Part shown: positions 1 to 64,000 of the stretch, piece after piece
How the letters are laid out: every line of letters starts with the position of its first letter
How positions within the stretch are numbered: the stretch's first letter is position 1
Source of the DNA: Poriferisphaera corsica
GTDB lineage: Bacteria > Planctomycetota > Phycisphaerae > Phycisphaerales > Phycisphaeraceae
Direction: 5' to 3'
Assembly (NCBI RefSeq): GCF_007747445.1
Contig: NZ_CP036425.1
Coordinates: 1,534,175-1,598,174 of the forward strand
Length of the DNA: 64,000 nucleotides
Notes under the pieces: model-generated
The model's input: only the letters and a program-made list of their open reading frames with translations
Told to the model about the DNA's origin: nothing
Database searches by the model: none
Translations under genes and position numbers: made by a program

Positions 1-361
1 GTGGCGATTGAAGAAAGATTTCTAACACATCGCCAAGTTTATAATGGGGCAACTGATCAGACTCACCTTTTGCAAGTAAATCAGAATCTACGAAGTAGAA
101 TCGCAATTCAAGTTCATCTGTGGCTTGATTATACGACCATCTATACCAGCCACCCTCGTGCGGTGTTGATGATTGATTATCAAGTCGGTCCGCAGGTAAT
201 TTCAATTCATTTGCATATTGTGTATCTAGCAGTGTGTGTGTATTCGAGTGGTTTTTTGTTTTTGAAACTGGTGAGCATCCTGACAATAATCCACATAGTA
301 CAATAGTAACTGAAGTGCAATAAAGGCATATTCTAAAATGTAGTTTCTGTTTAATGAGCAT
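1..361 (-). CDS. Lipoprotein with CBM9-like domain, truncated by window edge
   Basis: This gene is read on the minus strand from an ATG at 361-359 and stays open to the window edge, so only the first 120 codons are present. The N-terminus is a lipoprotein signal: basic start (MLIKQK), hydrophobic core, lipobox LSGC with Cys29. Downstream come a Trp/Tyr-rich stretch (GGWYRWSYNQATDELELRF) and a GDVLEIFLQSP segment. That segment resembles the start of the CBM9-like fold often seen in secreted sugar-binding proteins of planctomycetes. Its ATG overlaps the TGA of the symporter gene (TGATG), which implies translational coupling. Inference: an outer surface or periplasmic lipoprotein that binds or presents the sugar imported by the symporter. 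The CBM9 assignment rests on a short match because the rest of the protein is missing. Confidence 0.7.
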   Translation of the reverse strand, partial: MLIKQKLHFRICLYCTSVTIVLCGLLSGCSPVSKTKNHSNTHTLLDTQYANELKLPADRLDNQSSTPHEGGWYRWSYNQATDELELRFYFVDSDLLAKGESDQLPHYKLGDVLEIFLQSP

Positions 362-2313
362 CACAAACGTATCTCCTCTAAGCGTTCATCTGATTCGGAT
401 GCGTCGCTTTGAACATAGCCATCATCAAGCGCATTTCTTTTCGCCGATGCCATCGTTCGAAAGATGCCAATAACTTCAAATGTGCCACCGATACCGAACC
501 ATATCGCTGTAATTAATCCAACGATGCAAGTAATGATCACATAGATCCACCAAAAGTTCGCCCACATCTTGAATGAAATTTCAACAAACATTGCAGCAAT
601 GGTTCCGAGTAAAAAGATAGAGAACAAGCCAAGTGTCCATGTGATGACGGCAATGTAAATCAATTTATCAGCGCGTGTGAATTCGGATGTGATGAGTGAT
701 CGCCAACCTATATTCTTCTTAACATTTGCTTGTCCATGTTCATTCTCTGCGTACCTGCCCCGTAGTAGTAACTTATCAAGATTAAAGCTTTGCTTTCTCG
801 TCAGCAGTGAAACCACGATATAAGTTGTCGATGCAAGAAGCATTGTCAGGCCAAACATGTGCATCCCATTAAGTGGAAATGCATCTATGTAATTTGTTGC
901 ATAGACACCAAAGAGAGCAAACATTGAGCCAATAATCATGGTTGCCCATGCAGCTTCTGTCGTGCCCCATCGTGTATACAAGCCGCCAATGATGACGGCA
1001 CCAGCACCACCCATAAAGATGGCACCAGTGATCTGGAAATACATTGCAATGTATTGTGTCTGTTGGAAGAGTAAACCGAAAAAGAATGCAAAAACAGCTA
1101 CAAAGATAATTGAAACTCGAAGCATCCAAAGATGAGCACGCTGACTGAGTGGCTTGCCACGGAGTGGAATTATGACATCTTGCACCAGAATCGAACCCCA
1201 TGAGTGGAGATATGGTTGATCGGTTGTTGTCATTGCCGCAAACATCATGGCAGCAAACAAACCCATAAGTCCTGCAGGAAGTAAATGTGTGAGTGCAACT
1301 GGAACCATGCCCTGTTGGCGCATCGTTTTATCAGGAAGGGCGTCAACAGATGCTTGAATGGCTGCCGCCTGATCTGCTGTTGAAGAATGATGCATGACTG
1401 CCCATACACAAATCGGCAAGACCACCATCACGGTGACATTGACCAGTTGACGCCAAGTACCTAGCACTTTTGCCATTTTTGCTTCATGCGGGCTTGATGC
1501 CGCAACATTAAATCCAGATCGTCCTTGCCAGGCAATGTTGTTAAAGAAAAAGGCTACTGCCCAAATTGCAAAAAAGACAAAACCAAAATCATCATCCGCG
1601 CCACCAATCATTGGATCCATTAAAGCACGACCAGATTCGCTCGAAGCCATCGCTTCGGTAATCATCGACCATTCAAAATTCAAAAGTGCCCAAATGATCA
1701 TTGTTACAAAAACTAAATTACAGAAGACGCCTTGATAAAAATCCGTGACCATTACCGCAAGCTGACCGCCAACAAAGACGTAGCATAGTGACAGTGATAA
1801 GAAGAATGCCATAATGGCCGGTACACAGGGTATTGTTAATCCCAAGAATGAAAACTCTAAAGGTAAGCCAAGGAACAGCACAAAAAACTTAGCGCTTACA
1901 ATTGGGAAAATGCCATAATTAAGTATGCCGGAAATATAACCTAATGCCCCAGCAAAAATCCGGAATCGCCTGCTGTATCGCATCTCTAAGAATTGAGCAA
2001 GTGTCAGTACACGTGTTTGACGATATCGATATATCACCCAACCTGTCACAGCTACAATAATGCCAATTGGAAGTTGCATGAGTCCCCACCAGACAGCAGA
2101 GAAGCCGGACTTGTAATACATCTCAAACATGAGCACAACAGAGATCGCACCGATCATTGCAATACCTTCGGAAACACCTAGCACATAACGGCCAGCGCAA
2201 CGATCTGCGGCAACAAAGTCAGCAACACTTTTCGTATAACGACGTGTCCACCACGCAAGTGAAGTCGTCGCAAATACAACCAGTCCTAATATAAACCAAT
2301 CAATAGTGTTCAT
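361..2313 (-). CDS. Sodium:solute symporter family transporter (probable sugar importer)
   Basis: A 650-residue polytopic inner-membrane protein. About 13-15 hydrophobic segments are visible, starting with IDWFILGLVVFATTSLAWW, and the arrangement fits the sodium:solute symporter (SSS) family, LeuT-type fold. The length is at the upper end for sugar-type SSS proteins; the C-terminus carries two extra membrane segments and a soluble acidic tail. It presumably imports a sugar, sugar acid or oligosaccharide with Na+; the substrate cannot be read from sequence. A LacI-type operator ends only 8 bases upstream of the ATG, so repressor binding would block this message. The stop codon overlaps the start of the CBM9-like lipoprotein gene. 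The gene is divergent from the GH123-like operon and adjacent to the LacI regulator, which makes it the uptake step of the same pathway. Confidence 0.85.
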   Translation of the reverse strand: MNTIDWFILGLVVFATTSLAWWTRRYTKSVADFVAADRCAGRYVLGVSEGIAMIGAISVVLMFEMYYKSGFSAVWWGLMQLPIGIIVAVTGWVIYRYRQTRVLTLAQFLEMRYSRRFRIFAGALGYISGILNYGIFPIVSAKFFVLFLGLPLEFSFLGLTIPCVPAIMAFFLSLSLCYVFVGGQLAVMVTDFYQGVFCNLVFVTMIIWALLNFEWSMITEAMASSESGRALMDPMIGGADDDFGFVFFAIWAVAFFFNNIAWQGRSGFNVAASSPHEAKMAKVLGTWRQLVNVTVMVVLPICVWAVMHHSSTADQAAAIQASVDALPDKTMRQQGMVPVALTHLLPAGLMGLFAAMMFAAMTTTDQPYLHSWGSILVQDVIIPLRGKPLSQRAHLWMLRVSIIFVAVFAFFFGLLFQQTQYIAMYFQITGAIFMGGAGAVIIGGLYTRWGTTEAAWATMIIGSMFALFGVYATNYIDAFPLNGMHMFGLTMLLASTTYIVVSLLTRKQSFNLDKLLLRGRYAENEHGQANVKKNIGWRSLITSEFTRADKLIYIAVITWTLGLFSIFLLGTIAAMFVEISFKMWANFWWIYVIITCIVGLITAIWFGIGGTFEVIGIFRTMASAKRNALDDGYVQSDASESDERLEEIRL

Positions 2314-2320
2314 TTCAGAA

Positions 2321-2338
2321 TGATAACGCGCTCTATCA
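2321..2338. promoter_or_regulatory. LacI-family operator, symporter copy
   Basis: TGATAACGCGCTCTATCA is an imperfect palindrome with a central CG, arms TGATA/TATCA and core GCGC, the usual form of LacI-family operators. The identical 18-mer (20 bases with flanks) recurs at 3710-3727. It sits 8 bases before the symporter ATG on the minus strand. A TATAAA box at 2364-2369 (minus) could be the -10 element, which would place the operator in the early transcribed region. Confidence 0.7.
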
Positions 2339-2534
2339 AATAGAGCAAGCGATGTTTGGCCATTTTATAGATTAAGGTTTTTTATTGTGAGTACAACAAG
2401 GTGTAGTCGTAGGAGTTGCTACTAACACTAACGAATACAGACGGTAAAACGTAATGACGCTGGGAATGCTACAGAAAGTACAGGAGTAATTTGAAGATAC
2501 AATAAAAGATGGTAATCAATGCGCATTAAAAAGA

Positions 2535-3617
2535 TCAGTCCGACGATCCTTCGATAATCAGTGGCGTAATCAGGTTCGGTGTGGACGGAAGCTCTTTGTT
2601 TTCGATCAAATTAATCAAGCGTAAGACAGCCTGTTTAGCTAAAAGATTTAGTTGGAAATCTACACTTGTGATAGTCGGTGTGACATGTTGCCGGATTCGG
2701 TAGTTGCCAAACCCTGTAATCGCGAGTTCGCTAGGTATTGTGATGCCAGCCTTTTTAGCTGAGGAGATTAGACTGCTTGCAAACCAGTCATCAAAGCATA
2801 TTATTGCATCAGCTGACGCTTCTTGAGTTAATGCATGAAGGGCGTTATCTGCCGCCTGTTCGTTAAAATCATCGTAATAGTTATCACGAGTATATGGCAC
2901 ACGTTCGGAGTGTATGTATTGAAGTTTCTTAAATACCTTCATACCATGTCGTTTCAATGCTGCTTTGTATCCGTGCAGCATCTTCGGCGGTTGGTACCAC
3001 TGTGTATCCGGCAAAACAAGGGCGATTCTACGTCTTCCATTTTTTATCAGCCTATCGACCAGCATTTCTACACCGGTTTGATAATCAACGCCGACCCATT
3101 CAGCATTTGATATTGTAGGCTCATCAATAAAAATTGCTTTATTTGTGACATTCAATAGCGATTCAACAACGGTATCTGAATCATTTGGATATACGTGGTG
3201 GATACACAATATGCCAGCAACACCTCGCATGAGGAAATTTCTTGCAAGGCTGTCGATTGCTTGCTTATCTGGTTGTTCATAACTGATTAACAGGTTGTAT
3301 CCCATTTGTCTTGCTTCTGATTCAATAAGCATGAGACGCGTATGATTCAAGTCATTGGCTTTGGAGTCAACAAGTACACCAAGAAGTTTGCTAGATGCGC
3401 CTGCAAGTTGTCTCGCTACTTGGTTAGGTACATAATCAAGGTCTGTTGCAGCCTTACGAATGCGATTAGCAGTATCTTTACCTACACGAATTTTACCTGC
3501 ACCACTTCCTAAAAGAACATGTGATGCAGCTGCTCTTGAAACGCTTGCCTTCTTTGCAACATCTGCAATAGTAATGGATTGTGGATGATTTGCTTTTGGA
3601 GCCATTTTTTTTGCCAT
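2535..3617 (-). CDS. LacI-family transcriptional regulator
   Basis: A 360-residue repressor. Residues about 15-60 form the LacI helix-turn-helix (ITIADVAKKASVSRAAASHV), followed by the hinge region YVPNQVARQLAG that inserts in the minor groove of the operator. From about residue 75 to the end there is a periplasmic-binding-protein-like effector domain (LLGVLVDSK...). The first ten residues are a lysine-rich extension; an in-frame downstream Met (MAPKAN) is an alternative start. Two identical operators at 2321-2338 and 3710-3727 flank the gene, so it very probably represses both the symporter unit and the divergent GH123-like unit and is released by a sugar from the pathway. The promoter-side operator also lies upstream of its own gene, so it may autoregulate. 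Confidence 0.9.
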   Translation of the reverse strand: MAKKMAPKANHPQSITIADVAKKASVSRAAASHVLLGSGAGKIRVGKDTANRIRKAATDLDYVPNQVARQLAGASSKLLGVLVDSKANDLNHTRLMLIESEARQMGYNLLISYEQPDKQAIDSLARNFLMRGVAGILCIHHVYPNDSDTVVESLLNVTNKAIFIDEPTISNAEWVGVDYQTGVEMLVDRLIKNGRRRIALVLPDTQWYQPPKMLHGYKAALKRHGMKVFKKLQYIHSERVPYTRDNYYDDFNEQAADNALHALTQEASADAIICFDDWFASSLISSAKKAGITIPSELAITGFGNYRIRQHVTPTITSVDFQLNLLAKQAVLRLINLIENKELPSTPNLITPLIIEGSSD

Positions 3618-3669
3618 AGCATAAGATTGTATACTTTGATTGAATTGTTAGATAGTTTAGCAAAATATA

Positions 3670-3698
3670 TTGACACAATAATCATTGTGATATATATT
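3670..3698 (+). promoter_or_regulatory. Sigma-70-type promoter of GH123-like operon
   Basis: TTGACA at 3670-3675, a 17-base spacer, and TATATT at 3693-3698 give a near-consensus promoter reading towards the GH123-like gene. Transcription would start at about 3705, so the LacI operator at 3710-3727 covers roughly +5 to +22, a standard position for repression of initiation. Confidence 0.7.
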
Positions 3699-3709
3699 TG
3701 ATATTAGCA

Positions 3710-3727
3710 TGATAACGCGCTCTATCA
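3710..3727. promoter_or_regulatory. LacI-family operator, promoter copy
   Basis: Exact second copy of the 18-base imperfect palindrome found at 2321-2338. Its position just downstream of the 3670-3698 promoter supports repression of the plus-strand operon by the LacI protein encoded next to it. Confidence 0.75.
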
Positions 3728-3885
3728 AGTGTTTTAGTCTTGATTATTGTTATTGCTTTTGTTCGTGTGAAGCCTCAATACGGGGCAAGTTGAGTTAGAG
3801 CGGGCGAGTTTGAATGATTTTAGGCAAGTTAATTAGTGATTCTAAGTTTGATTAAAATAGCCATTCGGCATGATAACAGGAGACG

Positions 3886-5733
3886 ATGCGATCTATGAAA
3901 TATAGCTATTTGTTCAAGTTGATTCTGGCTTTTTTCATTTGTGTGGCTATGAGCAGCAATGGGTTTGCCGAAAGTTCCGCAAATGTTTGGTCTGTTAGTT
4001 CACTTGATAAGTTGTGGCGTAACGGTGCCAATCTAGGCAGAATTGATAAAGCGAAACGAACCTATCTTGAGTTGGCAAAAAACGAAGCAGAGTCTTTTCA
4101 GATTGTCATTGATAATCATGGGCAACCGGTCAGCCAAGGCCATTTTTCTATTACGCCGATGATCAATACAGATGGCGTTGTGCTCGATATGCGTTGGCAT
4201 GAAGTAGATTATGTTAGAACAGGTAGTGCTTCATATGCTACTGAGCATGTTGGCTGGTGGAGTGATATTCTGAAACCACAGCAATCAGAATTCTCAATTA
4301 GAGGTAACCGGATCGGCGCTTTTTGGATCACTTTGACTGCGTCAGCAGATCAACCAGCAGGAATCTATCGCGGCAATGTTGAAGTGACTATTGATGGTAA
4401 GCTGCACGTTATTCCTGTACAGGCCAATGTTAGAAAATTTAAATTGCCAAAGCCAGGCAATTTTGCAACACCTTTCGGTGTATACGCAAAGTTCTTGTCA
4501 AAGCACTACTACGATAACATCAAGCCTGAAGAATGTTTATCTATAGATAACTTTATGAGATGGGCAAATATTTTAGATGAATATCGTATGGCCCCTAAAA
4601 ATATTGGTTTTGAATATCGTCAAATTAACTTCCAAGAAAATGCACATGGTATCAATGTAATTTCATCTGTTGATCTGACTAATCTGAAAAATACCGTTGG
4701 TGTAATTCAGAATAAAGTTCCGCCATACAGTTTTTGCATATATCGAATGGCCAGTGGTTTTACGATTGAGAAATGGCTTAAAGAAAAAACACCAGGCAAA
4801 ACACCTCAAGATGTAGCAGCTCCAGTTAATAAGATCCTGAAGGAATGGAAAGCTTTAGGTTTCCGAACCGATCAATACATCTACGGTTTTGATGAACCAA
4901 AAGCACATAACCCAGAGCTAATTAAGTTTATTGAAGAGACGTATAAGTACATCAAGCGAGAGAATCCAGAAGTTAAAATTATGCAAACGATCGGCGCGCC
5001 AGCTCCAAAATTAGCGGGTCTTGTGGATATTTGGTGTGCAAAGCTTGATGTACTGTCCAAACCATTTTTTCAAGAAAGAAAGAAGAAAGGTGATACCCTC
5101 TGGTCCTACGTTTGTATCAGTCCAACACCACCGACAGCTAATTTGTGTGTAGACGAACCCGCTATTGATCATCGTATGCTAGTTTGGCACGCGAGAAAGT
5201 TTGGCGCAGAAGGTTTCTTATATTGGGCAGTAAATGGCTGGACCGATTGGGCAGGGCGAAATATTTCCAAAGATTTGCCTATTGATGCAACAAATCCAAT
5301 CGATTATCGAGATCATTTGATGTACAACTTGGAATGGCAAAATATGAATGGCGATGGTGTACTGCTGTATGCGGGGCCAAATCTTGAGCCATGGCGATCA
5401 GTTCGTATCGAAGTCATGCGTGATGCAATTGAAGATTACGAGTATTTTGAGCTTTTAGAAAAGTTAACCGCGAAAGTAAAAGCTATACCCATCTTTCAGA
5501 AATCGAATGGTATTAGAATTGTACGAGCTGCAGAGAATTTGCTAACCATACCAGACTCAATTGTAAAGGAACATAATGAATTCAATCAAGATCCAACATT
5601 AATGATGATACGCCGTCGAGAAATTGGTGACATGATTGAGCAAATGTTGAATATACTTGAAGATCAAGATTACAAGAAGTGGGTCTTCTATAAAAGGCAG
5701 AATGCCAAGAGTACGGATAAAAATATAGAATAG
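3886..5733 (+). CDS. GH123-like glycoside hydrolase (DUF4091 type), secreted
   Basis: A 615-residue protein with a signal peptide (hydrophobic core LFKLILAFFICVAM, cleavage near GFAES). The C-terminal two thirds match the Glyco_hydro_123 catalytic family (formerly DUF4091). YGFDEPK carries an adjacent Asp336-Glu337 pair, the arrangement used for substrate-assisted catalysis in GH123 beta-N-acetylgalactosaminidases. The family-typical stretch VMRDAIEDYEYFELLEKL follows near residues 510-530. The N-terminal 180 residues are a beta-sandwich-like region (SFQIVIDN...). ACAGGAGA precedes the ATG; a second Met three codons later is possible. It is the first gene of the LacI-controlled plus-strand operon. 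Many DUF4091 proteins have no proven GH123 activity, so substrate (perhaps an N-acetylated galactosaminide) remains inference. Confidence 0.75.
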   Translation: MRSMKYSYLFKLILAFFICVAMSSNGFAESSANVWSVSSLDKLWRNGANLGRIDKAKRTYLELAKNEAESFQIVIDNHGQPVSQGHFSITPMINTDGVVLDMRWHEVDYVRTGSASYATEHVGWWSDILKPQQSEFSIRGNRIGAFWITLTASADQPAGIYRGNVEVTIDGKLHVIPVQANVRKFKLPKPGNFATPFGVYAKFLSKHYYDNIKPEECLSIDNFMRWANILDEYRMAPKNIGFEYRQINFQENAHGINVISSVDLTNLKNTVGVIQNKVPPYSFCIYRMASGFTIEKWLKEKTPGKTPQDVAAPVNKILKEWKALGFRTDQYIYGFDEPKAHNPELIKFIEETYKYIKRENPEVKIMQTIGAPAPKLAGLVDIWCAKLDVLSKPFFQERKKKGDTLWSYVCISPTPPTANLCVDEPAIDHRMLVWHARKFGAEGFLYWAVNGWTDWAGRNISKDLPIDATNPIDYRDHLMYNLEWQNMNGDGVLLYAGPNLEPWRSVRIEVMRDAIEDYEYFELLEKLTAKVKAIPIFQKSNGIRIVRAAENLLTIPDSIVKEHNEFNQDPTLMMIRRREIGDMIEQMLNILEDQDYKKWVFYKRQNAKSTDKNIE

Positions 5734-5787
5734 TATGTCGGGAGTGACATTGATCAAAATATTGAATTAAACACTTAAGTTAAAGGG

Positions 5788-6495
5788 ATGATGATGAAAC
5801 GTGCATTTACGCTCATTGAATTATTAGTGGTTATATCAATTATTGCACTTCTAATAGGAATATTACTGCCGGCGTTGAGTGCGGCTAGACAAACTGCGAT
5901 GACACTGCAGTGTCTGAGTAACGCAAGAAATATCGGTCTTGCCACGCAAATGTATGCTAATGACAATAAGGGAAGTTTACCCGGAACACATGGTGGATTA
6001 TGGGTTGGGATTCCAATACAGTATGGAAACGCCGGACGGCAGTATTTCCTGCCATACCATCTTGGATCATATCTTGGTACCAAGCCGGACGATAATGGTG
6101 AATTGAATACTGAAGCAGTAATTTGCCCAACAGCTCATGATTTTTATGGCGGCGAAGTGAAATTATCAAATACATTAAAAACGATTACGCACTACAGGTT
6201 AGTCGGTATAGTTTATCAAGCGGGCGATCCAAGCCAATGGCGGCGGCCTTTTGGCTACCCCAACCAAGAAGCTCCTATGAGAATCGATGAGATTGTATCT
6301 TATACAGGTCTTGGTGATTCAGAGATCCCATTCTTCTATGATAATGATCAAAAGGCAATTGGTGGACATAACACTTTGGAGCCATTAGAGCCAATTCATA
6401 ATGGTGCTCGGAATTACACTTTTCTAGATGGACATGGTGCGACGATTCCGGGCGATGATTTGCCTGCTTACGTTGATAACAATCCACCAAACTAA
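5788..6495 (+). CDS. Pseudopilin with type IV prepilin N-terminus and H-X9-DG-like tail
   Basis: A 235-residue protein beginning with a textbook class III signal: MMMKRA then [20 protein letters not shown], with the conserved Glu at position 5 of the mature chain and cleavage by a PilD-type peptidase expected before Phe. The remainder is a globular domain ending with HNGARNYTFLDGHGATI, which resembles the processing-associated H-X9-DG motif that marks very large paralogous families in planctomycetes. It lies 54 bases after the GH123-like gene and so belongs to the LacI-regulated unit. Its presence in a sugar operon suggests a substrate-specific surface pseudopilus part rather than a general pilin. 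It could use Met2 or Met3 as start. Confidence 0.85.
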   Translation: MMMKRAFTLIELLVVISIIALLIGILLPALSAARQTAMTLQCLSNARNIGLATQMYANDNKGSLPGTHGGLWVGIPIQYGNAGRQYFLPYHLGSYLGTKPDDNGELNTEAVICPTAHDFYGGEVKLSNTLKTITHYRLVGIVYQAGDPSQWRRPFGYPNQEAPMRIDEIVSYTGLGDSEIPFFYDNDQKAIGGHNTLEPLEPIHNGARNYTFLDGHGATIPGDDLPAYVDNNPPN

Positions 6496-6625
6496 CTTGA
6501 ATCACTCAAGTATATTATTTCATATCAAGTTTCATATTGATGATTAGATGAATTAAAGTGTTCTATGATGCAGCGATAGAACAAATGTACTTCAACACGA
6601 GGCTGCATATACGGAGGTTTATGTG

Positions 6626-7369
6626 ATGCGATTAAAGAGAGTTGAAATGTATGGTTTGGCTGGTGTGTTAATCTTTGGGGTCGCAAGAATATCACAAGCA
6701 GGTACAGTTAGTTTAGATTTAAGCCCACATGGTGATGCTGACATTCGTTCAAAAGACCTTGCAGATAATGGTTATAATCGAGAAACACTCGTTATTGGTA
6801 ACACAGGTGCAGACCCATCTTCAACACGAAGTTATAAAGCATATATTCGGTATGCACTCCCTGAGGATTTTTATGAGGCAACAGATGCAACATTCACGAT
6901 AACACGTGCAGTTGCCGGCCCGTGGAACTACACATATAAAATTTATGGTCTTGATGATGGTATTGGTGAAGATTGGATCGAAGCTAATGGACCTAGCGGC
7001 ACAACATGGAACAATGCCCCGGGAAATGTGGCTACAAGCCCTTGGGAATTTAGCAGCTCAATAGTAGTAGGTGAGTATACTGTGATTGGCACTAAAAATG
7101 ATGGTGTTGCCGGTGACAGCTACAGCATCGACAGTGAAGATTTAGTTGATTTTGTCAATAATGATAGCAATGGATTTATTACTCTGATGATAGGTCGTAC
7201 AAATCTCTCCAGTGCTGTCGAGCAGTTTGCCTCAAGATCTCATGGTTCATTTAACGCCCCAACTTTATCACTGACTTATGATCAAGTTCCTATACCTGAG
7301 CCCAGCAGTATGGCACTTCTTAGTATGGCAGGTGGTTTGCTCGTCTTACGTTCTTGTAAAAACTCATAA
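6626..7369 (+). CDS. PEP-CTERM protein with DNRLRE-like beta-sandwich domain
   Basis: A 247-residue exported protein. I chose ATG 6626 over GTG 6623 because the GGAGG at 6613-6617 is then 8 bases away. After a signal peptide (LAGVLIFGVARISQAG) comes one domain with the pattern DADIRS...AYIRYALPEDF...TWNNAPGN...VGRTN-like strands. This is typical of DNRLRE-type carbohydrate-associated beta-sandwich modules. The C-terminus is a PEP-CTERM sorting tail: PEPSSMALLSMAGGLLVLRS followed by a few basic residues, recognised by an exosortase system. It is a paralogue of the N-terminal domain of the next protein and probably a cell-surface or matrix partner of it. No catalytic residues are evident. Confidence 0.8.
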   Translation: MRLKRVEMYGLAGVLIFGVARISQAGTVSLDLSPHGDADIRSKDLADNGYNRETLVIGNTGADPSSTRSYKAYIRYALPEDFYEATDATFTITRAVAGPWNYTYKIYGLDDGIGEDWIEANGPSGTTWNNAPGNVATSPWEFSSSIVVGEYTVIGTKNDGVAGDSYSIDSEDLVDFVNNDSNGFITLMIGRTNLSSAVEQFASRSHGSFNAPTLSLTYDQVPIPEPSSMALLSMAGGLLVLRSCKNS

Positions 7370-7375
7370 CTATAA

Positions 7376-7401
7376 TGGCATAGTATTTACCGATACTATG
7401 T
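7376..7401 (+). other. Intercistronic stem-loop
   Basis: CATAGTAT (7379-7386) and ATACTATG (7393-7400) form a perfect 8-bp stem with a six-base loop between the two PEP-CTERM genes. No U-tract follows, so mRNA processing or stabilisation is more likely than termination. Confidence 0.4.
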
Positions 7402-7462
7402 CACATTTCTATACGAATTGTCGTTATTTTTATATTAACTTCATGGTAGAGAGGTAAGGCAT

Positions 7463-9493
7463 ATGAAGTACTCGACGCTAAATAGCAATCTATATCGAAT
7501 CACAATCTTGCTGGCAGCATTTTATATTCTTCTAATAGGTAAAAGCCATCAAGTTTTGCAGGCAAGTGCGATTACCTTAAATGCTGTTGCTGATGTTGAT
7601 GTTCGATCGGGTGCCGCGGCCAATGATGCATATAACCGTAATGTTTTATTTATAAAGCAGCAGAATACTGACCCTAATATCGGTATATCAGGAAAAGCGT
7701 ATATTCGTTTTGAATTGCCAGACGATTTTGGTTATGCCACTTCAGCAACATTTACTATGACAAGAAGTTTAGTTGGTGCATGGAGCTGGAAGTATGATGT
7801 GTTTGGGCTTAATCAGGATGCAGAAACTGTACCCTTTATTGAATCTGAGAACACCCCGCCTGGGATGACATGGAATAATGCACTCGGGAATGACATCGAA
7901 TCAAGTCGTGGTTTCGATCCAACAAAGACAACATTCCTCGGTTCATGGCAAGTACAGAACGGTGGTAACGGTGGATATGTTGGTGATCAGTACAGTGTTG
8001 CCGCATCAAGTGTTAAAGGGCTATTGAATTCTGATGTGAATAGAAGCATCACTTTTATGGTCTCAAGAGATGGCACTTCAACCTCTCATGATCACTGGGC
8101 TTCAAAAGAAGATGGCGTTTACTCCGGGCCACTGCTTAGCATTGAGTATGTCGCGAATCCATCATCAGCTAGATGGAACCAATGGCTTGCAAACAGGCAA
8201 GGGGCATTACCAATCTCAGCATGGTCATATTTTGATCGATATGGCGGAACAGTCAGTGAGTATGAGACTTACAGAAATGCTGGTCTTACAATGGCCAATG
8301 TACCACGTTTACTTATTGGAGGTTCAACGCATCAAGTCGCAAATGCGGAAACAGCAAATGTCGGTATTATTCTCGGGCAATCTGAGAGCCTGCACTTGAA
8401 TGAATCAAAGCTTATTAACACAGTAAATTTCGCAAATAATAACAGCTATAACGTGATTGGCTATACGCTGAAAGATGAACCAGAGCCAGATCAATTCTCT
8501 GCACTAAGACAAGCACATAATTATATCTACGAGAACGATCCAGATGCATTACCCATATGTAATATACTGCCAAATTATGCATGGTCATATGGGCGGCCAG
8601 AAAAATACGGGATTGATTATGAGGGATACGTACAGAAGTATATTGATGAGGTGCAGCCAGCAGTCATTGGACATACGCACTATGCACTGCTAGAGGATGG
8701 TACAGATCGCACCGATTTTTACAGTAATCTTGAGCTGTTTCGGGACAAATCGTTAGAGAATGGCATCGGTTTGTTTGGATTTGTATTAGTGACAGATCAT
8801 TGGGCTGGACCTTACCGACGAGCTAGTGGCTCAGATATTCGATGGCAAGCATATAGTCATATGGCTTATGGAGCGAAGGGCTTGTATTACTATAACTACC
8901 GTATTGACGATAGTCGTTTTGGTGAAGGTATTGTTGATCACGTCAATGGACAACCAACCGATTTGTATAATCTTGTCCAGAATACAAATGATAAAGCTTT
9001 CGTGTTGGGGGACGAACTTCTCAAATTAAACTCAATTGGCGTTTATCACACAGGCAAAATCACTGATAACACGATTCCTGACGATACAACAAGATATACA
9101 ACATCTGTCGATTCACCTTTTGATAGATTTTGGGGCCAGGAGTTCCTTCACGGTGTATTTGAAGCCGATGATGCTGCTTCGATAGATCGTTATATTCTTC
9201 TCGTGAATAAGCGCCATGGTAAAGATATGAATATCACTTCGCTTGCCAGAGGAACTGCATACTTCACGATAGATGACATGTACGATACCGTGTTTATACT
9301 AAACCCACTAACTGGTAATGAAGAAATTTTAGCGGCACACGGTGTATATAATAATAAAGATCTCTATCAAATTATTCTAGACGGAGGTGATGCCGCTCTC
9401 ATCCGATTTACACATCTGCCAGAGCCGACATCCTTCTTTATGTTGGGTTTTGCTGGATTAATCTGTGTGCTAAAAAAACGCAATGTTGTATAA
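7463..9493 (+). CDS. PEP-CTERM protein with DNRLRE-like module and TIM-barrel-like hydrolase domain
   Basis: A 676-residue exported protein. Residues about 1-37 are a signal peptide. Residues 38-230 form the same DNRLRE-type beta-sandwich as the preceding gene. Residues 235-580 look like a glycoside-hydrolase TIM barrel: WNQWLANRQ start, the strand GYTLKDEPEPDQF with Asp338-Glu339 followed by Pro, and YSHMAYGAKGLYYYNYRID, a pattern common to beta-galactosidase-like barrels. A C-terminal beta domain and a PEP-CTERM tail (PEPTSFFMLGFAGLICVL then KKR) finish the protein. The DEP motif is shared with the GH123-like enzyme encoded upstream, so a distant relation to that family is possible. I cannot assign a GH family. 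It is probably anchored at the cell surface by an exosortase. Confidence 0.7.
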   Translation: MKYSTLNSNLYRITILLAAFYILLIGKSHQVLQASAITLNAVADVDVRSGAAANDAYNRNVLFIKQQNTDPNIGISGKAYIRFELPDDFGYATSATFTMTRSLVGAWSWKYDVFGLNQDAETVPFIESENTPPGMTWNNALGNDIESSRGFDPTKTTFLGSWQVQNGGNGGYVGDQYSVAASSVKGLLNSDVNRSITFMVSRDGTSTSHDHWASKEDGVYSGPLLSIEYVANPSSARWNQWLANRQGALPISAWSYFDRYGGTVSEYETYRNAGLTMANVPRLLIGGSTHQVANAETANVGIILGQSESLHLNESKLINTVNFANNNSYNVIGYTLKDEPEPDQFSALRQAHNYIYENDPDALPICNILPNYAWSYGRPEKYGIDYEGYVQKYIDEVQPAVIGHTHYALLEDGTDRTDFYSNLELFRDKSLENGIGLFGFVLVTDHWAGPYRRASGSDIRWQAYSHMAYGAKGLYYYNYRIDDSRFGEGIVDHVNGQPTDLYNLVQNTNDKAFVLGDELLKLNSIGVYHTGKITDNTIPDDTTRYTTSVDSPFDRFWGQEFLHGVFEADDAASIDRYILLVNKRHGKDMNITSLARGTAYFTIDDMYDTVFILNPLTGNEEILAAHGVYNNKDLYQIILDGGDAALIRFTHLPEPTSFFMLGFAGLICVLKKRNVV

Positions 9494-9659
9494 ATCGTAT
9501 ATTCTGTTTAATGATAAAATATCTGTAGTACTTGCATTTATAAAGTTTGAGATGTAGTTGAGACCTAATTGTATTGAATATAAAATATTTATACTAAAAA
9601 TCTTTTATCATTTGATTTGTGCTATATTCGCCTGGAAATTAACTTAATCAACATTGTTC

Positions 9660-10022
9660 TTAGATTATTAAATATATAGTGCCATCTTTAGCCTTGTCAT
9701 CTCGAACGTACTCAATCATTTGAGTGATATTCGAGTGCTTCTTCAAATTCCAGTACTGATTATCTTTCAATTTAAGAATTGTCTAGAATGTTTGTATGAG
9801 ATAATAGGTCAGTAGGAAAGGGTAGTCACATTCGATCATTGTAAGGATCAGTTCGCTGATTTGATCGGTCACGTCCTTGTCATCTCAAAATGGTAGATGA
9901 TCATAAATGCTGCCAACAATAAGATTGACTAACGGCCAATTCTGTATACATTTCGTAAGATCCTCGAAATCCTCAAGATCGTGGGAAAATTCCATATGAC
10001 TCGCTTTGGTATTCGTATGCAT
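9660..10022 (-). pseudogene. Degraded reading frame, function unknown
   Basis: One minus-strand frame runs 121 codons from an ATG at 10022-10020 to a TAA at 9662-9660 and is interrupted by only two stops (a TGA and a TAG), which is few for such AT-rich DNA. The readable parts have a protein-like composition with mixed acidic and hydrophobic runs, for example HDLEDFEDLTKCIQNWP, LILTMIECDYPFLLTYYL and NITQMIEYVRDDKAKDG. I do not recognise the family. It may equally be a chance open frame. Confidence 0.3.
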
Positions 10023-10665
10023 TTAGATTGTTATAGAAATAACTTTGGTGAAAACAGATTTACATATATCAATTATAACATTATTGTGTGTGATTCTGGA
10101 TCTTGTTGATAATAACGTTGAATTCAATCAATCTAATTTGAGTTTGTGTGCTAGTAGAGGTGTGTGGAGACGGTTTTAAAATCGAATTGATGGCTTTGGG
10201 GGTCAACGAACGGTTAAAACAAATTGTATTCGCGTGTTGTAGTTTTGATTGTCTTTTTGTGTTGAATGTGTGTGGCGTTGTATGCTTTGAATCGTTCATG
10301 TTTATATTTATGTTGTTGTTTTGTAGTTTATCTCTGTTGCCTGATTACTTGTGACGAATTGACGTGTAATAGCTCAGCCGTTGGTGCAGGTTTGTTATGG
10401 GGGTGTTTTGGCAATTTACAGGTACCGTCAAGACCGACGAAACCCAGCTGGAGGTCTTGTGTAATCGAGAATTGCGGCGAGGTTTGACCGAGTAGCGTTT
10501 TGTACGTTTGCCCGACCCCATCCAGAGCTATGTCTTTAAAACACGAGAGCATCGCACCTCGTGCATTCAGTGGCATTCTGTGAGGCAGGGGCTTTGCTAT
10601 TTTCGGCAGGCTGTGTGGTGTTGCCAAGCCATATATCGTCCATGTTCATGTCAATTCTTGGGGGC

Positions 10666-10902
10666 TTACTCCTCTAACCTAATTGCCTGTATCAGATTAA
10701 CGTAATCTTGTTTGCCGCCGGCGCGATTGGTGCCTCCGGGCTGTGGGCATAGGTGGTATTTGCGGTCAGAGGTTTTGACGGTTACGTCGGTTTTGCAGGG
10801 AGGATTGGTGTGAGAGGATGTGGCTTTAAGGGTTGGAATCGGGGGTAGGGGAGTGGGCAGGGTACGGTTTTGTTCCTGACCTACGGTTATTTGAAATGGA
10901 TG
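10666..10902 (-). pseudogene. Startless 79-codon frame, possible gene fragment
   Basis: A minus-strand frame bounded by TGA (10905-10903) and TAA (10668-10666) contains no ATG, GTG or TTG. Its translation nevertheless looks protein-like towards the end (SDRKYHLCPQPGGTNRAGGK then QDYVNLIQAIRLEE). GC content is higher than in the flanks. It could be the 3' remnant of a transferred gene; no family is recognised and chance cannot be ruled out. Confidence 0.2.
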
Positions 10903-10913
10903 TCACACGCCTC

Positions 10914-10960
10914 GGCAAGCCCAAACAAGCCCACGGCAAGCCTGAGGCAAGCCCGGCTTG
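10914..10960. repeat. Short direct repeats GGCAAGCC ending in a palindrome
   Basis: GGCAAGCC occurs at 10914-10921, 10935-10942 and 10946-10953, with a partial copy (CAAGCC) between the first two. The last copy flows into the palindrome CAAGCCCGGCTTG (10948-10960). The block touches the terminator of the tRNA gene. Confidence 0.5.
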
Positions 10961-10966
10961 GCGCAC

Positions 10967-11000
10967 TAAAAAACGCCGATCACGTAAGTGACTGGCGTTT
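10967..11000 (-). terminator. Rho-independent terminator of tRNA-fMet
   Basis: On the minus strand AAACGCC (11000-10994) pairs with GGCGTTT (10977-10971), with a second inner stem GTCAC/GTGAT around the loop, followed by a run of T from the A-tract at 10968-10973. It begins about 13 bases after the tRNA 3' end. Confidence 0.8.
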
Positions 11001-11012
11001 CTAGTTTTAAAA

Positions 11013-11086
<74 letters not shown>

Positions 11087-11122
11087 ATCAATAGTCATAA
11101 TTTCTTGATTGCGAACTCGTAT

Positions 11123-11128
11123 ATTATA
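11123..11128 (-). promoter_or_regulatory. -10 box of the tRNA-fMet promoter
   Basis: A perfect TATAAT is read on the minus strand 37 bases upstream of the mature tRNA 5' end, giving a leader of about 30 nt to be removed by RNase P. A matching -35 hexamer is weak (AAGACT region about 17 bases further up). Confidence 0.5.
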
Positions 11129-11238
11129 CGAATGCTTGCTCACAGTCTTGTGAGACAAGTATTAAAGCACAAAGAAGCTTTGTAGTCAAAAAGCCTATCT
11201 GTCGTATACAAAATGCTGCGTTATCCACACTTAAGGCA

Positions 11239-11769
11239 TTAACCCATTGCTTTGGGGTTAGGTTTGGGTTTCGAAGCACTTTGTTGCACTTTTTTTGTGA
11301 TTGGCATCGATTCTGGCTGAATCAAAAAAGTGATGAGAATAATCGAGCAAGCAATTAAGAATATCGTTTTGCTTTCAAATGCCGCCGTACTTGAAATCAT
11401 GACGGAATCTGGATTCATCGCGATCTGTCCACTCAAGATGCTTAATCCAGTACAGCATGATATCGCTAAGCCAAGACTCGCGAGCCATTTTGCTCGATGA
11501 AAAACTGATTGATCTCGAAATGAAAAAATGAGTAGCACGATGACCCCTAAAGCTGAGCATGTCGCTGCAATCAAGTTTGTGGCATGTATGGCGGTTCGGA
11601 AATGATTTCTGCTTACAGTGTCGAGATCGAATTTATAGCCAAAGATTGTGTGTTTAGTTATACCATTCGGTTCAATATGTTCTCTTGCGAAAAGATCTGT
11701 TCGCTCATGGCGATCCAAATGATATATGGCGTTGCTGCCTAGCCAAACTGCAAAAAGGCTGATGAGCAT
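11239..11769 (-). CDS. Small polytopic membrane protein, unknown function
   Basis: A 176-residue protein with four likely membrane segments: residues 1-16, about 65-85 (LIAATCSALGVIVLLIFSF), 95-115 and 133-152 (TIFLIACSIILITFLI). A Lys/Pro-rich cytoplasmic tail follows. The loop after segment 1 holds about 45 polar residues. The first segment starts directly at the ATG, which is unusual. The frame is open for about ten codons upstream (reading IRTATKQI) but offers no normal start, only ATT. I see no family motif. It stands alone between the tRNA gene and the divergent GH10-like gene. Confidence 0.55.
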   Translation of the reverse strand: MLISLFAVWLGSNAIYHLDRHERTDLFAREHIEPNGITKHTIFGYKFDLDTVSRNHFRTAIHATNLIAATCSALGVIVLLIFSFRDQSVFHRAKWLASLGLAISCCTGLSILSGQIAMNPDSVMISSTAAFESKTIFLIACSIILITFLIQPESMPITKKVQQSASKPKPNPKAMG

Positions 11770-12045
11770 AATTTGCTTAGTCGCAGTACGAATGTTGTCA
11801 TGATAGTCTTATCGTTGTGCTTGCCGCAGATGTTAACGCGATGCGGCTATTCCTTACATTGCCTTGTAGTTCTCTGTATATCAGTTTGGATCATGGCTTT
11901 ATCTAAGGTATGATAGTCACCAGCTAAAGCAGCTGTTGGTGCCCTTTTGATGCATGTAATTTGGTGTAACAAAGATTTGCTTCCGGTAAATCATCTTGTT
12001 TGTTGCGCGAAATAAAATACATCACCGATAACAGGAGCACATAAA

Positions 12046-13443
12046 TTGAAATTTAGTATTCTGTCGCAATTTTTATTAAGCATCGTTGTTTTTGCACTTG
12101 TATGTACAGCAACGGCATCGATTCTGAATGCCGCCGATATTCAATCTGAAGTACGTGGAACGTGGTTAACAACAACGGCCAATAACAATATAGAAACGCC
12201 ATCTGCCACTGCTCGAAGCATGCGACGCCTGAAAGATTTAGGCTTAAATACGGTTTATGTGGAAGTTTGGAAAAATGGGTACACGCAATTTCCTTCAAAT
12301 ACGATGCATGAACTTATCGGGGTTGAACGCAAACCCGAATTAATGCCAGGCAAGCAAGGTCCTTCGCAAAGGGAAATGGCCGGACGCCCCAGAGATTTGT
12401 TAAGTGAAACTTTGATACATGCGCATCGAAATGGCTTGGTCTATATCGCGTGGTTCGAATACGGATTTATGGCCGCATACAAAGATTCACACCCAGAACT
12501 CCGCAAGCAGTATTCAGAGTGGCTAACACTCACCAAAGAAGGCAAGCAAGTTAGCAGGCAAAATCAGTTTGTTTGGATGAACCCGCTTCGCCCTGAATCA
12601 CGCAATCTCTTGCTTAATATCATCAAAGAATCTGTCATTAGATACGATCTCGACGGTGTTCAATTAGACGATCGTATTGCGTGGCCAACATCAATGGGTT
12701 ACGACCCATACACACAAAAAATTTATGCGCAAGAGCACAACGGTAAGTTGCCTCCAGCAAATGAACACGATCCTGAATGGATTGCATGGCGATCAAAAAA
12801 AGTTACAGAATTTGCTGAAGATTTTTATCGTGAACTCAAAACAATCCGCCCCAATCTGATCGTATCAATTAGCCCTGCTGTTTATCCATGGTCGTTTGAG
12901 CATTATGCATGTGATTGGAAAGCATGGTCAGATCAAGGTCTTATGGATGAGTTTGTGCCACAAGCTTATCGAACTTCATTTTCATCGTTTAAGCCAACTT
13001 GGGAAGAACAAGTTGCTACTGCAGGCAAGCGTAAATCAGATCTTATTGCCGGCTTGAGAGTTGTTGGCACAGGAGCACCAACTTCCTGGCCAGACATGAA
13101 GAAGAAAATTCAACAAGTTCGCGACTCAGGTGCTGCCGGTCATTGTTATTGGTTTAGTAAAGCAGTGCTCGAACTTTACCCCGAGCAAATTGCCGCATTC
13201 TATAAAGACTCACCTGTTGCCAAGCATCCAAAGCTTCCCGCGGATTGGCGTCCCGGTAGTATCGCCCTCAAACGAGACGGGAGATATTGGAAAGGTAGTG
13301 TGCCGGCTGATGCCAATTACAGAATTATCGTTCAGCATGGCACCGTATGGGCAGAGCAGGATATCCGTGCTTTTGAAGCTGGCCCGATCAGTCTTAGCGA
13401 TATCAAAGCCGATGCTGTGGAATTATTGGTAGATCGGCGATAA
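12046..13443 (+). CDS. Secreted GH10-like hydrolase (GHL10 / DUF187 family)
   Basis: A 465-residue protein starting at TTG 12046; AGGAG at 12033-12037 is 8 bases upstream and no better start exists. It has a signal peptide (hydrophobic stretch to about residue 29). Residues about 35-390 form the glycosyl-hydrolase-like 10 TIM barrel: EVRGTWLTTTANNN at strand 1, LGLNTVYVEVWKNGYTQFPS, YIAWFEYGFMA, DGVQLDDR at 203-209, and VDLIAGLRV-like strands later. A short C-terminal beta domain follows. Proteins of this family (for example YngK of Bacillus) are thought to act on bacterial or algal polysaccharides, but substrates are mostly unproven. The gene is monocistronic, with a terminator directly after it. 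Confidence 0.8.
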   Translation: MKFSILSQFLLSIVVFALVCTATASILNAADIQSEVRGTWLTTTANNNIETPSATARSMRRLKDLGLNTVYVEVWKNGYTQFPSNTMHELIGVERKPELMPGKQGPSQREMAGRPRDLLSETLIHAHRNGLVYIAWFEYGFMAAYKDSHPELRKQYSEWLTLTKEGKQVSRQNQFVWMNPLRPESRNLLLNIIKESVIRYDLDGVQLDDRIAWPTSMGYDPYTQKIYAQEHNGKLPPANEHDPEWIAWRSKKVTEFAEDFYRELKTIRPNLIVSISPAVYPWSFEHYACDWKAWSDQGLMDEFVPQAYRTSFSSFKPTWEEQVATAGKRKSDLIAGLRVVGTGAPTSWPDMKKKIQQVRDSGAAGHCYWFSKAVLELYPEQIAAFYKDSPVAKHPKLPADWRPGSIALKRDGRYWKGSVPADANYRIIVQHGTVWAEQDIRAFEAGPISLSDIKADAVELLVDRR

Positions 13444-13479
13444 CCAAGCCCCTAGATCCTGCGAAATGAAGCATCATCC

Positions 13480-13504
13480 AAGGCCCGCAGTGGGCCTTTT
13501 TATG
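13480..13504 (+). terminator. Terminator of GH10-like gene
   Basis: AAGGCCC-GCAGT-GGGCCTT stem followed by T residues, about 40 bases after the stop codon. Confidence 0.8.
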
Positions 13505-13509
13505 TCATG

Positions 13510-13543
13510 ACCTGACAGATTCATTTCTCTGCTTCTGTCAGGT
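13510..13543. repeat. Perfect 10-bp inverted repeat
   Basis: ACCTGACAGA at 13510-13519 and TCTGTCAGGT at 13534-13543 are perfect complements separated by 14 bases. It lies immediately after the terminator of the preceding gene and about 250 bases before groEL1. It could be a second hairpin or a protein binding site. Confidence 0.5.
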
Positions 13544-13791
13544 TGGCAGGTTTGTGGGCATGCCATACGATTCCTGATAGCAATCAGAAAACGATAAGTG
13601 ACATGTATTAATGTATTTATGATTCCGAAGAGGTGCTCAGGTTGCAGCTTATTTCTGGCACACCAATTGCCATACATATTGGCAGTCGGTGTGAGTGCGC
13701 ATGCTTCGCATTAGGTGCTCAGCGACGAAATGGCGGGGACACACTGTTCAGAAATACTCAATCCATGGACCCCTAAAGGAGATACGTGGTA

Positions 13792-15516
13792 ATGGCCGCA
13801 AAAGAATTGGCCTTTGAATCGGAAGCTCGTGCAGGACTCCTGCGTGGCGTTGAAAAACTCGCCGCAGCAGTCAAAAGCACGCTTGGCCCGCGTGGCCGTA
13901 ACGCAGTCATCGACAAGAGTTGGGGTGGCCCAACCGTCACCAAGGACGGCGTAACGGTTGCTGAAGAAATCGAGCTTAAAGACAAAAACGAAAACATGGG
14001 TGCTCAGCTTGTTAAAGAAGCTGCAAGCAAAACCTCCGACAAGGCAGGTGACGGCACCACAACATCAACCGTCCTCGCAGAAGCACTCTTCCGCGAAGGC
14101 CTCAAGCAGATCACCGCAGGCGCCGATGCTAACGCAGTTGTTCGCGGTATGAAGCAGGCTGTCAACGCAGTCATCGAAAATATCCAGTCGCTCTCCAAGG
14201 GCATTGACGGTAAAAAGGATATTCAAAACGTTGCCACCATCTCAGCTAACAACGATCCTGCAATCGGCAAAATCATGGCCGACGCAATGGAGCGTGTCGG
14301 CAAAGACGGCGTCATCACCGTTGAAGAAGGTAAGGGCCTCGAAACATACGTCGACGTTGTCGAAGGTATGCAGTTCGATCGTGGCTATCTTTCCCCGAAC
14401 TTTGTCACCGATGCGGACAACATGCTCGTCTCAATGGACAAAGCCCTTATCCTCATTTTCGAAGACAAGATTAGCTCTATTCAGAAGTTAGTCCCATTGC
14501 TTGAAAAAGTGCAGCAAGCCAAACGCCCACTCGTTCTCATTGCTGAGGACATTGAAGGCGAAGCCCTCGCGACCCTCGTCGTGAATAAGCTGCGTGGCGT
14601 GCTTAATATCTGTGCGGTCAAAGCTCCAGGTTACGGCGATCGTCGCAAGGCAATGCTTCAAGATATCGCTGTCCTCACCGGCGGCGAAGCCATCATGAAA
14701 GATCTCGGCATCGAACTCGATAACGTAGAACTTTCACAACTTGGCATGGCGAAGAAAATCATCATCGACGCGGAAAACACAACCATCGTCGAAGGTGCTG
14801 GTGAATCCAAGCAAATCCAAGCTCGCATCGAGCAAATCCGTCATGAGATCGCAACGACAACAAGCGATTATGACCGTGAAAAACTCCAAGAACGTCTCGC
14901 GAAACTCGCAGGCGGCGTCGCACAGATTAATGTCGGTGCAGCCAGTGAAGCCGAGCTTAAAGAGAAGAAAGCTCGTGTTGAAGATGCATTGCATGCAACC
15001 CGCGCTGCAGTCGAAGAAGGCATCGTCCCCGGTGGCGGCGTCAGCTTCATCCGTTCTATCGCGAAGTTGAATAAGATCGAAGCGACAGGCGACGAAGCCA
15101 ACGGCATCTCCATCGTTCGCAAAGCTCTGGAACTTCCACTCCAGACCATCGCAGATAATGCAGGCGAACGTGGTACCGTTGTTGTCAGCAAAGTTGCAGA
15201 CGGCAAAGGCTCTTTCGGATTCGACGCACTCAAGCTCGAATACGGCGACCTCATCGAAAAAGGTATCATGACCCCAGCCAAAGTCGATCGCACCGCACTA
15301 GAGAATGCTGCATCTGTTGCAACACTTCTTCTTAGCTGTGACTGCATCGTGACCGAACAATCATCCGACGACGCTGCTGGTGCAGCCGGCATGCCCGACA
15401 TGGGCGGCATGGGCGGCATGGGTGGTATGGGCGGCGGAATGCCAGGCATGGGCGGAATGGGTGGCATGGGCGGTATGCCCGGAATGGGCGGCATGGGCAT
15501 GCCCGGCATGATGTAA
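13792..15516 (+). CDS. groEL: Chaperonin GroEL, copy 1 (with GGM tail)
   Basis: A 574-residue 60-kDa chaperonin. I prefer ATG 13792 (10 bases after AGGAG) over GTG 13786. Equatorial-domain ATP-binding motifs are visible: [24 protein letters not shown] and [17 protein letters not shown]. The apical and hinge regions ([43 protein letters not shown]-type) are intact. The C-terminus has an unusually long Gly-Met-rich tail of about 40 residues after position 532, the version that lines the folding cavity. It is followed by groES, the classical pair. Codon use is strongly C-ending, as expected of a highly expressed gene. It folds cytosolic proteins with the GroES cap. Confidence 0.95.
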
Positions 15517-15594
15517 TCAGCCCCACCTTCTCATAACCCTCTAACTAATCATTAGAACACTTAAAGCGAAACAATCGCTTGGAGATAAAACAAG

Positions 15595-15897
15595 ATGGCA
15601 AAGAAAACAACTGTCAAGCCATTAGACGACCGTATCGTCCTCAAGCCGACCGTGGCTGAAACCAAAACCGCTTCCGGCATCTTTCTTCCTGAGTCCGCCA
15701 CCGAAAAGCCAATGACCGGCACCGTCGTTGCTGTTGGCCCCGGTAAACTCAACGAAGATGGCTCACGCACCGAACTCACCATCAAAAAGGGTGACGTCGT
15801 CCTCTACGGCAAGTACGCCGGTACTGAAGTCGACATCGACGGTGTCGAGCACATGATCGTTCGTGAAAGCGAACTTCTCGGTGTTATCGAAAACTAA
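15595..15897 (+). CDS. groES: Co-chaperonin GroES
   Basis: A 100-residue protein of normal length. It contains the GroES pattern VKPLDDRIVLKP at the start, the mobile loop with hydrophobic tripeptide (TASGIFLPESATEKP), TGTVVAVGPGKL, and KKGDVVLYGKYAGTEVDIDG in the roof and barrel. It caps GroEL and triggers folding inside the cage. It lies 78 bases after groEL1 and 122 bases before groEL2, so it may serve both chaperonins. A GGAGAT ribosome site precedes the ATG. Confidence 0.95.
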   Translation: MAKKTTVKPLDDRIVLKPTVAETKTASGIFLPESATEKPMTGTVVAVGPGKLNEDGSRTELTIKKGDVVLYGKYAGTEVDIDGVEHMIVRESELLGVIEN

Positions 15898-16019
15898 TTT
15901 GAGTTGCACTGTCATCTCCTTCGCGGAGATTCCCTCTCCCTGGATTTTGCGAAGTCAAAACTTCCGGGGGAGGCAGTGTGTAATCACTAGCTAATCATCA
16001 GATTTTTGGAGCCAACACA

Positions 16020-17633
16020 ATGGCAAGCAAACAGTTAATGTTTGGAACTGATGCGGCAATGCAGCTCAAAAAAGGTCTTGAGCAACTCGCCGCAGCCGTG
16101 AAGGTCACCATGGGACCCACCGGCCGTAATGTCGTGATGCAGAAATCCTTCGGCGGACCCGCTGTCACCAAAGACGGTGTCTCCGTTGCCAAGGAAGTCG
16201 AAGTCAAAGAACCATTCCAGAACATGGGCGCCAAGATGGTCGTCGAAGTCGCCAAGAAAACAGCCGACAAGGCTGGTGACGGCACGACCACAGCAACCGT
16301 CCTCGCAGAAGCCATCTTCTCCGAAGGCCTCCGCCACGTCACCGCAGGCGCAAACGCTATCGCTCTTCAGCGTGGCATCAATGCTGCCTCCGATGTCGCC
16401 GGCGAAGCCATCAAAGCTATGGCTGTCCCCTGTGACGGCAAAGACGACTATAAAAAAGTCGCTACCGTCTCAGCTAACCATGACTTAGAAGTTGGCGAAG
16501 CAATTGCAGAAGCCATCTCAAAGGTCGGGAAAGACGGTGTCGTCGAAGTCGAAGAAGGCAAAACCGCCGAAATCGATCTCAACTACGTTGAAGGCATGCA
16601 GTTTGATAAGGGCTACCTTTCTCCTTACTTCATGACCGATCCTAAATCCTCCGAGTGTATCCTCGAAGACGCGATCATCCTTCTCCACGAGAAAAAGATC
16701 AGCAATCTTCAGGATTTACTTCCACTGCTCAACAAAGTTGCGATGGCTCAAAAGGCTCTCGTCATCGTTGCCGAAGACGTTGAAAACGAAGCGCTCGCCG
16801 CACTCGTCGTCAACCGTCTGCGTGGTACCATCAAAGTCGCCGCCGTTAAAGCGCCCGGCTTCGGTGATCGCCGCAAAGCTATGATGCAGGATCTCGCTGT
16901 CCTGACCGGTGGCCAGTTCATCAGTGAAGATCTCGGTATTCAGCTCGAAGCTGTTGAACTCGAACAGCTCGGTTCAGCCAAGAAAATCATCATTGATAAA
17001 GACAATACCACCATCATCGAAGGTGCCGGTACAAAAGCCGATCTCGAACAACGTATCGCTCAGATCCGTAAGCAGATCGAAACCACAACCTCCGATTATG
17101 ACCGTGAGAAACTGCAAGAACGCCTCGCTAAGCTCACCGGCGGCGTCGCCATCATCAATGTTGGCGCACCCACCGAAACAGCTATGAAAGAGCGTAAAGA
17201 CCGCGTCGATGACGCACTCCACGCCACCAAGGCCGCGGCTGCTGAAGGCTACGTCCCCGGCGGTGGTGTCGCACTTGTCCGCGCAGTTGAAGCGATCGAA
17301 GCCAAGCGTGCCAAAGCACGCGGCGACGAAAAGCTCGGCTTCGACATTGTCGCAAAAGCACTCGAAGTGCCCCTGCGTCAGATCGTCGAAAATGCAGGTG
17401 ATGACGGTTTCATCGTTGTCGAGAAGGTCAAAGAAGCGACCGGAAACAACGGCTACAACGCTGCGACCGGTAAGTATGTCGACATGGTCAAGGCTGGTAT
17501 CATCGATCCCGCCCTCGTCGCTCGTACAGCCCTTCAAAATGCAGCGTCCGTCTCCGGCCTCATGCTCACCACCAATGTCCTCGTTACAGAGCTCGAAGGT
17601 GATGAAGAGGCAGTCGAAGGCGCAATCAGCTAA
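16020..17633 (+). CDS. groEL: Chaperonin GroEL, copy 2 (no GGM tail)
   Basis: A 537-residue second chaperonin with all core motifs ([68 protein letters not shown]). It ends in [13 protein letters not shown], an acidic tail without Gly-Met repeats. It is clearly diverged from copy 1 rather than a recent duplicate. Loss of the GGM tail is known in secondary chaperonins with specialised clients; whether this one works as a ring with GroES is inference. It follows groES and precedes dnaJ, all in the same direction. Confidence 0.93.
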
Positions 17634-17807
17634 TCAACGCGTGCAGCGTCCGATTAGATACAGGCCGGCAAAACTGCCATGCCGACATAAATGAAAATTT
17701 CAGGGCTCACCGGTGAAAGCCGCTGAGCCTTCTTCACTCAACACCGCAACCGCTCCTCAACCTCATGCCGCACCAAAACCCCTTGACCTCCCAAACCGGA
17801 TCACAAC

Positions 17808-18947
17808 ATGGCCACAGAGCGCGACTATTACGAAATCCTCAGCATTGAACGCACCGCAAGCGGTGATGAAATCAAACGCGCCTACCGCAAAATGGCGATG
17901 AAATATCATCCCGACCGCAATCCAGACTCCGAAGAAGCCGAAATCAAATTCAAAGAATCTGCTGAAGCCTACGAAGTTCTAGCCGACGAAGATAAACGTC
18001 GTCTCTACGACCAGTATGGCCACGCAGGCCTCAAAGGACGCGCCGGGCATAACTTTAACCAGATGGATCCCAACGACATCTTCTCGATGTTCGGTGATAT
18101 CTTCGGCGACATGTTTGGCGGCGGCGGTGGACGCGCACGCGGCGGCCCACGTGGCAATCGACCAACCCGAGGTTATGACCTCGAAACACTCGCCGAAATC
18201 TCACTCGAAGAAGTCCTCTCAGGCTGCGAAAAAGATATCGACTTCACCCGTCAGGATGAGTGTGATACCTGTCATGGCTCCGGTGCAAAGCCCGGCACAG
18301 ATCCCACCACTTGCTCAACCTGTGGCGGCAACGGTCAAGTCATGCAATCCGGCCTCGGCGGCATGTTCCGCATGGTCGCAACCTGTCCCGACTGTAACGG
18401 CCAAGGTAAAGTTGTTAAAGAACACTGCCCCGATTGTCGTGGCAAAGGACGCATCCTCAAAGACCGCAAAATTTCAGTCAAAATCCCCGCGGGCGTTCAC
18501 GATGGCCAAGCCGTCCGAGTCGGCGCAGAGGGCGAACCCGGACTCAATGGCGGCCCACGTGGTGACCTTCATGTCGTCATTCGTGTCGAGCAGCACAGCC
18601 TCTTTGTCCGTGATGGCGATGATATCATCCTCAAAATGCCTATCAGCTTCACGCAAGCCTCACTCGGCGCCAAGGTCGACATCCCGACCCTCGAAGGCGA
18701 AGATGAAATCACGATCGGCGCAGCTTCGCAGCATGGTGATGTGATCAAGATTTCTGGAAAAGGACTACCAAACTTACGCTCCGGCCGCCGAGGAAATCTC
18801 CTCGTCGTTCTCCTGATCGAGATTCCCAAGAAGCTCACCGATAAGCAGGAGCAACTTCTACGTGAGTTTGCTGAGACAGAGGATCATGATGTGCTTCCGC
18901 ATACCAAAGGTTTCTGGGAGAAGATCAAAGAGCACCTTGGCGCCTAG
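17808..18947 (+). CDS. dnaJ: Chaperone DnaJ
   Basis: A 379-residue type I J-protein with all parts in order. The J-domain (residues 4-70) has His34-Pro35-Asp36 for DnaK stimulation. A Gly/Phe region follows at about 75-125 ([12 protein letters not shown]). The zinc-finger domain has four CxxCxGxG repeats ([32 protein letters not shown]; about 151-214). The C-terminal substrate-binding domains end with the dimerisation tail. It delivers unfolded clients to DnaK. No dnaK lies in the window; the partner must be elsewhere. grpE follows about 240 bases downstream. Confidence 0.95.
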
Positions 18948-19185
18948 CACGGTTTAATCACCAACATCACTCGGTAGCACACTGATAAACGCAACATGAC
19001 CACAAACCCGCAAATTTCAACAAGAAACGCCGTTCAGAACCCAAAGCGCAGTACCGCATATAAGTAATACCTGACAATCAAAACAAAATCGCCTGATAAA
19101 GTAGCTCAATTATTTTGGCTATACTAATCAGGAGATAGACGGCAGATAATGCCATCAATAAACTTAAAACAGCAATGAGGCTGAT

Positions 19186-19752
19186 ATGAGTCACGAAGAC
19201 ATAAACAACATGGAAGAACCACAGGACGACAACTTCAAGTTTGAAGGTAATGATAATCCTGAGGAGCAGTTCGACACCGAGGCCGAAGGGGAAATCGAAC
19301 TGACCGAAGAAGATAAGCTTCGTAAACAGTTGCAAGAGCTTAACGATAAGTACCTGCGTACGGCGGCGGATTATCAGAATTATGTTCGTCGCGCTGAGCA
19401 AAATGTTGGTGTGGTTAAGGAACAGCAGGTCATGAGTATTGCTCGTGAACTGGTTACTGTACTTGACCATTTCGATCGTGCGGTTGAAGTTGATAAAGAG
19501 AAGGTTACGGTCGACGATCTGCTTGGCGGCGTTAAGATCGTTAAGGATGAGCTTTTACGTTCAATTGGGAAATTTGGTGTTCAAAGAGTTGAAGCTCAAG
19601 TGGGTGAAGAATTTGATCCGAACAAGCATGAAGCGATGATGCGTCAACCAAGCGAGGAAGTTGAAACGAATCATATTGTTCAGCAGTTCCAGCCGGGATA
19701 TGTGATCAACGATAAAACGATCCGTCCGGCGGGTGTGATTGTCGCGCAATAA
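19186..19752 (+). CDS. grpE: Nucleotide exchange factor GrpE
   Basis: A 188-residue protein. It has an acidic disordered N-terminus (about 1-40), a long coiled coil with LQELNDKYLRTAADYQNYVRR, and the head domain with VLDHFDRAV, GVKIVKDELLRSIGKFGVQR and the C-terminal HEAMMRQPS...FQPGYVINDKTIRPA. It releases ADP from DnaK. The gene has its own 240-base upstream gap with a possible promoter (CTGACA-17-TGATAA near 19071-19099). In contrast to dnaJ its coding strand is G-rich. Confidence 0.92.
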   Translation: MSHEDINNMEEPQDDNFKFEGNDNPEEQFDTEAEGEIELTEEDKLRKQLQELNDKYLRTAADYQNYVRRAEQNVGVVKEQQVMSIARELVTVLDHFDRAVEVDKEKVTVDDLLGGVKIVKDELLRSIGKFGVQRVEAQVGEEFDPNKHEAMMRQPSEEVETNHIVQQFQPGYVINDKTIRPAGVIVAQ

Positions 19753-19804
19753 CGTGGTGTGTAAGTGTTGGATTAAAAGGTAGTTGTGAGTAAAGGATAT
19801 TGCG

Positions 19805-20140
19805 ATGCCGACGTATGATTATGTTTGTGATAACTGCGAGCATGCGTTTGAAGAATTTCAGATGATGAGTGCGAAGCCGCTGAAGAAATGCTCTGAATGT
19901 GGCAAGATGAAGTTGCGCCGGTTGATCGGGGCGGGGGCCGGGGTGATTTTTAAGGGCAGCGGTTTTTACGAAACTGATTACAGATCAGAAGGTTACAGCA
20001 AAGATCAGAAGGCGGCAAAAGACGCAAAAAAAGCGGATAAGAAAGAAGCTGCGACGCCGAAATCTGAGAGTAAGAGCAGTGATTCAGGCAAGGCGGATAA
20101 GCCTGCGGCGAAGAAAGAATCGACTCCGAAAAAATCATGA
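19805..20140 (+). CDS. FmdB-family zinc ribbon protein
   Basis: A 111-residue protein. Residues 1-60 are the FmdB zinc ribbon (MPTYDYVCDNCEHAFEEFQ, then CSECGKMKLRRLIGAGAGVIFKGSGFYETDYR) with two CxxC pairs. The C-terminal half is a low-complexity Lys/Ser/Ala tail (KKADKKEAATPKSE...), probably disordered and perhaps nucleic-acid binding. Function of the family is not established; FmdB was named as a putative regulator of formamidase genes. It sits 53 bases after grpE and is likely co-transcribed, ending at a strong terminator. Confidence 0.85.
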   Translation: MPTYDYVCDNCEHAFEEFQMMSAKPLKKCSECGKMKLRRLIGAGAGVIFKGSGFYETDYRSEGYSKDQKAAKDAKKADKKEAATPKSESKSSDSGKADKPAAKKESTPKKS

Positions 20141-20166
20141 GTTGATCGAATAGATAGAACATATTG

Positions 20167-20199
20167 AAAGCCGCGACAGAAAATGTTGACGGCTTTTTT
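20167..20199 (+). terminator. Terminator after FmdB-family gene
   Basis: AAAGCCG (20167-20173) pairs with CGGCTTT (20190-20196); the inner CGACA/TGTTG extends the stem; T residues follow. Confidence 0.85.
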
Positions 20200-20677
20200 A
20201 TTTGCGCATGTGCGCACGTTTTGGGTGCGAGACGTATTTCGTGTCTGTAAATCTATGGAATGATCGTAGTTACAATTCCAATACAGCCACAAGTGCGGAT
20301 TTCGTTTTGATGCGTTTTGGGGCAATAATTATGTGTTTTTGAAAGAAATAGCCAAGGAATTGTAAAGTTTAGCAGGTAATCATTAATCCATGTATTGTGC
20401 AGTCGTTGATTAGACGGAAGTAGCTGGCCAAATTTGCGCACAAGTGTAAATCATGGCACATTTTAAATTGATCAATACGTGATTCGTTTTGATTCATCAT
20501 GCTTTTTACTGTGAGTGTTTATTGGTAAATGCTGCGATCGGTTGGATATGTTCGTGTTCGCCGTGTTGTATTTGAAAAAAGCGCATGGTCTATCAGGTCA
20601 GTTGTTATCCGAGCTATGGTGGATTGTCGTGTGTGGATTTTCGATAGTGGGTATTAGATGTAAATCATAAATTTTCA

Positions 20678-20706
20678 TTGACAGTGTAAGACGGTTTCGA
20701 TAAAAA
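20678..20706 (+). promoter_or_regulatory. Sigma-70-type promoter upstream of pseudopilin gene
   Basis: TTGACA at 20678-20683, a spacer of exactly 17 bases, and TAAAAA at 20701-20706. It would start a transcript at about 20713 with a 245-base leader before the pseudopilin start. Confidence 0.5.
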
Positions 20707-20958
20707 TAGATAAAGATCATTGATTGAATAAATGTAAATTCGAGTTCCTTTCAAGTGAAAAACATCAATGATTTGAGATGTTGTGGGATTCATTGTCTAC
20801 CGATTGATTGAATTGTTTTTAATAGAAGATTGAATATGAAAGCGTGACGCAATGTGTTTGCGCTCATGCATTCTAACCCTGTTTTGGGCTTAGCAGATGT
20901 TTCTGCTGAGTATGTCTGTGTTATAAATTGAACTATTCTATGAATAAGGATGCTTGAG

Positions 20959-21801
20959 ATGAATAGAGCGAGGTTATTGTATGGATTAAAATACGGCTTT
21001 ACATTGATCGAATTGTTAGTGGTTATATCAATCATAGCATTACTAATTGGTATTTTACTGCCCGCGCTTGGGGCGGCTAGAAAATCAGCCCAAGATGTGC
21101 AGTGCATGTCGAATGTCAGGCAGGTTGCGATTGCGGCGGCAGCGTATTCGGTGAATTATGATGATTTCATTGTTCACATGAGCAATTTTTACGAGGTCAG
21201 CGGCCAGTCATGGTGGAGTCATGGTGATTACTATTGGTCGAGTGCGTTGACGATTGGTGGCTACGGATCGACACGTGAGATGTATACATGTCCATCATTT
21301 GCGGAGCCGGACGATAATATATATTCAGTGCGCTATGCAAGCATGACGGATAAGAGTGATGATAAATGGCGTAACGTGGATTACGGTGTGAATTGGGTGA
21401 CATTGTCCGGGCGGTTTATTTATACAGACGAATCGATGGAGGCTAGGTATTTGCAGTCCTCGCGGTATAGTGACGTTAAAAATCCGACGGAAACATTGTT
21501 ATTTGCGGATAGTTGGTATGACATGGCGGATCCAAATTCACGATATCATTGGCCAACGATATCGCAGCGAGGATCGGGTGTGATCGGGAGCTTGCCAACG
21601 GAATGGGGCGGGGTGCATGGTCGACATAATGCGGGCTCGTGCAATATTGGTTGGGTGGATGGGCATGCTTCGTCGGTTAGTTTCCCCGATATCTACTTGG
21701 ATAAGAGTGACCTGAGTAAAGGGCCTTGGGGAGAGGAACAATTGGGATATATGTGGTCATTAACGAGTAAGTCTGATGAAAATGTTTGGGATTTGGATTA
21801 A
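20959..21801 (+). CDS. Pseudopilin with type IV prepilin N-terminus
   Basis: A 280-residue protein. I chose ATG 20959 because AAGGA at 20946-20950 is then about 8 bases away; ATG 20950 overlaps that site. The leader [13 protein letters not shown] precedes [20 protein letters not shown], with Glu5 of the mature protein, followed by [22 protein letters not shown], the usual planctomycete pseudopilin helix. The C-terminal globular domain ends with [20 protein letters not shown], an H-X9-DG-like motif. It is not next to a secretion operon; the following gene is an alpha/beta hydrolase. It probably forms a minor pseudopilus subunit or a surface protein on a T2SS-like scaffold. Confidence 0.85.
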
Positions 21802-21958
21802 GCGGCATGGCGTGCGGATGATTGTGTCGCTATAGGCATTGGGTTATGAAATTGAATGGAAGGTGATCCGTACAAATAGCTAACAGAATAATTGTGGGGT
21901 TTATCTTTTGAATGTATAGTGATGCGTGAAGTCATTCTTGGATATTTATGAAAGGTCC

Positions 21959-22732
21959 ATGATGGAGCGATTCAGGCATCATAGTGGTGAGTGTGTTGTC
22001 GTAGATGGTGCGAAAATATATTACGAGCAAACAGAAGAAAGAGATGGTTTGCCTGTTGTATTTTTGCATGGCGGGTTAGGGAGTATTGAGGATTTTTTGC
22101 CGATGATCGATCGGATGAGTGAATCATTTCGATGTATCGGCATTGATAGCCGTGGGCATGGGAAGTCGACTTTGGGCGATGGTGTATTGAATTATGAACG
22201 ATTGATGAGAGACGTTGAAGCTGTTTTATCGCATCTGTGCGTAACGGCATGCAATGTGGTTGGATTTAGTGATGGGGGGATCGTTGGGTATCGGTTAGCG
22301 ATTGATAGGCCGGGGCTTGTGAAGAAACTGGTGACGATTGGTTCGGATTGGAATCCGCCCGTGGGAAAGGTACGCGAGATTTATGCGGGACTTACGGCTG
22401 CGAGCTGGGGGGAGATGTTTCCGGAATCTGTTGCGTTATATGAGCGGTTGAATCCGGACGCTGATTTTTCGCGTTTAGTTGGGGAAATCGTTTCGATGTG
22501 GTTGGATGAAAGTGATGCGGGGTATCCGAAGGCGAGAATTAAATCTATTGCTTGCCGAACATTATTTATACGAGGTGATCAAGATTTTCTGGTGCCACGA
22601 TCCGTGTTGGGTGAGATAGATGAAATGTTACCGGGAGCGCATGTGTTTAATATTCCATTTACAGGACATGCCGCAGTGCATGAGCAGGGAGAGATGGTTG
22701 GGGTGGTCATAGAAAAATTTTTAAGTGAATGA
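21959..22732 (+). CDS. Alpha/beta hydrolase
   Basis: A 257-residue protein when started at ATG 21959 (AAAGG a few bases upstream); the frame is open back to a GTG at 21926. It has the alpha/beta hydrolase core: VVFLHGGLGSIEDF with the oxyanion-hole HGG, IDSRGHGKS, the nucleophile elbow VVGFSDGG (G-F-S-D-G), an acid near RGDQDFLVP and the catalytic His in PFTGHAAVHEQG. Proteins of this shape are esterases, lactonases or haloperoxidase-like enzymes; substrate cannot be assigned. No signal peptide is seen, so it is cytoplasmic. Confidence 0.8.
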   Translation: MMERFRHHSGECVVVDGAKIYYEQTEERDGLPVVFLHGGLGSIEDFLPMIDRMSESFRCIGIDSRGHGKSTLGDGVLNYERLMRDVEAVLSHLCVTACNVVGFSDGGIVGYRLAIDRPGLVKKLVTIGSDWNPPVGKVREIYAGLTAASWGEMFPESVALYERLNPDADFSRLVGEIVSMWLDESDAGYPKARIKSIACRTLFIRGDQDFLVPRSVLGEIDEMLPGAHVFNIPFTGHAAVHEQGEMVGVVIEKFLSE

Positions 22733-22782
22733 ATCATTCATGGTTTCGGCTTGCGCATCTTCCCATTGCTTGGTAAGGGAGG

Positions 22783-23304
22783 TTAGGTGGCTTGATACCA
22801 TTCGACTGCTTTTCTTTCGTGTAGTTGTACAAACTCGTGTTTGCCATCGCAATATTTGTCCATGTCATTTCTGCATTCATTTGCACATCTAATCTTGAGT
22901 TGTTCGTACTCTCGGGCGATATTGGGGTGTGCGATGAGGTAGTCGCGGAAAGCAAGATGCCGGATGGCATCGAGGGATTGTGACTGGAATGCGTGGATGT
23001 GATGTGTTCTGTTATAGAGTCCCTTTAGATAGAAGCGTCTGCCGAGGATCCCGAATTCGCCTTTGGGGGTGTACCCGATCTGCTCCATGTCATTGTTATA
23101 TCGATCAAGAGCTGAGACAGAGTCAACTTCGAGCATGATGTCGATTATGGGTTTTGCTTTGAGATTGGGAACGGATGTGCTGCCGATGTGGTGGATTCGT
23201 ACGATGTGATTGCAGAAAATATCGACGATGATCTGCGATTCTTTTTGATAGGCCATTGGCCAAGCCGGGTTGTAATCTAGGATTTCGATGATTTGTTTTT
23301 GCAT
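22783..23304 (-). CDS. GrpB family protein (UPF0157)
   Basis: A 173-residue protein with the GrpB hallmarks: EILDYNPAWPMAYQKE at the start, HHIGSTSVPNLKAKPIIDIML, GRRFYLKG and HHIHAFQSQS. The fold belongs to the nucleotidyltransferase superfamily and the family is often fused to or found near CoaE-like kinases, but its activity is unknown. The frame extends 21 codons further upstream (to 23367). I chose Met at 23304 because family members begin just before this conserved segment. Confidence 0.8.
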   Translation of the reverse strand: MQKQIIEILDYNPAWPMAYQKESQIIVDIFCNHIVRIHHIGSTSVPNLKAKPIIDIMLEVDSVSALDRYNNDMEQIGYTPKGEFGILGRRFYLKGLYNRTHHIHAFQSQSLDAIRHLAFRDYLIAHPNIAREYEQLKIRCANECRNDMDKYCDGKHEFVQLHERKAVEWYQAT

Positions 23305-23411
23305 GGGTGGTCTGGTGGGGATGAGCTTCGATGAAGCGGTCATTATGAGGACGGGCCAGTGTATCACGTGGCGCGCATTTTTCGAATCGACATCTGCGGA
23401 GTTATTGTGAG

Positions 23412-23445
23412 AAAAAAGGTCGAACTCATGTGAGTTCGACCTTTT
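23412..23445 (-). terminator. Terminator of pyruvate:ferredoxin oxidoreductase gene
   Basis: AAAAGGTCGAACTC and GAGTTCGACCTTTT form a 14-bp perfect stem with loop ATGT; on the minus strand it is followed by a T6 run. It is symmetrical enough to stop transcription from both sides. Confidence 0.9.
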
Positions 23446-23485
23446 GCATTTAAAATCGTCGCTAACCAGTGGTTAGAGGATTACC

Positions 23486-26400
23486 TTATTTGGTAACGGG
23501 CTCTGCGGTTGGTGCAGCTTCTTCGATTTCCTCTGGGGCTTGAGTGAGGACGTCGGCGAGTTGCTTGTAGACTTCGACGCGGCGTGAGGCTTGTTTCTCT
23601 GCAATCTCGACTAAATCTGAGTAGATCTCTGGGTACATCTTCTGAACCATTCGGAAGCGGTTCTGGCCGGCCATGTAGTCGGTGACGGAACCCTTGAAGA
23701 TCTTGTTGTCGAGTGTGAGGTTGGACTTGCCAGTGCCTGCGTTACGTGGGTCGAAGCGGTAGAGAGGCCAGATGCCGGAATCAACGGCGAGTTTCTGGTG
23801 ATCGAGGCCGTGCTTGAGGTCGTAGCCGTGAGCGATGCAGTGTGAGTAGGCAATGATGATGGACGGGCCGTCATATGCTTCAGCTTCGCGGATGGCCTGG
23901 ATGGTCTGGTTGTCTTTGGCGCCGATGGCGATTGAGGCAACGTAGACGTGACCGTATGACATGGCCATGAGGCCGAGGTCTTTCTTGGAGACAAGCTTGC
24001 CGGAAGCGGCGAACTTGGCTGCGGCACCGATGGGTGTTGCCTTTGAGGCTTGGCCGCCGGTGTTGGAATAGACTTCGGTATCGAGTACGAGGATGTTGAT
24101 GTCACGCGTTTGAGCGAGGACGTGGTCAAGTCCGCCGTAACCGATGTCGTAAGCCCAGCCGTCGCCACCGAAGACCCATACGGATTTGTGTACGAGTGTG
24201 TCTGCGACAGTGATTAGACGCTGTGCATTAGGATCGGTGGAATTGGCGAGCTGCATCTTGATTGTTTCGACGCGGCCGCGCTGTTCTGAGATGGCGGCTT
24301 CGTCTTTGTTGTTGACGTCGGCGAGGACGGCTTGGACGAGGGCAGTGCCGAGTTCAGATTCGAGTGATTTGACGAGGCCGATGGCTGCTTCTTTTTGCGA
24401 ATCCATGGCGAGTCGCATACCGAAGCCGTATTCGGCGTTGTCTTCGAACAGTGAGTTAGACCAAGCTGGGCCACGGCCTGCGTCGTTGCAGGTGTATGGT
24501 GTTGTTGGGAGGTTGCCGCCGTAGATTGATGAGCAGCCTGTTGCGTTGGCGACCATCATGCGGTCGCCGTAGAGCTGTGTGACGAGCTTGACGTATGGCG
24601 TTTCGCCGCAGCCTGCACAAGCACCGGAGAACTCGAACATTGGTTCGAAGAACTGTGAACCCTTGGCATCGATGCGAACGATTTTTTCGCGTGGCGTTTC
24701 GGGGAGCTTGGTGAAGAAGTCCCAGTTGGCGGTTTCTGCGACATGGTGATCGAGGCGAGCTTCCATGTTGATGGCTTTCTTGCCTGGCTCGGTCTTGCTC
24801 TTGGATGGGCAGACCATGACGCAAAGATTACATCCGGTACAGTCGTCAGGTGAGACTTGGAGGACGTATTTGGAACCCTTGAGATCCTTGGCTTTGTAGT
24901 CCATGGATTTGAAGGAATCAGGTGCGCCGGCAAGTGAATCTTCGTCGACTGCTTTGGCGCGGATTGCGGCGTGAGGGCAGACGAGAGCACACTTGTTGCA
25001 CTGGATGCAGGTGTCTTCTTCCCAGATTGGGATTTCGGTGGCGATGCCGCGTTTTTCCCATTGGCATGTGTCCATTGGCCATGTGCCGTCGACAGGGAAA
25101 GCAGAGACAGGGAGGAGGTCGCCCTTACCGGACATGATTTCAGCGGTGACTTTCTGAACGAAGTCAGGTGCTTCAGCTGGGACGATTGGTGGGCGTTTGA
25201 AGTCGCTGTTTGCGGCGTCTGGGAGCTTGACTTCGTGGAGGTTGGCGATGGTGCCATCGACAGCCTTGAAGTTTTTCTCGACGATATCCATACCCTTTTT
25301 GGCGTATGTTTTTTCGATAGCGCCCTTGATCTTTGCGATTGCTTCGTCCTTGGGAAGGATGCCAGAGATGGCGAAGAAGCAGGTCTGCATGATCGTGTTG
25401 ATGCGGCGGCCCATGCCTGTGGATTGGGCAACCTTTTCGGCATCGATCGCGAAGAGTTTGATTTTCTTGGCGATGAGTTCGTTTTGCAGTTCTTCAGGGA
25501 GTTTGCTGAAGACTTCATCGGCGGGGAATGGTGAGTTGAGCAGGAAGATCGAATTTGGCTTGGCGAGTTCGAGGACATCAACCTTTTCGGTGAAGTTGAA
25601 CTGGTGGCAAGCGACGAAGTCTGCGTCGTTGATGAGGTATGGAGCGCGGATGAGATCCGGGCCGAAGCGGAGGTGGGATGTGGTCATCGCACCGGACTTC
25701 TTAGAGTCGTAGACGAAGTAGCCTTGGGCGTAGTTGTTGGTTTCCTCGCCGATGATCTTGATGGTGTTTTTATTTGCACCAACAGTTCCGTCCGCACCGA
25801 GGCCGTAGAAGACGGCGCGGAAGACATCGTCGGTTTCGATGGACATGTCCATATCCCACGTGAGTGAGGTCTTGGTGATGTCGTCGAGGATGCCGACGGT
25901 GAAGTGGTTTTTGGAGCTGTCTGCGGTGGCGTTTTCGAAGACAGCCTTAACCATGGCAGGGGTGAATTCCTTGGAGGAAAGACCGTAACGGCCGCCGATG
26001 ACTTTTGGCTCTGCAGCGAAGGATGAGTAGCCTTCTGCTCGTGCTTCTGCGAGTGAGGTGACAACGTCGAGGTAGAGTGGTTCGCCGGTGGCGCCTGGCT
26101 CTTTGGTTCGGTCTAATACCGCAATAGACTTGACGGTTTTAGGTAGTGCATCGATGAAGTACTTGGCTGAGAATGGGCGGTAGCAACGGACCTTGAGGAG
26201 GCCGACTTTTTTGCCTTGAGCGTTGAGATGGGCAACGGTCTGTGCGATGGTTTCGCAACCAGAACCCATGGCGACGATGACTTCTTCAGCGTCTTCGGCA
26301 CCTTCGTATTCGTATAGCTTGTATTGACGGCCAGAGATGGCGGCGAACTCGTCCATGGTCTGCTGAATGATGTCAGCGGCCTGGTCGTAATAGGTGTTCG

Positions 26401-27094
26401 CAGCTTCACGAGCTTGGAAGAAGACGTCCGGGTTCTGAGCGGTGCCGCGGATGGCGGGGTGATCAGGTGTGAGTGATGACGCACGGAACTTAGCGATGAG
26501 ATCAGCGTCCATGAGTTTGGAAAGCTGGTCATCGGTGAGAAGTTCGATTTTCGCGACTTCATGAGAAGTGCGGAAGCCATCCATGTAGTGGAGGACAGGG
26601 AGATGTGCTTTAAAGGTTGCAGCGTGCGAGATGGCGGCGAAGTCGTGTGCTTCTTGAACAGAGTTCGAAGAGAGCATGAGGAAGCCGGTTTGGCGGCAAG
26701 CCATGACGTCGGAGTGGTCGCCGAAGATAGAGAGTGCATGAGTGGCAACTGTACGAGCGGCAACGTGCATGACGAATGGCAGCATTTCGCCGGCAATCTT
26801 GTACATGTTGGGGATCATAAGAAGCAGGCCCTGCGAAGCAGTGTACGTGCTTGTCAGAGAGCCAGCTTGCAAAGCACCGTGGACGGCACCGATGGCGCCG
26901 GCTTCTGATTGCATTTCAACAACATCGGGGATGGTACCCCAGAGGTTGGTTTTGCCCTTGGCGGCCCATTCTTCTACGAACTCGCCCATCGGAGATGAGG
27001 GGGTGATGGGGTAAATTACAGCAACTTCTGAGAGTCGATGAGCAACGGAAGCGACCGCTTCGTTACCATCGAGAGTCATCATTCGGCTAGACAT
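23486..27094 (-). CDS. nifJ: Pyruvate:ferredoxin (flavodoxin) oxidoreductase
   Basis: A 1202-residue single-chain PFOR, normal for the family. It converts pyruvate and CoA to acetyl-CoA and CO2, reducing ferredoxin or flavodoxin. Domain I/II (residues 1-420) carries the TPP pyrimidine-binding and transketolase-C-like parts (VYPITPSSPMGEFVEEW). Domain III is the gamma-type domain (FYGLGADGTVGANKNTIKII). Two [4Fe-4S] motifs follow at about 698-709 (CIQCNKCALVCP) and 753-763 (CTGCNLCVMVCP). The C-terminal domain binds TPP and a proximal cluster (CAGCGETP near 829, GDGWAYDIGYGGLDH). Its presence points to anaerobic or fermentative metabolism. It is monocistronic with a strong terminator and a 250-base leader. 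Confidence 0.97.
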   Translation of the reverse strand: MSSRMMTLDGNEAVASVAHRLSEVAVIYPITPSSPMGEFVEEWAAKGKTNLWGTIPDVVEMQSEAGAIGAVHGALQAGSLTSTYTASQGLLLMIPNMYKIAGEMLPFVMHVAARTVATHALSIFGDHSDVMACRQTGFLMLSSNSVQEAHDFAAISHAATFKAHLPVLHYMDGFRTSHEVAKIELLTDDQLSKLMDADLIAKFRASSLTPDHPAIRGTAQNPDVFFQAREAANTYYDQAADIIQQTMDEFAAISGRQYKLYEYEGAEDAEEVIVAMGSGCETIAQTVAHLNAQGKKVGLLKVRCYRPFSAKYFIDALPKTVKSIAVLDRTKEPGATGEPLYLDVVTSLAEARAEGYSSFAAEPKVIGGRYGLSSKEFTPAMVKAVFENATADSSKNHFTVGILDDITKTSLTWDMDMSIETDDVFRAVFYGLGADGTVGANKNTIKIIGEETNNYAQGYFVYDSKKSGAMTTSHLRFGPDLIRAPYLINDADFVACHQFNFTEKVDVLELAKPNSIFLLNSPFPADEVFSKLPEELQNELIAKKIKLFAIDAEKVAQSTGMGRRINTIMQTCFFAISGILPKDEAIAKIKGAIEKTYAKKGMDIVEKNFKAVDGTIANLHEVKLPDAANSDFKRPPIVPAEAPDFVQKVTAEIMSGKGDLLPVSAFPVDGTWPMDTCQWEKRGIATEIPIWEEDTCIQCNKCALVCPHAAIRAKAVDEDSLAGAPDSFKSMDYKAKDLKGSKYVLQVSPDDCTGCNLCVMVCPSKSKTEPGKKAINMEARLDHHVAETANWDFFTKLPETPREKIVRIDAKGSQFFEPMFEFSGACAGCGETPYVKLVTQLYGDRMMVANATGCSSIYGGNLPTTPYTCNDAGRGPAWSNSLFEDNAEYGFGMRLAMDSQKEAAIGLVKSLESELGTALVQAVLADVNNKDEAAISEQRGRVETIKMQLANSTDPNAQRLITVADTLVHKSVWVFGGDGWAYDIGYGGLDHVLAQTRDINILVLDTEVYSNTGGQASKATPIGAAAKFAASGKLVSKKDLGLMAMSYGHVYVASIAIGAKDNQTIQAIREAEAYDGPSIIIAYSHCIAHGYDLKHGLDHQKLAVDSGIWPLYRFDPRNAGTGKSNLTLDNKIFKGSVTDYMAGQNRFRMVQKMYPEIYSDLVEIAEKQASRRVEVYKQLADVLTQAPEEIEEAAPTAEPVTK

Positions 27095-27661
27095 AGTCGG
27101 TCAGTCCTTTATTACGGCCGTGGGGATTACGACTGGGGCAGGGTGGCGAAACGTGCCCTAGCTCATGGTGCTGAAATCCAATTCAGCGAGCCAACGGCTG
27201 GTTGTTTGTGGTTGGCCGGTGTGCCGGGGTGATTGCCTCCAGGCGATGGGCAAACACGCGGCCTCAACCAGGCCTCTGAAGTGACAGGTCATGGGCGACC
27301 CGCCGAACCATATTATAAGACAATTAGGCCCTGTTTTCTTGTTTCCTGTCCAATTGACGTAAGTTTATATTTAATCGTAGGTTGAGAGATAGTCTTGAGC
27401 GGTGAGAAAATGTCGACTCAGGCAAAACGCGTAGGTGTGGAAAAAGGTGAAATTTTCGAGGTTTGGGTAAGTGTTCTTGAAGAGCCTGGGATTAGGACTT
27501 GTGGACTGCTGAGCGAGTCTGGAGATTGGATAGGATTCTGATAGATTGTGTGAGCAATTGTGAGAAAATGGGTGGGGCGGATTTGGACGTGCAGTGGGTC
27601 AAACGAGCAGCTTGGATGTACAGGTTGTTTGAAGAAATGCTGAAAGAACTGCGAGTCCAGA
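27095..27661. other. Intergenic region between nifJ and FAD oxidoreductase
   Basis: The half next to nifJ could be its untranslated leader. It has small hairpins, for example TTGCC/GGCAA at 27233-27253 and GGCCT/AGGCC at 27260-27274, but matches no riboswitch I know. The half next to the FAD gene carries two overlapping short frames, 27410-27541 (43 residues) and 27499-27687, neither certain. Confidence 0.4.
27410..27541 (+). CDS. Small ORF of 43 residues, doubtful
   Basis: ATG 27410 follows a purine-rich GAGCGGTGAGAAA and encodes 43 residues with an acidic, protein-like middle (EKGEIFEVWVSVLEEPG) before TGA. A second frame starts at GTG 27499, continues to 27687 and overlaps the next gene's start; it ends with VQWVKRAAWMYRLFEEMLK. 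The two could be pieces of one frameshifted regulator. Nothing proves that either is translated. Confidence 0.2.
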   Translation: MSTQAKRVGVEKGEIFEVWVSVLEEPGIRTCGLLSESGDWIGF

Positions 27662-29305
27662 ATGAATCATCAAGAAATAGAATGTGATGTGTTGATTGTC
27701 GGCGGTGGATTAGGCGGCGTAGCGGCGGCGCTGTCTGCATGTGAAGCTGGCCGGAAGGTTGTGATGACCGAAGAGACCGATTGGGTGGGTGGTCAGATGA
27801 CAGCCCAAGCGGTTCCGCCGGATGAGAGCCCGAATGTTGAAAGCACGGTATACGGTACACGGCGTTATCATCAGTACCGTCAAGGTGTGAGGCAGTACTA
27901 CCGGCAGCACTATCCATTGAATAGAAAAGCATACAGCAATCAGCATCTGAATCCGGGGGGTGGTTGGGTGAGTTTCATCTGCCACCTGCCTGTGGTTGGC
28001 CATGCGGTGATGCAAAGCATGTTGTTGCCATACCAAGCAATGGGACTGCTCGATATTAAATACATGGTGAGACCTGTCACTGCGGATGTGGATGGTGACA
28101 CGATTAAATCTGTGACGGTGCATGGTGTGAATGATGAGGCTTATCATTGCACGATCGCCGCGGAAGTCGTGATTGATGCGACGGAAGTGGGGGAGGTATT
28201 GCCGATTGCGGGTTGCGAGTATGTGACAGGGCAAGAAGCACAATCAGTCCACGGCGAGCCGAGTGCGCCGGGTGAATCTCGCCCGTTAAATATGCAGGGT
28301 GTGACATGGTGCTTCGCGATGGATTACGTTGACGGTAACCATGTCATCGATAAACCTGAGGGTTATGATCAGTGGCGTGATTTCAAACACACATTTAGTC
28401 GTGATTGGGATGAAAACGTATTCCAATGGCAAGATTATGTTGAAGGTGATATTGACGGCGATCGTGCTCATATGCGGCTTGAGCGGCCACGTCCTAACGA
28501 AAGCTTAGGTGAGCTGTGTTCGTGGTGGGGATATCGTCAGATTCTTGATCCGTCGATCTTTGACGCAGATATTCCTTGGGTGAACCAATCCCAAAACTCA
28601 AACCCATATCTGCCTGGCATCACGATGGTGAACTGGTCGCAGAACGATTACTACGGCGGCAACATCTTTGAAGTTGAAGACGCTGATTATCATAAGCAGA
28701 TGGCCAAGCAGCAGAGTTTGTGCTGGTTTTACTGGATGCAGACTGAGGCACCGCGCGTTGATGGCGGGACAGGATACGCTGGTTTGCGTATGCGAGGTGA
28801 TGTGCTGGGTACGGACGATGGTTTTGCAAAGAGTATTTATGTGCGTGAGAGCCGTCGTATCCAGGCGATGTTTACACTGACGGAAAATCATATCAGCCAG
28901 CACGTCCGCAAAACTCAAGGCGAGGCTGAACGCTTCTGGGATTCAATCGGAATCGGACAGTATCACTTGGATCTGCATCCATCAACAGAAGGTGATGGCC
29001 CATGCTATGTGCCGACATATCCATATCAAATTCCGCTCGGTAGCCTTGTGCCGATACGCGTTACGAATTTGATCCCAGCGTGTAAAAATTTTGGTACAAC
29101 GCATCTGAGTAATGGTTGTGCACGCGAACATCCGATTGAATGGAATGTTGGAGAAGTGGCTGGCGTTCTTGCTGATGAATGCCTCAAGCAAGATGTCACG
29201 GTTCAGGGTATTTATCATGATCGAGCCAAGGTTGAAGCGTTGCAGGTGCGCTTAGTGGCTGAAGGTGTGAAGCTCGATTGGCCGGCGATACGCGTTCCCC
29301 GTTAA
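27662..29305 (+). CDS. FAD-dependent oxidoreductase (FAD_oxidored family)
   Basis: A 547-residue protein. The N-terminus has the dinucleotide-binding fold DVLIVGGGLGGVAAALSACEAGRKVVMTEE (GxGxxG at about 14-19), followed by TDWVGGQMTAQAVPPDE. This cluster of features is typical of the FAD-dependent oxidoreductases of PF12831, abundant in planctomycetes and often near sugar-degrading genes. Conserved later parts include VIDATEVGEVLPIAG and the C-terminal NLIPACKNFGTTHLSNGCAR. No signal peptide is visible. The physiological substrate is unknown. It is followed by a strong bidirectional terminator. The ribosome binding site is poor, which fits low expression or coupling to a short upstream frame. 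Confidence 0.85.
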   Translation: MNHQEIECDVLIVGGGLGGVAAALSACEAGRKVVMTEETDWVGGQMTAQAVPPDESPNVESTVYGTRRYHQYRQGVRQYYRQHYPLNRKAYSNQHLNPGGGWVSFICHLPVVGHAVMQSMLLPYQAMGLLDIKYMVRPVTADVDGDTIKSVTVHGVNDEAYHCTIAAEVVIDATEVGEVLPIAGCEYVTGQEAQSVHGEPSAPGESRPLNMQGVTWCFAMDYVDGNHVIDKPEGYDQWRDFKHTFSRDWDENVFQWQDYVEGDIDGDRAHMRLERPRPNESLGELCSWWGYRQILDPSIFDADIPWVNQSQNSNPYLPGITMVNWSQNDYYGGNIFEVEDADYHKQMAKQQSLCWFYWMQTEAPRVDGGTGYAGLRMRGDVLGTDDGFAKSIYVRESRRIQAMFTLTENHISQHVRKTQGEAERFWDSIGIGQYHLDLHPSTEGDGPCYVPTYPYQIPLGSLVPIRVTNLIPACKNFGTTHLSNGCAREHPIEWNVGEVAGVLADECLKQDVTVQGIYHDRAKVEALQVRLVAEGVKLDWPAIRVPR

Positions 29306-29327
29306 GAGCTGAACATTTGGACATAGA

Positions 29328-29357
29328 AAAAGCTGCACAATATTAAGTGCAGCTTTT
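29328..29357. terminator. Bidirectional terminator between FAD oxidoreductase and gmhA genes
   Basis: AAAGCTGCAC (29328-29337) pairs with GTGCAGCTTT (29346-29355), with A/T tracts on both sides, serving both convergent genes. Confidence 0.9.
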
Positions 29358-29379
29358 TTATTTATTGATATAGCATTTG

Positions 29380-29952
29380 TTAGTTGACGGGCGGAAATGC
29401 ACGCTCAACTGCTTCAAGGACGATGTGCATAAGCAAGGTGTGCGCTTCCTGTACGCGTGCGGTTTCATGTGACTTGACAATGAGCTGATGCGTTGTTTGA
29501 TCCTTAATGTCGCCGCCGGTTTTACCTGAAATCGCGATGGTTTTGATACCGTTTTGATTCGCATAGTTCACGGAGTCGACAAAGTTTTTGCCATTACCTG
29601 AAGTCGTGAACATGACCAGAACATCACCCGGTTTACCATGAGCTTGAAGCTGCCTTGGAAAGAGCGCATCAAACCCATAGTCGTTGGCTATGCAAGTCAG
29701 GAGCGGGCCATCAGAGACGAGACAGATTGAGGGTAGCGGGATGCGATCTCCCATGAAGCGGCCCACAAGTTCTTCGGACATATGCAACGCCTCAGCAGCG
29801 GAACCGCCATGACCTGCGGTGAGGATCTTGTTGCCGTTTTTGAGTGCGCCAACAATCTCATGGCAGATCGCCTGGATCGTGTCGCGCTGCTCGTTTAATG
29901 ACAAAATCACTTCAGCGGATTTTGCTATCGACTCGGCAATCTGTTTATCCAT
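29380..29952 (-). CDS. gmhA: Sedoheptulose-7-phosphate isomerase (phosphoheptose isomerase)
   Basis: A 190-residue SIS-domain enzyme of normal GmhA length. It converts sedoheptulose 7-phosphate to D-glycero-D-manno-heptose 7-phosphate, the first step of heptose synthesis for LPS or S-layer glycans. Recognisable parts are ILTAGHGGSAAEALHMSEELVGRF (phosphate-binding Ser and the active-site region), LTCIANDYGFDALFPRQL, FTTSGNGKNFVDSV and the C-terminal HTLLMHIVLEAVERA helix. The canonical family has GNGGSAADA; here AGHGGSAAEA replaces it, a small variation. No other heptose genes are nearby. Confidence 0.9.
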   Translation of the reverse strand: MDKQIAESIAKSAEVILSLNEQRDTIQAICHEIVGALKNGNKILTAGHGGSAAEALHMSEELVGRFMGDRIPLPSICLVSDGPLLTCIANDYGFDALFPRQLQAHGKPGDVLVMFTTSGNGKNFVDSVNYANQNGIKTIAISGKTGGDIKDQTTHQLIVKSHETARVQEAHTLLMHIVLEAVERAFPPVN

Positions 29953-30066
29953 TTTGGCTCGCTTAACTGCTGTGGGTCATATTCAATCCGTATGAAAGCA
30001 ACGACACTCACTACGGTTTGCGTGCCACATCATAACAGGTCTGCCTATCAAATGGGAATGGACATG

Positions 30067-30984
30067 TTAAGGCGTCTGTACAGATTTTTCTGTATCAACC
30101 TGAGCTTGAGCTGTGTTCAATGGAGTCATACTGGAGAGATGTGCGGTGAAGCCGGCTGGGAGTTTGTAGTCAGGGTTCGGGATCTCGAAAACGCATCTAA
30201 ACGTTTGACTCGCCGAATCAATGATTGGGTCTACATAGGTTAGTTGTGCTTTAAGTGGGCCATTGATCGGCTCGTCCGCAATGATCGTGTACGTTTGATC
30301 CTTTTGCAGTTGCCCAAAGACTGATACGGGCAAGTACATGTTCACTTTTAGTGGATCTAGGGATGCGATGCTCACCACGGGCTGATCATCTTTTAGTGTT
30401 GCTCCAGTTTCTGTATGGATTCGGATTACCTGCCCATCAAAGGGTGCTTCAATGCGATGTTCATTGAGCTTTTCTAGTTCCAGTTCATACTGCGTTTTCA
30501 TCTGGTCTTTGCCTTCAATAGCCAGATCATAATCCGCTCGTGCTTGTTCAAGAACAACCTTCGCTCGCTGTTCTTCGAAATTAGAAGCTGCATGTCTTGC
30601 AACCATTTCGTTTGTCTGGTTATAAACAAGATCTGCTTCATCTAAAGCTGCCTTCGCACGCTCCATTGCTGCATTAGATTCGGCTTGCTGTTTGGCAACC
30701 AATACTACAAATGACTGCACCCGATCATCCATCTGAGCCATGCGATCACCTTCAATGATGCGATCACCTTCCTTGACCTCGACATTCTTAAGAATGCCTT
30801 GGAATGGAGCAATCACCTCAACTTCTTGTGATGGAATAACAACGCCTTCATACTTCTCGAAGTCGATTAATTGCTCGGATGTCTTTTCAGCTGTCTGATC
30901 TTGCCCATGTAGTCCCGTACTTACGTTGGCAAGCAATACGATAGCCAAAATTGTTGGAATTGTTCTCATGTATTTAACGCTCAT
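30067..30984 (-). CDS. Periplasmic adaptor (HlyD/RND membrane-fusion type)
   Basis: A 305-residue exported protein. The N-terminus is a signal peptide (TIPTILAIVLLANVSTGLHG). Residues about 45-80 are the first half of a biotinyl-lipoyl-like domain (GVVIPSQEVEVIAPFQGILKNVEVKEGDRI). A helical hairpin of coiled-coil character follows at about 90-165, then the second lipoyl half (APFDGQVIRIHTETGATLKDDQPVVSI), and a beta-barrel to the end. Such adaptors bridge inner-membrane transporters and the outer membrane. It is divergent from the LEPR-XLL giant gene across a 650-base control region, and two further HlyD-like proteins lie downstream of that gene. A joint export machine is therefore likely, although no RND pump or ABC transporter gene is present here. 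Confidence 0.8.
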   Translation of the reverse strand: MSVKYMRTIPTILAIVLLANVSTGLHGQDQTAEKTSEQLIDFEKYEGVVIPSQEVEVIAPFQGILKNVEVKEGDRIIEGDRMAQMDDRVQSFVVLVAKQQAESNAAMERAKAALDEADLVYNQTNEMVARHAASNFEEQRAKVVLEQARADYDLAIEGKDQMKTQYELELEKLNEHRIEAPFDGQVIRIHTETGATLKDDQPVVSIASLDPLKVNMYLPVSVFGQLQKDQTYTIIADEPINGPLKAQLTYVDPIIDSASQTFRCVFEIPNPDYKLPAGFTAHLSSMTPLNTAQAQVDTEKSVQTP

Positions 30985-31634
30985 TTCGGATTAATGTTAT
31001 GGCCCAATACATTTATAAGTTCCGCAATTAATATTAGCCATCTGCTCTTAACCACAATTGGTTTATTAGGGAAGAACACGCAAGGGAAGTAGATCAATGG
31101 TTATTTTGATGTTCTGTTTCATTTCCATGCTACTGACTCAAATGTGAATCGAAGCTTAAGCACAATTATTAAGCAACTCTACGTCGCACTTGTCTTGTAA
31201 GTGGCGAAGAAAACACAACAAAGTAGGCTTAGAAAATACCCCAGAACGTTTAGCGTTAAGCACAGCTTAATCATGCGTTATGTACAATTCCACGCAAATA
31301 GAAGGGTATTACCAAGTATCGCTTGATCTGTAACGTGAACCGTGTGCATGTTTTTTAAGCATGATTTGATTTTTAGGTATTGAATGGGATAAATACAGCA
31401 CTTGGTGAAACTGGAATCGTCCAGCGAAGCAAATTACCCTCGTTAACAACTACACACATAGAATTTTGCAACAGGTCAGCATTAACCACATTGACTAGCA
31501 ATCACATGGATGTCATCAGCGTATTAAACAGGAAGTTAAATGCGTTTGCTATCGTGCGGCAGCCTGATGCAAGTGCAGCAGCGGAGCAAGGTGATGTTCT
31601 TCTCCTACTGCTTCATTGAAGGAGCTTCTGAAAT
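30985..31634. other. Divergent control region of the LEPR-XLL cluster
   Basis: A 650-base region without a convincing gene. It contains repeated TTAAGC elements: GCTTAAGCACAATTATTAAGC at 31154-31174 in two overlapping arms, TTAAGCACAGCTTAA at 31256-31270, and TTAAGC at 31355-31360. A 79-codon frame at 31380-31619 starts at TTG with no ribosome site and is probably not real. AAGGAG at 31619-31624 serves the giant gene. Confidence 0.5.
31256..31270. promoter_or_regulatory. Perfect palindrome TTAAGC-ACA-GCTTAA, candidate operator
   Basis: The two arms are exact complements with a three-base centre. The sequence TTAAGCACA also occurs at 31156-31164, exactly 100 bases upstream, inside another inverted repeat. 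Location in the shared control region of the adaptor gene and the LEPR-XLL gene suggests a regulator binding site. Confidence 0.4.
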
Positions 31635-34600
31635 ATGGTACGTCAAAGCAAAAAGTCATCAAACAGCAAAAAAGAACAAAAACAAAAACGTAAATCTAAT
31701 CGTTCTAAAAAGGATGAAAATGCACCACGAGGTCTTGAATCGCTTGAGCAACGCCTCATGATGAGTGCCAGTCCGCTGGGTGATGACGCCAGTATCGTGC
31801 AAGACGAGCCGACTTCAGCAGCTATTGAAGCTGCCGCGCAATCAGTTGAGCAAACCGCAAACATCGTTGTGTCTGCTACGGACACATGGAGTTCTGGCTT
31901 TACCGGTTCGCTAACTCTCACCAACAATAGTGCAGAAGCTTGGGACAGTTGGCGCGTCGAGTTTGAAACGCCACATGATATCTCAAGTGCATGGAATGCG
32001 CAGTTCGAGAATCTTGGCGAAGGACGCTACGCGATCTCTAACCCTTCTTGGGCATCCGCACTTGCTTCAGGTGATTCAGTAGAAATCGGTTTCAGTGCAA
32101 ACTCCGCTTATGATGGCCAAGGTGCCACTATTACGAATGTCGAGACAACCGCTGGTACTGGCGAGACTCCAGATACAGGTACAGGCACGCCCACAACCCC
32201 CGGCGGCACCCCCGGTGAAACCGTAGGTGAAGGCGCGCCTGCCATTGCGAATATTAATATCACTGACGAACGTCCAAGTGACGGTGAATTCACCGTCAGC
32301 TTTGCAAAATACTCCGGCGCTGCAGCCACTTCTTGGGAGTTACTTGAGAACGGCGAAGTGGTTGCTTCAGGTGATTTTGATACGCTTGGAACGACTCAGA
32401 CCGGCTCTGTCGATATTACCGGTCACGACTACGGCGTCTACGAATATCAAGTCCGTCTAATCAACGATGAGGGCAGCAGTATCAGCGCCTCATCAGCCAA
32501 AGCAACAAATGGTGCCAGTTTCATTACAATCGACGAAGTCGACGCTGGTGATCAAGCTCTACAGCTAACTGTCGAGCAGGGACAAACCGTTTTTGCGCTC
32601 GATGATCTTCGCAGTGAAAATGAGTCATTCGTTGCCTACACCAACAACGGCAGTGTGCTTGATGTTGCCATCAATGCCGACGGCGATTTAGTTGTCTCAG
32701 GTCTTGATGCCGGCCGTGGTTCTGTCCGTATCGTCAACACCGAAACAGGTGAGGAGCGTTTCGTCGGCGTCCGTGTTCTGACAGATGAAGGCGAAGTCCC
32801 AGGCCGCCCAGACTATCTCGCGATTGGATCTGTATCAGAAGACAGCGCTGCTGATATCGGATTTTGGCAAGACTTTGGTGATGGTGAAGAAGGCACGAAC
32901 AAACGCGTCGATTCCCGCTACATATACCTCAATGGTGGCCCAGAAAACGGATGGCGTTCATGGCAAGACGGTCAACGTCTTCAAAGCTATCTTCGTGAAT
33001 CCCTTAAGCTTGGTATCACCCCGCAATTCGTCTACTACAACATTCCCGACGGCGGTGAATCCTACTACACCAACAATGAACACCTAAACAGCGAAGAATA
33101 TATGCGAGGTTATTTCGAAGATCTGCAATTCGCACTCGAAACAATCGAAGAAATCGCAGGTGATGAAAAAGTTGAACTTATCTTCGAGCCAGATTTCATC
33201 GGCTATCTCATGCAGCTTGGCCAAGTCCCTGCAGATCAGGTATTCGCATTCACCGATCAAGTTTACGAAGTCGGCCTTCTTGAACGTGGTGTCGACCCCA
33301 ATTTTGATAACACCGTCACAGGTCTCATCCAAGCCATCAACTATTCCGTCAGCAATGCTGATGCAAATATCGATTTTGGTTGGCAATTCAATCTCTGGGC
33401 ATCGCCCGGCATCAATGTCGGTATTCCATCTACCGGCCTCATTCGAATAACAGATAGCCTCGGCCTCGACGCAGGCCGTGAAGCAATCGTTGCTGAAGCC
33501 CAGGAAATCGCGAACTATTATCTCAACGCTGGCGTCACAAGCTATGGTGCCGATTTTATCTCTATTGATAAATATGGATTGGATGCAGTCGGCTATCAAG
33601 CTGGCGCAGCCGCCGATCCAGAGTCAGGCACATGGTTCTGGAATCAGGATCACTGGGATAACTATCTTCTTTTCACCAAAACGCTTCACGAAACAACCGA
33701 ACGGCCCGTCACACTTTGGCAGATCCCCGTCGGACGCATCAATGGTTCCGAATCCGTCAATCCATACACTGGCGAAGCATTTGAAGATCTCCCTAATACG
33801 ACAGCTCGCTATGAAGACTCAGCAGGTACATACTTCTTCGGTGACACATTCACCGGCGATCAAAACCGTGTTGACTACTTCGGCGAAAACTTAGACGGTA
33901 ACGACGGCGTGACCGTTGATGGCAACAGCATTACATGGGAAGCCGCATGGGAAAAAGTCGCTGACGCTGGCGTCACCCAAGTCCTCTTTGGTGCAGGTGT
34001 TGGTATCTCAACCGATGGCGTAGGCTCTCCTCCAACCGATGGCTATTGGTTCATCTCCAAAGTTCAAGAATACTACGACAATCCAGTTGAACTAGACGGC
34101 GAGTATGCTGAAACCGTACCCGATGCTGGTTCAGGTGTCGTAACACCACCCGACTCTGGTACAGGCGAAACCCCAGATACCGGCACAGGTGAAACGCCTG
34201 ATTCCGGCCAAGAAGTCACGCCAAACGCAGCTCTCGCTGTCGCCATTGACTCCGCATGGAGCAACGGCTTCTCCGCCAACGTGACCATCACCAACCCAAC
34301 AGATGCTGCAGTCGACACCTGGACCGTCGAGTTCTCCGTCCCAGATGGTGTCGATATTACAAGCCTTTGGAACGGCAACCTTGAAGACCTTGGCGATAAC
34401 CGTTTCCGTATCACCGATCTCGGCTGGAATGGATCACTTGAGGCTGGTGCTTCGACCGAAGTTGGCTTTGTTGGTGCCGGCGCTGTCGGTTCTGCAACCC
34501 AACTAGCTGTTTCAAACGTCACATTCAATGGCGTTCCAGTTGGTGTTCCTACAACCACACCCGGTGAAACAGAAACACCTGACACAGGTACCGGCGAGAC

Positions 34601-36773
34601 CCCAGATACCGGCACGGGTGAAACACCTGACACAGGTGTTGGTGAAACGCCAGATACCGGCACGGGTGAAACACCGGACACAGGTGTTGGTGAAACGCCA
34701 GATACCGGCACGGGCGAAACGCCGGACACGGGTGTTGGTGAGACGCCAGATACCGGCACGGGCGAGACACCGGACACAGGTGTTGGTGAGACCCCAGACA
34801 CCGGCACGGGTGAAACACCGGACACGGGTGTTGGCGAGGAAGTGAATCCAGCCGTCGCACTCACAGTCGATTCTGCATGGAGTAATGGCTTCAATGCATC
34901 ACTAACTGTGACCAACACAACCGATGGCCCAATCGACAGTTGGACAGTTGATTTCACTTTGCCTGATGGCATTGCGATCTCAAGCCTATGGAACGGCGTT
35001 CTCGAAGATCTTGGCGACAACCGTTTCCGCGTCAGTAATGTTGATTGGAACGGCAGCCTTGGTGTTGGTAGTTCTCTGACCATCGGCTTCGGTGGCACCG
35101 GTGACCCTTCTAACTTGCAGATAGCTGACGTCGAATTCAATGGTACCGCAGCCGTTGTCACTAACCCAGAAACCAACCCAGGCACAACCCCCGGCGCAGG
35201 TGAAACACCAGATGCTGGTGTCACTGACCCAATCGCAGCCCTACCGAGTGCGACTATCGAAGGAGTTTCGGTCACTGATTCGCATGACGGCCAGAAACAG
35301 GTCATGGTCACCGTCTCAATCGATGAACCATCCGATGAAGCAGTGACTATCGAGTACCGTACACAGGACCGCTCTGCAGTCGCCGGTGAAGACTACGTTG
35401 CAACCAGTGGTGTAGTGACCATCGAACCCGGCGAAACAACCGCCAGCATCGCTGTCGGCATCATCGGTGATAATATCGAAGAATACAACGAACGTTTCGA
35501 CGTTGTTCTTCACACCGCTGAAAACGCAAAACTCTCCATCGCTCGAGCAGGTGTCGTGATCGTCGGCGAAAACGGCGAAAAACCAGCCGGTATCGGCGAA
35601 GACGATTACCGTGTCGTCGGCTACTTCCCCGAATGGGCTGTCTATCAGCGTGATTACCACATCGCTGACGTCCCTGCGGATAACCTCACCCACCTCATCT
35701 ACGCATTCGCTGATGTGACTGCTTCTGGTGATGTCACACTCTTCGACAGCTACGCAGCCGTCGAGAAGTCCTATCCAGGTGACGTTTGGGATCAAGAGCT
35801 GCGCGGCAACTTCAACCAGATGAATCAGCTCAAAGCCGAAAATCCACACCTTAAAACCATGATCGCCCTCGGCGGCTGGACCCTCTCAGCACACTTCTCG
35901 GATGTTGTTTCAACTGAAGCAGGTCGAGAAATCCTTGCTGAAAACGCAGTCCAGTTCATGCTCCAATACGGCTTCGATGGTATCGATATCGACTGGGAAT
36001 TCCCAGGCGGTGGAGGCCTCGAGGGCAACTCATCGAGCCCTAATGACCGTGAGAACTTCACACTCTTTATTCAGGAACTCCGCGCACAACTTGACACGCA
36101 ATCACAGGTTGATGGCAACGAATACGAACTCTCCGTTGCAATTTCTGCAGGTTACGACAAGTTCGCACACGTTGAACTCGAAGCGGTCTCACAATCCATC
36201 GACTTCTACAACATGCTCACCTACGACTTCCACGGTCGCTGGGACGCAACACAAACCGGTCATCTCTCTGGCCTCTACAACTCAGACTCTAATACAAACT
36301 TAGACCCGCGATATAACGCAGACTCAGCCATACAGGAATTCCTCGCCGCTGGCGTTGATTCCAAGAAGATTGTCCTCGGTGCGCCACTCTACGGCTTCGG
36401 CTGGACCGGTGTCTCTGATGTCAACAACGGTCTTCATCAAGCAGCCGCAGGTCTTGCTCCAGGCGGTATCGAAGAAGGCTACTACGAGTTCCGTGACGTT
36501 TACGAGCTGGTCAAAAATAACCCAGATTCCTACCAGTTCTACTACGACGAGTCCGCTCAAGCCACATACGTCTATGCCAAGAACATCGCAGGCGGCACCT
36601 TCATCACCATCGAAGATGCTCGCTCCATGCAAGCTAAGATTGATTACGTTCAGGAATACAATCTCGGCGGCATGATGTTCTGGGAAATTTCAAACGATCT
36701 TCGCGAAACGGATCATCCCGACAGCCTTGTTCTACAGGTTGCAGATCAGCTCCTTCGCGGCGTGACTGTCTAA
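31635..36773 (+). CDS. Giant LEPR-XLL protein with three CBM2, unclassified TIM-barrel-like domain, Calx-beta and GH18 chitinase
   Basis: A 1712-residue modular protein. Residues 1-33 are Lys/Ser-rich with no hydrophobic signal peptide. LESLEQRLMMSA (34-45) is a LEPR-XLL type motif. Then come: a CBM2 cellulose/chitin-binding module (about 76-165); a beta region; an enzyme-like domain (about 385-830) with EPD at 518-520; CBM2 number 2 (about 865-965); a Thr/Pro/Gly repeat linker (about 978-1070); CBM2 number 3 (about 1072-1170); a Calx-beta domain (about 1205-1310); and a C-terminal GH18 domain (about 1318-1700). The GH18 active-site motif DGIDIDWEF has the proton donor Glu1455. It should degrade chitin or a related beta-1,4-linked glycan outside the cell. 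The following HlyD, M50 and SecA-like genes probably export it. The ribosome site AAGGAG is well placed. Confidence 0.9.
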   Translation: MVRQSKKSSNSKKEQKQKRKSNRSKKDENAPRGLESLEQRLMMSASPLGDDASIVQDEPTSAAIEAAAQSVEQTANIVVSATDTWSSGFTGSLTLTNNSAEAWDSWRVEFETPHDISSAWNAQFENLGEGRYAISNPSWASALASGDSVEIGFSANSAYDGQGATITNVETTAGTGETPDTGTGTPTTPGGTPGETVGEGAPAIANINITDERPSDGEFTVSFAKYSGAAATSWELLENGEVVASGDFDTLGTTQTGSVDITGHDYGVYEYQVRLINDEGSSISASSAKATNGASFITIDEVDAGDQALQLTVEQGQTVFALDDLRSENESFVAYTNNGSVLDVAINADGDLVVSGLDAGRGSVRIVNTETGEERFVGVRVLTDEGEVPGRPDYLAIGSVSEDSAADIGFWQDFGDGEEGTNKRVDSRYIYLNGGPENGWRSWQDGQRLQSYLRESLKLGITPQFVYYNIPDGGESYYTNNEHLNSEEYMRGYFEDLQFALETIEEIAGDEKVELIFEPDFIGYLMQLGQVPADQVFAFTDQVYEVGLLERGVDPNFDNTVTGLIQAINYSVSNADANIDFGWQFNLWASPGINVGIPSTGLIRITDSLGLDAGREAIVAEAQEIANYYLNAGVTSYGADFISIDKYGLDAVGYQAGAAADPESGTWFWNQDHWDNYLLFTKTLHETTERPVTLWQIPVGRINGSESVNPYTGEAFEDLPNTTARYEDSAGTYFFGDTFTGDQNRVDYFGENLDGNDGVTVDGNSITWEAAWEKVADAGVTQVLFGAGVGISTDGVGSPPTDGYWFISKVQEYYDNPVELDGEYAETVPDAGSGVVTPPDSGTGETPDTGTGETPDSGQEVTPNAALAVAIDSAWSNGFSANVTITNPTDAAVDTWTVEFSVPDGVDITSLWNGNLEDLGDNRFRITDLGWNGSLEAGASTEVGFVGAGAVGSATQLAVSNVTFNGVPVGVPTTTPGETETPDTGTGETPDTGTGETPDTGVGETPDTGTGETPDTGVGETPDTGTGETPDTGVGETPDTGTGETPDTGVGETPDTGTGETPDTGVGEEVNPAVALTVDSAWSNGFNASLTVTNTTDGPIDSWTVDFTLPDGIAISSLWNGVLEDLGDNRFRVSNVDWNGSLGVGSSLTIGFGGTGDPSNLQIADVEFNGTAAVVTNPETNPGTTPGAGETPDAGVTDPIAALPSATIEGVSVTDSHDGQKQVMVTVSIDEPSDEAVTIEYRTQDRSAVAGEDYVATSGVVTIEPGETTASIAVGIIGDNIEEYNERFDVVLHTAENAKLSIARAGVVIVGENGEKPAGIGEDDYRVVGYFPEWAVYQRDYHIADVPADNLTHLIYAFADVTASGDVTLFDSYAAVEKSYPGDVWDQELRGNFNQMNQLKAENPHLKTMIALGGWTLSAHFSDVVSTEAGREILAENAVQFMLQYGFDGIDIDWEFPGGGGLEGNSSSPNDRENFTLFIQELRAQLDTQSQVDGNEYELSVAISAGYDKFAHVELEAVSQSIDFYNMLTYDFHGRWDATQTGHLSGLYNSDSNTNLDPRYNADSAIQEFLAAGVDSKKIVLGAPLYGFGWTGVSDVNNGLHQAAAGLAPGGIEEGYYEFRDVYELVKNNPDSYQFYYDESAQATYVYAKNIAGGTFITIEDARSMQAKIDYVQEYNLGGMMFWEISNDLRETDHPDSLVLQVADQLLRGVTV
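34570..34836 (+). repeat. 24-base tandem repeats coding the GETPDTG(T/V) linker
   Basis: An 8-residue unit GETPDTGT alternating with GETPDTGV is repeated about ten times in frame inside the giant gene, giving a 48-base higher-order period. It forms a flexible linker between CBM2 number 2 and number 3. Shorter runs of the same linker occur at about 32158-32220 and 34130-34205. The near-identical DNA units should be prone to copy-number change. Confidence 0.9.
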
Positions 36774-36793
36774 TCACAACAAAAATCAACCCC

Positions 36794-36825
36794 TGGCGAT
36801 CTGGTGAGAAATCATCAGATCGCCA
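36794..36825 (+). terminator. Strong hairpin after LEPR-XLL gene
   Basis: TGGCGATCTG (36794-36803) and CAGATCGCCA (36816-36825) are perfect complements. The T-tract is missing, so it may only attenuate transcription or protect the long upstream message while allowing read-through to the GAF-HlyD gene. Confidence 0.5.
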
Positions 36826-36886
36826 TTCCTATTAAACCCAACCCTGACACGCACAAGGAACCCACAGCGGCATTAACAAATGAAAC

Positions 36887-38878
36887 ATGAGGTCGAATAT
36901 GATTGAACCACGTAAACAAGCCGTTGTTCAAGGAAGACAGCGAAACCCAAAAATACAAGCAAAAACTAACACAAACATTCCTCAATCCGATGTGCAGCGT
37001 CGTTCGCAAAACCGTAGCATGTCTCTTTCTTTTGATACGACTCAATGGATTGATCGTCTTGATAATTTTCAAGGCGCATTCCCTGATTTTGTCAAAGAAC
37101 TTCTCTCCGTTCAATGCCTCGTTGCAAAAGCTTCCGCCGGGGCTATTATCCAGCAAGGTGCTGCTGATGCTGGAGGTTGGGGTGTAATCGCCTCCCGCCC
37201 AGTCCTTGATAATAAATCTGGCTTACCAGATTGGCTCAATCGTGCTCTCAAAGACGTTCCCCCGATCAACAACGCAAAGCAAGCCTACCTCAAACGTCAC
37301 AACGTTTCCAAACGCAACCAGCGATCCGAAGGCGCAAAACTCGAATTCATCATCTATCTTCCATTGATCTACGATAACACCAAGCGTGTGTTAGGCGCAT
37401 TCTGGATAGCTGTCGAAACCGAAGCTGTTGCTCGCGAACGCGCCAATCAACTTAAACTTACTCAAGGCGCATACACCACTTTTGAGTTACGCAACCAGCT
37501 ATTGAAACAAGAAGACGATATGAAAATCGTCACCCGCGCCGTTGCTGTGCTTGATCAGTTTAATACGCATCAAAAATTTCAAGCCGCCGCGATGGCTCTT
37601 TGTAATGAGATCGCGACAGAATGGCGTGCCGATCGTGTCTCACTTGGCCTGCGTCGTGGCCAATACGTCAAAGTGATCGCGATCAACCAAACCGAGAATT
37701 TTTCTCGGAAAATGCAGCTCATTCATGACATCGAAGGGGTCATGGAAGAGTGTTACGATCAAGATATCGAGGTTTTTGTTCCGCAACCACCCGATGTCCC
37801 AATCATTTCCCGCCAAGCCAAGCGTCTCTCAGATCGTTACGGACCGTGTAACATCTACTCATTCCCGCTACGCCGTGACGATCATCTCATCGGCGTTCTA
37901 ACCGCCGAAATGCCACTTGATCGACCACTTAATGAAAACGCACTCGAAGGCATGCGACTTCTCGCTAATCTCATCGCACCACGCGTAGACGATCTCGAAA
38001 AATCTAATAAGTGGATAGGTCTTCAACTTCTCGAATCTACCAAAAAAGCCGGCCAAACAATCGTCGGCCCCACACACACATGGGTCAAGCTTACCGGCAT
38101 CGGCCTTCTCACAGCGATAGTTCTTCTCTTCACAATCCCCGCCACTGATTGGGTTGAATCTTCCTTCCAAATCGACGCCACCAAACGTCAAGTCATCGCA
38201 TCACCATTTGATGGCTATATCGATGAAGTATTCGTCGAACCCGGCGACGTCGTTACATCCGATCAACAAGTTCTCGCCTCACTTGCCATCGGTGATCTCA
38301 TGCTAAACCGTGCCGCGCTGAATGCGCGTCTTGCTGAATCCACCATTGACGCTGACATCGCTCGCCGTGAAGGCTCTACCGTTGACGTCCACATTGCTCA
38401 AGCTAAATCCGATGCCATTAAAGCCGAGCTCGGCATCGTTGATGATGATATCGAGGACGCTCGCATGCAAAGTCCGATCACCGGCATCGTTATTGATGGT
38501 GACCTTCAGCCCCGTACCGGCGGCGCCGTCCAACGTGGCGAAGCTCTTTTTGAAATCGCCCCTATCGACTCACTTCGCGCCGAGCTATACGTACCCGAAG
38601 ACCGCATCAATGATGTTCAGCCCGGTCAACGTGGCTCGTTATCCACTGCAGCCTCACCCGGTAACTACATTGATTTTACCGTTGAGCGAGTAGAACCCAT
38701 GGCCGAGGTTCGTAACGGCCAGAACGTTTTCCTCGTCCGCGTCAAACTAGACACCATGCCCTCATGGCTACGACCCGGCATGCAAGGCCTTGCCAAAATC
38801 GACACCGGGGAAACTAACTACGTTCATCGCTGGTCACGTGGTGCCATCAATTGGCTACGCATGAAGCTCTGGCTCTAA
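36887..38878 (+). CDS. GAF domain / membrane-anchored HlyD-like protein
   Basis: A 663-residue protein. A hydrophilic N-terminus (about 1-45) is followed by a globular region, a GAF sensor domain at about 208-370 (TEWRADRVSLGLRRGQYVKV, PLRRDDHLIGVLTAEM), one membrane segment at about 400-420 (GLLTAIVLLFTIPA), then a periplasmic HlyD-type part. That part shows lipoyl halves (QVIASPFDGYIDEVFVEPGD, then QSPITGIVIDGDL...GEALFEIAP), a short helical hairpin and a barrel (LRAELYVPEDRINDVQPGQRG). A cytosolic GAF domain joined to an export adaptor is unusual and suggests gating by a small molecule or partner. The ATG at 36899 is an alternative start. It lies between the LEPR-XLL gene and the M50 gene in the same direction. 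Confidence 0.8.
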   Translation: MRSNMIEPRKQAVVQGRQRNPKIQAKTNTNIPQSDVQRRSQNRSMSLSFDTTQWIDRLDNFQGAFPDFVKELLSVQCLVAKASAGAIIQQGAADAGGWGVIASRPVLDNKSGLPDWLNRALKDVPPINNAKQAYLKRHNVSKRNQRSEGAKLEFIIYLPLIYDNTKRVLGAFWIAVETEAVARERANQLKLTQGAYTTFELRNQLLKQEDDMKIVTRAVAVLDQFNTHQKFQAAAMALCNEIATEWRADRVSLGLRRGQYVKVIAINQTENFSRKMQLIHDIEGVMEECYDQDIEVFVPQPPDVPIISRQAKRLSDRYGPCNIYSFPLRRDDHLIGVLTAEMPLDRPLNENALEGMRLLANLIAPRVDDLEKSNKWIGLQLLESTKKAGQTIVGPTHTWVKLTGIGLLTAIVLLFTIPATDWVESSFQIDATKRQVIASPFDGYIDEVFVEPGDVVTSDQQVLASLAIGDLMLNRAALNARLAESTIDADIARREGSTVDVHIAQAKSDAIKAELGIVDDDIEDARMQSPITGIVIDGDLQPRTGGAVQRGEALFEIAPIDSLRAELYVPEDRINDVQPGQRGSLSTAASPGNYIDFTVERVEPMAEVRNGQNVFLVRVKLDTMPSWLRPGMQGLAKIDTGETNYVHRWSRGAINWLRMKLWL

Positions 38879-38913
38879 AAACAGACATATTCAACTAACC
38901 ATGAGATAGTAAC

Positions 38914-41121
38914 ATGGCAACTGATAGACCAACATTTTCGGAATCATGGTACCGTGTCGGCCCGCTCAAACCACGACTTCGTTCAGTCGTCCAAACCACA
39001 CGTCAACAATACCGTGGCCACATTTGGCATATACTTCGTGACCCCGCGAATAATAAGTTCTATCGCCTCGACGAACCTTCCTACCACTTCGTTGGCCTTC
39101 TTGACGGTAATCGAACCATCGATGACGCATGGAAAAAAGCTTGCGCCGATCTTCACGACGCCGCCCCCACACAAGGCGAAGTCATTCAAACCCTCGGTCA
39201 GCTCTATCAAAACAATCTTTTAGACGCTGACATCACCCCCGACGTCTCAGGCATGTTTGAACGCCAGCGCGAACGTAAAAAACGCGAAGTTGGCGGCTAC
39301 CTCATGAACCTCCTCTTCTCAAAAATCCCCGTTTGGGACCCCGATCGATTCCTCAACCATTGGACGCCCCTCGTAGGCTGGATCTTCAGCCCAATCGGAT
39401 TCCTCCTCTGGACTGTTCTCATCATTTACGGCGTCTTCAACGTCATCAATCATGGCTCGCAATTCTTCAATCAAGCTTCCGCCGTCCTCTCGCCGTCCAA
39501 CCTTGGTTGGCTCTTCGTCTCGACCATCATCATCAAACTCGTCCACGAGTCAGGCCACGCTTTCGCCTGCAAATACTTTGGCAATAAAGAAAATCGCGGC
39601 GGCGTCGAAGGCATCGGTGGTGAAGTTCACACAATCGGCGTTATGTTCGTCGCACTCATCCCCATGCCCTATGTCGATACCTCATCATCATGGACCCTAC
39701 GCAATAAACTCCACCGCGCATTTATCGGCGCAGCCGGCATGTACCTCGAACTCGCCATCGCAGCCGTCGCCGCGATTGTTTGGGCAAACACTGCCATGGG
39801 CACAGTTCCTCATGCCGTCGCCTACAACATGATCTTCATCGCATCCGTCACAACCTTTCTCTTTAACGCCAACCCTCTCATCCGTTTTGATGGCTACTAC
39901 ATCCTCTCAGACCTCACCGAAATGCCCAATCTCGCCAATCGCTCGAAAGAATACCTTTACTGTATCATCAAAAAATACATTTACGGCGTCCCCAATCCAA
40001 ACGACCCATCCCACTCAGCCGCAGAACGACCCTGGCTTCTAACCTACGCATTGAGTAGCGCTGTTTACCGTGTTTTTATCTCTGTCGGGATCATTCTCTT
40101 TGTAGCCGATAAACTCATCATCCTTGGCCTCATCATGGCCCTCTCCACCGTCATCGGTATGGTCATCGTGCCATTCGGAAAATGGATGCACTACCTCTTC
40201 ACTTCCGGCGAACTTCGAAAGAATCGTACTCGCGCACTCACCGCTACTTTCTCAACAGCTTTCGTTGCCTTCCTCCTCATTGGCGCGATCCCCATGCCTG
40301 ATCGCTCACGTGCGCAAGGCTTCGTTCGCCCCGACCAGATCACCACGGTTTACGCCGAAACCGAGGGTTACGTCGAGGCTATTCTCCCATCAGGCGCCTT
40401 TGTACACCCTGATGATGACTTGCCACTGGTCGAGTTGCGAAATGTTCATCTCGAATTTGAACGTGATAAGCTCACCGCTCAAAAACACGAATACCTTGCA
40501 AAATACCGTAAAAATCGTACTGAAGATATTGCTTCGGCCAAAGCTATGCGCGAACACCTCGACGCAATCGATGAGGAAATCAAGCGTGCGGATCGTGATG
40601 TTCAGCGCTTGAATGTGAAAGCGCCATTCACAGGCAACTGGATCGTTGGTAACGGCGATTCGATTACTGGGCAATACGTCCAGCGCGGCCAAGAAATCGG
40701 ACAAGTCGCATCACTCAATGATATGCAAATCGTAGTCACCGCAAACCAGTTTCTCGGGCCTCGTCTCTATGAATTACCCAACGAAAAAGTACCCGTTGAA
40801 ATCCGCATTCAAGGCAGGCCTGATCTGAAATTTAAGGGCACCATCGAACGCGTCATCGCCGCAGGACAACGCGATCTTCCATCCGAAGCGCTGGGACAAC
40901 AGGCCGGAGGCGAAATGGCTATGCAGCAAGATGAGCAATCCGGCCAGATGATGGCCTCGGAAGTATTCTTCGAGGTTCTTGTTAACCCCGATAGGGATGT
41001 TGATTTCAGACTTTACCCCGGACAGCGCGTTGTTGTTCAATTTGATATGCCAAACAAAACGGTACTCGCTCAAGGTTGGCGTACTTTCCGTCAACTGATT
41101 CAAACCCGTTTCCAAATCTAA
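38914..41121 (+). CDS. PqqD-like / M50 metalloprotease / HlyD fusion membrane protein
   Basis: A 735-residue protein. Residues about 20-110 resemble a PqqD-type winged helix (HILRDPANNKFYRLDEPSYH, LLDGNRTIDDAW), the fold that binds leader peptides in RiPP and pilin-like systems. Membrane segments begin at about 150. The M50 site-2-protease signature is complete: H211-E-S-G-H215 and N320-P-L-I-R-F-D326-G. After further membrane segments the periplasmic C-terminus (about 465-735) has lipoyl halves and a helical hairpin of HlyD type (AETEGYVEAILPSGAFVHPD, VKAPFTGNWIVGNGDSITG). The protein could recognise, cleave and hand over a substrate in one chain. It sits 36 bases after the GAF-HlyD gene, so they form an operon. 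Confidence 0.82.
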   Translation: MATDRPTFSESWYRVGPLKPRLRSVVQTTRQQYRGHIWHILRDPANNKFYRLDEPSYHFVGLLDGNRTIDDAWKKACADLHDAAPTQGEVIQTLGQLYQNNLLDADITPDVSGMFERQRERKKREVGGYLMNLLFSKIPVWDPDRFLNHWTPLVGWIFSPIGFLLWTVLIIYGVFNVINHGSQFFNQASAVLSPSNLGWLFVSTIIIKLVHESGHAFACKYFGNKENRGGVEGIGGEVHTIGVMFVALIPMPYVDTSSSWTLRNKLHRAFIGAAGMYLELAIAAVAAIVWANTAMGTVPHAVAYNMIFIASVTTFLFNANPLIRFDGYYILSDLTEMPNLANRSKEYLYCIIKKYIYGVPNPNDPSHSAAERPWLLTYALSSAVYRVFISVGIILFVADKLIILGLIMALSTVIGMVIVPFGKWMHYLFTSGELRKNRTRALTATFSTAFVAFLLIGAIPMPDRSRAQGFVRPDQITTVYAETEGYVEAILPSGAFVHPDDDLPLVELRNVHLEFERDKLTAQKHEYLAKYRKNRTEDIASAKAMREHLDAIDEEIKRADRDVQRLNVKAPFTGNWIVGNGDSITGQYVQRGQEIGQVASLNDMQIVVTANQFLGPRLYELPNEKVPVEIRIQGRPDLKFKGTIERVIAAGQRDLPSEALGQQAGGEMAMQQDEQSGQMMASEVFFEVLVNPDRDVDFRLYPGQRVVVQFDMPNKTVLAQGWRTFRQLIQTRFQI

Positions 41122-41257
41122 ATCCTCTCCCCAATCCCCCTCAAGACCACGACCGCCGATCGTGAGGTGCGTTTTGGTTTAATACACAAAGAACACAGCT
41201 CATTGACGAACCTAAAGAATTTTGCAACACGACTGAACATCGTAATTGGATAGATCC

Positions 41258-43318
41258 ATGGCAGAAGTCATCAAACAACACGAACGATTTACGATCGCAG
41301 ATGATGAAATCAAGTCCGCACTCGATCCCGCCAATATGCCCCGCATTCACGCCCAGATTGCTTGGGAGGCATGCAAAAGGTGGCAGCCCCTCAAAGGTGA
41401 TCGTGAAGCCAAGAAATTGCTTAAAGGTTTCGATGCTTTCTGGGACACCGGCATCGCGCGGTTCGTCAATCTCTATCCTCGCACGCATGTACTCATGAAA
41501 CGCGCAGCCAAAATCATCGAAATCTCAGAAACCTTTAAAGATCTATCCGAAGCAGATTTCAAAGAAAAAATCCAAGAATACCGTGAAATTTACCGCAGAA
41601 GTAAAGATGATGATCAATCGCAGATGATCGCACTAGCCATCGTCCGCGAAGCTTCTCGCCGTTCTACTGGCATGGCCCACTATCAAAATCAGATCGCTTG
41701 CGCCCTTGCGATTACCCGTCACTCGCTCGCAGAGATGGCAACCGGTGAAGGCAAAACACTAACCGCGACAATGCCAGCAGTCCTCGAAGGTTGGCGCGGC
41801 CGCGGCGTTCATGTGATGACTTCTAACGACTATCTCGCGCATAGAGACGCTGAAGAAATGCGGCCAGTTTATGAATACTGCGGCCTAAAAGTGTCCGCTG
41901 TCACCAATGAGATGGCGCCCAACGATCGCCGTAATGCATATTACGATGACGTCACATATGCGACGCATCAGAACGTTGCCGCTGATTACTTGCGTGACAA
42001 ACTTCAGCTCGGCAGTATCCGCTCACTCACGCATTCAATCCTGGACCGTGTACGCTCAGGTAAGAAGGGCGTCTCAAACAAACTCGTGATGCGCGGCCTC
42101 GCCGCCGCTGTTATTGATGAAGCCGATTCGATTCTCGTTGATGAATCCGTGACCCCCCTCATCATCTCCGGCGATTCCGATTCTACCGAGGAAGAAGCCG
42201 CCTACCATGAAGCCCGTGAGCTTGCTCAGCAACTCATTGAAAACGTGGATTATAAAGTTAACGTCAAATTCAAAGAGGTTGAATTAACAAGGCAAGGTAA
42301 TCATCATCTTGAGGAACTAACTGAAGAAATGAAAGGTATATGGCAAAGCGGTCGCATGCGTGAAGAGTGGGTCAATCAGGCACTTACCGCGGCTCACCTA
42401 TTCAATGAGGGCGAGCAGTACATCATTGATGATAAGAAGATTGTGATCGTAGATGAGTCAACCGGACGGTTGATGCCCGACAGAACATGGCGAGCCGGTT
42501 TACATCAGGCGGTTGAGGCCAAAGAAGATGTCCCGGTAACCGGCGCGAAGGAAACACTTGCACGGATCAGTTTCCAACGGTTTTTCAGGTTATACCCACG
42601 TATCGGCGGCATGACGGGAACAGGATGGGAAGCACGAAACGAGATGTGGCAGATGTATCGACTGCCAACTGTTCGTATTCCGACGAACAAACCATGTGTC
42701 CGCGAACAGTTGCCTGAAAAAGTATTCAGCAACGATGAGCAGCGCTGGCAGGGTGTGATTGAGGAAGTGAAACGTGTGCATCAATCCAAACGCCCGATCC
42801 TGATTGGCACGCGCAGTATTGAGACAAGTGAGAAAATGAGTGATCTGTTGAAGAAAGCGGGGATTGAACATCAGGTACTCAATGCAGTCAATCATGCGGA
42901 GGAAGCGGACATCGTTTCAGCGGCCGGCCAAGAAGGTCGGGTTACTGTTGCAACCAATATGGCGGGGCGTGGAACAGATATCAAGTTGAAACAGGAGGTG
43001 AAGGATTTTGGCGGATTACATGTGGTGTCGTGCGAACGAAACGAGACGGGCAGGGTGGATCGACAGTTGTTTGGTCGCGCGGGGCGGCAGGGTGATCCGG
43101 GTAGTGCGATTTCGTTTGCAGCGATGGATGATGATCTGGTGATTCGGTATGGGCCGAGCAAGATTGCGCGGTATTTGGGTAAGTTTATGAATGGTAGCCG
43201 AGCGTTTGATAAAGCGCAGCAGAATGCAGAGAAGCAGGCGTATCGACAGCGGAAGAGTGTGTTGAAGCAGGATGATTGGCTGCGAAAGAATCTTGGGTTT
43301 GCGGGTTCTGAGCATTGA
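41258..43318 (+). CDS. SecA-like preprotein translocase ATPase, short accessory form
   Basis: A 686-residue protein from ATG 41258 (a TTG four codons upstream is less likely). The SecA motor is intact: Walker A ATGEGKT at 161-167, THQNVAADYLRD, Walker B DEAD at 287-290, and the C-terminal helicase motifs TNMAGRGTDIKL and RQLFGRAGRQGDPGS. It is about 150-200 residues shorter than housekeeping SecA and ends soon after NBD2. The C-terminal zinc-binding tail, and probably most of the wing and scaffold region, are missing. It would power export as a SecA2-type motor. Context directly after the M50/HlyD genes suggests a dedicated client, the LEPR-XLL protein. No Shine-Dalgarno is obvious. Base composition changes from C-rich to G-rich within the gene at about 42250-42350. 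Confidence 0.85.
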   Translation: MAEVIKQHERFTIADDEIKSALDPANMPRIHAQIAWEACKRWQPLKGDREAKKLLKGFDAFWDTGIARFVNLYPRTHVLMKRAAKIIEISETFKDLSEADFKEKIQEYREIYRRSKDDDQSQMIALAIVREASRRSTGMAHYQNQIACALAITRHSLAEMATGEGKTLTATMPAVLEGWRGRGVHVMTSNDYLAHRDAEEMRPVYEYCGLKVSAVTNEMAPNDRRNAYYDDVTYATHQNVAADYLRDKLQLGSIRSLTHSILDRVRSGKKGVSNKLVMRGLAAAVIDEADSILVDESVTPLIISGDSDSTEEEAAYHEARELAQQLIENVDYKVNVKFKEVELTRQGNHHLEELTEEMKGIWQSGRMREEWVNQALTAAHLFNEGEQYIIDDKKIVIVDESTGRLMPDRTWRAGLHQAVEAKEDVPVTGAKETLARISFQRFFRLYPRIGGMTGTGWEARNEMWQMYRLPTVRIPTNKPCVREQLPEKVFSNDEQRWQGVIEEVKRVHQSKRPILIGTRSIETSEKMSDLLKKAGIEHQVLNAVNHAEEADIVSAAGQEGRVTVATNMAGRGTDIKLKQEVKDFGGLHVVSCERNETGRVDRQLFGRAGRQGDPGSAISFAAMDDDLVIRYGPSKIARYLGKFMNGSRAFDKAQQNAEKQAYRQRKSVLKQDDWLRKNLGFAGSEH

Positions 43319-43531
43319 TGTTTTTGCTCTGTGCGCACGGTTTGTTTTGATGTTGGATTTTACAATGGTCATCAATTGTGTGTTTTTAAAAGTTGGTAGT
43401 TTGAAATGGACGTGATGCGTGCTGTATTGGGTTGGTTTTTTGCGAGAAACGTAATAAATACTGTGAAACAAGAAGATACAGTGTGCGAATGTGCGCACAG
43501 TTTTAGATTTTTGATGACTTTCCCGTAGATG

Positions 43532-43609
43532 GAAATGGTCTAAAAGGCTAAGAAATGATTAGAAATGGCGTGGAATGAGTAAAGAATGGTGAGTAATAGT
43601 GAAAGAATT
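43532..43609 (+). repeat. GAAATG-like elements phased at about 10 bp
   Basis: GAAATG at 43532, 43552 and 43562, GGAATG at 43572, AGAATG at 43583 and AGAATT at 43604 keep the same face of the helix; intermediate turns hold TAAAAG and GTAATA. Such spacing favours intrinsic bending or cooperative protein binding. Confidence 0.4.
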
Positions 43610-43816
43610 GCACGCTTTTGAAGGGCGATTGCGTGCTTGTGCGCATGTTTTGGATAGGGATGAGTTTGGTATGGGATTTGCTAATTACTGTTGAGTTGTT
43701 GCACTGTAGCGTATCGTTGGTTGGGTGGGGAAGGAGTTGTTCCACTTGAGGGTATGGTTAGTTGGGTGGTTGTATTTTGTTTGGATGGAGGCGTCTTGGA
43801 TGGGTAACGGTTATAG

Positions 43817-43848
43817 AAAAACCGCAAGTGAAGGTGCTTGCGGTTTTT
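43817..43848. terminator. Bidirectional terminator after secA-like and autotransporter genes
   Basis: AAAAACCGCAAG (43817-43828) and CTTGCGGTTTTT (43837-43848) form a perfect 12-bp stem with an 8-base loop and A/T flanks on both sides. It ends the convergent autotransporter gene 24 bases after its stop. Confidence 0.9.
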
Positions 43849-43871
43849 AGTTTGTGTTTGTAATGGAGGAA

Positions 43872-46800
43872 TTAGAAGAGGATGCGGAGTTTTAGGGTTA
43901 GGGATTGAGCGTTGTAGCTGCTGCGGTGTTGGTAGTTGTAATCGAGGGATGTATTGATGGTGTCGCTCGTTTGGTAGCTCATGCCGAGGCCGAGTTCGAT
44001 GGCGGATTTGTCGGTTTCGATGCCTTTGGTTGAGAAGGGGGTTGAGCCGGGGGCCTGGAAGGTTGCGGTGGCTTCGGGTGCGTCGTTATTGATGTCGTAT
44101 ATGTATGCGAGTTTTGAATTGAGCGTGAGTTGATCGTTGTATTGGTAGGCAGCGGCGAAGCTGAGGGTTGAGGAGAGGGTGTGGGCATCGAATGAATCGA
44201 CGGCGAGGTTGAGTGCGTCGGCTTTGGACTCTTCGTATGAGTCTTGTGTGAAGTAGGTGTAGGAGATTTGTGCGTGTGGGGTGAGGGTGAGGCGGTCGTT
44301 GTTTGAGGTGAAGGATTGGCTGAGCCCGAGGTAGTTGGTGAATGCGTGTGAGGTGACATCGTCGGCTTCAGCGGTGCGGCCTAGGGCGGTTTCGCGTTTG
44401 TAATCGGAGAAGCCGAGTGTGTAGATGACGCCGCCGTCTATTTGAAGGTTAGATGGTGTGTATGCGAAGTATGCTGCGGTGGTGAGTGCGTCGAGGTCGG
44501 TAGAGCCGCGTGATTGGTTGGTGTCGATATCAGCGTGCGCGAAGCCGAGGGCAGCGCCGATGAGGAGATTGTCTTGTTTACGATCAATGCCGATGAGTGA
44601 ACCGGCTGATCGTGATTGATAGCCTGCGATGTTGTCAGTGTCGTCTTGCTCTGCGATTGAGCCAAAGGCTGAAGTCCAGAATGCGTACTGGTTCTCTGTG
44701 TCGGGTTCTTCGGATTGTAGGAGTAGAGGATATGCGTTGGGTGAGGAGGTTGAGGCTAACTTTGAGTTAGACATTGTTGAGGTGCGGCCTGCAAGTTTGC
44801 CTGAGAATGAGGTTGTGATTGAAGATGAGGCGGCAACGGTTGAGAGAGATTGCTGTGGTGTGATTTTTTCTAGTTCTTTTTGTAGGGTCGGTTCATCCAT
44901 GGCTTGGAATTGTGCGAGGACAGAGTCGACGTCGGAGATGGATGCGGAATCGAGTGCGTTTTGCAGGGATTTTGCAGCACCAAATGAGGTTGATGCGGCG
45001 TGATCTTGCAGGTCGCCGAAGGTTGTTGCGGTGATGATGATGGAGCCGCCATCGACTGAGAGTTCGGATTCATAGTCGATGAGTGCAGTGTCTAACATGT
45101 AGATAGGGTTATCGCCAGCGGATGTGTCGATGGTGAAGAGAGTGTTTGATTTGATGAGCGTGAATGAGGTTGTTTGGCGAATTGGGCCATCGAGTTTGGA
45201 TTTGATAGTGAGGTTTTTGCCGATGCTTACGGTGTCTGCGACGAACTTGCCAGTGGATTTTTCAGCGGCATTGATTGGAACGATAAGTGTGCAGTTGTCG
45301 CCGATGGTGAGTGAGTCGGAAGTGATGTTGCCTGTGGTTTGGATGGTTGTGTTGTTGGCGGCGTTGAAGGTTGTTGATCTTAGGTTGCCAGCGAAGTTGA
45401 GTGTGCCTGCCTGGAGGTCGATGGTGTCGAGTGTATTGATTTTGTTTGTTTCGTCGACTTCAGAGTTGGTTGTGATATTGAAGACTGGTGCGGGGATGGT
45501 GAGGGAAGGGGTGTCTTGGATGAGGTTAAGTGTTTCGACGTTGATGAGGTCGCCGATGACCGTGGCTTGGTTTTTGAGAGTGAGTGTATCGCCTGTGGTG
45601 ACTTGGTTGCCAAGACGGATGTCGCCGGTAACGGAGCCGCCGTTGGCGATGGTGACGATGTCGTCACTTGGGTTATTCTCTTCCCATACGTTGTTATAGA
45701 TACGTTCGGTCGTAATAGCTGCAACTTTCGCATCTGTGTCTGTCGCGGTCGCAGTAATGGTGCCTGTGATATCTGGCAGGTTTAGTGACCGGTAACCCCC
45801 GATTGCGATTGCTTTGGTTTTGCCAGAAGCGGAGATGTTGCCATCGATGTGCTGAATGTCGATGTCATTGCCAATGATTGCGAATGCACCGGTATTGGGA
45901 GCGGATACGGAGATTTGTGAATCTGCTGTGATGGTATCAATATTGAGTTCGGTGAAATATAGTCCGTAGCCTAGCCAAGCTTGTGAGTTTGTGTGTGCGA
46001 TGATGTCGCCAGCGAATGTGCTGGTGTTCATTGTATCGCCATGCATGCCGCGAACATCACCTTGCTCGGAATGCAGAATGATGGATGCTTCTTTGGCAAA
46101 GGTTGGCATATTGAGGGTGTAGCCGTAGTAGGCGAACATGCCTGTTGCATCTGAGTTGTAGCCTGTGGCTGAGATGTTGATTTTGCCTGAGAAGTCGTTG
46201 GTGAAAGTAAGGTTTTTTCTTGCGAAGATGCCGGTGCCGCCCCCTGTTCCGGAGATGAGGAAATCTTCGGTGACGTTGTTGATTGTGATATTGCCTTCGT
46301 CTGCGAATAAGCCGGTAACGCTTGCGTTTTCTGCGCCGATGATTTGGCCAGCGAGATCGCCGGTGATGTCGATGTCGCCTTCATTGGCGCGGATGGCTGT
46401 GCCGCCGTTGCCGATGAGATTGATTTGTGAGTCTTTGGTGATTGAGCCAATGGTGATGTTATTTTCAGCTGTGATCGCGGAGCAGAGAAATGTGCCGCCA
46501 TAGGTATTTAGTGTGAGGTCGCCTGCAAGTTGATTGATGGTTAGGTTGCCTTCGGTGTTGCCGAGTGTGTCGTTGGATTTGATGACGTTGGTGTAATCGC
46601 CACCTGATGCGTAGATGTGTGCGGATTCGGTGATGTCGTTGATGACGATGTCGCCATAACGTTGGATGGCAGTGACGTGACTTGAGTTTTGATTGGTGTG
46701 GATCTCGATGTTGCCGTTGATGTCGTTGAAGTATTTGGCGCTGTAAATTGCTGCGGCGTGATTGCCGGTGGCGTGGACGATGAGTTGTGTTGATGCTGAG

Positions 46801-47159
46801 GTGTTTAGGGTTGAGTTACCGTAGAAACCGATGCCCCGGAAGCCGGATTTGTCGGAGGTGATATCGACTTTGCCGTTGATATTTACGGTTGCGCCGTTGC
46901 CATGGAGCCAGTAGTTGGCGGTGTTGCCTGTGAGGTCGATGATGTAGGGTGAGGAAGGGTCTGAACTGTGGATGGTGTCGGCGAGGTTGAAGGTTGTGCT
47001 GGAAGCGCTTTCGAAGACGGTAGCGGTGCCGGTTGCATCGGCGTGGTAGTCGTAGGTGGAGCCGGTTTTTACCCAGCCTGCGTGGGAGGGGGTGGTGAGC
47101 GTGAGGGAGGAGAAAGCTGCAAGAAGGGCGGCGGTGGAGTGTGTACGAAAAGATATCAT
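43872..47159 (-). CDS. Autotransporter (type V secretion) surface protein
   Basis: A 1095-residue protein from ATG 47159; the frame is open further upstream but this start begins a clear signal peptide (MISFRTHSTAALLAAFSSLT, cleavage after PSHA). The passenger (about 30-790) is Asn/Thr/Ile-rich with repeated short beta strands (NGNIEIHTN, GDIVINDITE, GNLTINQLAGDLTLNTYGG), as in right-handed beta-helix adhesins. The last 280 residues form the autotransporter barrel, beginning at YAFWTSAFGSIAEQDD, with alternating aromatic strands. The chain ends in Phe (SLTLKLRILF), the signature recognised by the BAM complex. This implies a Gram-negative-type outer membrane. Function is probably adhesion or biofilm. 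It is separated from the upstream GntR gene by a terminator. Confidence 0.88.
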   Translation of the reverse strand: MISFRTHSTAALLAAFSSLTLTTPSHAGWVKTGSTYDYHADATGTATVFESASSTTFNLADTIHSSDPSSPYIIDLTGNTANYWLHGNGATVNINGKVDITSDKSGFRGIGFYGNSTLNTSASTQLIVHATGNHAAAIYSAKYFNDINGNIEIHTNQNSSHVTAIQRYGDIVINDITESAHIYASGGDYTNVIKSNDTLGNTEGNLTINQLAGDLTLNTYGGTFLCSAITAENNITIGSITKDSQINLIGNGGTAIRANEGDIDITGDLAGQIIGAENASVTGLFADEGNITINNVTEDFLISGTGGGTGIFARKNLTFTNDFSGKINISATGYNSDATGMFAYYGYTLNMPTFAKEASIILHSEQGDVRGMHGDTMNTSTFAGDIIAHTNSQAWLGYGLYFTELNIDTITADSQISVSAPNTGAFAIIGNDIDIQHIDGNISASGKTKAIAIGGYRSLNLPDITGTITATATDTDAKVAAITTERIYNNVWEENNPSDDIVTIANGGSVTGDIRLGNQVTTGDTLTLKNQATVIGDLINVETLNLIQDTPSLTIPAPVFNITTNSEVDETNKINTLDTIDLQAGTLNFAGNLRSTTFNAANNTTIQTTGNITSDSLTIGDNCTLIVPINAAEKSTGKFVADTVSIGKNLTIKSKLDGPIRQTTSFTLIKSNTLFTIDTSAGDNPIYMLDTALIDYESELSVDGGSIIITATTFGDLQDHAASTSFGAAKSLQNALDSASISDVDSVLAQFQAMDEPTLQKELEKITPQQSLSTVAASSSITTSFSGKLAGRTSTMSNSKLASTSSPNAYPLLLQSEEPDTENQYAFWTSAFGSIAEQDDTDNIAGYQSRSAGSLIGIDRKQDNLLIGAALGFAHADIDTNQSRGSTDLDALTTAAYFAYTPSNLQIDGGVIYTLGFSDYKRETALGRTAEADDVTSHAFTNYLGLSQSFTSNNDRLTLTPHAQISYTYFTQDSYEESKADALNLAVDSFDAHTLSSTLSFAAAYQYNDQLTLNSKLAYIYDINNDAPEATATFQAPGSTPFSTKGIETDKSAIELGLGMSYQTSDTINTSLDYNYQHRSSYNAQSLTLKLRILF

Positions 47160-47337
47160 AGCCTGTGCTTTCAGGTAGATGTTACGGGATGATGTTGTGG
47201 ATTGAAAGCTGTTGAAATGGCTCAATCGCCAACGGAAATTAGCACAGGCGGTGAGGCTTATTGCGAACAATAAGTGTTTGGAATTTTAGTGTAGTCGGTA
47301 TGATTAGTAAAATTCTGAGGGTGTGCGGGCGTGTGAT

Positions 47338-47364
47338 AAATAAAACGCAAGCGATTGGCTTGCG
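47338..47364 (-). terminator. Terminator of GntR-type regulator gene
   Basis: On the minus strand CGCAAGC-CAATC-GCTTGCG forms a 7-bp stem (47364-47346) followed by TTTTATTT. Confidence 0.75.
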
Positions 47365-47420
47365 GTGTGTGGATCGGGGTTGGCTTATGTATGTTGGATG
47401 ATGTCTTAGGCGATGTGATG

Positions 47421-48479
47421 CTAGTGGCCGGTGGATTCGCAGAGGAAGAGCTGTGGGATGTCGCTGGCGAGGAGGAGGGGTTGGTTCCAATCTTTTTCGG
47501 AAGAAGAAAACCATTTGAGGCAGGTCAGGAGTTGGTTGTGGATGTCGGGGAAATCGAGGCCTGTGATGGAGGGGTAGAAGTATCGCGAATCGGAGCCGAT
47601 GTTGAAGGCGGCGATGGCGAGGTCCTTGCCGATGTTGATTTTGATATCGTGGCAAGCTCGGATGGCACCGACGGCGACGTCTTGGGTTGTGCAGATGAAT
47701 GCGTTTGCGGAGGAGAGCTTTTCTTGCGTGATGCGTTTCATGAATTTGTATGAACGTTCGCGTGAATCGGTGAATGCGGGGGAGGGGTCGTCCCAAATTT
47801 GTGTGTTGATGCCTTGGGATGAGGCCCATTGTTGCCAAATGCGAAGACGTCGTTGTATTTCGACGTCGTGGCCTTGCGTGTTGAGCAGGTCGATGTTGCT
47901 GCCCCATTTTTTTGCGATTTTGTCAAAGAGCATAAGCAGGTGCTGCTCAGGGAACATTTGGATGGAGGGGATGTTGTGCTGCGTGAAGTCGGAGTCGAAG
48001 ATGACGACTTTGTGATTGTTTGAGTTGAGTTCATTGAGGACATTTTGGGTGATGGGTTCGGTGTTTGCGATGAGGATGACGCCGTGTGCGTTGTCGAGGG
48101 CTTCGAGGATGATGGGATCGTCCCAATGGGTGTACTGCATGGGGCGGATGGCGGCGTCTTGGTCGGCGAGGTTGTCGGAGATGAGTGTGCGGCATTGGTT
48201 GAGGTGATGTGAGGGGTAGGAGGGATAGAGGAGGACGACGTGGGTTTTGCCGAGCTTGCGGTTGTAGTGTGGGTGGATGTTGAGTGTACCGTTGTCTTGT
48301 CGTTCGAGAACGCCGGTGTTTAGGAGTTCGTTGACGGCTTTGCGTGCGGTCATGTAGCTGACGCCGGTGATGTCGGCGATGCGGCGTTCGCCGGGCAAGC
48401 TTTTTAGACAGTAGTCGCCGGCGTTGATACGGCGGGTGATGATCTTGACGACTTCCTGGTATTTGGGTTTGGGTGCCAT
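47421..48479 (-). CDS. GntR-type regulator with LacI-like sensor domain
   Basis: A 352-residue protein. Residues 1-70 are a GntR winged helix (YQEVVKIITRRINAGDY, LPGERRIADITGVSYMTARKAVNELLNTGVLERQDNGTL). From about 77 on it has a periplasmic-binding-protein-like effector domain (THVVLLYPSYPSHH; ANAFICTTQDVAVGAIRACHD; LAIAAFNIGSDSRYFYPSITGLDFP), as in AraR of Bacillus. It is last in a minus-strand unit after a pseudopilin and a GH71/99-like enzyme, so it likely senses the sugar released by that enzyme and controls the unit. A TGTACGTA-centred near-palindrome at 49816-49831 resembles AraR-type operators. Confidence 0.85.
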   Translation of the reverse strand: MAPKPKYQEVVKIITRRINAGDYCLKSLPGERRIADITGVSYMTARKAVNELLNTGVLERQDNGTLNIHPHYNRKLGKTHVVLLYPSYPSHHLNQCRTLISDNLADQDAAIRPMQYTHWDDPIILEALDNAHGVILIANTEPITQNVLNELNSNNHKVVIFDSDFTQHNIPSIQMFPEQHLLMLFDKIAKKWGSNIDLLNTQGHDVEIQRRLRIWQQWASSQGINTQIWDDPSPAFTDSRERSYKFMKRITQEKLSSANAFICTTQDVAVGAIRACHDIKINIGKDLAIAAFNIGSDSRYFYPSITGLDFPDIHNQLLTCLKWFSSSEKDWNQPLLLASDIPQLFLCESTGH

Positions 48480-48551
48480 TGTTTTAGCTGTATTTTGAAG
48501 GAGATTGTTTAGTTTTGGTTTAGTCGGGGGTAGGTGGGTATTTTAGGGGAA

Positions 48552-49808
48552 TTATTGAGGGCGTGTTGAGTTGATTTTATTAATGTGTTTGTGGGCGAGA
48601 TTTGTTTGGCCAGTTGCGATGAGTTGTGCGATTTGATCGAGTTGATCCTGTGAAGTGTGTTTTAATTTCCTGAGGTTGAAAAGTTGGCGCGGTAATCGGA
48701 GGTCTTGCTTGGTGTAGATGAAGTTTGGGTTGTGTTCTATTTTGCGCTGATCTTGGATAATTTCGAGGAAGAGGTAATTGAATTCAATGGTGGGTTCGAT
48801 CATGGTGCCTTCGCCGTAGTCGTTCCAGGTGACGAGTTGGATGATGGGCCATTGTCCGGCGAATGTAGCGCTGAGTGATTCCTGGAGCGTTTTGCCGTTA
48901 CGGTGATCAATGCCTTCGTAGCTATTTTCGTAGACGTCATTGAAGCCGGGTAGGGCTGAGGGGATGATTTTGTTGGGGTCATTTGATGTGTAATTAAATT
49001 CGTGAAGAAGTGAGCGGCGGATGTTTTTGTTTTTCTCTTTGTCATTCCAAGCAGAAGGATGAACCCATGTGAAGCCGCCGTCGGCTTTGACGCTTTTCCA
49101 TAAATGATGGAGTGGGAAGAATGCGGGTGGTGTATTAAGGAGTTTGAAGGCTTGTTGCCAATGGCTAGCGTCTTTGATGTAGATCGGGCCGAAGTTGAGC
49201 AGGAGTGGGCGATCATTGACTTTGACGTAGTTGGGTTGGTTGAACCAGTTTTGTTCGAGCCACTGCATGGTTTGAGTGAGGTGTTGTGTGATGTTCTCTT
49301 TGGGGAGATGCTTTTTTTGAACCATGTATTCGACGGTGCGATCTTCATAGCAGACAGCGAAATCCATGTTGAATTTTTTTGTGGCTTTAAAGAGTGCGTT
49401 GGAGGCGATGTGTATTTCGCCGTAGTCGGCGAAGTCTTCGATGCCGTACCAGTCGACGATGACGCCGTTGATGCCGGCGATTTTCATGAGGAGGAGATGG
49501 TACTCGAGAACATCGGGGTCGGAGGAGTCGTATGGGCCAATGAGAGGATGGTAGTTTGACCAGATATCGGGGAGGCCGTTGGGGGAAAGTTTTTCAGGGT
49601 TGTGCTGGTTGTTAAAACCGGTCCAATGCTGGCCCCATTCGCCTCGGATCTCAGGGGTTTTGTACCATGGCATATAGTGCATGAGGAGTTTTTTGGGGGT
49701 GTGCTGATTTGCATTCAAAGCGGGTGTGGATGTGATAAAGATGAGCAGGCAGAGGCACAACGGCATGAGGGCAATGTGTTTTGATAGATGACGGTATTGC
49801 ATTGTCAT
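48552..49808 (-). CDS. GH71/99-like secreted glycoside hydrolase
   Basis: A 418-residue protein with signal peptide (LMPLCLCLLIFITSTPALNA). The body matches the GH71/99-like family: LLMHYMPWYKTPE, GEWGQHWTGFN, NYHPLIGPYDSSDPDVLEYH, LLMKIAGINGVIVDWYG, and a later QLVTWNDYGEGTMIEPTIEF with acidic residues in the active-site barrel end. GH99 members are endo-alpha-mannosidases or mannanases and GH71 members alpha-1,3-glucanases; bacterial relatives of this group often act on marine polysaccharides. The substrate here is unknown. The gene lies between a pseudopilin gene (70 bases upstream) and the GntR-type gene (72 bases downstream). Confidence 0.8.
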   Translation of the reverse strand: MTMQYRHLSKHIALMPLCLCLLIFITSTPALNANQHTPKKLLMHYMPWYKTPEIRGEWGQHWTGFNNQHNPEKLSPNGLPDIWSNYHPLIGPYDSSDPDVLEYHLLLMKIAGINGVIVDWYGIEDFADYGEIHIASNALFKATKKFNMDFAVCYEDRTVEYMVQKKHLPKENITQHLTQTMQWLEQNWFNQPNYVKVNDRPLLLNFGPIYIKDASHWQQAFKLLNTPPAFFPLHHLWKSVKADGGFTWVHPSAWNDKEKNKNIRRSLLHEFNYTSNDPNKIIPSALPGFNDVYENSYEGIDHRNGKTLQESLSATFAGQWPIIQLVTWNDYGEGTMIEPTIEFNYLFLEIIQDQRKIEHNPNFIYTKQDLRLPRQLFNLRKLKHTSQDQLDQIAQLIATGQTNLAHKHINKINSTRPQ

Positions 49809-49815
49809 ATGCTTT

Positions 49816-49831
49816 ATGTACGTATGTGAAA
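49816..49831. promoter_or_regulatory. Candidate operator for GntR-type regulator
   Basis: TTATGTACGTATGTGA, with core TGTACGTA, just upstream of the GH71/99-like start resembles the AraR-type operator of GntR/LacI hybrid regulators (core TGTACGTACA). About half of the 16 positions agree. A weaker relative (AAGTATGTATTA) lies near 50849, upstream of the pseudopilin gene. Confidence 0.3.
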
Positions 49832-49878
49832 CGGTATAAGTTTATAACATGATTGGGTTGGTGAATGCTAATGTTTGA

Positions 49879-50724
49879 TTAGTGTTCGGGTTGTTCGGCA
49901 TCCCATTGCCGACTGTTCATGCGTGCGGAGCAGCCTTCATTGATGCTGTCTGGCGTAGGTTTTTGTACGTTGCCTTCCTGGGAGTCGGCGCCGCGGGAGT
50001 AGATGTTATCTAAGGTGTTGGTGACACGGCCGATGTATGTATTCTCGACGACGGGTGAGTTTGAAAATGCGACATGTCCGTCATTCCAGACTATGCCGGC
50101 TTCGAGACTGCCGGGCTTGTCGTTGTACATGCCGATGTAGTAATCATGGTTCCATTGGTTGACGGATCCGCCAACGAGTTTGTAGAGGCGATCTGAGATG
50201 ACGGGCGTGCGTGCATCGAGGGTTTCAGACCATTCTTCGCGGACGTTTTTGTAAGCGGGGAGCCCATCGTCCCAGCCGAGTTCGTTGAGTGCGTATGAAT
50301 AATGGATGTAGTCGAAGTCGGGGCCGCCTTCTTTCCAGGGTTGTTTGTCGAAAGGTTCGGCGGGATGGATGAGGTATTCGGAGGTGACGTAATTAAACTG
50401 GGTAAGCTCAGAGAAGCGAACCTCGGGCATGGTGCCGTTCGTGTCGATGGAGATCATGTCGTAGCCTTTCCATTTGGCTTTCCATTTGGTGGATGCGGCA
50501 TCAAATCCGGTGTAAAAACCTTTGTTGTTTTGGGCGTGGATGATGAGGCCTTGGTGCATGCCGCGAAGTCTGGTGTTGCTTTTCATCTTTAATGCAGAAA
50601 CGCGAGCGCTGCTCAAGGCTGGCAAGAGTATGCCGATAAGCAAAGCAATGATAGAAATGACAACTAACAATTCGATTAATGTGAATGCATTTAGGCTTGC
50701 TGAGAATTTACTTTTTGTAGACAT
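49879..50724 (-). CDS. Pseudopilin with type IV prepilin N-terminus
   Basis: A 281-residue protein with leader MSTKSKFSASLNA followed by [20 protein letters not shown] and LPALSSARVSALKMKSNTRLR. The Glu at mature position 5 is present. The globular part contains a SLEAGIVWNDGHVAF stretch similar to the xxDGH motifs of the other pseudopilins in the window. A Shine-Dalgarno AAGG lies 9-10 bases upstream. It heads the minus-strand unit with the GH71/99-like enzyme and the GntR-type regulator, which mirrors the pseudopilin in the LacI-regulated operon and supports a role in glycan binding or enzyme delivery. Confidence 0.85.
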   Translation of the reverse strand: MSTKSKFSASLNAFTLIELLVVISIIALLIGILLPALSSARVSALKMKSNTRLRGMHQGLIIHAQNNKGFYTGFDAASTKWKAKWKGYDMISIDTNGTMPEVRFSELTQFNYVTSEYLIHPAEPFDKQPWKEGGPDFDYIHYSYALNELGWDDGLPAYKNVREEWSETLDARTPVISDRLYKLVGGSVNQWNHDYYIGMYNDKPGSLEAGIVWNDGHVAFSNSPVVENTYIGRVTNTLDNIYSRGADSQEGNVQKPTPDSINEGCSARMNSRQWDAEQPEH

Positions 50725-51258
50725 GATGGGAACCTTAAAGTGTTGTAAATGACTTAGAACGTTCGTTTGATGATTTATAACCGTTATGGATGAGATTGGG
50801 TTATTGCTGAGTTAATGTGAAGATTACAAGTGGTTTTGTGCTGCGTTCCAAGTATGTATTAAAGATGAATCTCGTGTATAAAATGATATTATAGCAATAA
50901 TGATATAAAATCAATATCTCTTCTTTTAGAAATGTCCAATGGCATCACTTAAAGGTTCTATGAATTGGTCGTAAATCATCGAGTGTTGTCTGTGGGGTGT
51001 TGCTCTAAATGTTGGTTATGAAGGAGGTTAATTGTAGTTACTCTGAGAGGTATTGCGATGGGTATGTGGGGGAGGGCATGTGTAAAAAAAAATCGCAAAC
51101 TGTTGTTTACGGTTCATAATGGGCTGCGTTAGCGCGTGTTTGTGTAATGGTGTGCTTGTTGAGTCGTTAGTTGATTAGGAGCAATTGTGTTTGCGTGGGT
51201 TTGTCGCTTTGGCTTATTGCTTATGCTCTGTTTAAGCTTAGTGTTGATGTTTTGGTGG
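50725..51258. other. AT-rich intergenic region
   Basis: No gene recognised. The part near 50878-50925 is very AT-rich with repeated TGATAT elements and an inverted ATTAT-AGCA-ATAAT, the likely promoter area for the pseudopilin unit. A terminator at 51084-51111 belongs to the zinc-ribbon bactofilin gene. Confidence 0.45.
51084..51111 (-). terminator. Terminator of zinc-ribbon bactofilin gene
   Basis: On the minus strand CGTAAAC-AACA-GTTTGCG forms a hairpin (51111-51094) followed by A and a T9 tract. Confidence 0.8.
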
Positions 51259-51780
51259 TTAGATGAGGGGTTTGAAAGTCGTTTGATTTGCGGTCGTAAC
51301 GCGCTTGGGTGTTTTGCGGAGGGGGCGGTGTGAGGAGAGTCGATGAGAGGTTGGGGAGATATTTGGCTTGGGTGAGATTTCTACTTTGCCGCGGAAGGAA
51401 GCGCCGTGAGCGATGGAGAGGGATTTTGCGACGAGTGTACCTGTGGTGAGTGAATGTGTTTGGAGTGTGATATCGCCATAGACCATAGCTTTGCCGTTGA
51501 AGTTGCCGTCGGAAGTGAGAGCGCCACAGACGAGTCTGCCTGACATTTCACCGTGCTGGTCGAGTTCAATGTGTCCCATGGTGGAGACGTCGCCTTCGAC
51601 GCGATCACGGAGTGTGAAGTCAGAGAATTGCAAAGGTCTGGTGCATTGTGGGCAGCGGATGGAGAGAGCACGTTTAGAGATCTCGAAATTTTTCGAGCAG
51701 TGTGGGCACATCACGCTGCGGACAGCTTGAGGTTTTGGCCCTTTTGGGTGGAATGCGACTAATGCCGGTTTGATGGGCAT
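51259..51780 (-). CDS. Bactofilin-like protein with N-terminal zinc ribbon
   Basis: A 173-residue protein. Residues 24-50 form a zinc ribbon with two CxxC pairs (MCPHCSKNFEISKRALSIRC then PQC). Residues about 60-135 are a bactofilin (polymer-forming cytoskeletal) beta-helix with regular strands (VEGDVSTMGHIELDQHGEMS, GRLVCGALTSDGNFNGKAMV, YGDITLQTHSLTTGTLVAKS). The C-terminal 35 residues are basic and proline-rich, likely disordered. Bactofilins polymerise into filaments that position cell-wall or stalk machinery. The added ribbon may bind nucleic acid or a partner. It is followed by its own terminator and preceded by a second bactofilin gene. Confidence 0.75.
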   Translation of the reverse strand: MPIKPALVAFHPKGPKPQAVRSVMCPHCSKNFEISKRALSIRCPQCTRPLQFSDFTLRDRVEGDVSTMGHIELDQHGEMSGRLVCGALTSDGNFNGKAMVYGDITLQTHSLTTGTLVAKSLSIAHGASFRGKVEISPKPNISPTSHRLSSHRPLRKTPKRVTTANQTTFKPLI

Positions 51781-51843
51781 TGGTGAGGCTGCCTTATGAG
51801 GTGAGTGCTAACCGTAGGATAGACGAAGAAGCGAAGGAGGGGT

Positions 51844-51873
51844 AAAAGCCGCAGGCCCGAAAGCCTGCGGTTT
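51844..51873 (-). terminator. Terminator of bactofilin gene
   Basis: CCGCAGGC (51870-51863) and GCCTGCGG (51856-51849) form an 8-bp stem, extended by A/T pairs, followed by TTTT on the minus strand. Confidence 0.85.
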
Positions 51874-51912
51874 ATATCGCTTAATGTCAGTTAAGAGAAT
51901 TTGATTCGCGGT

Positions 51913-52440
51913 TTAGCCGCGAGTCGAGAGTACTTTGGCACGACGACGCTGAAGGATTGCGTTGACGGAGCCAGGTACGGTTTTGACTTCACTGGCTTCG
52001 ACTTCTTCGATGGTGTCATCAATGATCTGGTCATCGGTGTAGTCGTGAGCTGTAGGGGCAGGTGCTGGGATGTTGGACTGTGCGAGGACGTCGCCAGCAG
52101 CTTCCATAGCTTTCGGGCCGATGCAGACATCGCCTTGGAAGGAAGCGCCTTCGACGACGTTGAGGTTCGAGGTGTAGACTTGGCCGATGAGCTGAGCGCC
52201 AGGTAGGAGCTCGAGGCCGTTCTCGGCAATGACGTCGGCTTCAGCGCGGCCTGCGAGACGTAGATGGCCAACGATGATGGTGCCAGCGACTTCGGCGGAG
52301 TCGGTGAGTTCGAGTGTGCCGCTGACGCGGAGTGTGCCTTTGAACTGACCCATGATGACCGCGTCGTTGTCGAGTGCGAGTTCACCAGAGATACGGCAGT
52401 CTGGGCCGAGGATCGTTTTGTTTTTAGTGTGTTCTGACAT
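51913..52440 (-). CDS. Bactofilin (polymer-forming cytoskeletal protein)
   Basis: A 175-residue protein from ATG 52440, chosen because GGAG lies 8 bases upstream; the frame is open far beyond but that part is Pro/Arg-rich and not coding-like. Residues about 8-115 are the bactofilin beta-helix (TILGPDCRISGELALDND, AVIMGQFKGTLRVSGTLELT, AEVAGTIIVGHLRLAGRAEAD, AQLIGQVYTSNLNVVEGASF). An acidic tail (DDQIIDDTIEEVEASE) and a basic end (LQRRRAK) follow. It forms cytoplasmic filaments. Together with the zinc-ribbon relative 130 bases downstream it makes a two-gene cytoskeletal locus, although a terminator separates them. Confidence 0.87.
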   Translation of the reverse strand: MSEHTKNKTILGPDCRISGELALDNDAVIMGQFKGTLRVSGTLELTDSAEVAGTIIVGHLRLAGRAEADVIAENGLELLPGAQLIGQVYTSNLNVVEGASFQGDVCIGPKAMEAAGDVLAQSNIPAPAPTAHDYTDDQIIDDTIEEVEASEVKTVPGSVNAILQRRRAKVLSTRG

Positions 52441-52682
52441 TTTTTCGTGCTCCGTAAAGTGGAAGTACCGGCGTTGGCCGGGCGTCTGGAATGCCGCGTG
52501 TGGACGTACGTAATGTTGGTTACAGGACGTCGGGCGACTCGGTATATTCATCGGGCAACGGGGTGAATTTGTGTAAAAACAAATGAAAAGGGGATTGTTG
52601 GGTGGTAGAGGTGGTTTTCTCGGACGCATGTGGTCTGGTGAGGTTAGAAGGCGGGTCCGATTTTGGGTATGCTTGTTAGGTG

Positions 52683-53579
52683 ATGGATGAATCAACGAAA
52701 AAACGGATTGCGCGTCAGCATGTGTTGGCCGATAAATTGATGGGTTTGGATGCGGTGCCGTGCGATCAGGGGGTTGCTGCGGCTGCTGTTGAGCAGGCTC
52801 CGGTGGTGAGTGGCGGTGTACCGGGTGGCGGGAGTGTTATGGGACAGCAAGGGGGGCGTATGGGGGCGATGTCGGGGCGAGTGCGTGGGCAGGGGGGAGT
52901 CTCTGGAGGTGTTGGTGGTGGGGCTGTGAGCCGGGGGAATGTGCAGGTAGGTGGAGGGATGCGCGAGTTAGTGGCGATTGATGCGCTTGGGCTAGGGCGT
53001 GAGGATAAGACTGAGCGGCTGAGACGGATGTATGAGGATGAAGTGAGTGGGTGTGAGAAATGTGGGTTGTGTCGGGGTCGGACGCAGGTGGTGTTTGGTG
53101 AGGGTGATGTTGATGCGGCGGTAATGTTTGTGGGAGAGGGGCCGGGCTATCATGAGGATGTGCAGGGGAGGCCGTTTGTTGGGAAGAGCGGTGAGTTGCT
53201 GGATAAGCAGATTGGGGCGATGCAGATGGAGCGGGGTGAAGTTTACATTGCGAATGTGGTGAAATGTCGGCCGCCGAACAATCGGACGCCAGTTGTTGAG
53301 GAGGTTGAGGCTTGCCGGGATTATTTGCAGAGGCAGATTGCGATTATTGAGCCGAAGGTGATTATTACATTGGGCGGGCCGGCGGCTAAGTTGTTGTTGG
53401 ATACGACAGAGGGGATTACGAGGTTGCGTGGGAGGTGGCATTCATATCGTGGTGTGAAGCCGGGGATACCGGTGATGCCAACGTTTCATCCGGCGTATCT
53501 GTTGCGGCAGTACACGAAAGAGAACCGCATGAAGGTGTGGTCGGATCTTCAAGAAGCGATGAAAAAAGTTAAAGAGTAG
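52683..53579 (+). CDS. Family 4 uracil-DNA glycosylase
   Basis: A 298-residue DNA repair enzyme from ATG 52683. The catalytic domain (about 115-298) has motif 1 FVGEGPGYHEDVQGRPFVG, the NVVKCRPPNNRTP strand, and motif 2 HPAYLLRQ. The four iron-sulphur cysteines are present: C124 and C127 of the CEKCGLC motif (a third Cys at 130), then KC of KCRPP and the Cys in EACRDYL. It removes uracil from DNA in the cytoplasm. Unusual is a low-complexity Gly/Val/Met-rich segment between residues about 45 and 95 (GGVPGGGSVMGQQGG...), absent in compact family members. Coding strand is G-rich. It is divergent from the bactofilin gene. Confidence 0.88.
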   Translation: MDESTKKRIARQHVLADKLMGLDAVPCDQGVAAAAVEQAPVVSGGVPGGGSVMGQQGGRMGAMSGRVRGQGGVSGGVGGGAVSRGNVQVGGGMRELVAIDALGLGREDKTERLRRMYEDEVSGCEKCGLCRGRTQVVFGEGDVDAAVMFVGEGPGYHEDVQGRPFVGKSGELLDKQIGAMQMERGEVYIANVVKCRPPNNRTPVVEEVEACRDYLQRQIAIIEPKVIITLGGPAAKLLLDTTEGITRLRGRWHSYRGVKPGIPVMPTFHPAYLLRQYTKENRMKVWSDLQEAMKKVKE

Positions 53580-53660
53580 AATAACTAATCAGTAGATAGA
53601 TCATTAATGATGGCTGGAATTATATAGAAAATTCAGCCATTTTTTAATGTTTGGAAGATG

Positions 53661-54416
53661 CTACTTGTTGATGAGATTTTTTAACTGATCGTAGAGTTCT
53701 AGTAGTTCGCGGCGAGAGGAGATGTTGAGCTTGTTGTAGATGTTTTTGACGTAAACGTGGATGGTGTGTTTTGAACGTGACATGACCTGAGCGATTTCTT
53801 TCTCGGTCATTTCTTTGCGGAGATGATCGAAGACGATGCGTTCAGTCTTGCTGAGCTTGTTGATTTGATTGAGTGGAGATGGGGTATTGGGTGCATGCGG
53901 TAAGTCGCTGTCGTGGCCGAGCAGCTCGCGTTGAGCTCCGAAGGTAAGCATGCGGGCAATGTTTGGTTTGAGTTGCTCGAGGAGGCTGATGGCTTGTTCG
54001 GTGAAAGGTGTGGCATCGTTACAGCGGAGATAGACGATGAGGATGTTGGTGTTGATGTTGACATCTAGGTTGAGGCAAATGAGGTCTGAGATCGTTGTAC
54101 TGTCGTTTAGTGGTTGCTGGAGGATGAATGGTGTGTGATTGGGGTGCGATGCGATATCGGTAATTGTGATCGTGCTGGAATTCAGTTTGAGGCTGCGGAT
54201 GTGCTGCGTGATGGGGATGAGGTTGTTAATTTTGTCTTGGCTAGTGTTGAAGTGGTTTGCGCTGATGTAGTGAGATTGTGCATTGTTTTTATGATCAACG
54301 ATGCAGCCAATGGCGATGTGCGATTTGAGAATAGATGAGGATACTTCGGTTGCGTGTATGAGAGAGCCGAAGAGCGGGGATTCAAGCTGATTATTATTGG
54401 TGATATCGTTGGTCAT
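53661..54416 (-). CDS. LuxR-type transcriptional regulator
   Basis: A 251-residue protein. The C-terminal 60 residues are a LuxR/FixJ HTH (LSKTERIVFDHLRKEMTEKE, IAQVMSRSKHTIHVYVKNIY, NKLNISSRRELLEL). The N-terminal 180 residues look like a GAF- or PAS-type sensor but no specific motif is clear. There is no receiver domain with a phospho-acceptor pattern. It is monocistronic. An inverted repeat at 54481-54508 upstream may be its own binding site. Targets are unknown. Confidence 0.8.
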   Translation of the reverse strand: MTNDITNNNQLESPLFGSLIHATEVSSSILKSHIAIGCIVDHKNNAQSHYISANHFNTSQDKINNLIPITQHIRSLKLNSSTITITDIASHPNHTPFILQQPLNDSTTISDLICLNLDVNINTNILIVYLRCNDATPFTEQAISLLEQLKPNIARMLTFGAQRELLGHDSDLPHAPNTPSPLNQINKLSKTERIVFDHLRKEMTEKEIAQVMSRSKHTIHVYVKNIYNKLNISSRRELLELYDQLKNLINK

Positions 54417-54756
54417 TTTCTGTATGCGTAATTACAGATAGTGGGAAAACTAGTAGTAGTAACATTTTGCGACAATTGTGACACCTGCCAACAGCATTAT
54501 TCAGGTGTGAATAAGTTTTTCAAGAGCTAAACGCGCGTTAAAAGTTTTATATTTAAAAAGATAGAGCGTTTTGCGGGTTAACCTGTTTGTTAGAAAATAT
54601 CATCAGTGCTTGATTGATAAGAAGTTAAACGAAAAGAGAGAATTGATTACATCGATAAAAAAAGAATTGAGCCTAGCGATTTCTAGTGACAGGGTGTTGG
54701 CACTGGGAGAGGCCTGAATGTTGATAACTCCTTAATGTTAAAGCTGTTTACGAAAC
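54417..54756. other. Intergenic region upstream of luxR-type gene
   Basis: AT-rich and without a gene. It contains the inverted repeat at 54481-54508 and otherwise no motif I can name. Confidence 0.45.
54481..54508. promoter_or_regulatory. Inverted repeat ACACCTG-N14-CAGGTGT
   Basis: Perfect 7-base arms (8 of 9 when extended) centred about 80 bases before the luxR-type start. Candidate autoregulatory operator. Confidence 0.35.
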
Positions 54757-56475
54757 TTATTTTCGTTTTCTGAAGTGTGTCGTTACGAATAACCATGAGA
54801 CCATGATGAAGGCGAGGATGTATCCCAAGACTCCGAAGCCGAGGAGGTAACCTGTGCCTTGTGCGATTCGATCGGAGAGTATGAGCATGGATGATGCGAT
54901 GAGAAGTGCCGCGATGATCAGTGCTTGGGAGGTTGAGCGGGAGGCGTGTTCGATGGTGTTGTCTAATTGCTCAAGTTTGGCGAGTTCAAAGTTGATAGTG
55001 AATTGGTTGTGTCTGAGATGATTGAGCAGGCCGAGAATGTCGGAGGGTGCGTCTTCGATGATGTCGATGTAACGAGAGATTGTGCGCTGAATTCGATGGC
55101 GAATGGCAGTTGGTGAAATGCGTTGTTTGATGAGTTTGGTGAGATGAGGTTCGACGTGGCCGACGAGGTCGAAGGTTGGGTCGAGTTGCTCGGCGACCCC
55201 TTCGATTGTGGTCATGGCTTTGATGAGGAAGACGAGATCGGAAGGGCATTTGATGTTGTATCGTCGTAGGAGGTCAAAGAACTCGCCGAGCAGATTGCCG
55301 AGGTTGAGTTCAGCGATTTCATTGATACGAAAATGGCCAATGAATTCTGTGACGTCAGATCGGAATTTGCGTTGGTCGGCAACGTCAGGATCGAGGTCGA
55401 CGAGTAGTGCGACGGCGCGTATCACTTTTTCGGTGTTTTGGTCAATGACGGCTGAGACAAGATCGCCGAGTTGCTCCGCGGTGCGTTTGTCGATTTGGCC
55501 GACCATGCCGCAGTCAATGAAGCATACTTTCTGGTTATCGAGGACGAAGATATTGCCGGTGTGCGGGTCGGCGTGAAAGAAGCCAAATTCAAGACATTGC
55601 TGGAAGACGGCATCGGCGCAATTGGCGAGGACTCGTTGAAGTTGCTTTTTTGTGAGATCGCCTTGTTTGTATTGAGAGAGTCGCAGGCCATGGACTTCCT
55701 TCATGGTGAGAATGTTTCGGGTTGTGGCATGCCAAAAAATTTCGGGGAAGAAAATATTTGGATTTTCTGCAAAGTATTTGCTGAGTCGATCGGCGGCACG
55801 GCCCTCATTGGTGAGGTTGACCTCTTTGTGGATTTCTTGAGCAAATTCTTGGACGACTTCGGTCGGGGAAAAGCCGAGAGAATGGTCATGCTTTTCGAGC
55901 ATTTTCGCGACTGTTTCGAGAATACTCATATCGGCTTCAAGGACTTCACGGATATTGGGTCTTAGTACTTTAATGACGACTTTGGTGTTGTTGGCAAGGG
56001 TTGCGCGATGTACTTGCGCGACTGAAGCAGCGGCGAGGGGTTGAGGTGAGATATACTTGAAGATTTTAAAGAGCTGATCGCCGAACTCATCTTTGAGGAT
56101 GGCTTCAACTTCGTTGTATGGGAATGGGGGGCATTCATCCTGTAGTTTTTTAAGTTCATCAATCCACTGGCTGTCTAGCAGATCGCCGCGTGTGGAGAGG
56201 ATTTGGCCGAGCTTGATGAAGGTGGGGCCGAGTTCTTCCATCGCACGTCGCATACGGACTGGTCGGGGGAGTTCAGCGAGGTCGGAGATATTGTTTTTTT
56301 CAGGTGGTGTGGCAGTTTTGCTTGATGGATCTTTGTCGTCGCCATTGGATTTTAGAAATCGGTTGAGGCCTGTTGAGGCGAGGATATCGCCGAAGCCGTA
56401 GCGCAAGAGTACATGGGCGATGTCGGCGTATCGCTTGGCATTTCGGACAGTCGATTTGAGATTGCTCAGGGGCAT
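54757..56475 (-). CDS. UbiB / ABC1-family atypical kinase
   Basis: A 572-residue protein. It shows the ABC1/UbiB features: the KxGQ motif in the N-terminal extension (GPTFIKLGQILSTRGDLL), the Ala-rich loop AAASVAQVHRA in place of a Gly-rich loop, VVIKVLRPNI with the lysine, GFFHADPHTGNIF as catalytic loop, and CFIDCGMVG in place of DFG. Two C-terminal membrane helices (ALIIAALLIASSMLILS, LLGFGVLGYILAFIMVSWLF) anchor it. In other bacteria UbiB acts in ubiquinone synthesis or lipid trafficking; here quinone- or isoprenoid-related lipid handling is the best guess. Monocistronic and divergent from fliD. Confidence 0.9.
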   Translation of the reverse strand: MPLSNLKSTVRNAKRYADIAHVLLRYGFGDILASTGLNRFLKSNGDDKDPSSKTATPPEKNNISDLAELPRPVRMRRAMEELGPTFIKLGQILSTRGDLLDSQWIDELKKLQDECPPFPYNEVEAILKDEFGDQLFKIFKYISPQPLAAASVAQVHRATLANNTKVVIKVLRPNIREVLEADMSILETVAKMLEKHDHSLGFSPTEVVQEFAQEIHKEVNLTNEGRAADRLSKYFAENPNIFFPEIFWHATTRNILTMKEVHGLRLSQYKQGDLTKKQLQRVLANCADAVFQQCLEFGFFHADPHTGNIFVLDNQKVCFIDCGMVGQIDKRTAEQLGDLVSAVIDQNTEKVIRAVALLVDLDPDVADQRKFRSDVTEFIGHFRINEIAELNLGNLLGEFFDLLRRYNIKCPSDLVFLIKAMTTIEGVAEQLDPTFDLVGHVEPHLTKLIKQRISPTAIRHRIQRTISRYIDIIEDAPSDILGLLNHLRHNQFTINFELAKLEQLDNTIEHASRSTSQALIIAALLIASSMLILSDRIAQGTGYLLGFGVLGYILAFIMVSWLFVTTHFRKRK

Positions 56476-56680
56476 CCGCGGGCCTTGTGGGATGGGGAAT
56501 AATTGAGAATGCTCCGTAATAGTAGTCGGCTAAAGACGGGGGCTGGTTTGTAGGGGGAATTGCAGGTTTTTGGGAATGCTTTGTAACCTAGTTGGAGGTG
56601 TAAGTGTTTGGTAAACAGCAAATTAAGGTTTATTGGGAAAGAAAATCCAGTGATTGGACTCAAGATACCAAAGAATATCG

Positions 56681-56688
56681 GACGATAA
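56681..56688 (+). promoter_or_regulatory. Candidate flagellar sigma-28 -10 box upstream of fliD
   Basis: GACGATAA differs at one position from the sigma-28 consensus GCCGATAA and lies about 50 bases before the fliD start. The -35 match (TCAA, spacer 17) is poor. The box GGACGATA also occurs upstream of fliS at 59996-60003. Confidence 0.35.
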
Positions 56689-56739
56689 ATAGATTGATAC
56701 GTTGTGATATCGTTGTTTTGAAAGAGGGGGTCCATCAAG

Positions 56740-59700
56740 ATGGGCCAGATTACTACTAGTGTCGGTTTGATCAGTGGTATTGATTCCGGAGCGCTGATTG
56801 ACCAGTTAATTCAGCTTGATTCGAAGCCCAAGACGCTGATTGAGCAGAAGAACCTGAAGATTGATACGCAGAAGACGGCGTATCAGACTGTCAATGCGCA
56901 GTTGTTGGCATTGAAAGGACAGTCCTCGAATCTAGGCTTACCAACTACTTTCAACGCGACGTTAGCGAGCACATCAAATGAGAGTGTGTTGACCGCAACG
57001 ACATCAAAAACAGCGGTGCCAGGTAATTATTCATTTATCGTAAAGCAATTAGTGGCGAGTCAGCAGACGGTCACAAAGGGTTTTGGTGCGAAAGATGATG
57101 ACTTGGGTTTAACCAATACGATGACGTTTGAGCCGGGCGGCGCGAGGTTGGATTCGACATCGAAATTGAGTGCGATGAATGGTGGTGAAGGTGTTGAGCG
57201 TGGGGTAATTCGTGTGACCGACCGATCGGGGAACGCGGCATTCATTGATTTGGGGACAGCGGTGACAGTGGATGATGTCGTCGACACGATCAATAACACA
57301 TTGGGTGTGAATGTTATTGCCAGTATTACACAGGACGGTCTGACGATTCGTGATAATACCGGTAGCACATCGGGCAGTCTTATTATTGAGGATGTTGGTA
57401 AGACGAAAACAGCGACGAGTCTGGGTATCAAGGATTCTGTGGCGAGTGATACGCTTGTAGGGAGCAGTATCAACCGTGTTGGGCGAAATACGTTGCTATC
57501 AGATCTGAATGATGGCAACGGGATTCATATGAATCAAGATGAGACGGATGATTTTCGAATCAAGACAAACAGTGGTGAATTTACGGTTGATTTAGGGAAG
57601 GCGACGACGCTTGGGGATGTGATCGATAAGATCAATGAGGCAGCCACGACAGCAGGTATTAGTGTGACGGCTGATATCAGCGCGGATGGTACGGGGTTGG
57701 CATTGAACGATGGGACTGGGAGTGGAACCGATTTTCGTGTGAATGTTATAAATGGTTCGCAGGCTGCGGTTGATCTTGGTATTGAGGGATATGATGCAGA
57801 TGGCGACGGTGTGATGAGTGACCGTTTGATTGCTTCGATCAACTCAAAGTTATTAAAGAATATCAATGGTGGTGATGGGATTACCAATGGATGGGTGGGC
57901 TTAACTGGCTCGACAAGTTTGAGTTTGCTCAACAATGGGGAAGGGATAAAAACGAGTGGTAATAGTGATGCAGATCTTACGATTACTGATCGGGATGGGG
58001 ATTCGTATGCGATCGATATTGATGGTTTGTCGACCATACAAGAATTGATTGATCATGTTGAGAGTGAGACTGGCGGGGTGATTTTGTTGTCATTTAGTGA
58101 TGGGCATTTAATCGCGGATGATGATAGCGGTGGCTCGGGTGAATTTCAGATCGAGTCGACTTCGGGGAGTGTTGCGACTGCTGAGAGCTTGGGACTAGCG
58201 GCGGCGAAGACAGAGGATACGATCACAGGTTTGGATTTGAGTAACCTACAGCCAAATAATAATAGTGGCATGGGGATTGTTCGGATCAAGAATGCGGCAG
58301 GGGATACAAAAGATGTTGATTTAAGTGCTGCGCGTAGTGTGAGTGATGTTGCACGGTTGATTAATGAAAGCGGAGCAGGGGTTGAGGTTAAGATCAATAA
58401 TAATGGTAATGGCCTACAAATCGAGGATAAATCGGGTGGAAGCGGAGCTTTAGAAATTTCCGATGTGAGTGGTAAGGTTGCGGAAAGTTTCAATCTAAAT
58501 GGGACGCATACGAGTCGTTTGGTGGATGGTGGTAATGTACAGATGCAATACATTTCTGAAGCCACGACACTTGAAAGCTTGGGTGTTACACGCGGTAAAT
58601 TTAAGATCACAGATAGTAGTGGCAGGACAGCAACGGTTGACTTGACGCAGGGTAATGAAGTGACATTGGCGGATGTGATTAGTGAGATTAATAGCCGCGG
58701 TTTGAAGATTCAGGCTTCAATTAATGAAAATGGTGATGGGATACTTTTAAGGGATATGGGGCCGGGGACTGTAAAGATTAAGGTTGAGGAGGATGGATCC
58801 AGTACAGCATCTGATTTAGGGTTTTTAGGTGAGGCTGCGGAACCTGGGGAGGATTTGGATGGCAGTTTTGAGAAGAAAATTGAAGTCGAAGCGACCGATT
58901 CGTTGCAAGAAATTGCGACGAAAATCAATGATGCAAATTTGAACATGCGTGCAACAATCATCAATGATGGTTCGGGTAACGCACCGTTCCGTCTGAGTAT
59001 GACGACACGTGAGCCGGGCACTGATGGTGCATTTGTTTTTGATGATGGTGGTGCAGGCTTTAATGCGTTTAATCTTGCTGAAGCACAGGATGCGGTCGTG
59101 TTTTATGGTACGGGCGATGCGGCTGATGCATTGGCTGTTACATCAAGCAGTAATACGATCAAGAATCTGGTTCCGGGTGTGACGATTGACTTGAAATCGA
59201 CTAGTACATCACCAATTCAGGTGACAATCGCTGAGGATAATGAAGCAATCAGAGGCTCGGTGAAAGGTTTTGTTGACGCGTTTAATGATATGCTAGCCAC
59301 AATCAATAAGTATGATACGTATGATGCGGATACAAATACACGCGGTTTGTTGTTTGGTGATTCTGCAACGTCACAGATAACACGATCAATTTATAACTCA
59401 GTACTTTACGGGAATCCGGAAGTGCCGGGCCGCTATCACTCATTATCAGAGGTTGGTGTGACGGTCGGTTCAGGAGGGAAGTTGAGGTTTGATGCAACGA
59501 AGTTTGATGAGGCGATTCAGGAGGATCGTGATGCGGTGATCGATCTGTTCACATGGAGGCAAACAGAAAAGGTTGATGAAGATGGTGATGGTGAGAAAGA
59601 TGAAGAAAAACTGATCGCATCTGGCATCGGGGTGGAGCTTGATTTACTGATAAAACGTTTGTCAGATAAAGATTCCAGCCCGATTGAACGCGCCATTGGT

Positions 59701-59883
59701 ATTTTAGACGCACAAAAGAAACTCAATGATCAGAAAATCAAAGATTTGGACGCGAGGTTGGCAGCGAAAAGAGAAAGGCTCGTTCGAGATTTTACCAATA
59801 TGGAAAAGTCCTTAGCGAAGATGCAAGGGCAAACATCATCAATTTCTCAAATTCAATCAATAACTACGAATAACTCGAAATAA
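56740..59883 (+). CDS. fliD: Flagellar filament-capping protein FliD, expanded
   Basis: A 1047-residue protein, about twice the usual FliD length. The N-terminus (TTSVGLISGIDSGALIDQLI, then LDSKPKTLIEQKNLKIDTQK) and the C-terminus are typical of FliD_N and FliD_C. The latter shows GSVKGFVDAFNDMLATINKY, VTVGSGGKLRFDATKFDEAI, and a final coiled coil LAAKRERLVRDFTNMEKSLAKMQGQ. Between them lie about five repeated modules of about 90-110 residues with flagellin hook IN motifs (GVIRVTDRSGNAAFIDLG...VDTINN; DFRIKTNSGEFTVDLGKATT...IDKINE; GKFKITDSSGRTATVDLTQG...SEINSR). It caps the filament and chaperones flagellin insertion. A RBS AGAGGGG precedes the start. fliS follows. Confidence 0.92.
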   Translation: MGQITTSVGLISGIDSGALIDQLIQLDSKPKTLIEQKNLKIDTQKTAYQTVNAQLLALKGQSSNLGLPTTFNATLASTSNESVLTATTSKTAVPGNYSFIVKQLVASQQTVTKGFGAKDDDLGLTNTMTFEPGGARLDSTSKLSAMNGGEGVERGVIRVTDRSGNAAFIDLGTAVTVDDVVDTINNTLGVNVIASITQDGLTIRDNTGSTSGSLIIEDVGKTKTATSLGIKDSVASDTLVGSSINRVGRNTLLSDLNDGNGIHMNQDETDDFRIKTNSGEFTVDLGKATTLGDVIDKINEAATTAGISVTADISADGTGLALNDGTGSGTDFRVNVINGSQAAVDLGIEGYDADGDGVMSDRLIASINSKLLKNINGGDGITNGWVGLTGSTSLSLLNNGEGIKTSGNSDADLTITDRDGDSYAIDIDGLSTIQELIDHVESETGGVILLSFSDGHLIADDDSGGSGEFQIESTSGSVATAESLGLAAAKTEDTITGLDLSNLQPNNNSGMGIVRIKNAAGDTKDVDLSAARSVSDVARLINESGAGVEVKINNNGNGLQIEDKSGGSGALEISDVSGKVAESFNLNGTHTSRLVDGGNVQMQYISEATTLESLGVTRGKFKITDSSGRTATVDLTQGNEVTLADVISEINSRGLKIQASINENGDGILLRDMGPGTVKIKVEEDGSSTASDLGFLGEAAEPGEDLDGSFEKKIEVEATDSLQEIATKINDANLNMRATIINDGSGNAPFRLSMTTREPGTDGAFVFDDGGAGFNAFNLAEAQDAVVFYGTGDAADALAVTSSSNTIKNLVPGVTIDLKSTSTSPIQVTIAEDNEAIRGSVKGFVDAFNDMLATINKYDTYDADTNTRGLLFGDSATSQITRSIYNSVLYGNPEVPGRYHSLSEVGVTVGSGGKLRFDATKFDEAIQEDRDAVIDLFTWRQTEKVDEDGDGEKDEEKLIASGIGVELDLLIKRLSDKDSSPIERAIGILDAQKKLNDQKIKDLDARLAAKRERLVRDFTNMEKSLAKMQGQTSSISQIQSITTNNSK

Positions 59884-59967
59884 TAAGAATTTGTAGTGAA
59901 AATCAGGCGGCCTGATTGGTTGATGATTGTTCGGCATATTATTGGACGTTGGGGGTGTTTGTATTGC

Positions 59968-59980
59968 GTGCAAATTGCAC
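59968..59980. promoter_or_regulatory. Palindrome GTGCAAATTGCAC between fliD and fliS
   Basis: Perfect 6-base arms around a single central base, 75 bases upstream of the fliS start. Possible operator in the fliS control region. Confidence 0.35.
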
Positions 59981-60054
59981 TGTGATAACCGAAATGGACG
60001 ATAGATTCTTTGTCGTTTGATTAGTTTTTACGAAAGAGGAAGGCACATAAGGTC

Positions 60055-60531
60055 ATGAATCAAACAGGCCAGAATCCTTATCTACGCACAAAGATACTCA
60101 CAGCCAGTCCGCATGAACTGCGGTTGCTGTTGTTTGATGGTGCGATTCGTTTCTGCAATCAGGCGAAAAAGGCAATCGATGAAAAAGATTTCGATACAAG
60201 CTATCACAGCATTATGAAAGCTGAAAAGATTATTCTTGAGCTTTCTAGTAGCCTGAATCATGATGTGAATCCTGATGTGACCGAAAAAATGGTTGCGCTG
60301 TATAACTACATGTATCGTCGGCTAATTGATGCGAATATGTCACGTGATCTTGAAACGATTGACGAAGTCATCAAGCTGCTTCAATATGAACGTGAAACAT
60401 GGCAAATGTTGGTCAATAAGGTTCAAAGCGGTGCTAAGCCTGCGGCTGCACCTAAACAGGCGATGGGTGGTTACGGACAGATGACAAGTGCTCAGCAAAC
60501 CGCGATTAGCAGCTATTCACACAGTGCGTGA
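60055..60531 (+). CDS. fliS: Flagellin export chaperone FliS
   Basis: A 158-residue protein. It matches FliS: NPYLRTKILTASPHELRLLLFDGAIRFCNQAKKAI at the start, FDTSYHSIMKAEKIILELSSSLNHDVNPD in the middle, then YNYMYRRLIDANMSRD and the C-terminal helix with YERETWQMLV. It binds flagellin in the cytoplasm and prevents early polymerisation. The tail is Ala/Gln-rich and about 25 residues longer than in E. coli. It stands 170 bases after fliD with its own possible promoter, and ends at a strong terminator. Confidence 0.93.
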   Translation: MNQTGQNPYLRTKILTASPHELRLLLFDGAIRFCNQAKKAIDEKDFDTSYHSIMKAEKIILELSSSLNHDVNPDVTEKMVALYNYMYRRLIDANMSRDLETIDEVIKLLQYERETWQMLVNKVQSGAKPAAAPKQAMGGYGQMTSAQQTAISSYSHSA

Positions 60532-60553
60532 TGGCAATCAAACTGATTAAAAC

Positions 60554-60584
60554 AAAACCTCGAACAATTTGTTCGAGGTTTTTT
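60554..60584 (+). terminator. Terminator after fliS (also convergent trpS)
   Basis: AAAACCTCGAACA and TGTTCGAGGTTTT form a 13-bp perfect stem with loop ATT and a T6 tract. The A-tract on the other side allows use by trpS too. Confidence 0.9.
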
Positions 60585-60609
60585 AGTTCGTGAATTTTAT
60601 TGGCAGTGG

Positions 60610-61578
60610 CTATAAGCCAGCCGCCTTGCGAGCCCGATCAGTCACATTGCCAATAATTTTATTGGCTGCTTCGGCTCCGTCTTTGAGTACTTGCTCAATG
60701 TAGCCGGGATCGTTTGTGAGTTCCAGACGCTTGGAGCGTGCATCACGAAAGTGTTCGAGGATGAATTCGAAGAGTGTTTGTTTCGCTTCGCCGTAGCCCA
60801 TGCCGCCGTTGCGGTAGCGAGATGCAAGGGCTTGGGTCTGTTCAGAATCGGGGCCTGCGAGTGCGCGGAAGATTTGATAGACGGTGCAGGTGTCGGGATC
60901 TTTGGGGTCATCTACGCCAAGCGAATCAGTTTTGATTTTCATAATGCGTTTGCGAAGAGGTTTTTCATCCATGAAGGGGTCGAGTGTGTTGCCGTAAGAT
61001 TTGCTCATTTTCTGACCATCTACGCCGGGCACGACGCCCGCTTCTTCGCGAATCATCGCATCTGGCAGCTTGAATACGTCGCCGTAGTAGTGATTGAACT
61101 TGGAAGCTAGGTCGCGAGTGATTTCGATATGCTGACGCTGATCTTCACCCACCGGGACAAGGTCCGCATCCACTGCCAAGATATCTGCTGCTTGTAGAAC
61201 TGGATATGTGTAGAGGCCGATGGAGGCGGCGAGACCTTTGGCCACTTTGTCCTTATAACTGGTGGCTTTGTCCATCATATGCTTAGGGCAAATACAGGAG
61301 AGCAACCAACTCAATTCGGTGACCTGCGGAACATCCTGTTGTAGGTAGATGTTTGTCTTAGCTGGGTCGAGCCCGAATGCGACGTAATCAATGACAACCT
61401 GGCGGATGTTCTGGCGGAGTTCGTTCGCATCGCGTGATGATGTAAGTGCATGATAGGACGCGATAAACACGTACATTTCATGCGAATCCTGGAGCTGCAC
61501 GAACTGCTGGATCGCACCGGCATAGTTGCCGACATGCAGCTGCCCCGAGGGTTGTAAACCTGATAATACTCGCTTCAT
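60610..61578 (-). CDS. trpS: Tryptophanyl-tRNA synthetase
   Basis: A 322-residue class I aminoacyl-tRNA synthetase of normal bacterial TrpRS length. The HIGH-type motif is HVGN within SGLQPSGQLHVGNYAGAI at the start, and the KMSKS motif is seen near residue 190 in VDGQKMSKSYGN. In between lie the tryptophan-pocket segments (QQDVPQVTELSWLLSCICP, LYTYPVLQAADILAVDADLVPVGEDQRQH). It charges tRNA-Trp in the cytoplasm. It is convergent with fliS and divergent from the small lipoprotein gene. Confidence 0.96.
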   Translation of the reverse strand: MKRVLSGLQPSGQLHVGNYAGAIQQFVQLQDSHEMYVFIASYHALTSSRDANELRQNIRQVVIDYVAFGLDPAKTNIYLQQDVPQVTELSWLLSCICPKHMMDKATSYKDKVAKGLAASIGLYTYPVLQAADILAVDADLVPVGEDQRQHIEITRDLASKFNHYYGDVFKLPDAMIREEAGVVPGVDGQKMSKSYGNTLDPFMDEKPLRKRIMKIKTDSLGVDDPKDPDTCTVYQIFRALAGPDSEQTQALASRYRNGGMGYGEAKQTLFEFILEHFRDARSKRLELTNDPGYIEQVLKDGAEAANKIIGNVTDRARKAAGL

Positions 61579-61738
61579 AGTGGCGTATTTTAAGCGGATT
61601 TTGGTATTTGGCCAATTGAGCCTGCAGGAAGATCAATGTTTTTTGTGTGATGTTGCCGATATCTGGTCATGGTTAGGCTTGGGGCCGCCCGTTCGGGTAT
61701 ATCTGGTTGGATTTCTATTCTGTTTCAGGGACGAAACA

Positions 61739-62146
61739 ATGCAAAAAATGAAACGATTATCAGCGGTACTGATGTTGGTGTTGGTGTGTGCGAGCGGCAG
61801 TGGTTGTGTTGCCCTAGCATTAGCGGGGATTGCCGGCGCTGCGGGGATGGGTGTGGCTTTCTATATGGGGGAATATGAAGGCTATTTAGCTGCGAACCCA
61901 CCACAGATCACGGATGCTGCGGGCGATGTGCTGCGAGGCATGGGTGTGAAAATTGAAACAGAAGCTTCCAGTTGGGATCGCGGCAAAATCACCGGTCTGA
62001 TGGGCAACGAAGATGAAGTCGTTATTAAGATCCGTAAGAAGTCTGAGCAGATGAGCCAGGTCGCTGTTCGCGTCGGTGTATTTGGTGACGAACGCACAAG
62101 CGCTAAGCTCTATAATCAAATTAAAGCACGGCTGCAATCAGACTAA
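61739..62146 (+). CDS. Small lipoprotein, DUF3568-like
   Basis: A 135-residue protein from ATG 61739; the open frame extends back into trpS but the signal sequence begins here. MQKMKRLSAVLMLVLVCASG with lipobox SGSGC makes it a lipoprotein. After the Cys comes an Ala/Gly-rich segment (VALALAGIAGAAGMGVAFYMGE) and then a small alpha/beta domain (DAAGDVLRGMGVKIETEA, VVIKIRKKSEQMSQVAVRVG, KLYNQIKARL), which is the layout of DUF3568 proteins. Function unknown; periplasmic face of a membrane. A terminator follows. Confidence 0.75.
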   Translation: MQKMKRLSAVLMLVLVCASGSGCVALALAGIAGAAGMGVAFYMGEYEGYLAANPPQITDAAGDVLRGMGVKIETEASSWDRGKITGLMGNEDEVVIKIRKKSEQMSQVAVRVGVFGDERTSAKLYNQIKARLQSD

Positions 62147-62214
62147 ACTAACCTACGGTTAGATAGTCGGTTGAACGGCAGGATATAGTTATGATGTGCC
62201 TCCTCGCATGTGTT

Positions 62215-62242
62215 TAAAGCTACGATAGCATCGTAGCTTTTT
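62215..62242 (+). terminator. Terminator of lipoprotein gene
   Basis: AAGCTACGA-TAGCA-TCGTAGCTT stem followed by TTT, about 70 bases after the stop codon. Confidence 0.85.
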
Positions 62243-62259
62243 CCTATAAAAACACATAT

Positions 62260-62940
62260 TTAGTCGCATTTAGCTTGTTGAGATTGTTCACAGAATTGAA
62301 CGATCAGATCAGGGTCTTTGATGCCGCGTGATGATTCGACGCCGCTTGATACATCAACCGCATAGGGCTGGACAATCTCGATTGCATGAGCAACATTGTC
62401 GGGGTTTAATCCGCCTGCGAGAATCGGTTTGGGCAACCTATCTATCTTGCCGCTGTAGATTAGCTTGGCGAACGCGTCCCAGTCAAAGCGATGGCCAGTG
62501 CCGCCAAGCAGTCCTTCATTCGCATCGCTTGCATCAGCATCCCAGAGCAGTGCCTTAAGGTGAGAAGGCGGGTCGCTCCATTCGTCGATCAGTTCCTCGA
62601 GTTTTTGGGGATCGTTAGAAAACGTCACTGCTTTGAGGACCGTCAAATTATCAAGTGCTAAGACGTCATCCATGGATTCGCGGCCATGTAATTGAACGGT
62701 ATTAATTCCAACCTGCTCGGCTACATGTCTTACATGGTCCGCGTCTTCATCCACAAATAAGCCAATCGGCTCAACCAATGGCGGGAGCGATTGAACAATC
62801 TGTCTAGCGGTATCGATAGCGATGTTGCGAGGTGACTTTTCTACAAAAACCAATCCAATCGCATCTGCACCTGCTTGGGCAGCGATATTGGCCATTTGCT
62901 CATCGCGTATGCCGCAGATTTTGATTCGGGTTCGAGACAT
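62260..62940 (-). CDS. trpF: Phosphoribosylanthranilate isomerase
   Basis: A 226-residue TIM-barrel enzyme from ATG 62940, chosen because the family begins with TRIKICGI; nine further codons upstream are unlikely coding. It isomerises phosphoribosylanthranilate in tryptophan synthesis. Visible motifs are KICGIRDEQM with the catalytic Cys, AIGLVFVEKSPRNI, VQLHGRES, LWDADA, PILAGGLNPDNVAHAI and the phosphate-binding AVDVSSGVESSRGIKD with the catalytic Asp. No other trp biosynthetic gene is in the window; trpS nearby is presumably coincidental. Confidence 0.95.
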   Translation of the reverse strand: MSRTRIKICGIRDEQMANIAAQAGADAIGLVFVEKSPRNIAIDTARQIVQSLPPLVEPIGLFVDEDADHVRHVAEQVGINTVQLHGRESMDDVLALDNLTVLKAVTFSNDPQKLEELIDEWSDPPSHLKALLWDADASDANEGLLGGTGHRFDWDAFAKLIYSGKIDRLPKPILAGGLNPDNVAHAIEIVQPYAVDVSSGVESSRGIKDPDLIVQFCEQSQQAKCD

Positions 62941-63038
62941 GATTCCCCAGTCCTCTTGATGCCACAATCTGTTAGATCCTTATGATTATCATCGCCGATT
63001 GGTCGGAAAGCAAGAACTGAACACTAAGTCACACAGGA

Positions 63039-64000
63039 TTAAAATGGCAGATCATCATTCATATCGACAATTTCAAGTTTTGCATACTCAAGAATCAGTG
63101 GTTTTACGCCATACTGATTAAAAGCAACTGAAGCTTTCGTATGGCCACCCGAACTTGACACCTGCTGGATTCGCCCTAGGCCAAACTTCGGATGACGGAC
63201 CAGCATGCCGACTTGATATTTACTGTCGCGTGCACTTGACGATGTTTGCCCCCAAGATGAGCTTGAATCAGATGACGTATCACCGAAGCCGCCATCTGAA
63301 AGATCGATCTGTTCGCAAAGCTCTTCAGGTAGTTCTTTGAAAAAACGGCTTTTCATCGTTGGCATTGTTTGGCCAAAAACCGTTCGGTAGCGTGCGTTTG
63401 AAAGAATTAGCCGTTTCATAGCACGCGTTATGCCTACAAAACATAGACGCCGTTCCTCTTCCAATTCATTGTCATCGTTTTGCGACCGTTCGTGTGGTAA
63501 TAAACCATCCTCAACACCGATCATTGCGACAGCATTAAACTCAAGCCCTTTCGCTGCATGCAGTGTCATCAGCGTGACTGATCCTTGGTCAGATTCAATT
63601 GCATCGACATCACTGACTAATGCGATTCGTTCCAAGAAGCCTAGCAATTGCTGGCTTGCAGGGGCGTCATCTGCCGCTTCATCATCGATGATGAATTCTT
63701 CAAGAAAGTCCTCGGTGAATTGCTGCGCACTATTGACAAGTTCGCTGAGGTTAGCCAGACGTTCACGATCTGGGTCTGACTTGTCGTTCTTATAGAAAGT
63801 CGCCAGCCCCGAACCTTCAAGCACTTGCTCAACAAAATCTGGCAACGACATATATCCCGCGGCTAATGTTGCGGTTTCATTCAGACCAATCAGGCGACGC
63901 CATTCACGCAGTTGATCCAGGAATTTATTCACACTGTTTATAGCACGCGTGTTCAAGCCGGGGATTTGTTCGGGTTGGCTGAGAACTTCGATGACTGAGC
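63039..64000 (-). CDS. pcrA: UvrD/PcrA-type DNA helicase, C-terminal part (cut by window edge)
   Basis: The frame is open to the window end, so only the last 320 codons are present and the true start lies outside. Superfamily 1 helicase motifs are intact: motif V in SVTLMTLHAAKGLEFNAVAM and motif VI in EEERRLCFVGITRAMKRL. The C-terminus has a Ser-rich linker and the small Tudor-like domain (YQVGMLVRHPKFGLGRIQQV) that binds RNA polymerase in PcrA/UvrD. It is a 3'-5' DNA translocase for repair and replication-conflict resolution. The choice between pcrA and uvrD is nominal. Confidence 0.9.
   Translation of the reverse strand, partial: SVIEVLSQPEQIPGLNTRAINSVNKFLDQLREWRRLIGLNETATLAAGYMSLPDFVEQVLEGSGLATFYKNDKSDPDRERLANLSELVNSAQQFTEDFLEEFIIDDEAADDAPASQQLLGFLERIALVSDVDAIESDQGSVTLMTLHAAKGLEFNAVAMIGVEDGLLPHERSQNDDNELEEERRLCFVGITRAMKRLILSNARYRTVFGQTMPTMKSRFFKELPEELCEQIDLSDGGFGDTSSDSSSSWGQTSSSARDSKYQVGMLVRHPKFGLGRIQQVSSSGGHTKASVAFNQYGVKPLILEYAKLEIVDMNDDLPF

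Follow-up and report, generated by a model that had tools for sequence, protein, structure and literature searches.

Our study examined a locus in a window of 64 000 nucleotides, the whole stretch of Poriferisphaera corsica DNA analysed. A periplasmic adaptor gene lies divergent from the gene for a LEPR-XLL protein (here termed the client), which is followed by genes for a GAF-HlyD membrane protein, a PqqD-like (RRE)/M50/HlyD fusion and a short SecA (Table 1). A first-pass annotation had described this gene set, and the description was borne out, as the gene positions matched and the domain assignments were made by Pfam and NCBIfam. The adaptor has a genuine hydrophobic signal at its N-terminus (12-aa Kyte–Doolittle maximum 2.48). 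A gap of 113 bp separates the client from the module genes and contains a hairpin that, judged from its sequence, is a possible partial terminator or processing site, its tail not being T-rich. Gene order is identical in the sole other genome of the same genus. In other genomes, relatives of the GAF-HlyD protein adjoin the M50 gene in 60 of 80 loci, and adaptor genes lie close to the module in 39 of 80.

Table 1. Genes and features of the P. corsica locus, numbered from the first nucleotide of the window
Feature	Position	Strand	Size	Description and basis
Periplasmic adaptor, HlyD/RND_mfp type	30067..30984	(-)	305 aa	Divergent from client; Pfam/NCBIfam
Client, LEPR-XLL protein	31635..36773	(+)	1712 aa	Three CBM2, Calx-beta, C-terminal GH18
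LEPR-XLL leader motif LESLEQRLMMSA and residues after it	31734..31781	(+)		Motif is client residues 34-45
Hairpin between client and module genes	36794..36825	(+)	14-bp stem	Pattern match only
GAF-HlyD membrane protein	36887..38878	(+)	663 aa	One predicted transmembrane segment (398-421); domain and hydropathy
RRE(PqqD-like)-M50-HlyD fusion	38914..41121	(+)	735 aa	Five predicted transmembrane segments by hydropathy
RRE domain, predicted leader-binding site	38965..39231	(+)		Residues about 18-106; fold comparison
HESGH zinc-protease motif	39544..39558	(+)		Residues 211-215, third ligand D326; homologue alignment
Short secondary SecA	41246..43318	(+)	690 aa	Motor and preprotein-binding domains kept, C-terminal region absent

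The GH18 domain of the client spans residues 1326–1688, and a very basic stretch of 31 residues (12 K/R) lies upstream of its LEPR-XLL motif. This motif was the sole match to NF012209 in the 4.29-Mb genome, scoring 22.4 bits against a cut-off of 17, which places the client among the LEPR-XLL proteins; by hmmscan the score was 16.9 bits, marginally below the curated 17-bit cut-off. It agrees with the consensus of 60 LEPR N-termini, save for Q in the place of P. No hydrophobic stretch was found in the first 60 residues of the client (12-aa Kyte–Doolittle maximum 0.39), and a hydrophobic core is likewise missing from all 60 LEPR N-termini. The motif occurs on unrelated cargo (GH18, subtilase, Golvesin_C and DUF4347) and therefore behaves like a signal, rather than as part of a single family. 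This GH18/CBM2 protein is the one client recognised for the module in the P. corsica genome, while elsewhere there are several or giant clients, with LEPR proteins reaching ~18 000 aa in genomes of other phyla that were selected for the module.

The LEPR tag is similar to what has been called, in planctomycetes, a ‘novel N-terminal export signal’, and the idea that such a motif is an export signal is already published (PMC8567305, citing Studholme 2004). As cited in that study of T. immobilis, the planctomycete motif is RRLxxExLExRxLLA (Pfam PF07595); it shares with LEPR-XLL the core E-x-L-E-x-R, the occurrence on very large surface proteins and the presumed role in export. As presented there, however, the motif has no assigned machine and is treated as planctomycete-specific, whereas in the present analysis the motif turned up across many phyla alongside the module. 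PF07595 (Planc_extracel) gave no match to the client at E 10, and two other LEPR proteins matched it weakly (13.6 and 13.4 bits; gathering cut-off 25.5).

In the AlphaFold2 model of the M50 fusion (pLDDT 90.5), the RRE domain is predicted to have the topology strand-strand-strand-helix-helix-helix, the three strands and three helices of the leader-bound RRE fold. VIA-align matched it to the leader-bound lasso RREs 6jx3_B (Z 9.5, 83 residues, 2.8 Å) and 5v1u_A (Z 9.3). This similarity surfaced by VIA-align; the Foldseek matches listed for the fusion were adaptors throughout, and searching solved structures by sequence gave adaptors, biotin-carrier domains and one weak M50 match (3b4r, E 0.056), but no RRE. 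The Pfam scores of the fusion were below cut-off for PqqD (20.1 against 23.4 bits) and slightly below it for M50 (26.4 against 27.2 bits). The fusion carries NANPLIRFD at residue 318, and H211, E212, H215 and D326 are invariant among 22 homologues in one alignment and 49 in another. The HExxH motif and the later aspartate fall within membrane helices in the predicted model, as in a site-2-type M50 protease.

The closest curated relative of the fusion is the daptide peptidase family NF041824 (daptide_HExxH), which aligns to residues 21–418 at 1e-42. The score of 146.6 bits is well under the 300-bit equivalog cut-off, and on sequence the fusion is a relative of the daptide RRE-peptidase that may work alike, rather than a member of NF041824. 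That enzyme (DapP/MpaP; PMC10036551) likewise has an N-terminal RRE joined to a membrane M50 protease, and in the daptide leader ELExMEAP both L(-7) and M(-4) are needed for the processing that depends on the RRE (PMC10036551). The spacing of these two residues equals that of the two hydrophobics of [FL]ExLEPR, and both leaders have the spacing L-E-x-[ML]-E. The daptide enzyme acts on short RiPP precursors and has ABC transporters in its vicinity, whereas the clients of the module range from hundreds of residues to 18 000 aa, and the protease in the window is fused to HlyD and paired with a SecA. The earlier proposal that the M50 fusion recognises and cleaves LEPR thereby gains strong, if indirect, support from the RRE fold, the invariant zinc site and the daptide homology and spacing.

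We consider it probable (about 0.7) that LEPR-XLL is a non-hydrophobic leader and that the large surface or secreted proteins carrying it are thereby marked for a dedicated route, provided by the module. First, [FL]-E-x-L-E-P-R would be bound by the M50 fusion's RRE domain, in the way that RiPP leaders are bound by homologous RREs; indirect support for this step is good. The M50 zinc protease would then likely cut the leader at the inner membrane; by analogy with daptides, we would guess at a cut immediately behind LEPR or else in the conserved xLLSA↓D. Threading would be driven by ATP through the cut-down SecA, in a manner other than the normal SecYEG one because its C-terminal region is absent. 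The M50 fusion and the GAF-HlyD protein would contribute their HlyD parts, together with the separate adaptor, to a periplasmic conduit joined at the outer membrane to a TolC-type channel encoded elsewhere; the genome has about five OEP (TolC-type) genes at other sites, of which none is linked to the locus.

The short SecA retains GEGKT and DEAD, and a housekeeping SecA (1348-aa open frame) is encoded separately elsewhere in the genome. Both the sequence alignment and the model of the short SecA stop near B. subtilis SecA residue 609–617. The part missing after this point we take to be the two-helix finger, the wing and the C-terminal linker, which presumably act on SecYEG in a normal SecA. 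The first-pass annotation had proposed that a SecA-like motor pushes the protein out, and this is still something that we infer: the motor is intact, but the portion acting on SecYEG is missing. The loss of the SecY-pushing part counts against the proposed route, as does the fact that no inner-membrane channel was identified. The SecA gene is also distant from the M50 gene in some genomes.

These features bear on a second reading, which we regard as unlikely, namely that the module merely processes or retains LEPR proteins while inner-membrane export takes another route, either Sec with a weak signal or, as for RTX-type giants, a type I exporter of the ABC kind that recognises a C-terminal signal. 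The M50 and RRE features indicate leader processing, and this reading accommodates a SecA without its C-terminal region; RTX-like repeats are present on two LEPR giants, and a Vibrio LEPR giant carries RTX domains. However, no RTX Pfam domain was found in the window client, all 60 LEPR N-termini are without a hydrophobic signal, and the module comes with an ATPase and HlyD conduit components of its own. The scan of 26 window proteins turned up neither an ABC exporter nor an RND pump, consistent with the earlier expectation that the system differs from type I secretion. The module shares HlyD-type adaptors, present at the locus, with type I systems (HlyB/HlyD/TolC) and may also use a TolC-type channel, but it has a SecA-type ATPase and an N-terminal rather than a C-terminal signal.

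Somewhat less likely again is that the short SecA feeds clients into ordinary SecYEG, which would make the module a SecA2-type accessory system that uses a special signal. As in accessory Sec, a second SecA would serve special clients; the motor is unmistakably that of a SecA and scores highly against SecA2 models, with Z 38.5 to C. difficile SecA2. However, the solved SecA2 chains in the same structure list are longer, at about 780 residues, and the short SecA lacks the helical scaffold, wing and two-helix finger of a complete SecA. The hydrophobic Sec signal peptide of accessory Sec clients is likewise absent from the window client, as from the LEPR N-termini compared.

The dedicated route is further supported by the distribution of LEPR proteins. 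Among 101 relatives, they were found in 66 of 74 genomes with the M50 fusion and 0 of 27 without it (Fisher 9e-18; 5e-13 when genus-collapsed), so that all 66 LEPR-positive genomes have the fusion. The phylum sample gave 33/77 against 1/215 (Fisher 4e-21; 4e-18 when genus-collapsed), with the fusion in 33 of 34 LEPR-positive genomes. In the gammaproteobacterial order of Marinobacterium, LEPR proteins were present in 29/52 and 2/194 genomes with and without the fusion, respectively (fusion in 29 of 31 LEPR-positive genomes), and in 20 of 24 genomes with the closer M50 subfamily. When 50 genomes from other phyla were picked for the module alone, 44 contained LEPR proteins. The first-pass view that this gene group and LEPR-XLL proteins go together thus withstood the refutation test proposed with it, in three independent samples and in the cross-phylum sample.

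Adjacency pointed the same way. In the Marinobacterium order, 20 of 32 LEPR genes lie ≤15 kb from an M50 gene, mostly at 1–5 kb, where chance would give a few percent. The motif was also enriched at the N-termini of ORFs near modules (22 observed, 2.9 expected), using a strict LEPR pattern with internal controls; a looser pattern gave chance matches at five loci and was dropped for the stricter one. No LEPR match was found in 44 of the 77 fusion-positive phylum genomes or in 4 of the 24 close-subfamily genomes of the Marinobacterium order. Variant motifs adjoin the module in four genomes without a match, although not in all such genomes. A distant fusion was sought in the LEPR-positive genomes without one (G227, G445 and G560), and only HlyD-part matches were found; the LEPR match of G445 looks like a false one, and G560 may be an incomplete draft. 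It is very improbable that the co-occurrence merely reflects large-genome, surface-active lineages with coincidental adjacency since, although related genomes are non-independent observations and kinship was handled by genus collapse alone, the association stays strong after that collapse, recurs in planctomycetes, a gammaproteobacterial order and many other phyla, and places the genes 1–5 kb apart within genomes of 3–6 Mb, one genome even pairing each of its two M50 genes with its own LEPR gene.

The four-gene module is already known. Kamneva, Poudel and Ward described in 2015 a locus of secondary SecA_DEAD, HlyD, peptidase M50 and GAF genes, which form one operon in Methylobacterium extorquens AM1; they termed its broader role completely unknown and its substrate unknown, and proposed the M50 protein as a pore (PMC4452313). 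The window locus has the same four components (GAF-HlyD, M50-HlyD, a SecA_DEAD that has lost the wing and scaffold, and an HlyD adaptor), and both loci are without an ABC transporter. LEPR and the RRE are absent from that paper, and the present analysis adds a client class and a leader-recognition step. The link between LEPR proteins and the module appears to be new, as none was found in the openly licensed literature. A planctomycete-specific module was ruled out: the gene group extends far outside the planctomycetes, being present in Proteobacteria, Verrucomicrobiota, Fibrobacter, Nitrospirota, Omnitrophota and others.

In summary, an export signal noted in 2004 and a secretion-type locus described in 2015, both orphans, have been paired through genome statistics. 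As the tag nearly always occurs with the module, and often adjoins it, the orphan tag and the orphan machine probably belong together. The odds appear about even that they constitute an unrecognised multi-phylum secretion system, in which an N-terminal LEPR-XLL leader would be read by an RRE and clients of up to ~18 000 residues would be handled by a cut-down SecA, the RRE-M50-HlyD protein and HlyD conduits, without ABC, RND or SecYEG. The proposed recognition step borrows a leader-reading domain from RiPP biosynthesis. Giant bacterial proteins are widespread, and those above 20 000 residues seldom have a signal peptide (PMC11573180). The pairing of LEPR with the module would account for LEPR-XLL proteins in many phyla.

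Our study found that LEPR-XLL proteins (LEPR; large proteins with the N-terminal tag NF012209) and the module of GAF-HlyD protein, RRE-M50-HlyD fusion (M50 fusion), short SecA and adaptor are associated, which we regard as close to certain. The first-pass annotation had proposed that they form one export and processing system, and their co-occurrence held in every genome set used. Among 101 related genomes, 74 encoded the M50 fusion and 66 LEPR proteins, with all 66 falling inside the 74 (Fisher 9e-18), and across 292 phylum-wide genomes the counts were 77 and 34, with 33 encoding both (Fisher 4e-21); the association persisted after collapsing by genus (p 5e-13 and 4e-18, respectively). In the order of Marinobacterium (246 genomes; M50 fusion 52, LEPR 31, both 29), LEPR proteins occurred in 20/24 genomes with the closer M50 subfamily compared to 2/194 without any M50, and 20 of 32 LEPR genes lay ≤15 kb from an M50 gene, mostly at 1–5 kb, against a few percent by chance. 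Fifty genomes of other groups were picked solely for an M50 gene on the contig and searched for LEPR afterwards, and 44 harboured it. The strict motif was matched 22 times at ORF N-termini of 106 module loci, compared to 2.9 expected from internal sequence. The gene set described by Kamneva et al. in 2015 (PMC4452313) recurred across phyla, with SecA at 65 and GAF-HlyD at 60 of 80 loci; where SecA was non-adjacent, it lay elsewhere in the genome in the cases checked. The longest LEPR open frame, of 18,012 residues, was in Thiomicrospira microaerophila (G383, C10:53906; module locus L148), and frames of 7,000–14,700 residues were seen in other module genomes.

The module occurred without a LEPR match in 8/74 related, 44/77 phylum-wide and 23/52 Marinobacterium-order genomes. 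Part of this reflects model sensitivity, as three NF012209-negative genomes (G144, G202 and G474) nevertheless have variant motifs (EPLEQRIMLDA, EALEVREVFDA, RELEPRVVLTA and EIMEERLLYSA) on large ORFs adjoining the module. LEPR without the module was found in G227, G445 and G560, the G445 match being a frame of 178 residues. Variant leader motifs missed by NF012209 adjoin divergent M50 subfamilies at four loci (L064, L078, L079 and L223), which suggests that leader and RRE co-vary. In G440, the leader of a large ORF adjoining the module (L221, 13017–18641, − strand) is unreadable because an N run masks its N-terminal region.

Gene calls in the window confirmed the five genes of the annotated system in their places and, as had also been claimed, neither an ABC exporter nor an RND pump was present among the 26 window proteins scanned. 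The client is the only NF012209 match in the 4.29-Mb genome by profile search; its N-terminus is very basic, carries the motif LESLEQRLMMSA at residues 34–45 and has no hydrophobic signal by hydropathy. The gene order is shared with L082, the sole same-genus genome compared, where the autotransporter is also conserved in the same place (15530–18817). The hairpin behind the client possibly sets a higher client:machine ratio. Housekeeping SecA is a separate gene, and approximately five TolC-type genes lie away from the module.

Features of the window (module genes and client by domain profiles)
Feature	Position	Strand	Remark
Cpn60 chaperonin gene pair, tandem	13786–15516; 16020–17633	+	
DnaJ gene	17808–18947		follows Cpn60 pair
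Adaptor	30067–30984		divergent from client
Client, GH18/CBM2/Calx-beta	31635–36773	+	1712 residues; 113 bp before GAF-HlyD
Strong hairpin	36794–36825	+	between client and GAF-HlyD
GAF-HlyD	36887–38878	+	
PqqD/M50/HlyD fusion	38914–41121	+	
Short SecA	41246–43318	+	690 residues
Classical autotransporter	43872–47270	−	beta-domain 864–1112; just downstream of module
FliD (flagellar cap protein)	56740–59883	+	1047 aa; large middle region

Sixty LEPR N-termini of many phyla gave the consensus [FL]-E-x-L-E-P-R-[LVI]-L-L-S-A-D at a median position of ~27, usually with a basic stretch upstream and a maximum 12-residue hydropathy of 1.31, compared to 2.48 in the adaptor's true signal peptide. The cargo that follows is unrelated (GH18, subtilase, Golvesin_C/fn3, DUF4347). 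In the predicted structure of the M50 fusion (pLDDT 90.5), residues 18–108 resemble leader-bound lasso-peptide RREs (6jx3, Z 9.5; 5v1u, Z 9.3; 5v1v, Z 9.2) and the HlyD part resembles MacA (Z 15.9), and among curated families residues 21–418 come closest to the daptide RRE-peptidase (1e-42). The leader of daptide precursors contains the motif ELExMEAP, in which L(-7) and M(-4) were required for RRE-dependent processing when assayed with the MpaB RRE; a pair of hydrophobic pockets is predicted to accommodate these two residues, and the leader is removed by the RRE-dependent intramembrane peptidase MpaP (PMC10036551). The spacing of the two hydrophobics and the glutamate is identical in [FL]-E-x-L-E-P-R, and 59/60 LEPR N-termini fit [LFVIM][ED]x[LIM]E. 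Across 49 homologues, none of H211, E212, H215 and D326 varies. Given the fold match, the daptide kinship and leader spacing and these invariant residues, leader reading and cutting is the best-supported step: the M50 fusion likely recognises the LEPR leader and likely cleaves it, with the cut predicted after LEPR or at SA|D.

The short SecA keeps its ATPase motifs and its model is SecA-like (Z 39 to the SecA–SecY machine), with sequence and model both stopping near B. subtilis SecA residue 609–617. In SecA the missing region contains the two-helix finger, the wing and the C-terminal linker, so an ordinary SecYEG role is doubtful. SecA-driven export of LEPR clients is plausible; the remainder of the path would be built from the HlyD parts together with the adaptor and a TolC-type channel. 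In the features tested, the system departs from both type I secretion and accessory Sec.

The 2015 paper called the broader role of the secondary-SecA/HlyD/M50/GAF module "completely unknown", proposed the M50 protein as an inner-membrane channel and did not mention LEPR (PMC4452313), and a similar N-terminal motif, regarded as an export signal, has been described on 8 of the 10 longest proteins of T. immobilis (PMC8567305). Our search of openly licensed papers found no published link between tag and module. The parts are known separately, and their pairing and the proposed RRE–leader mechanism appear to be new. One genome, G515, encodes two M50 fusion genes (C65 and C123), each beside its own LEPR gene, and offers a natural test of cognate leader–RRE pairing.
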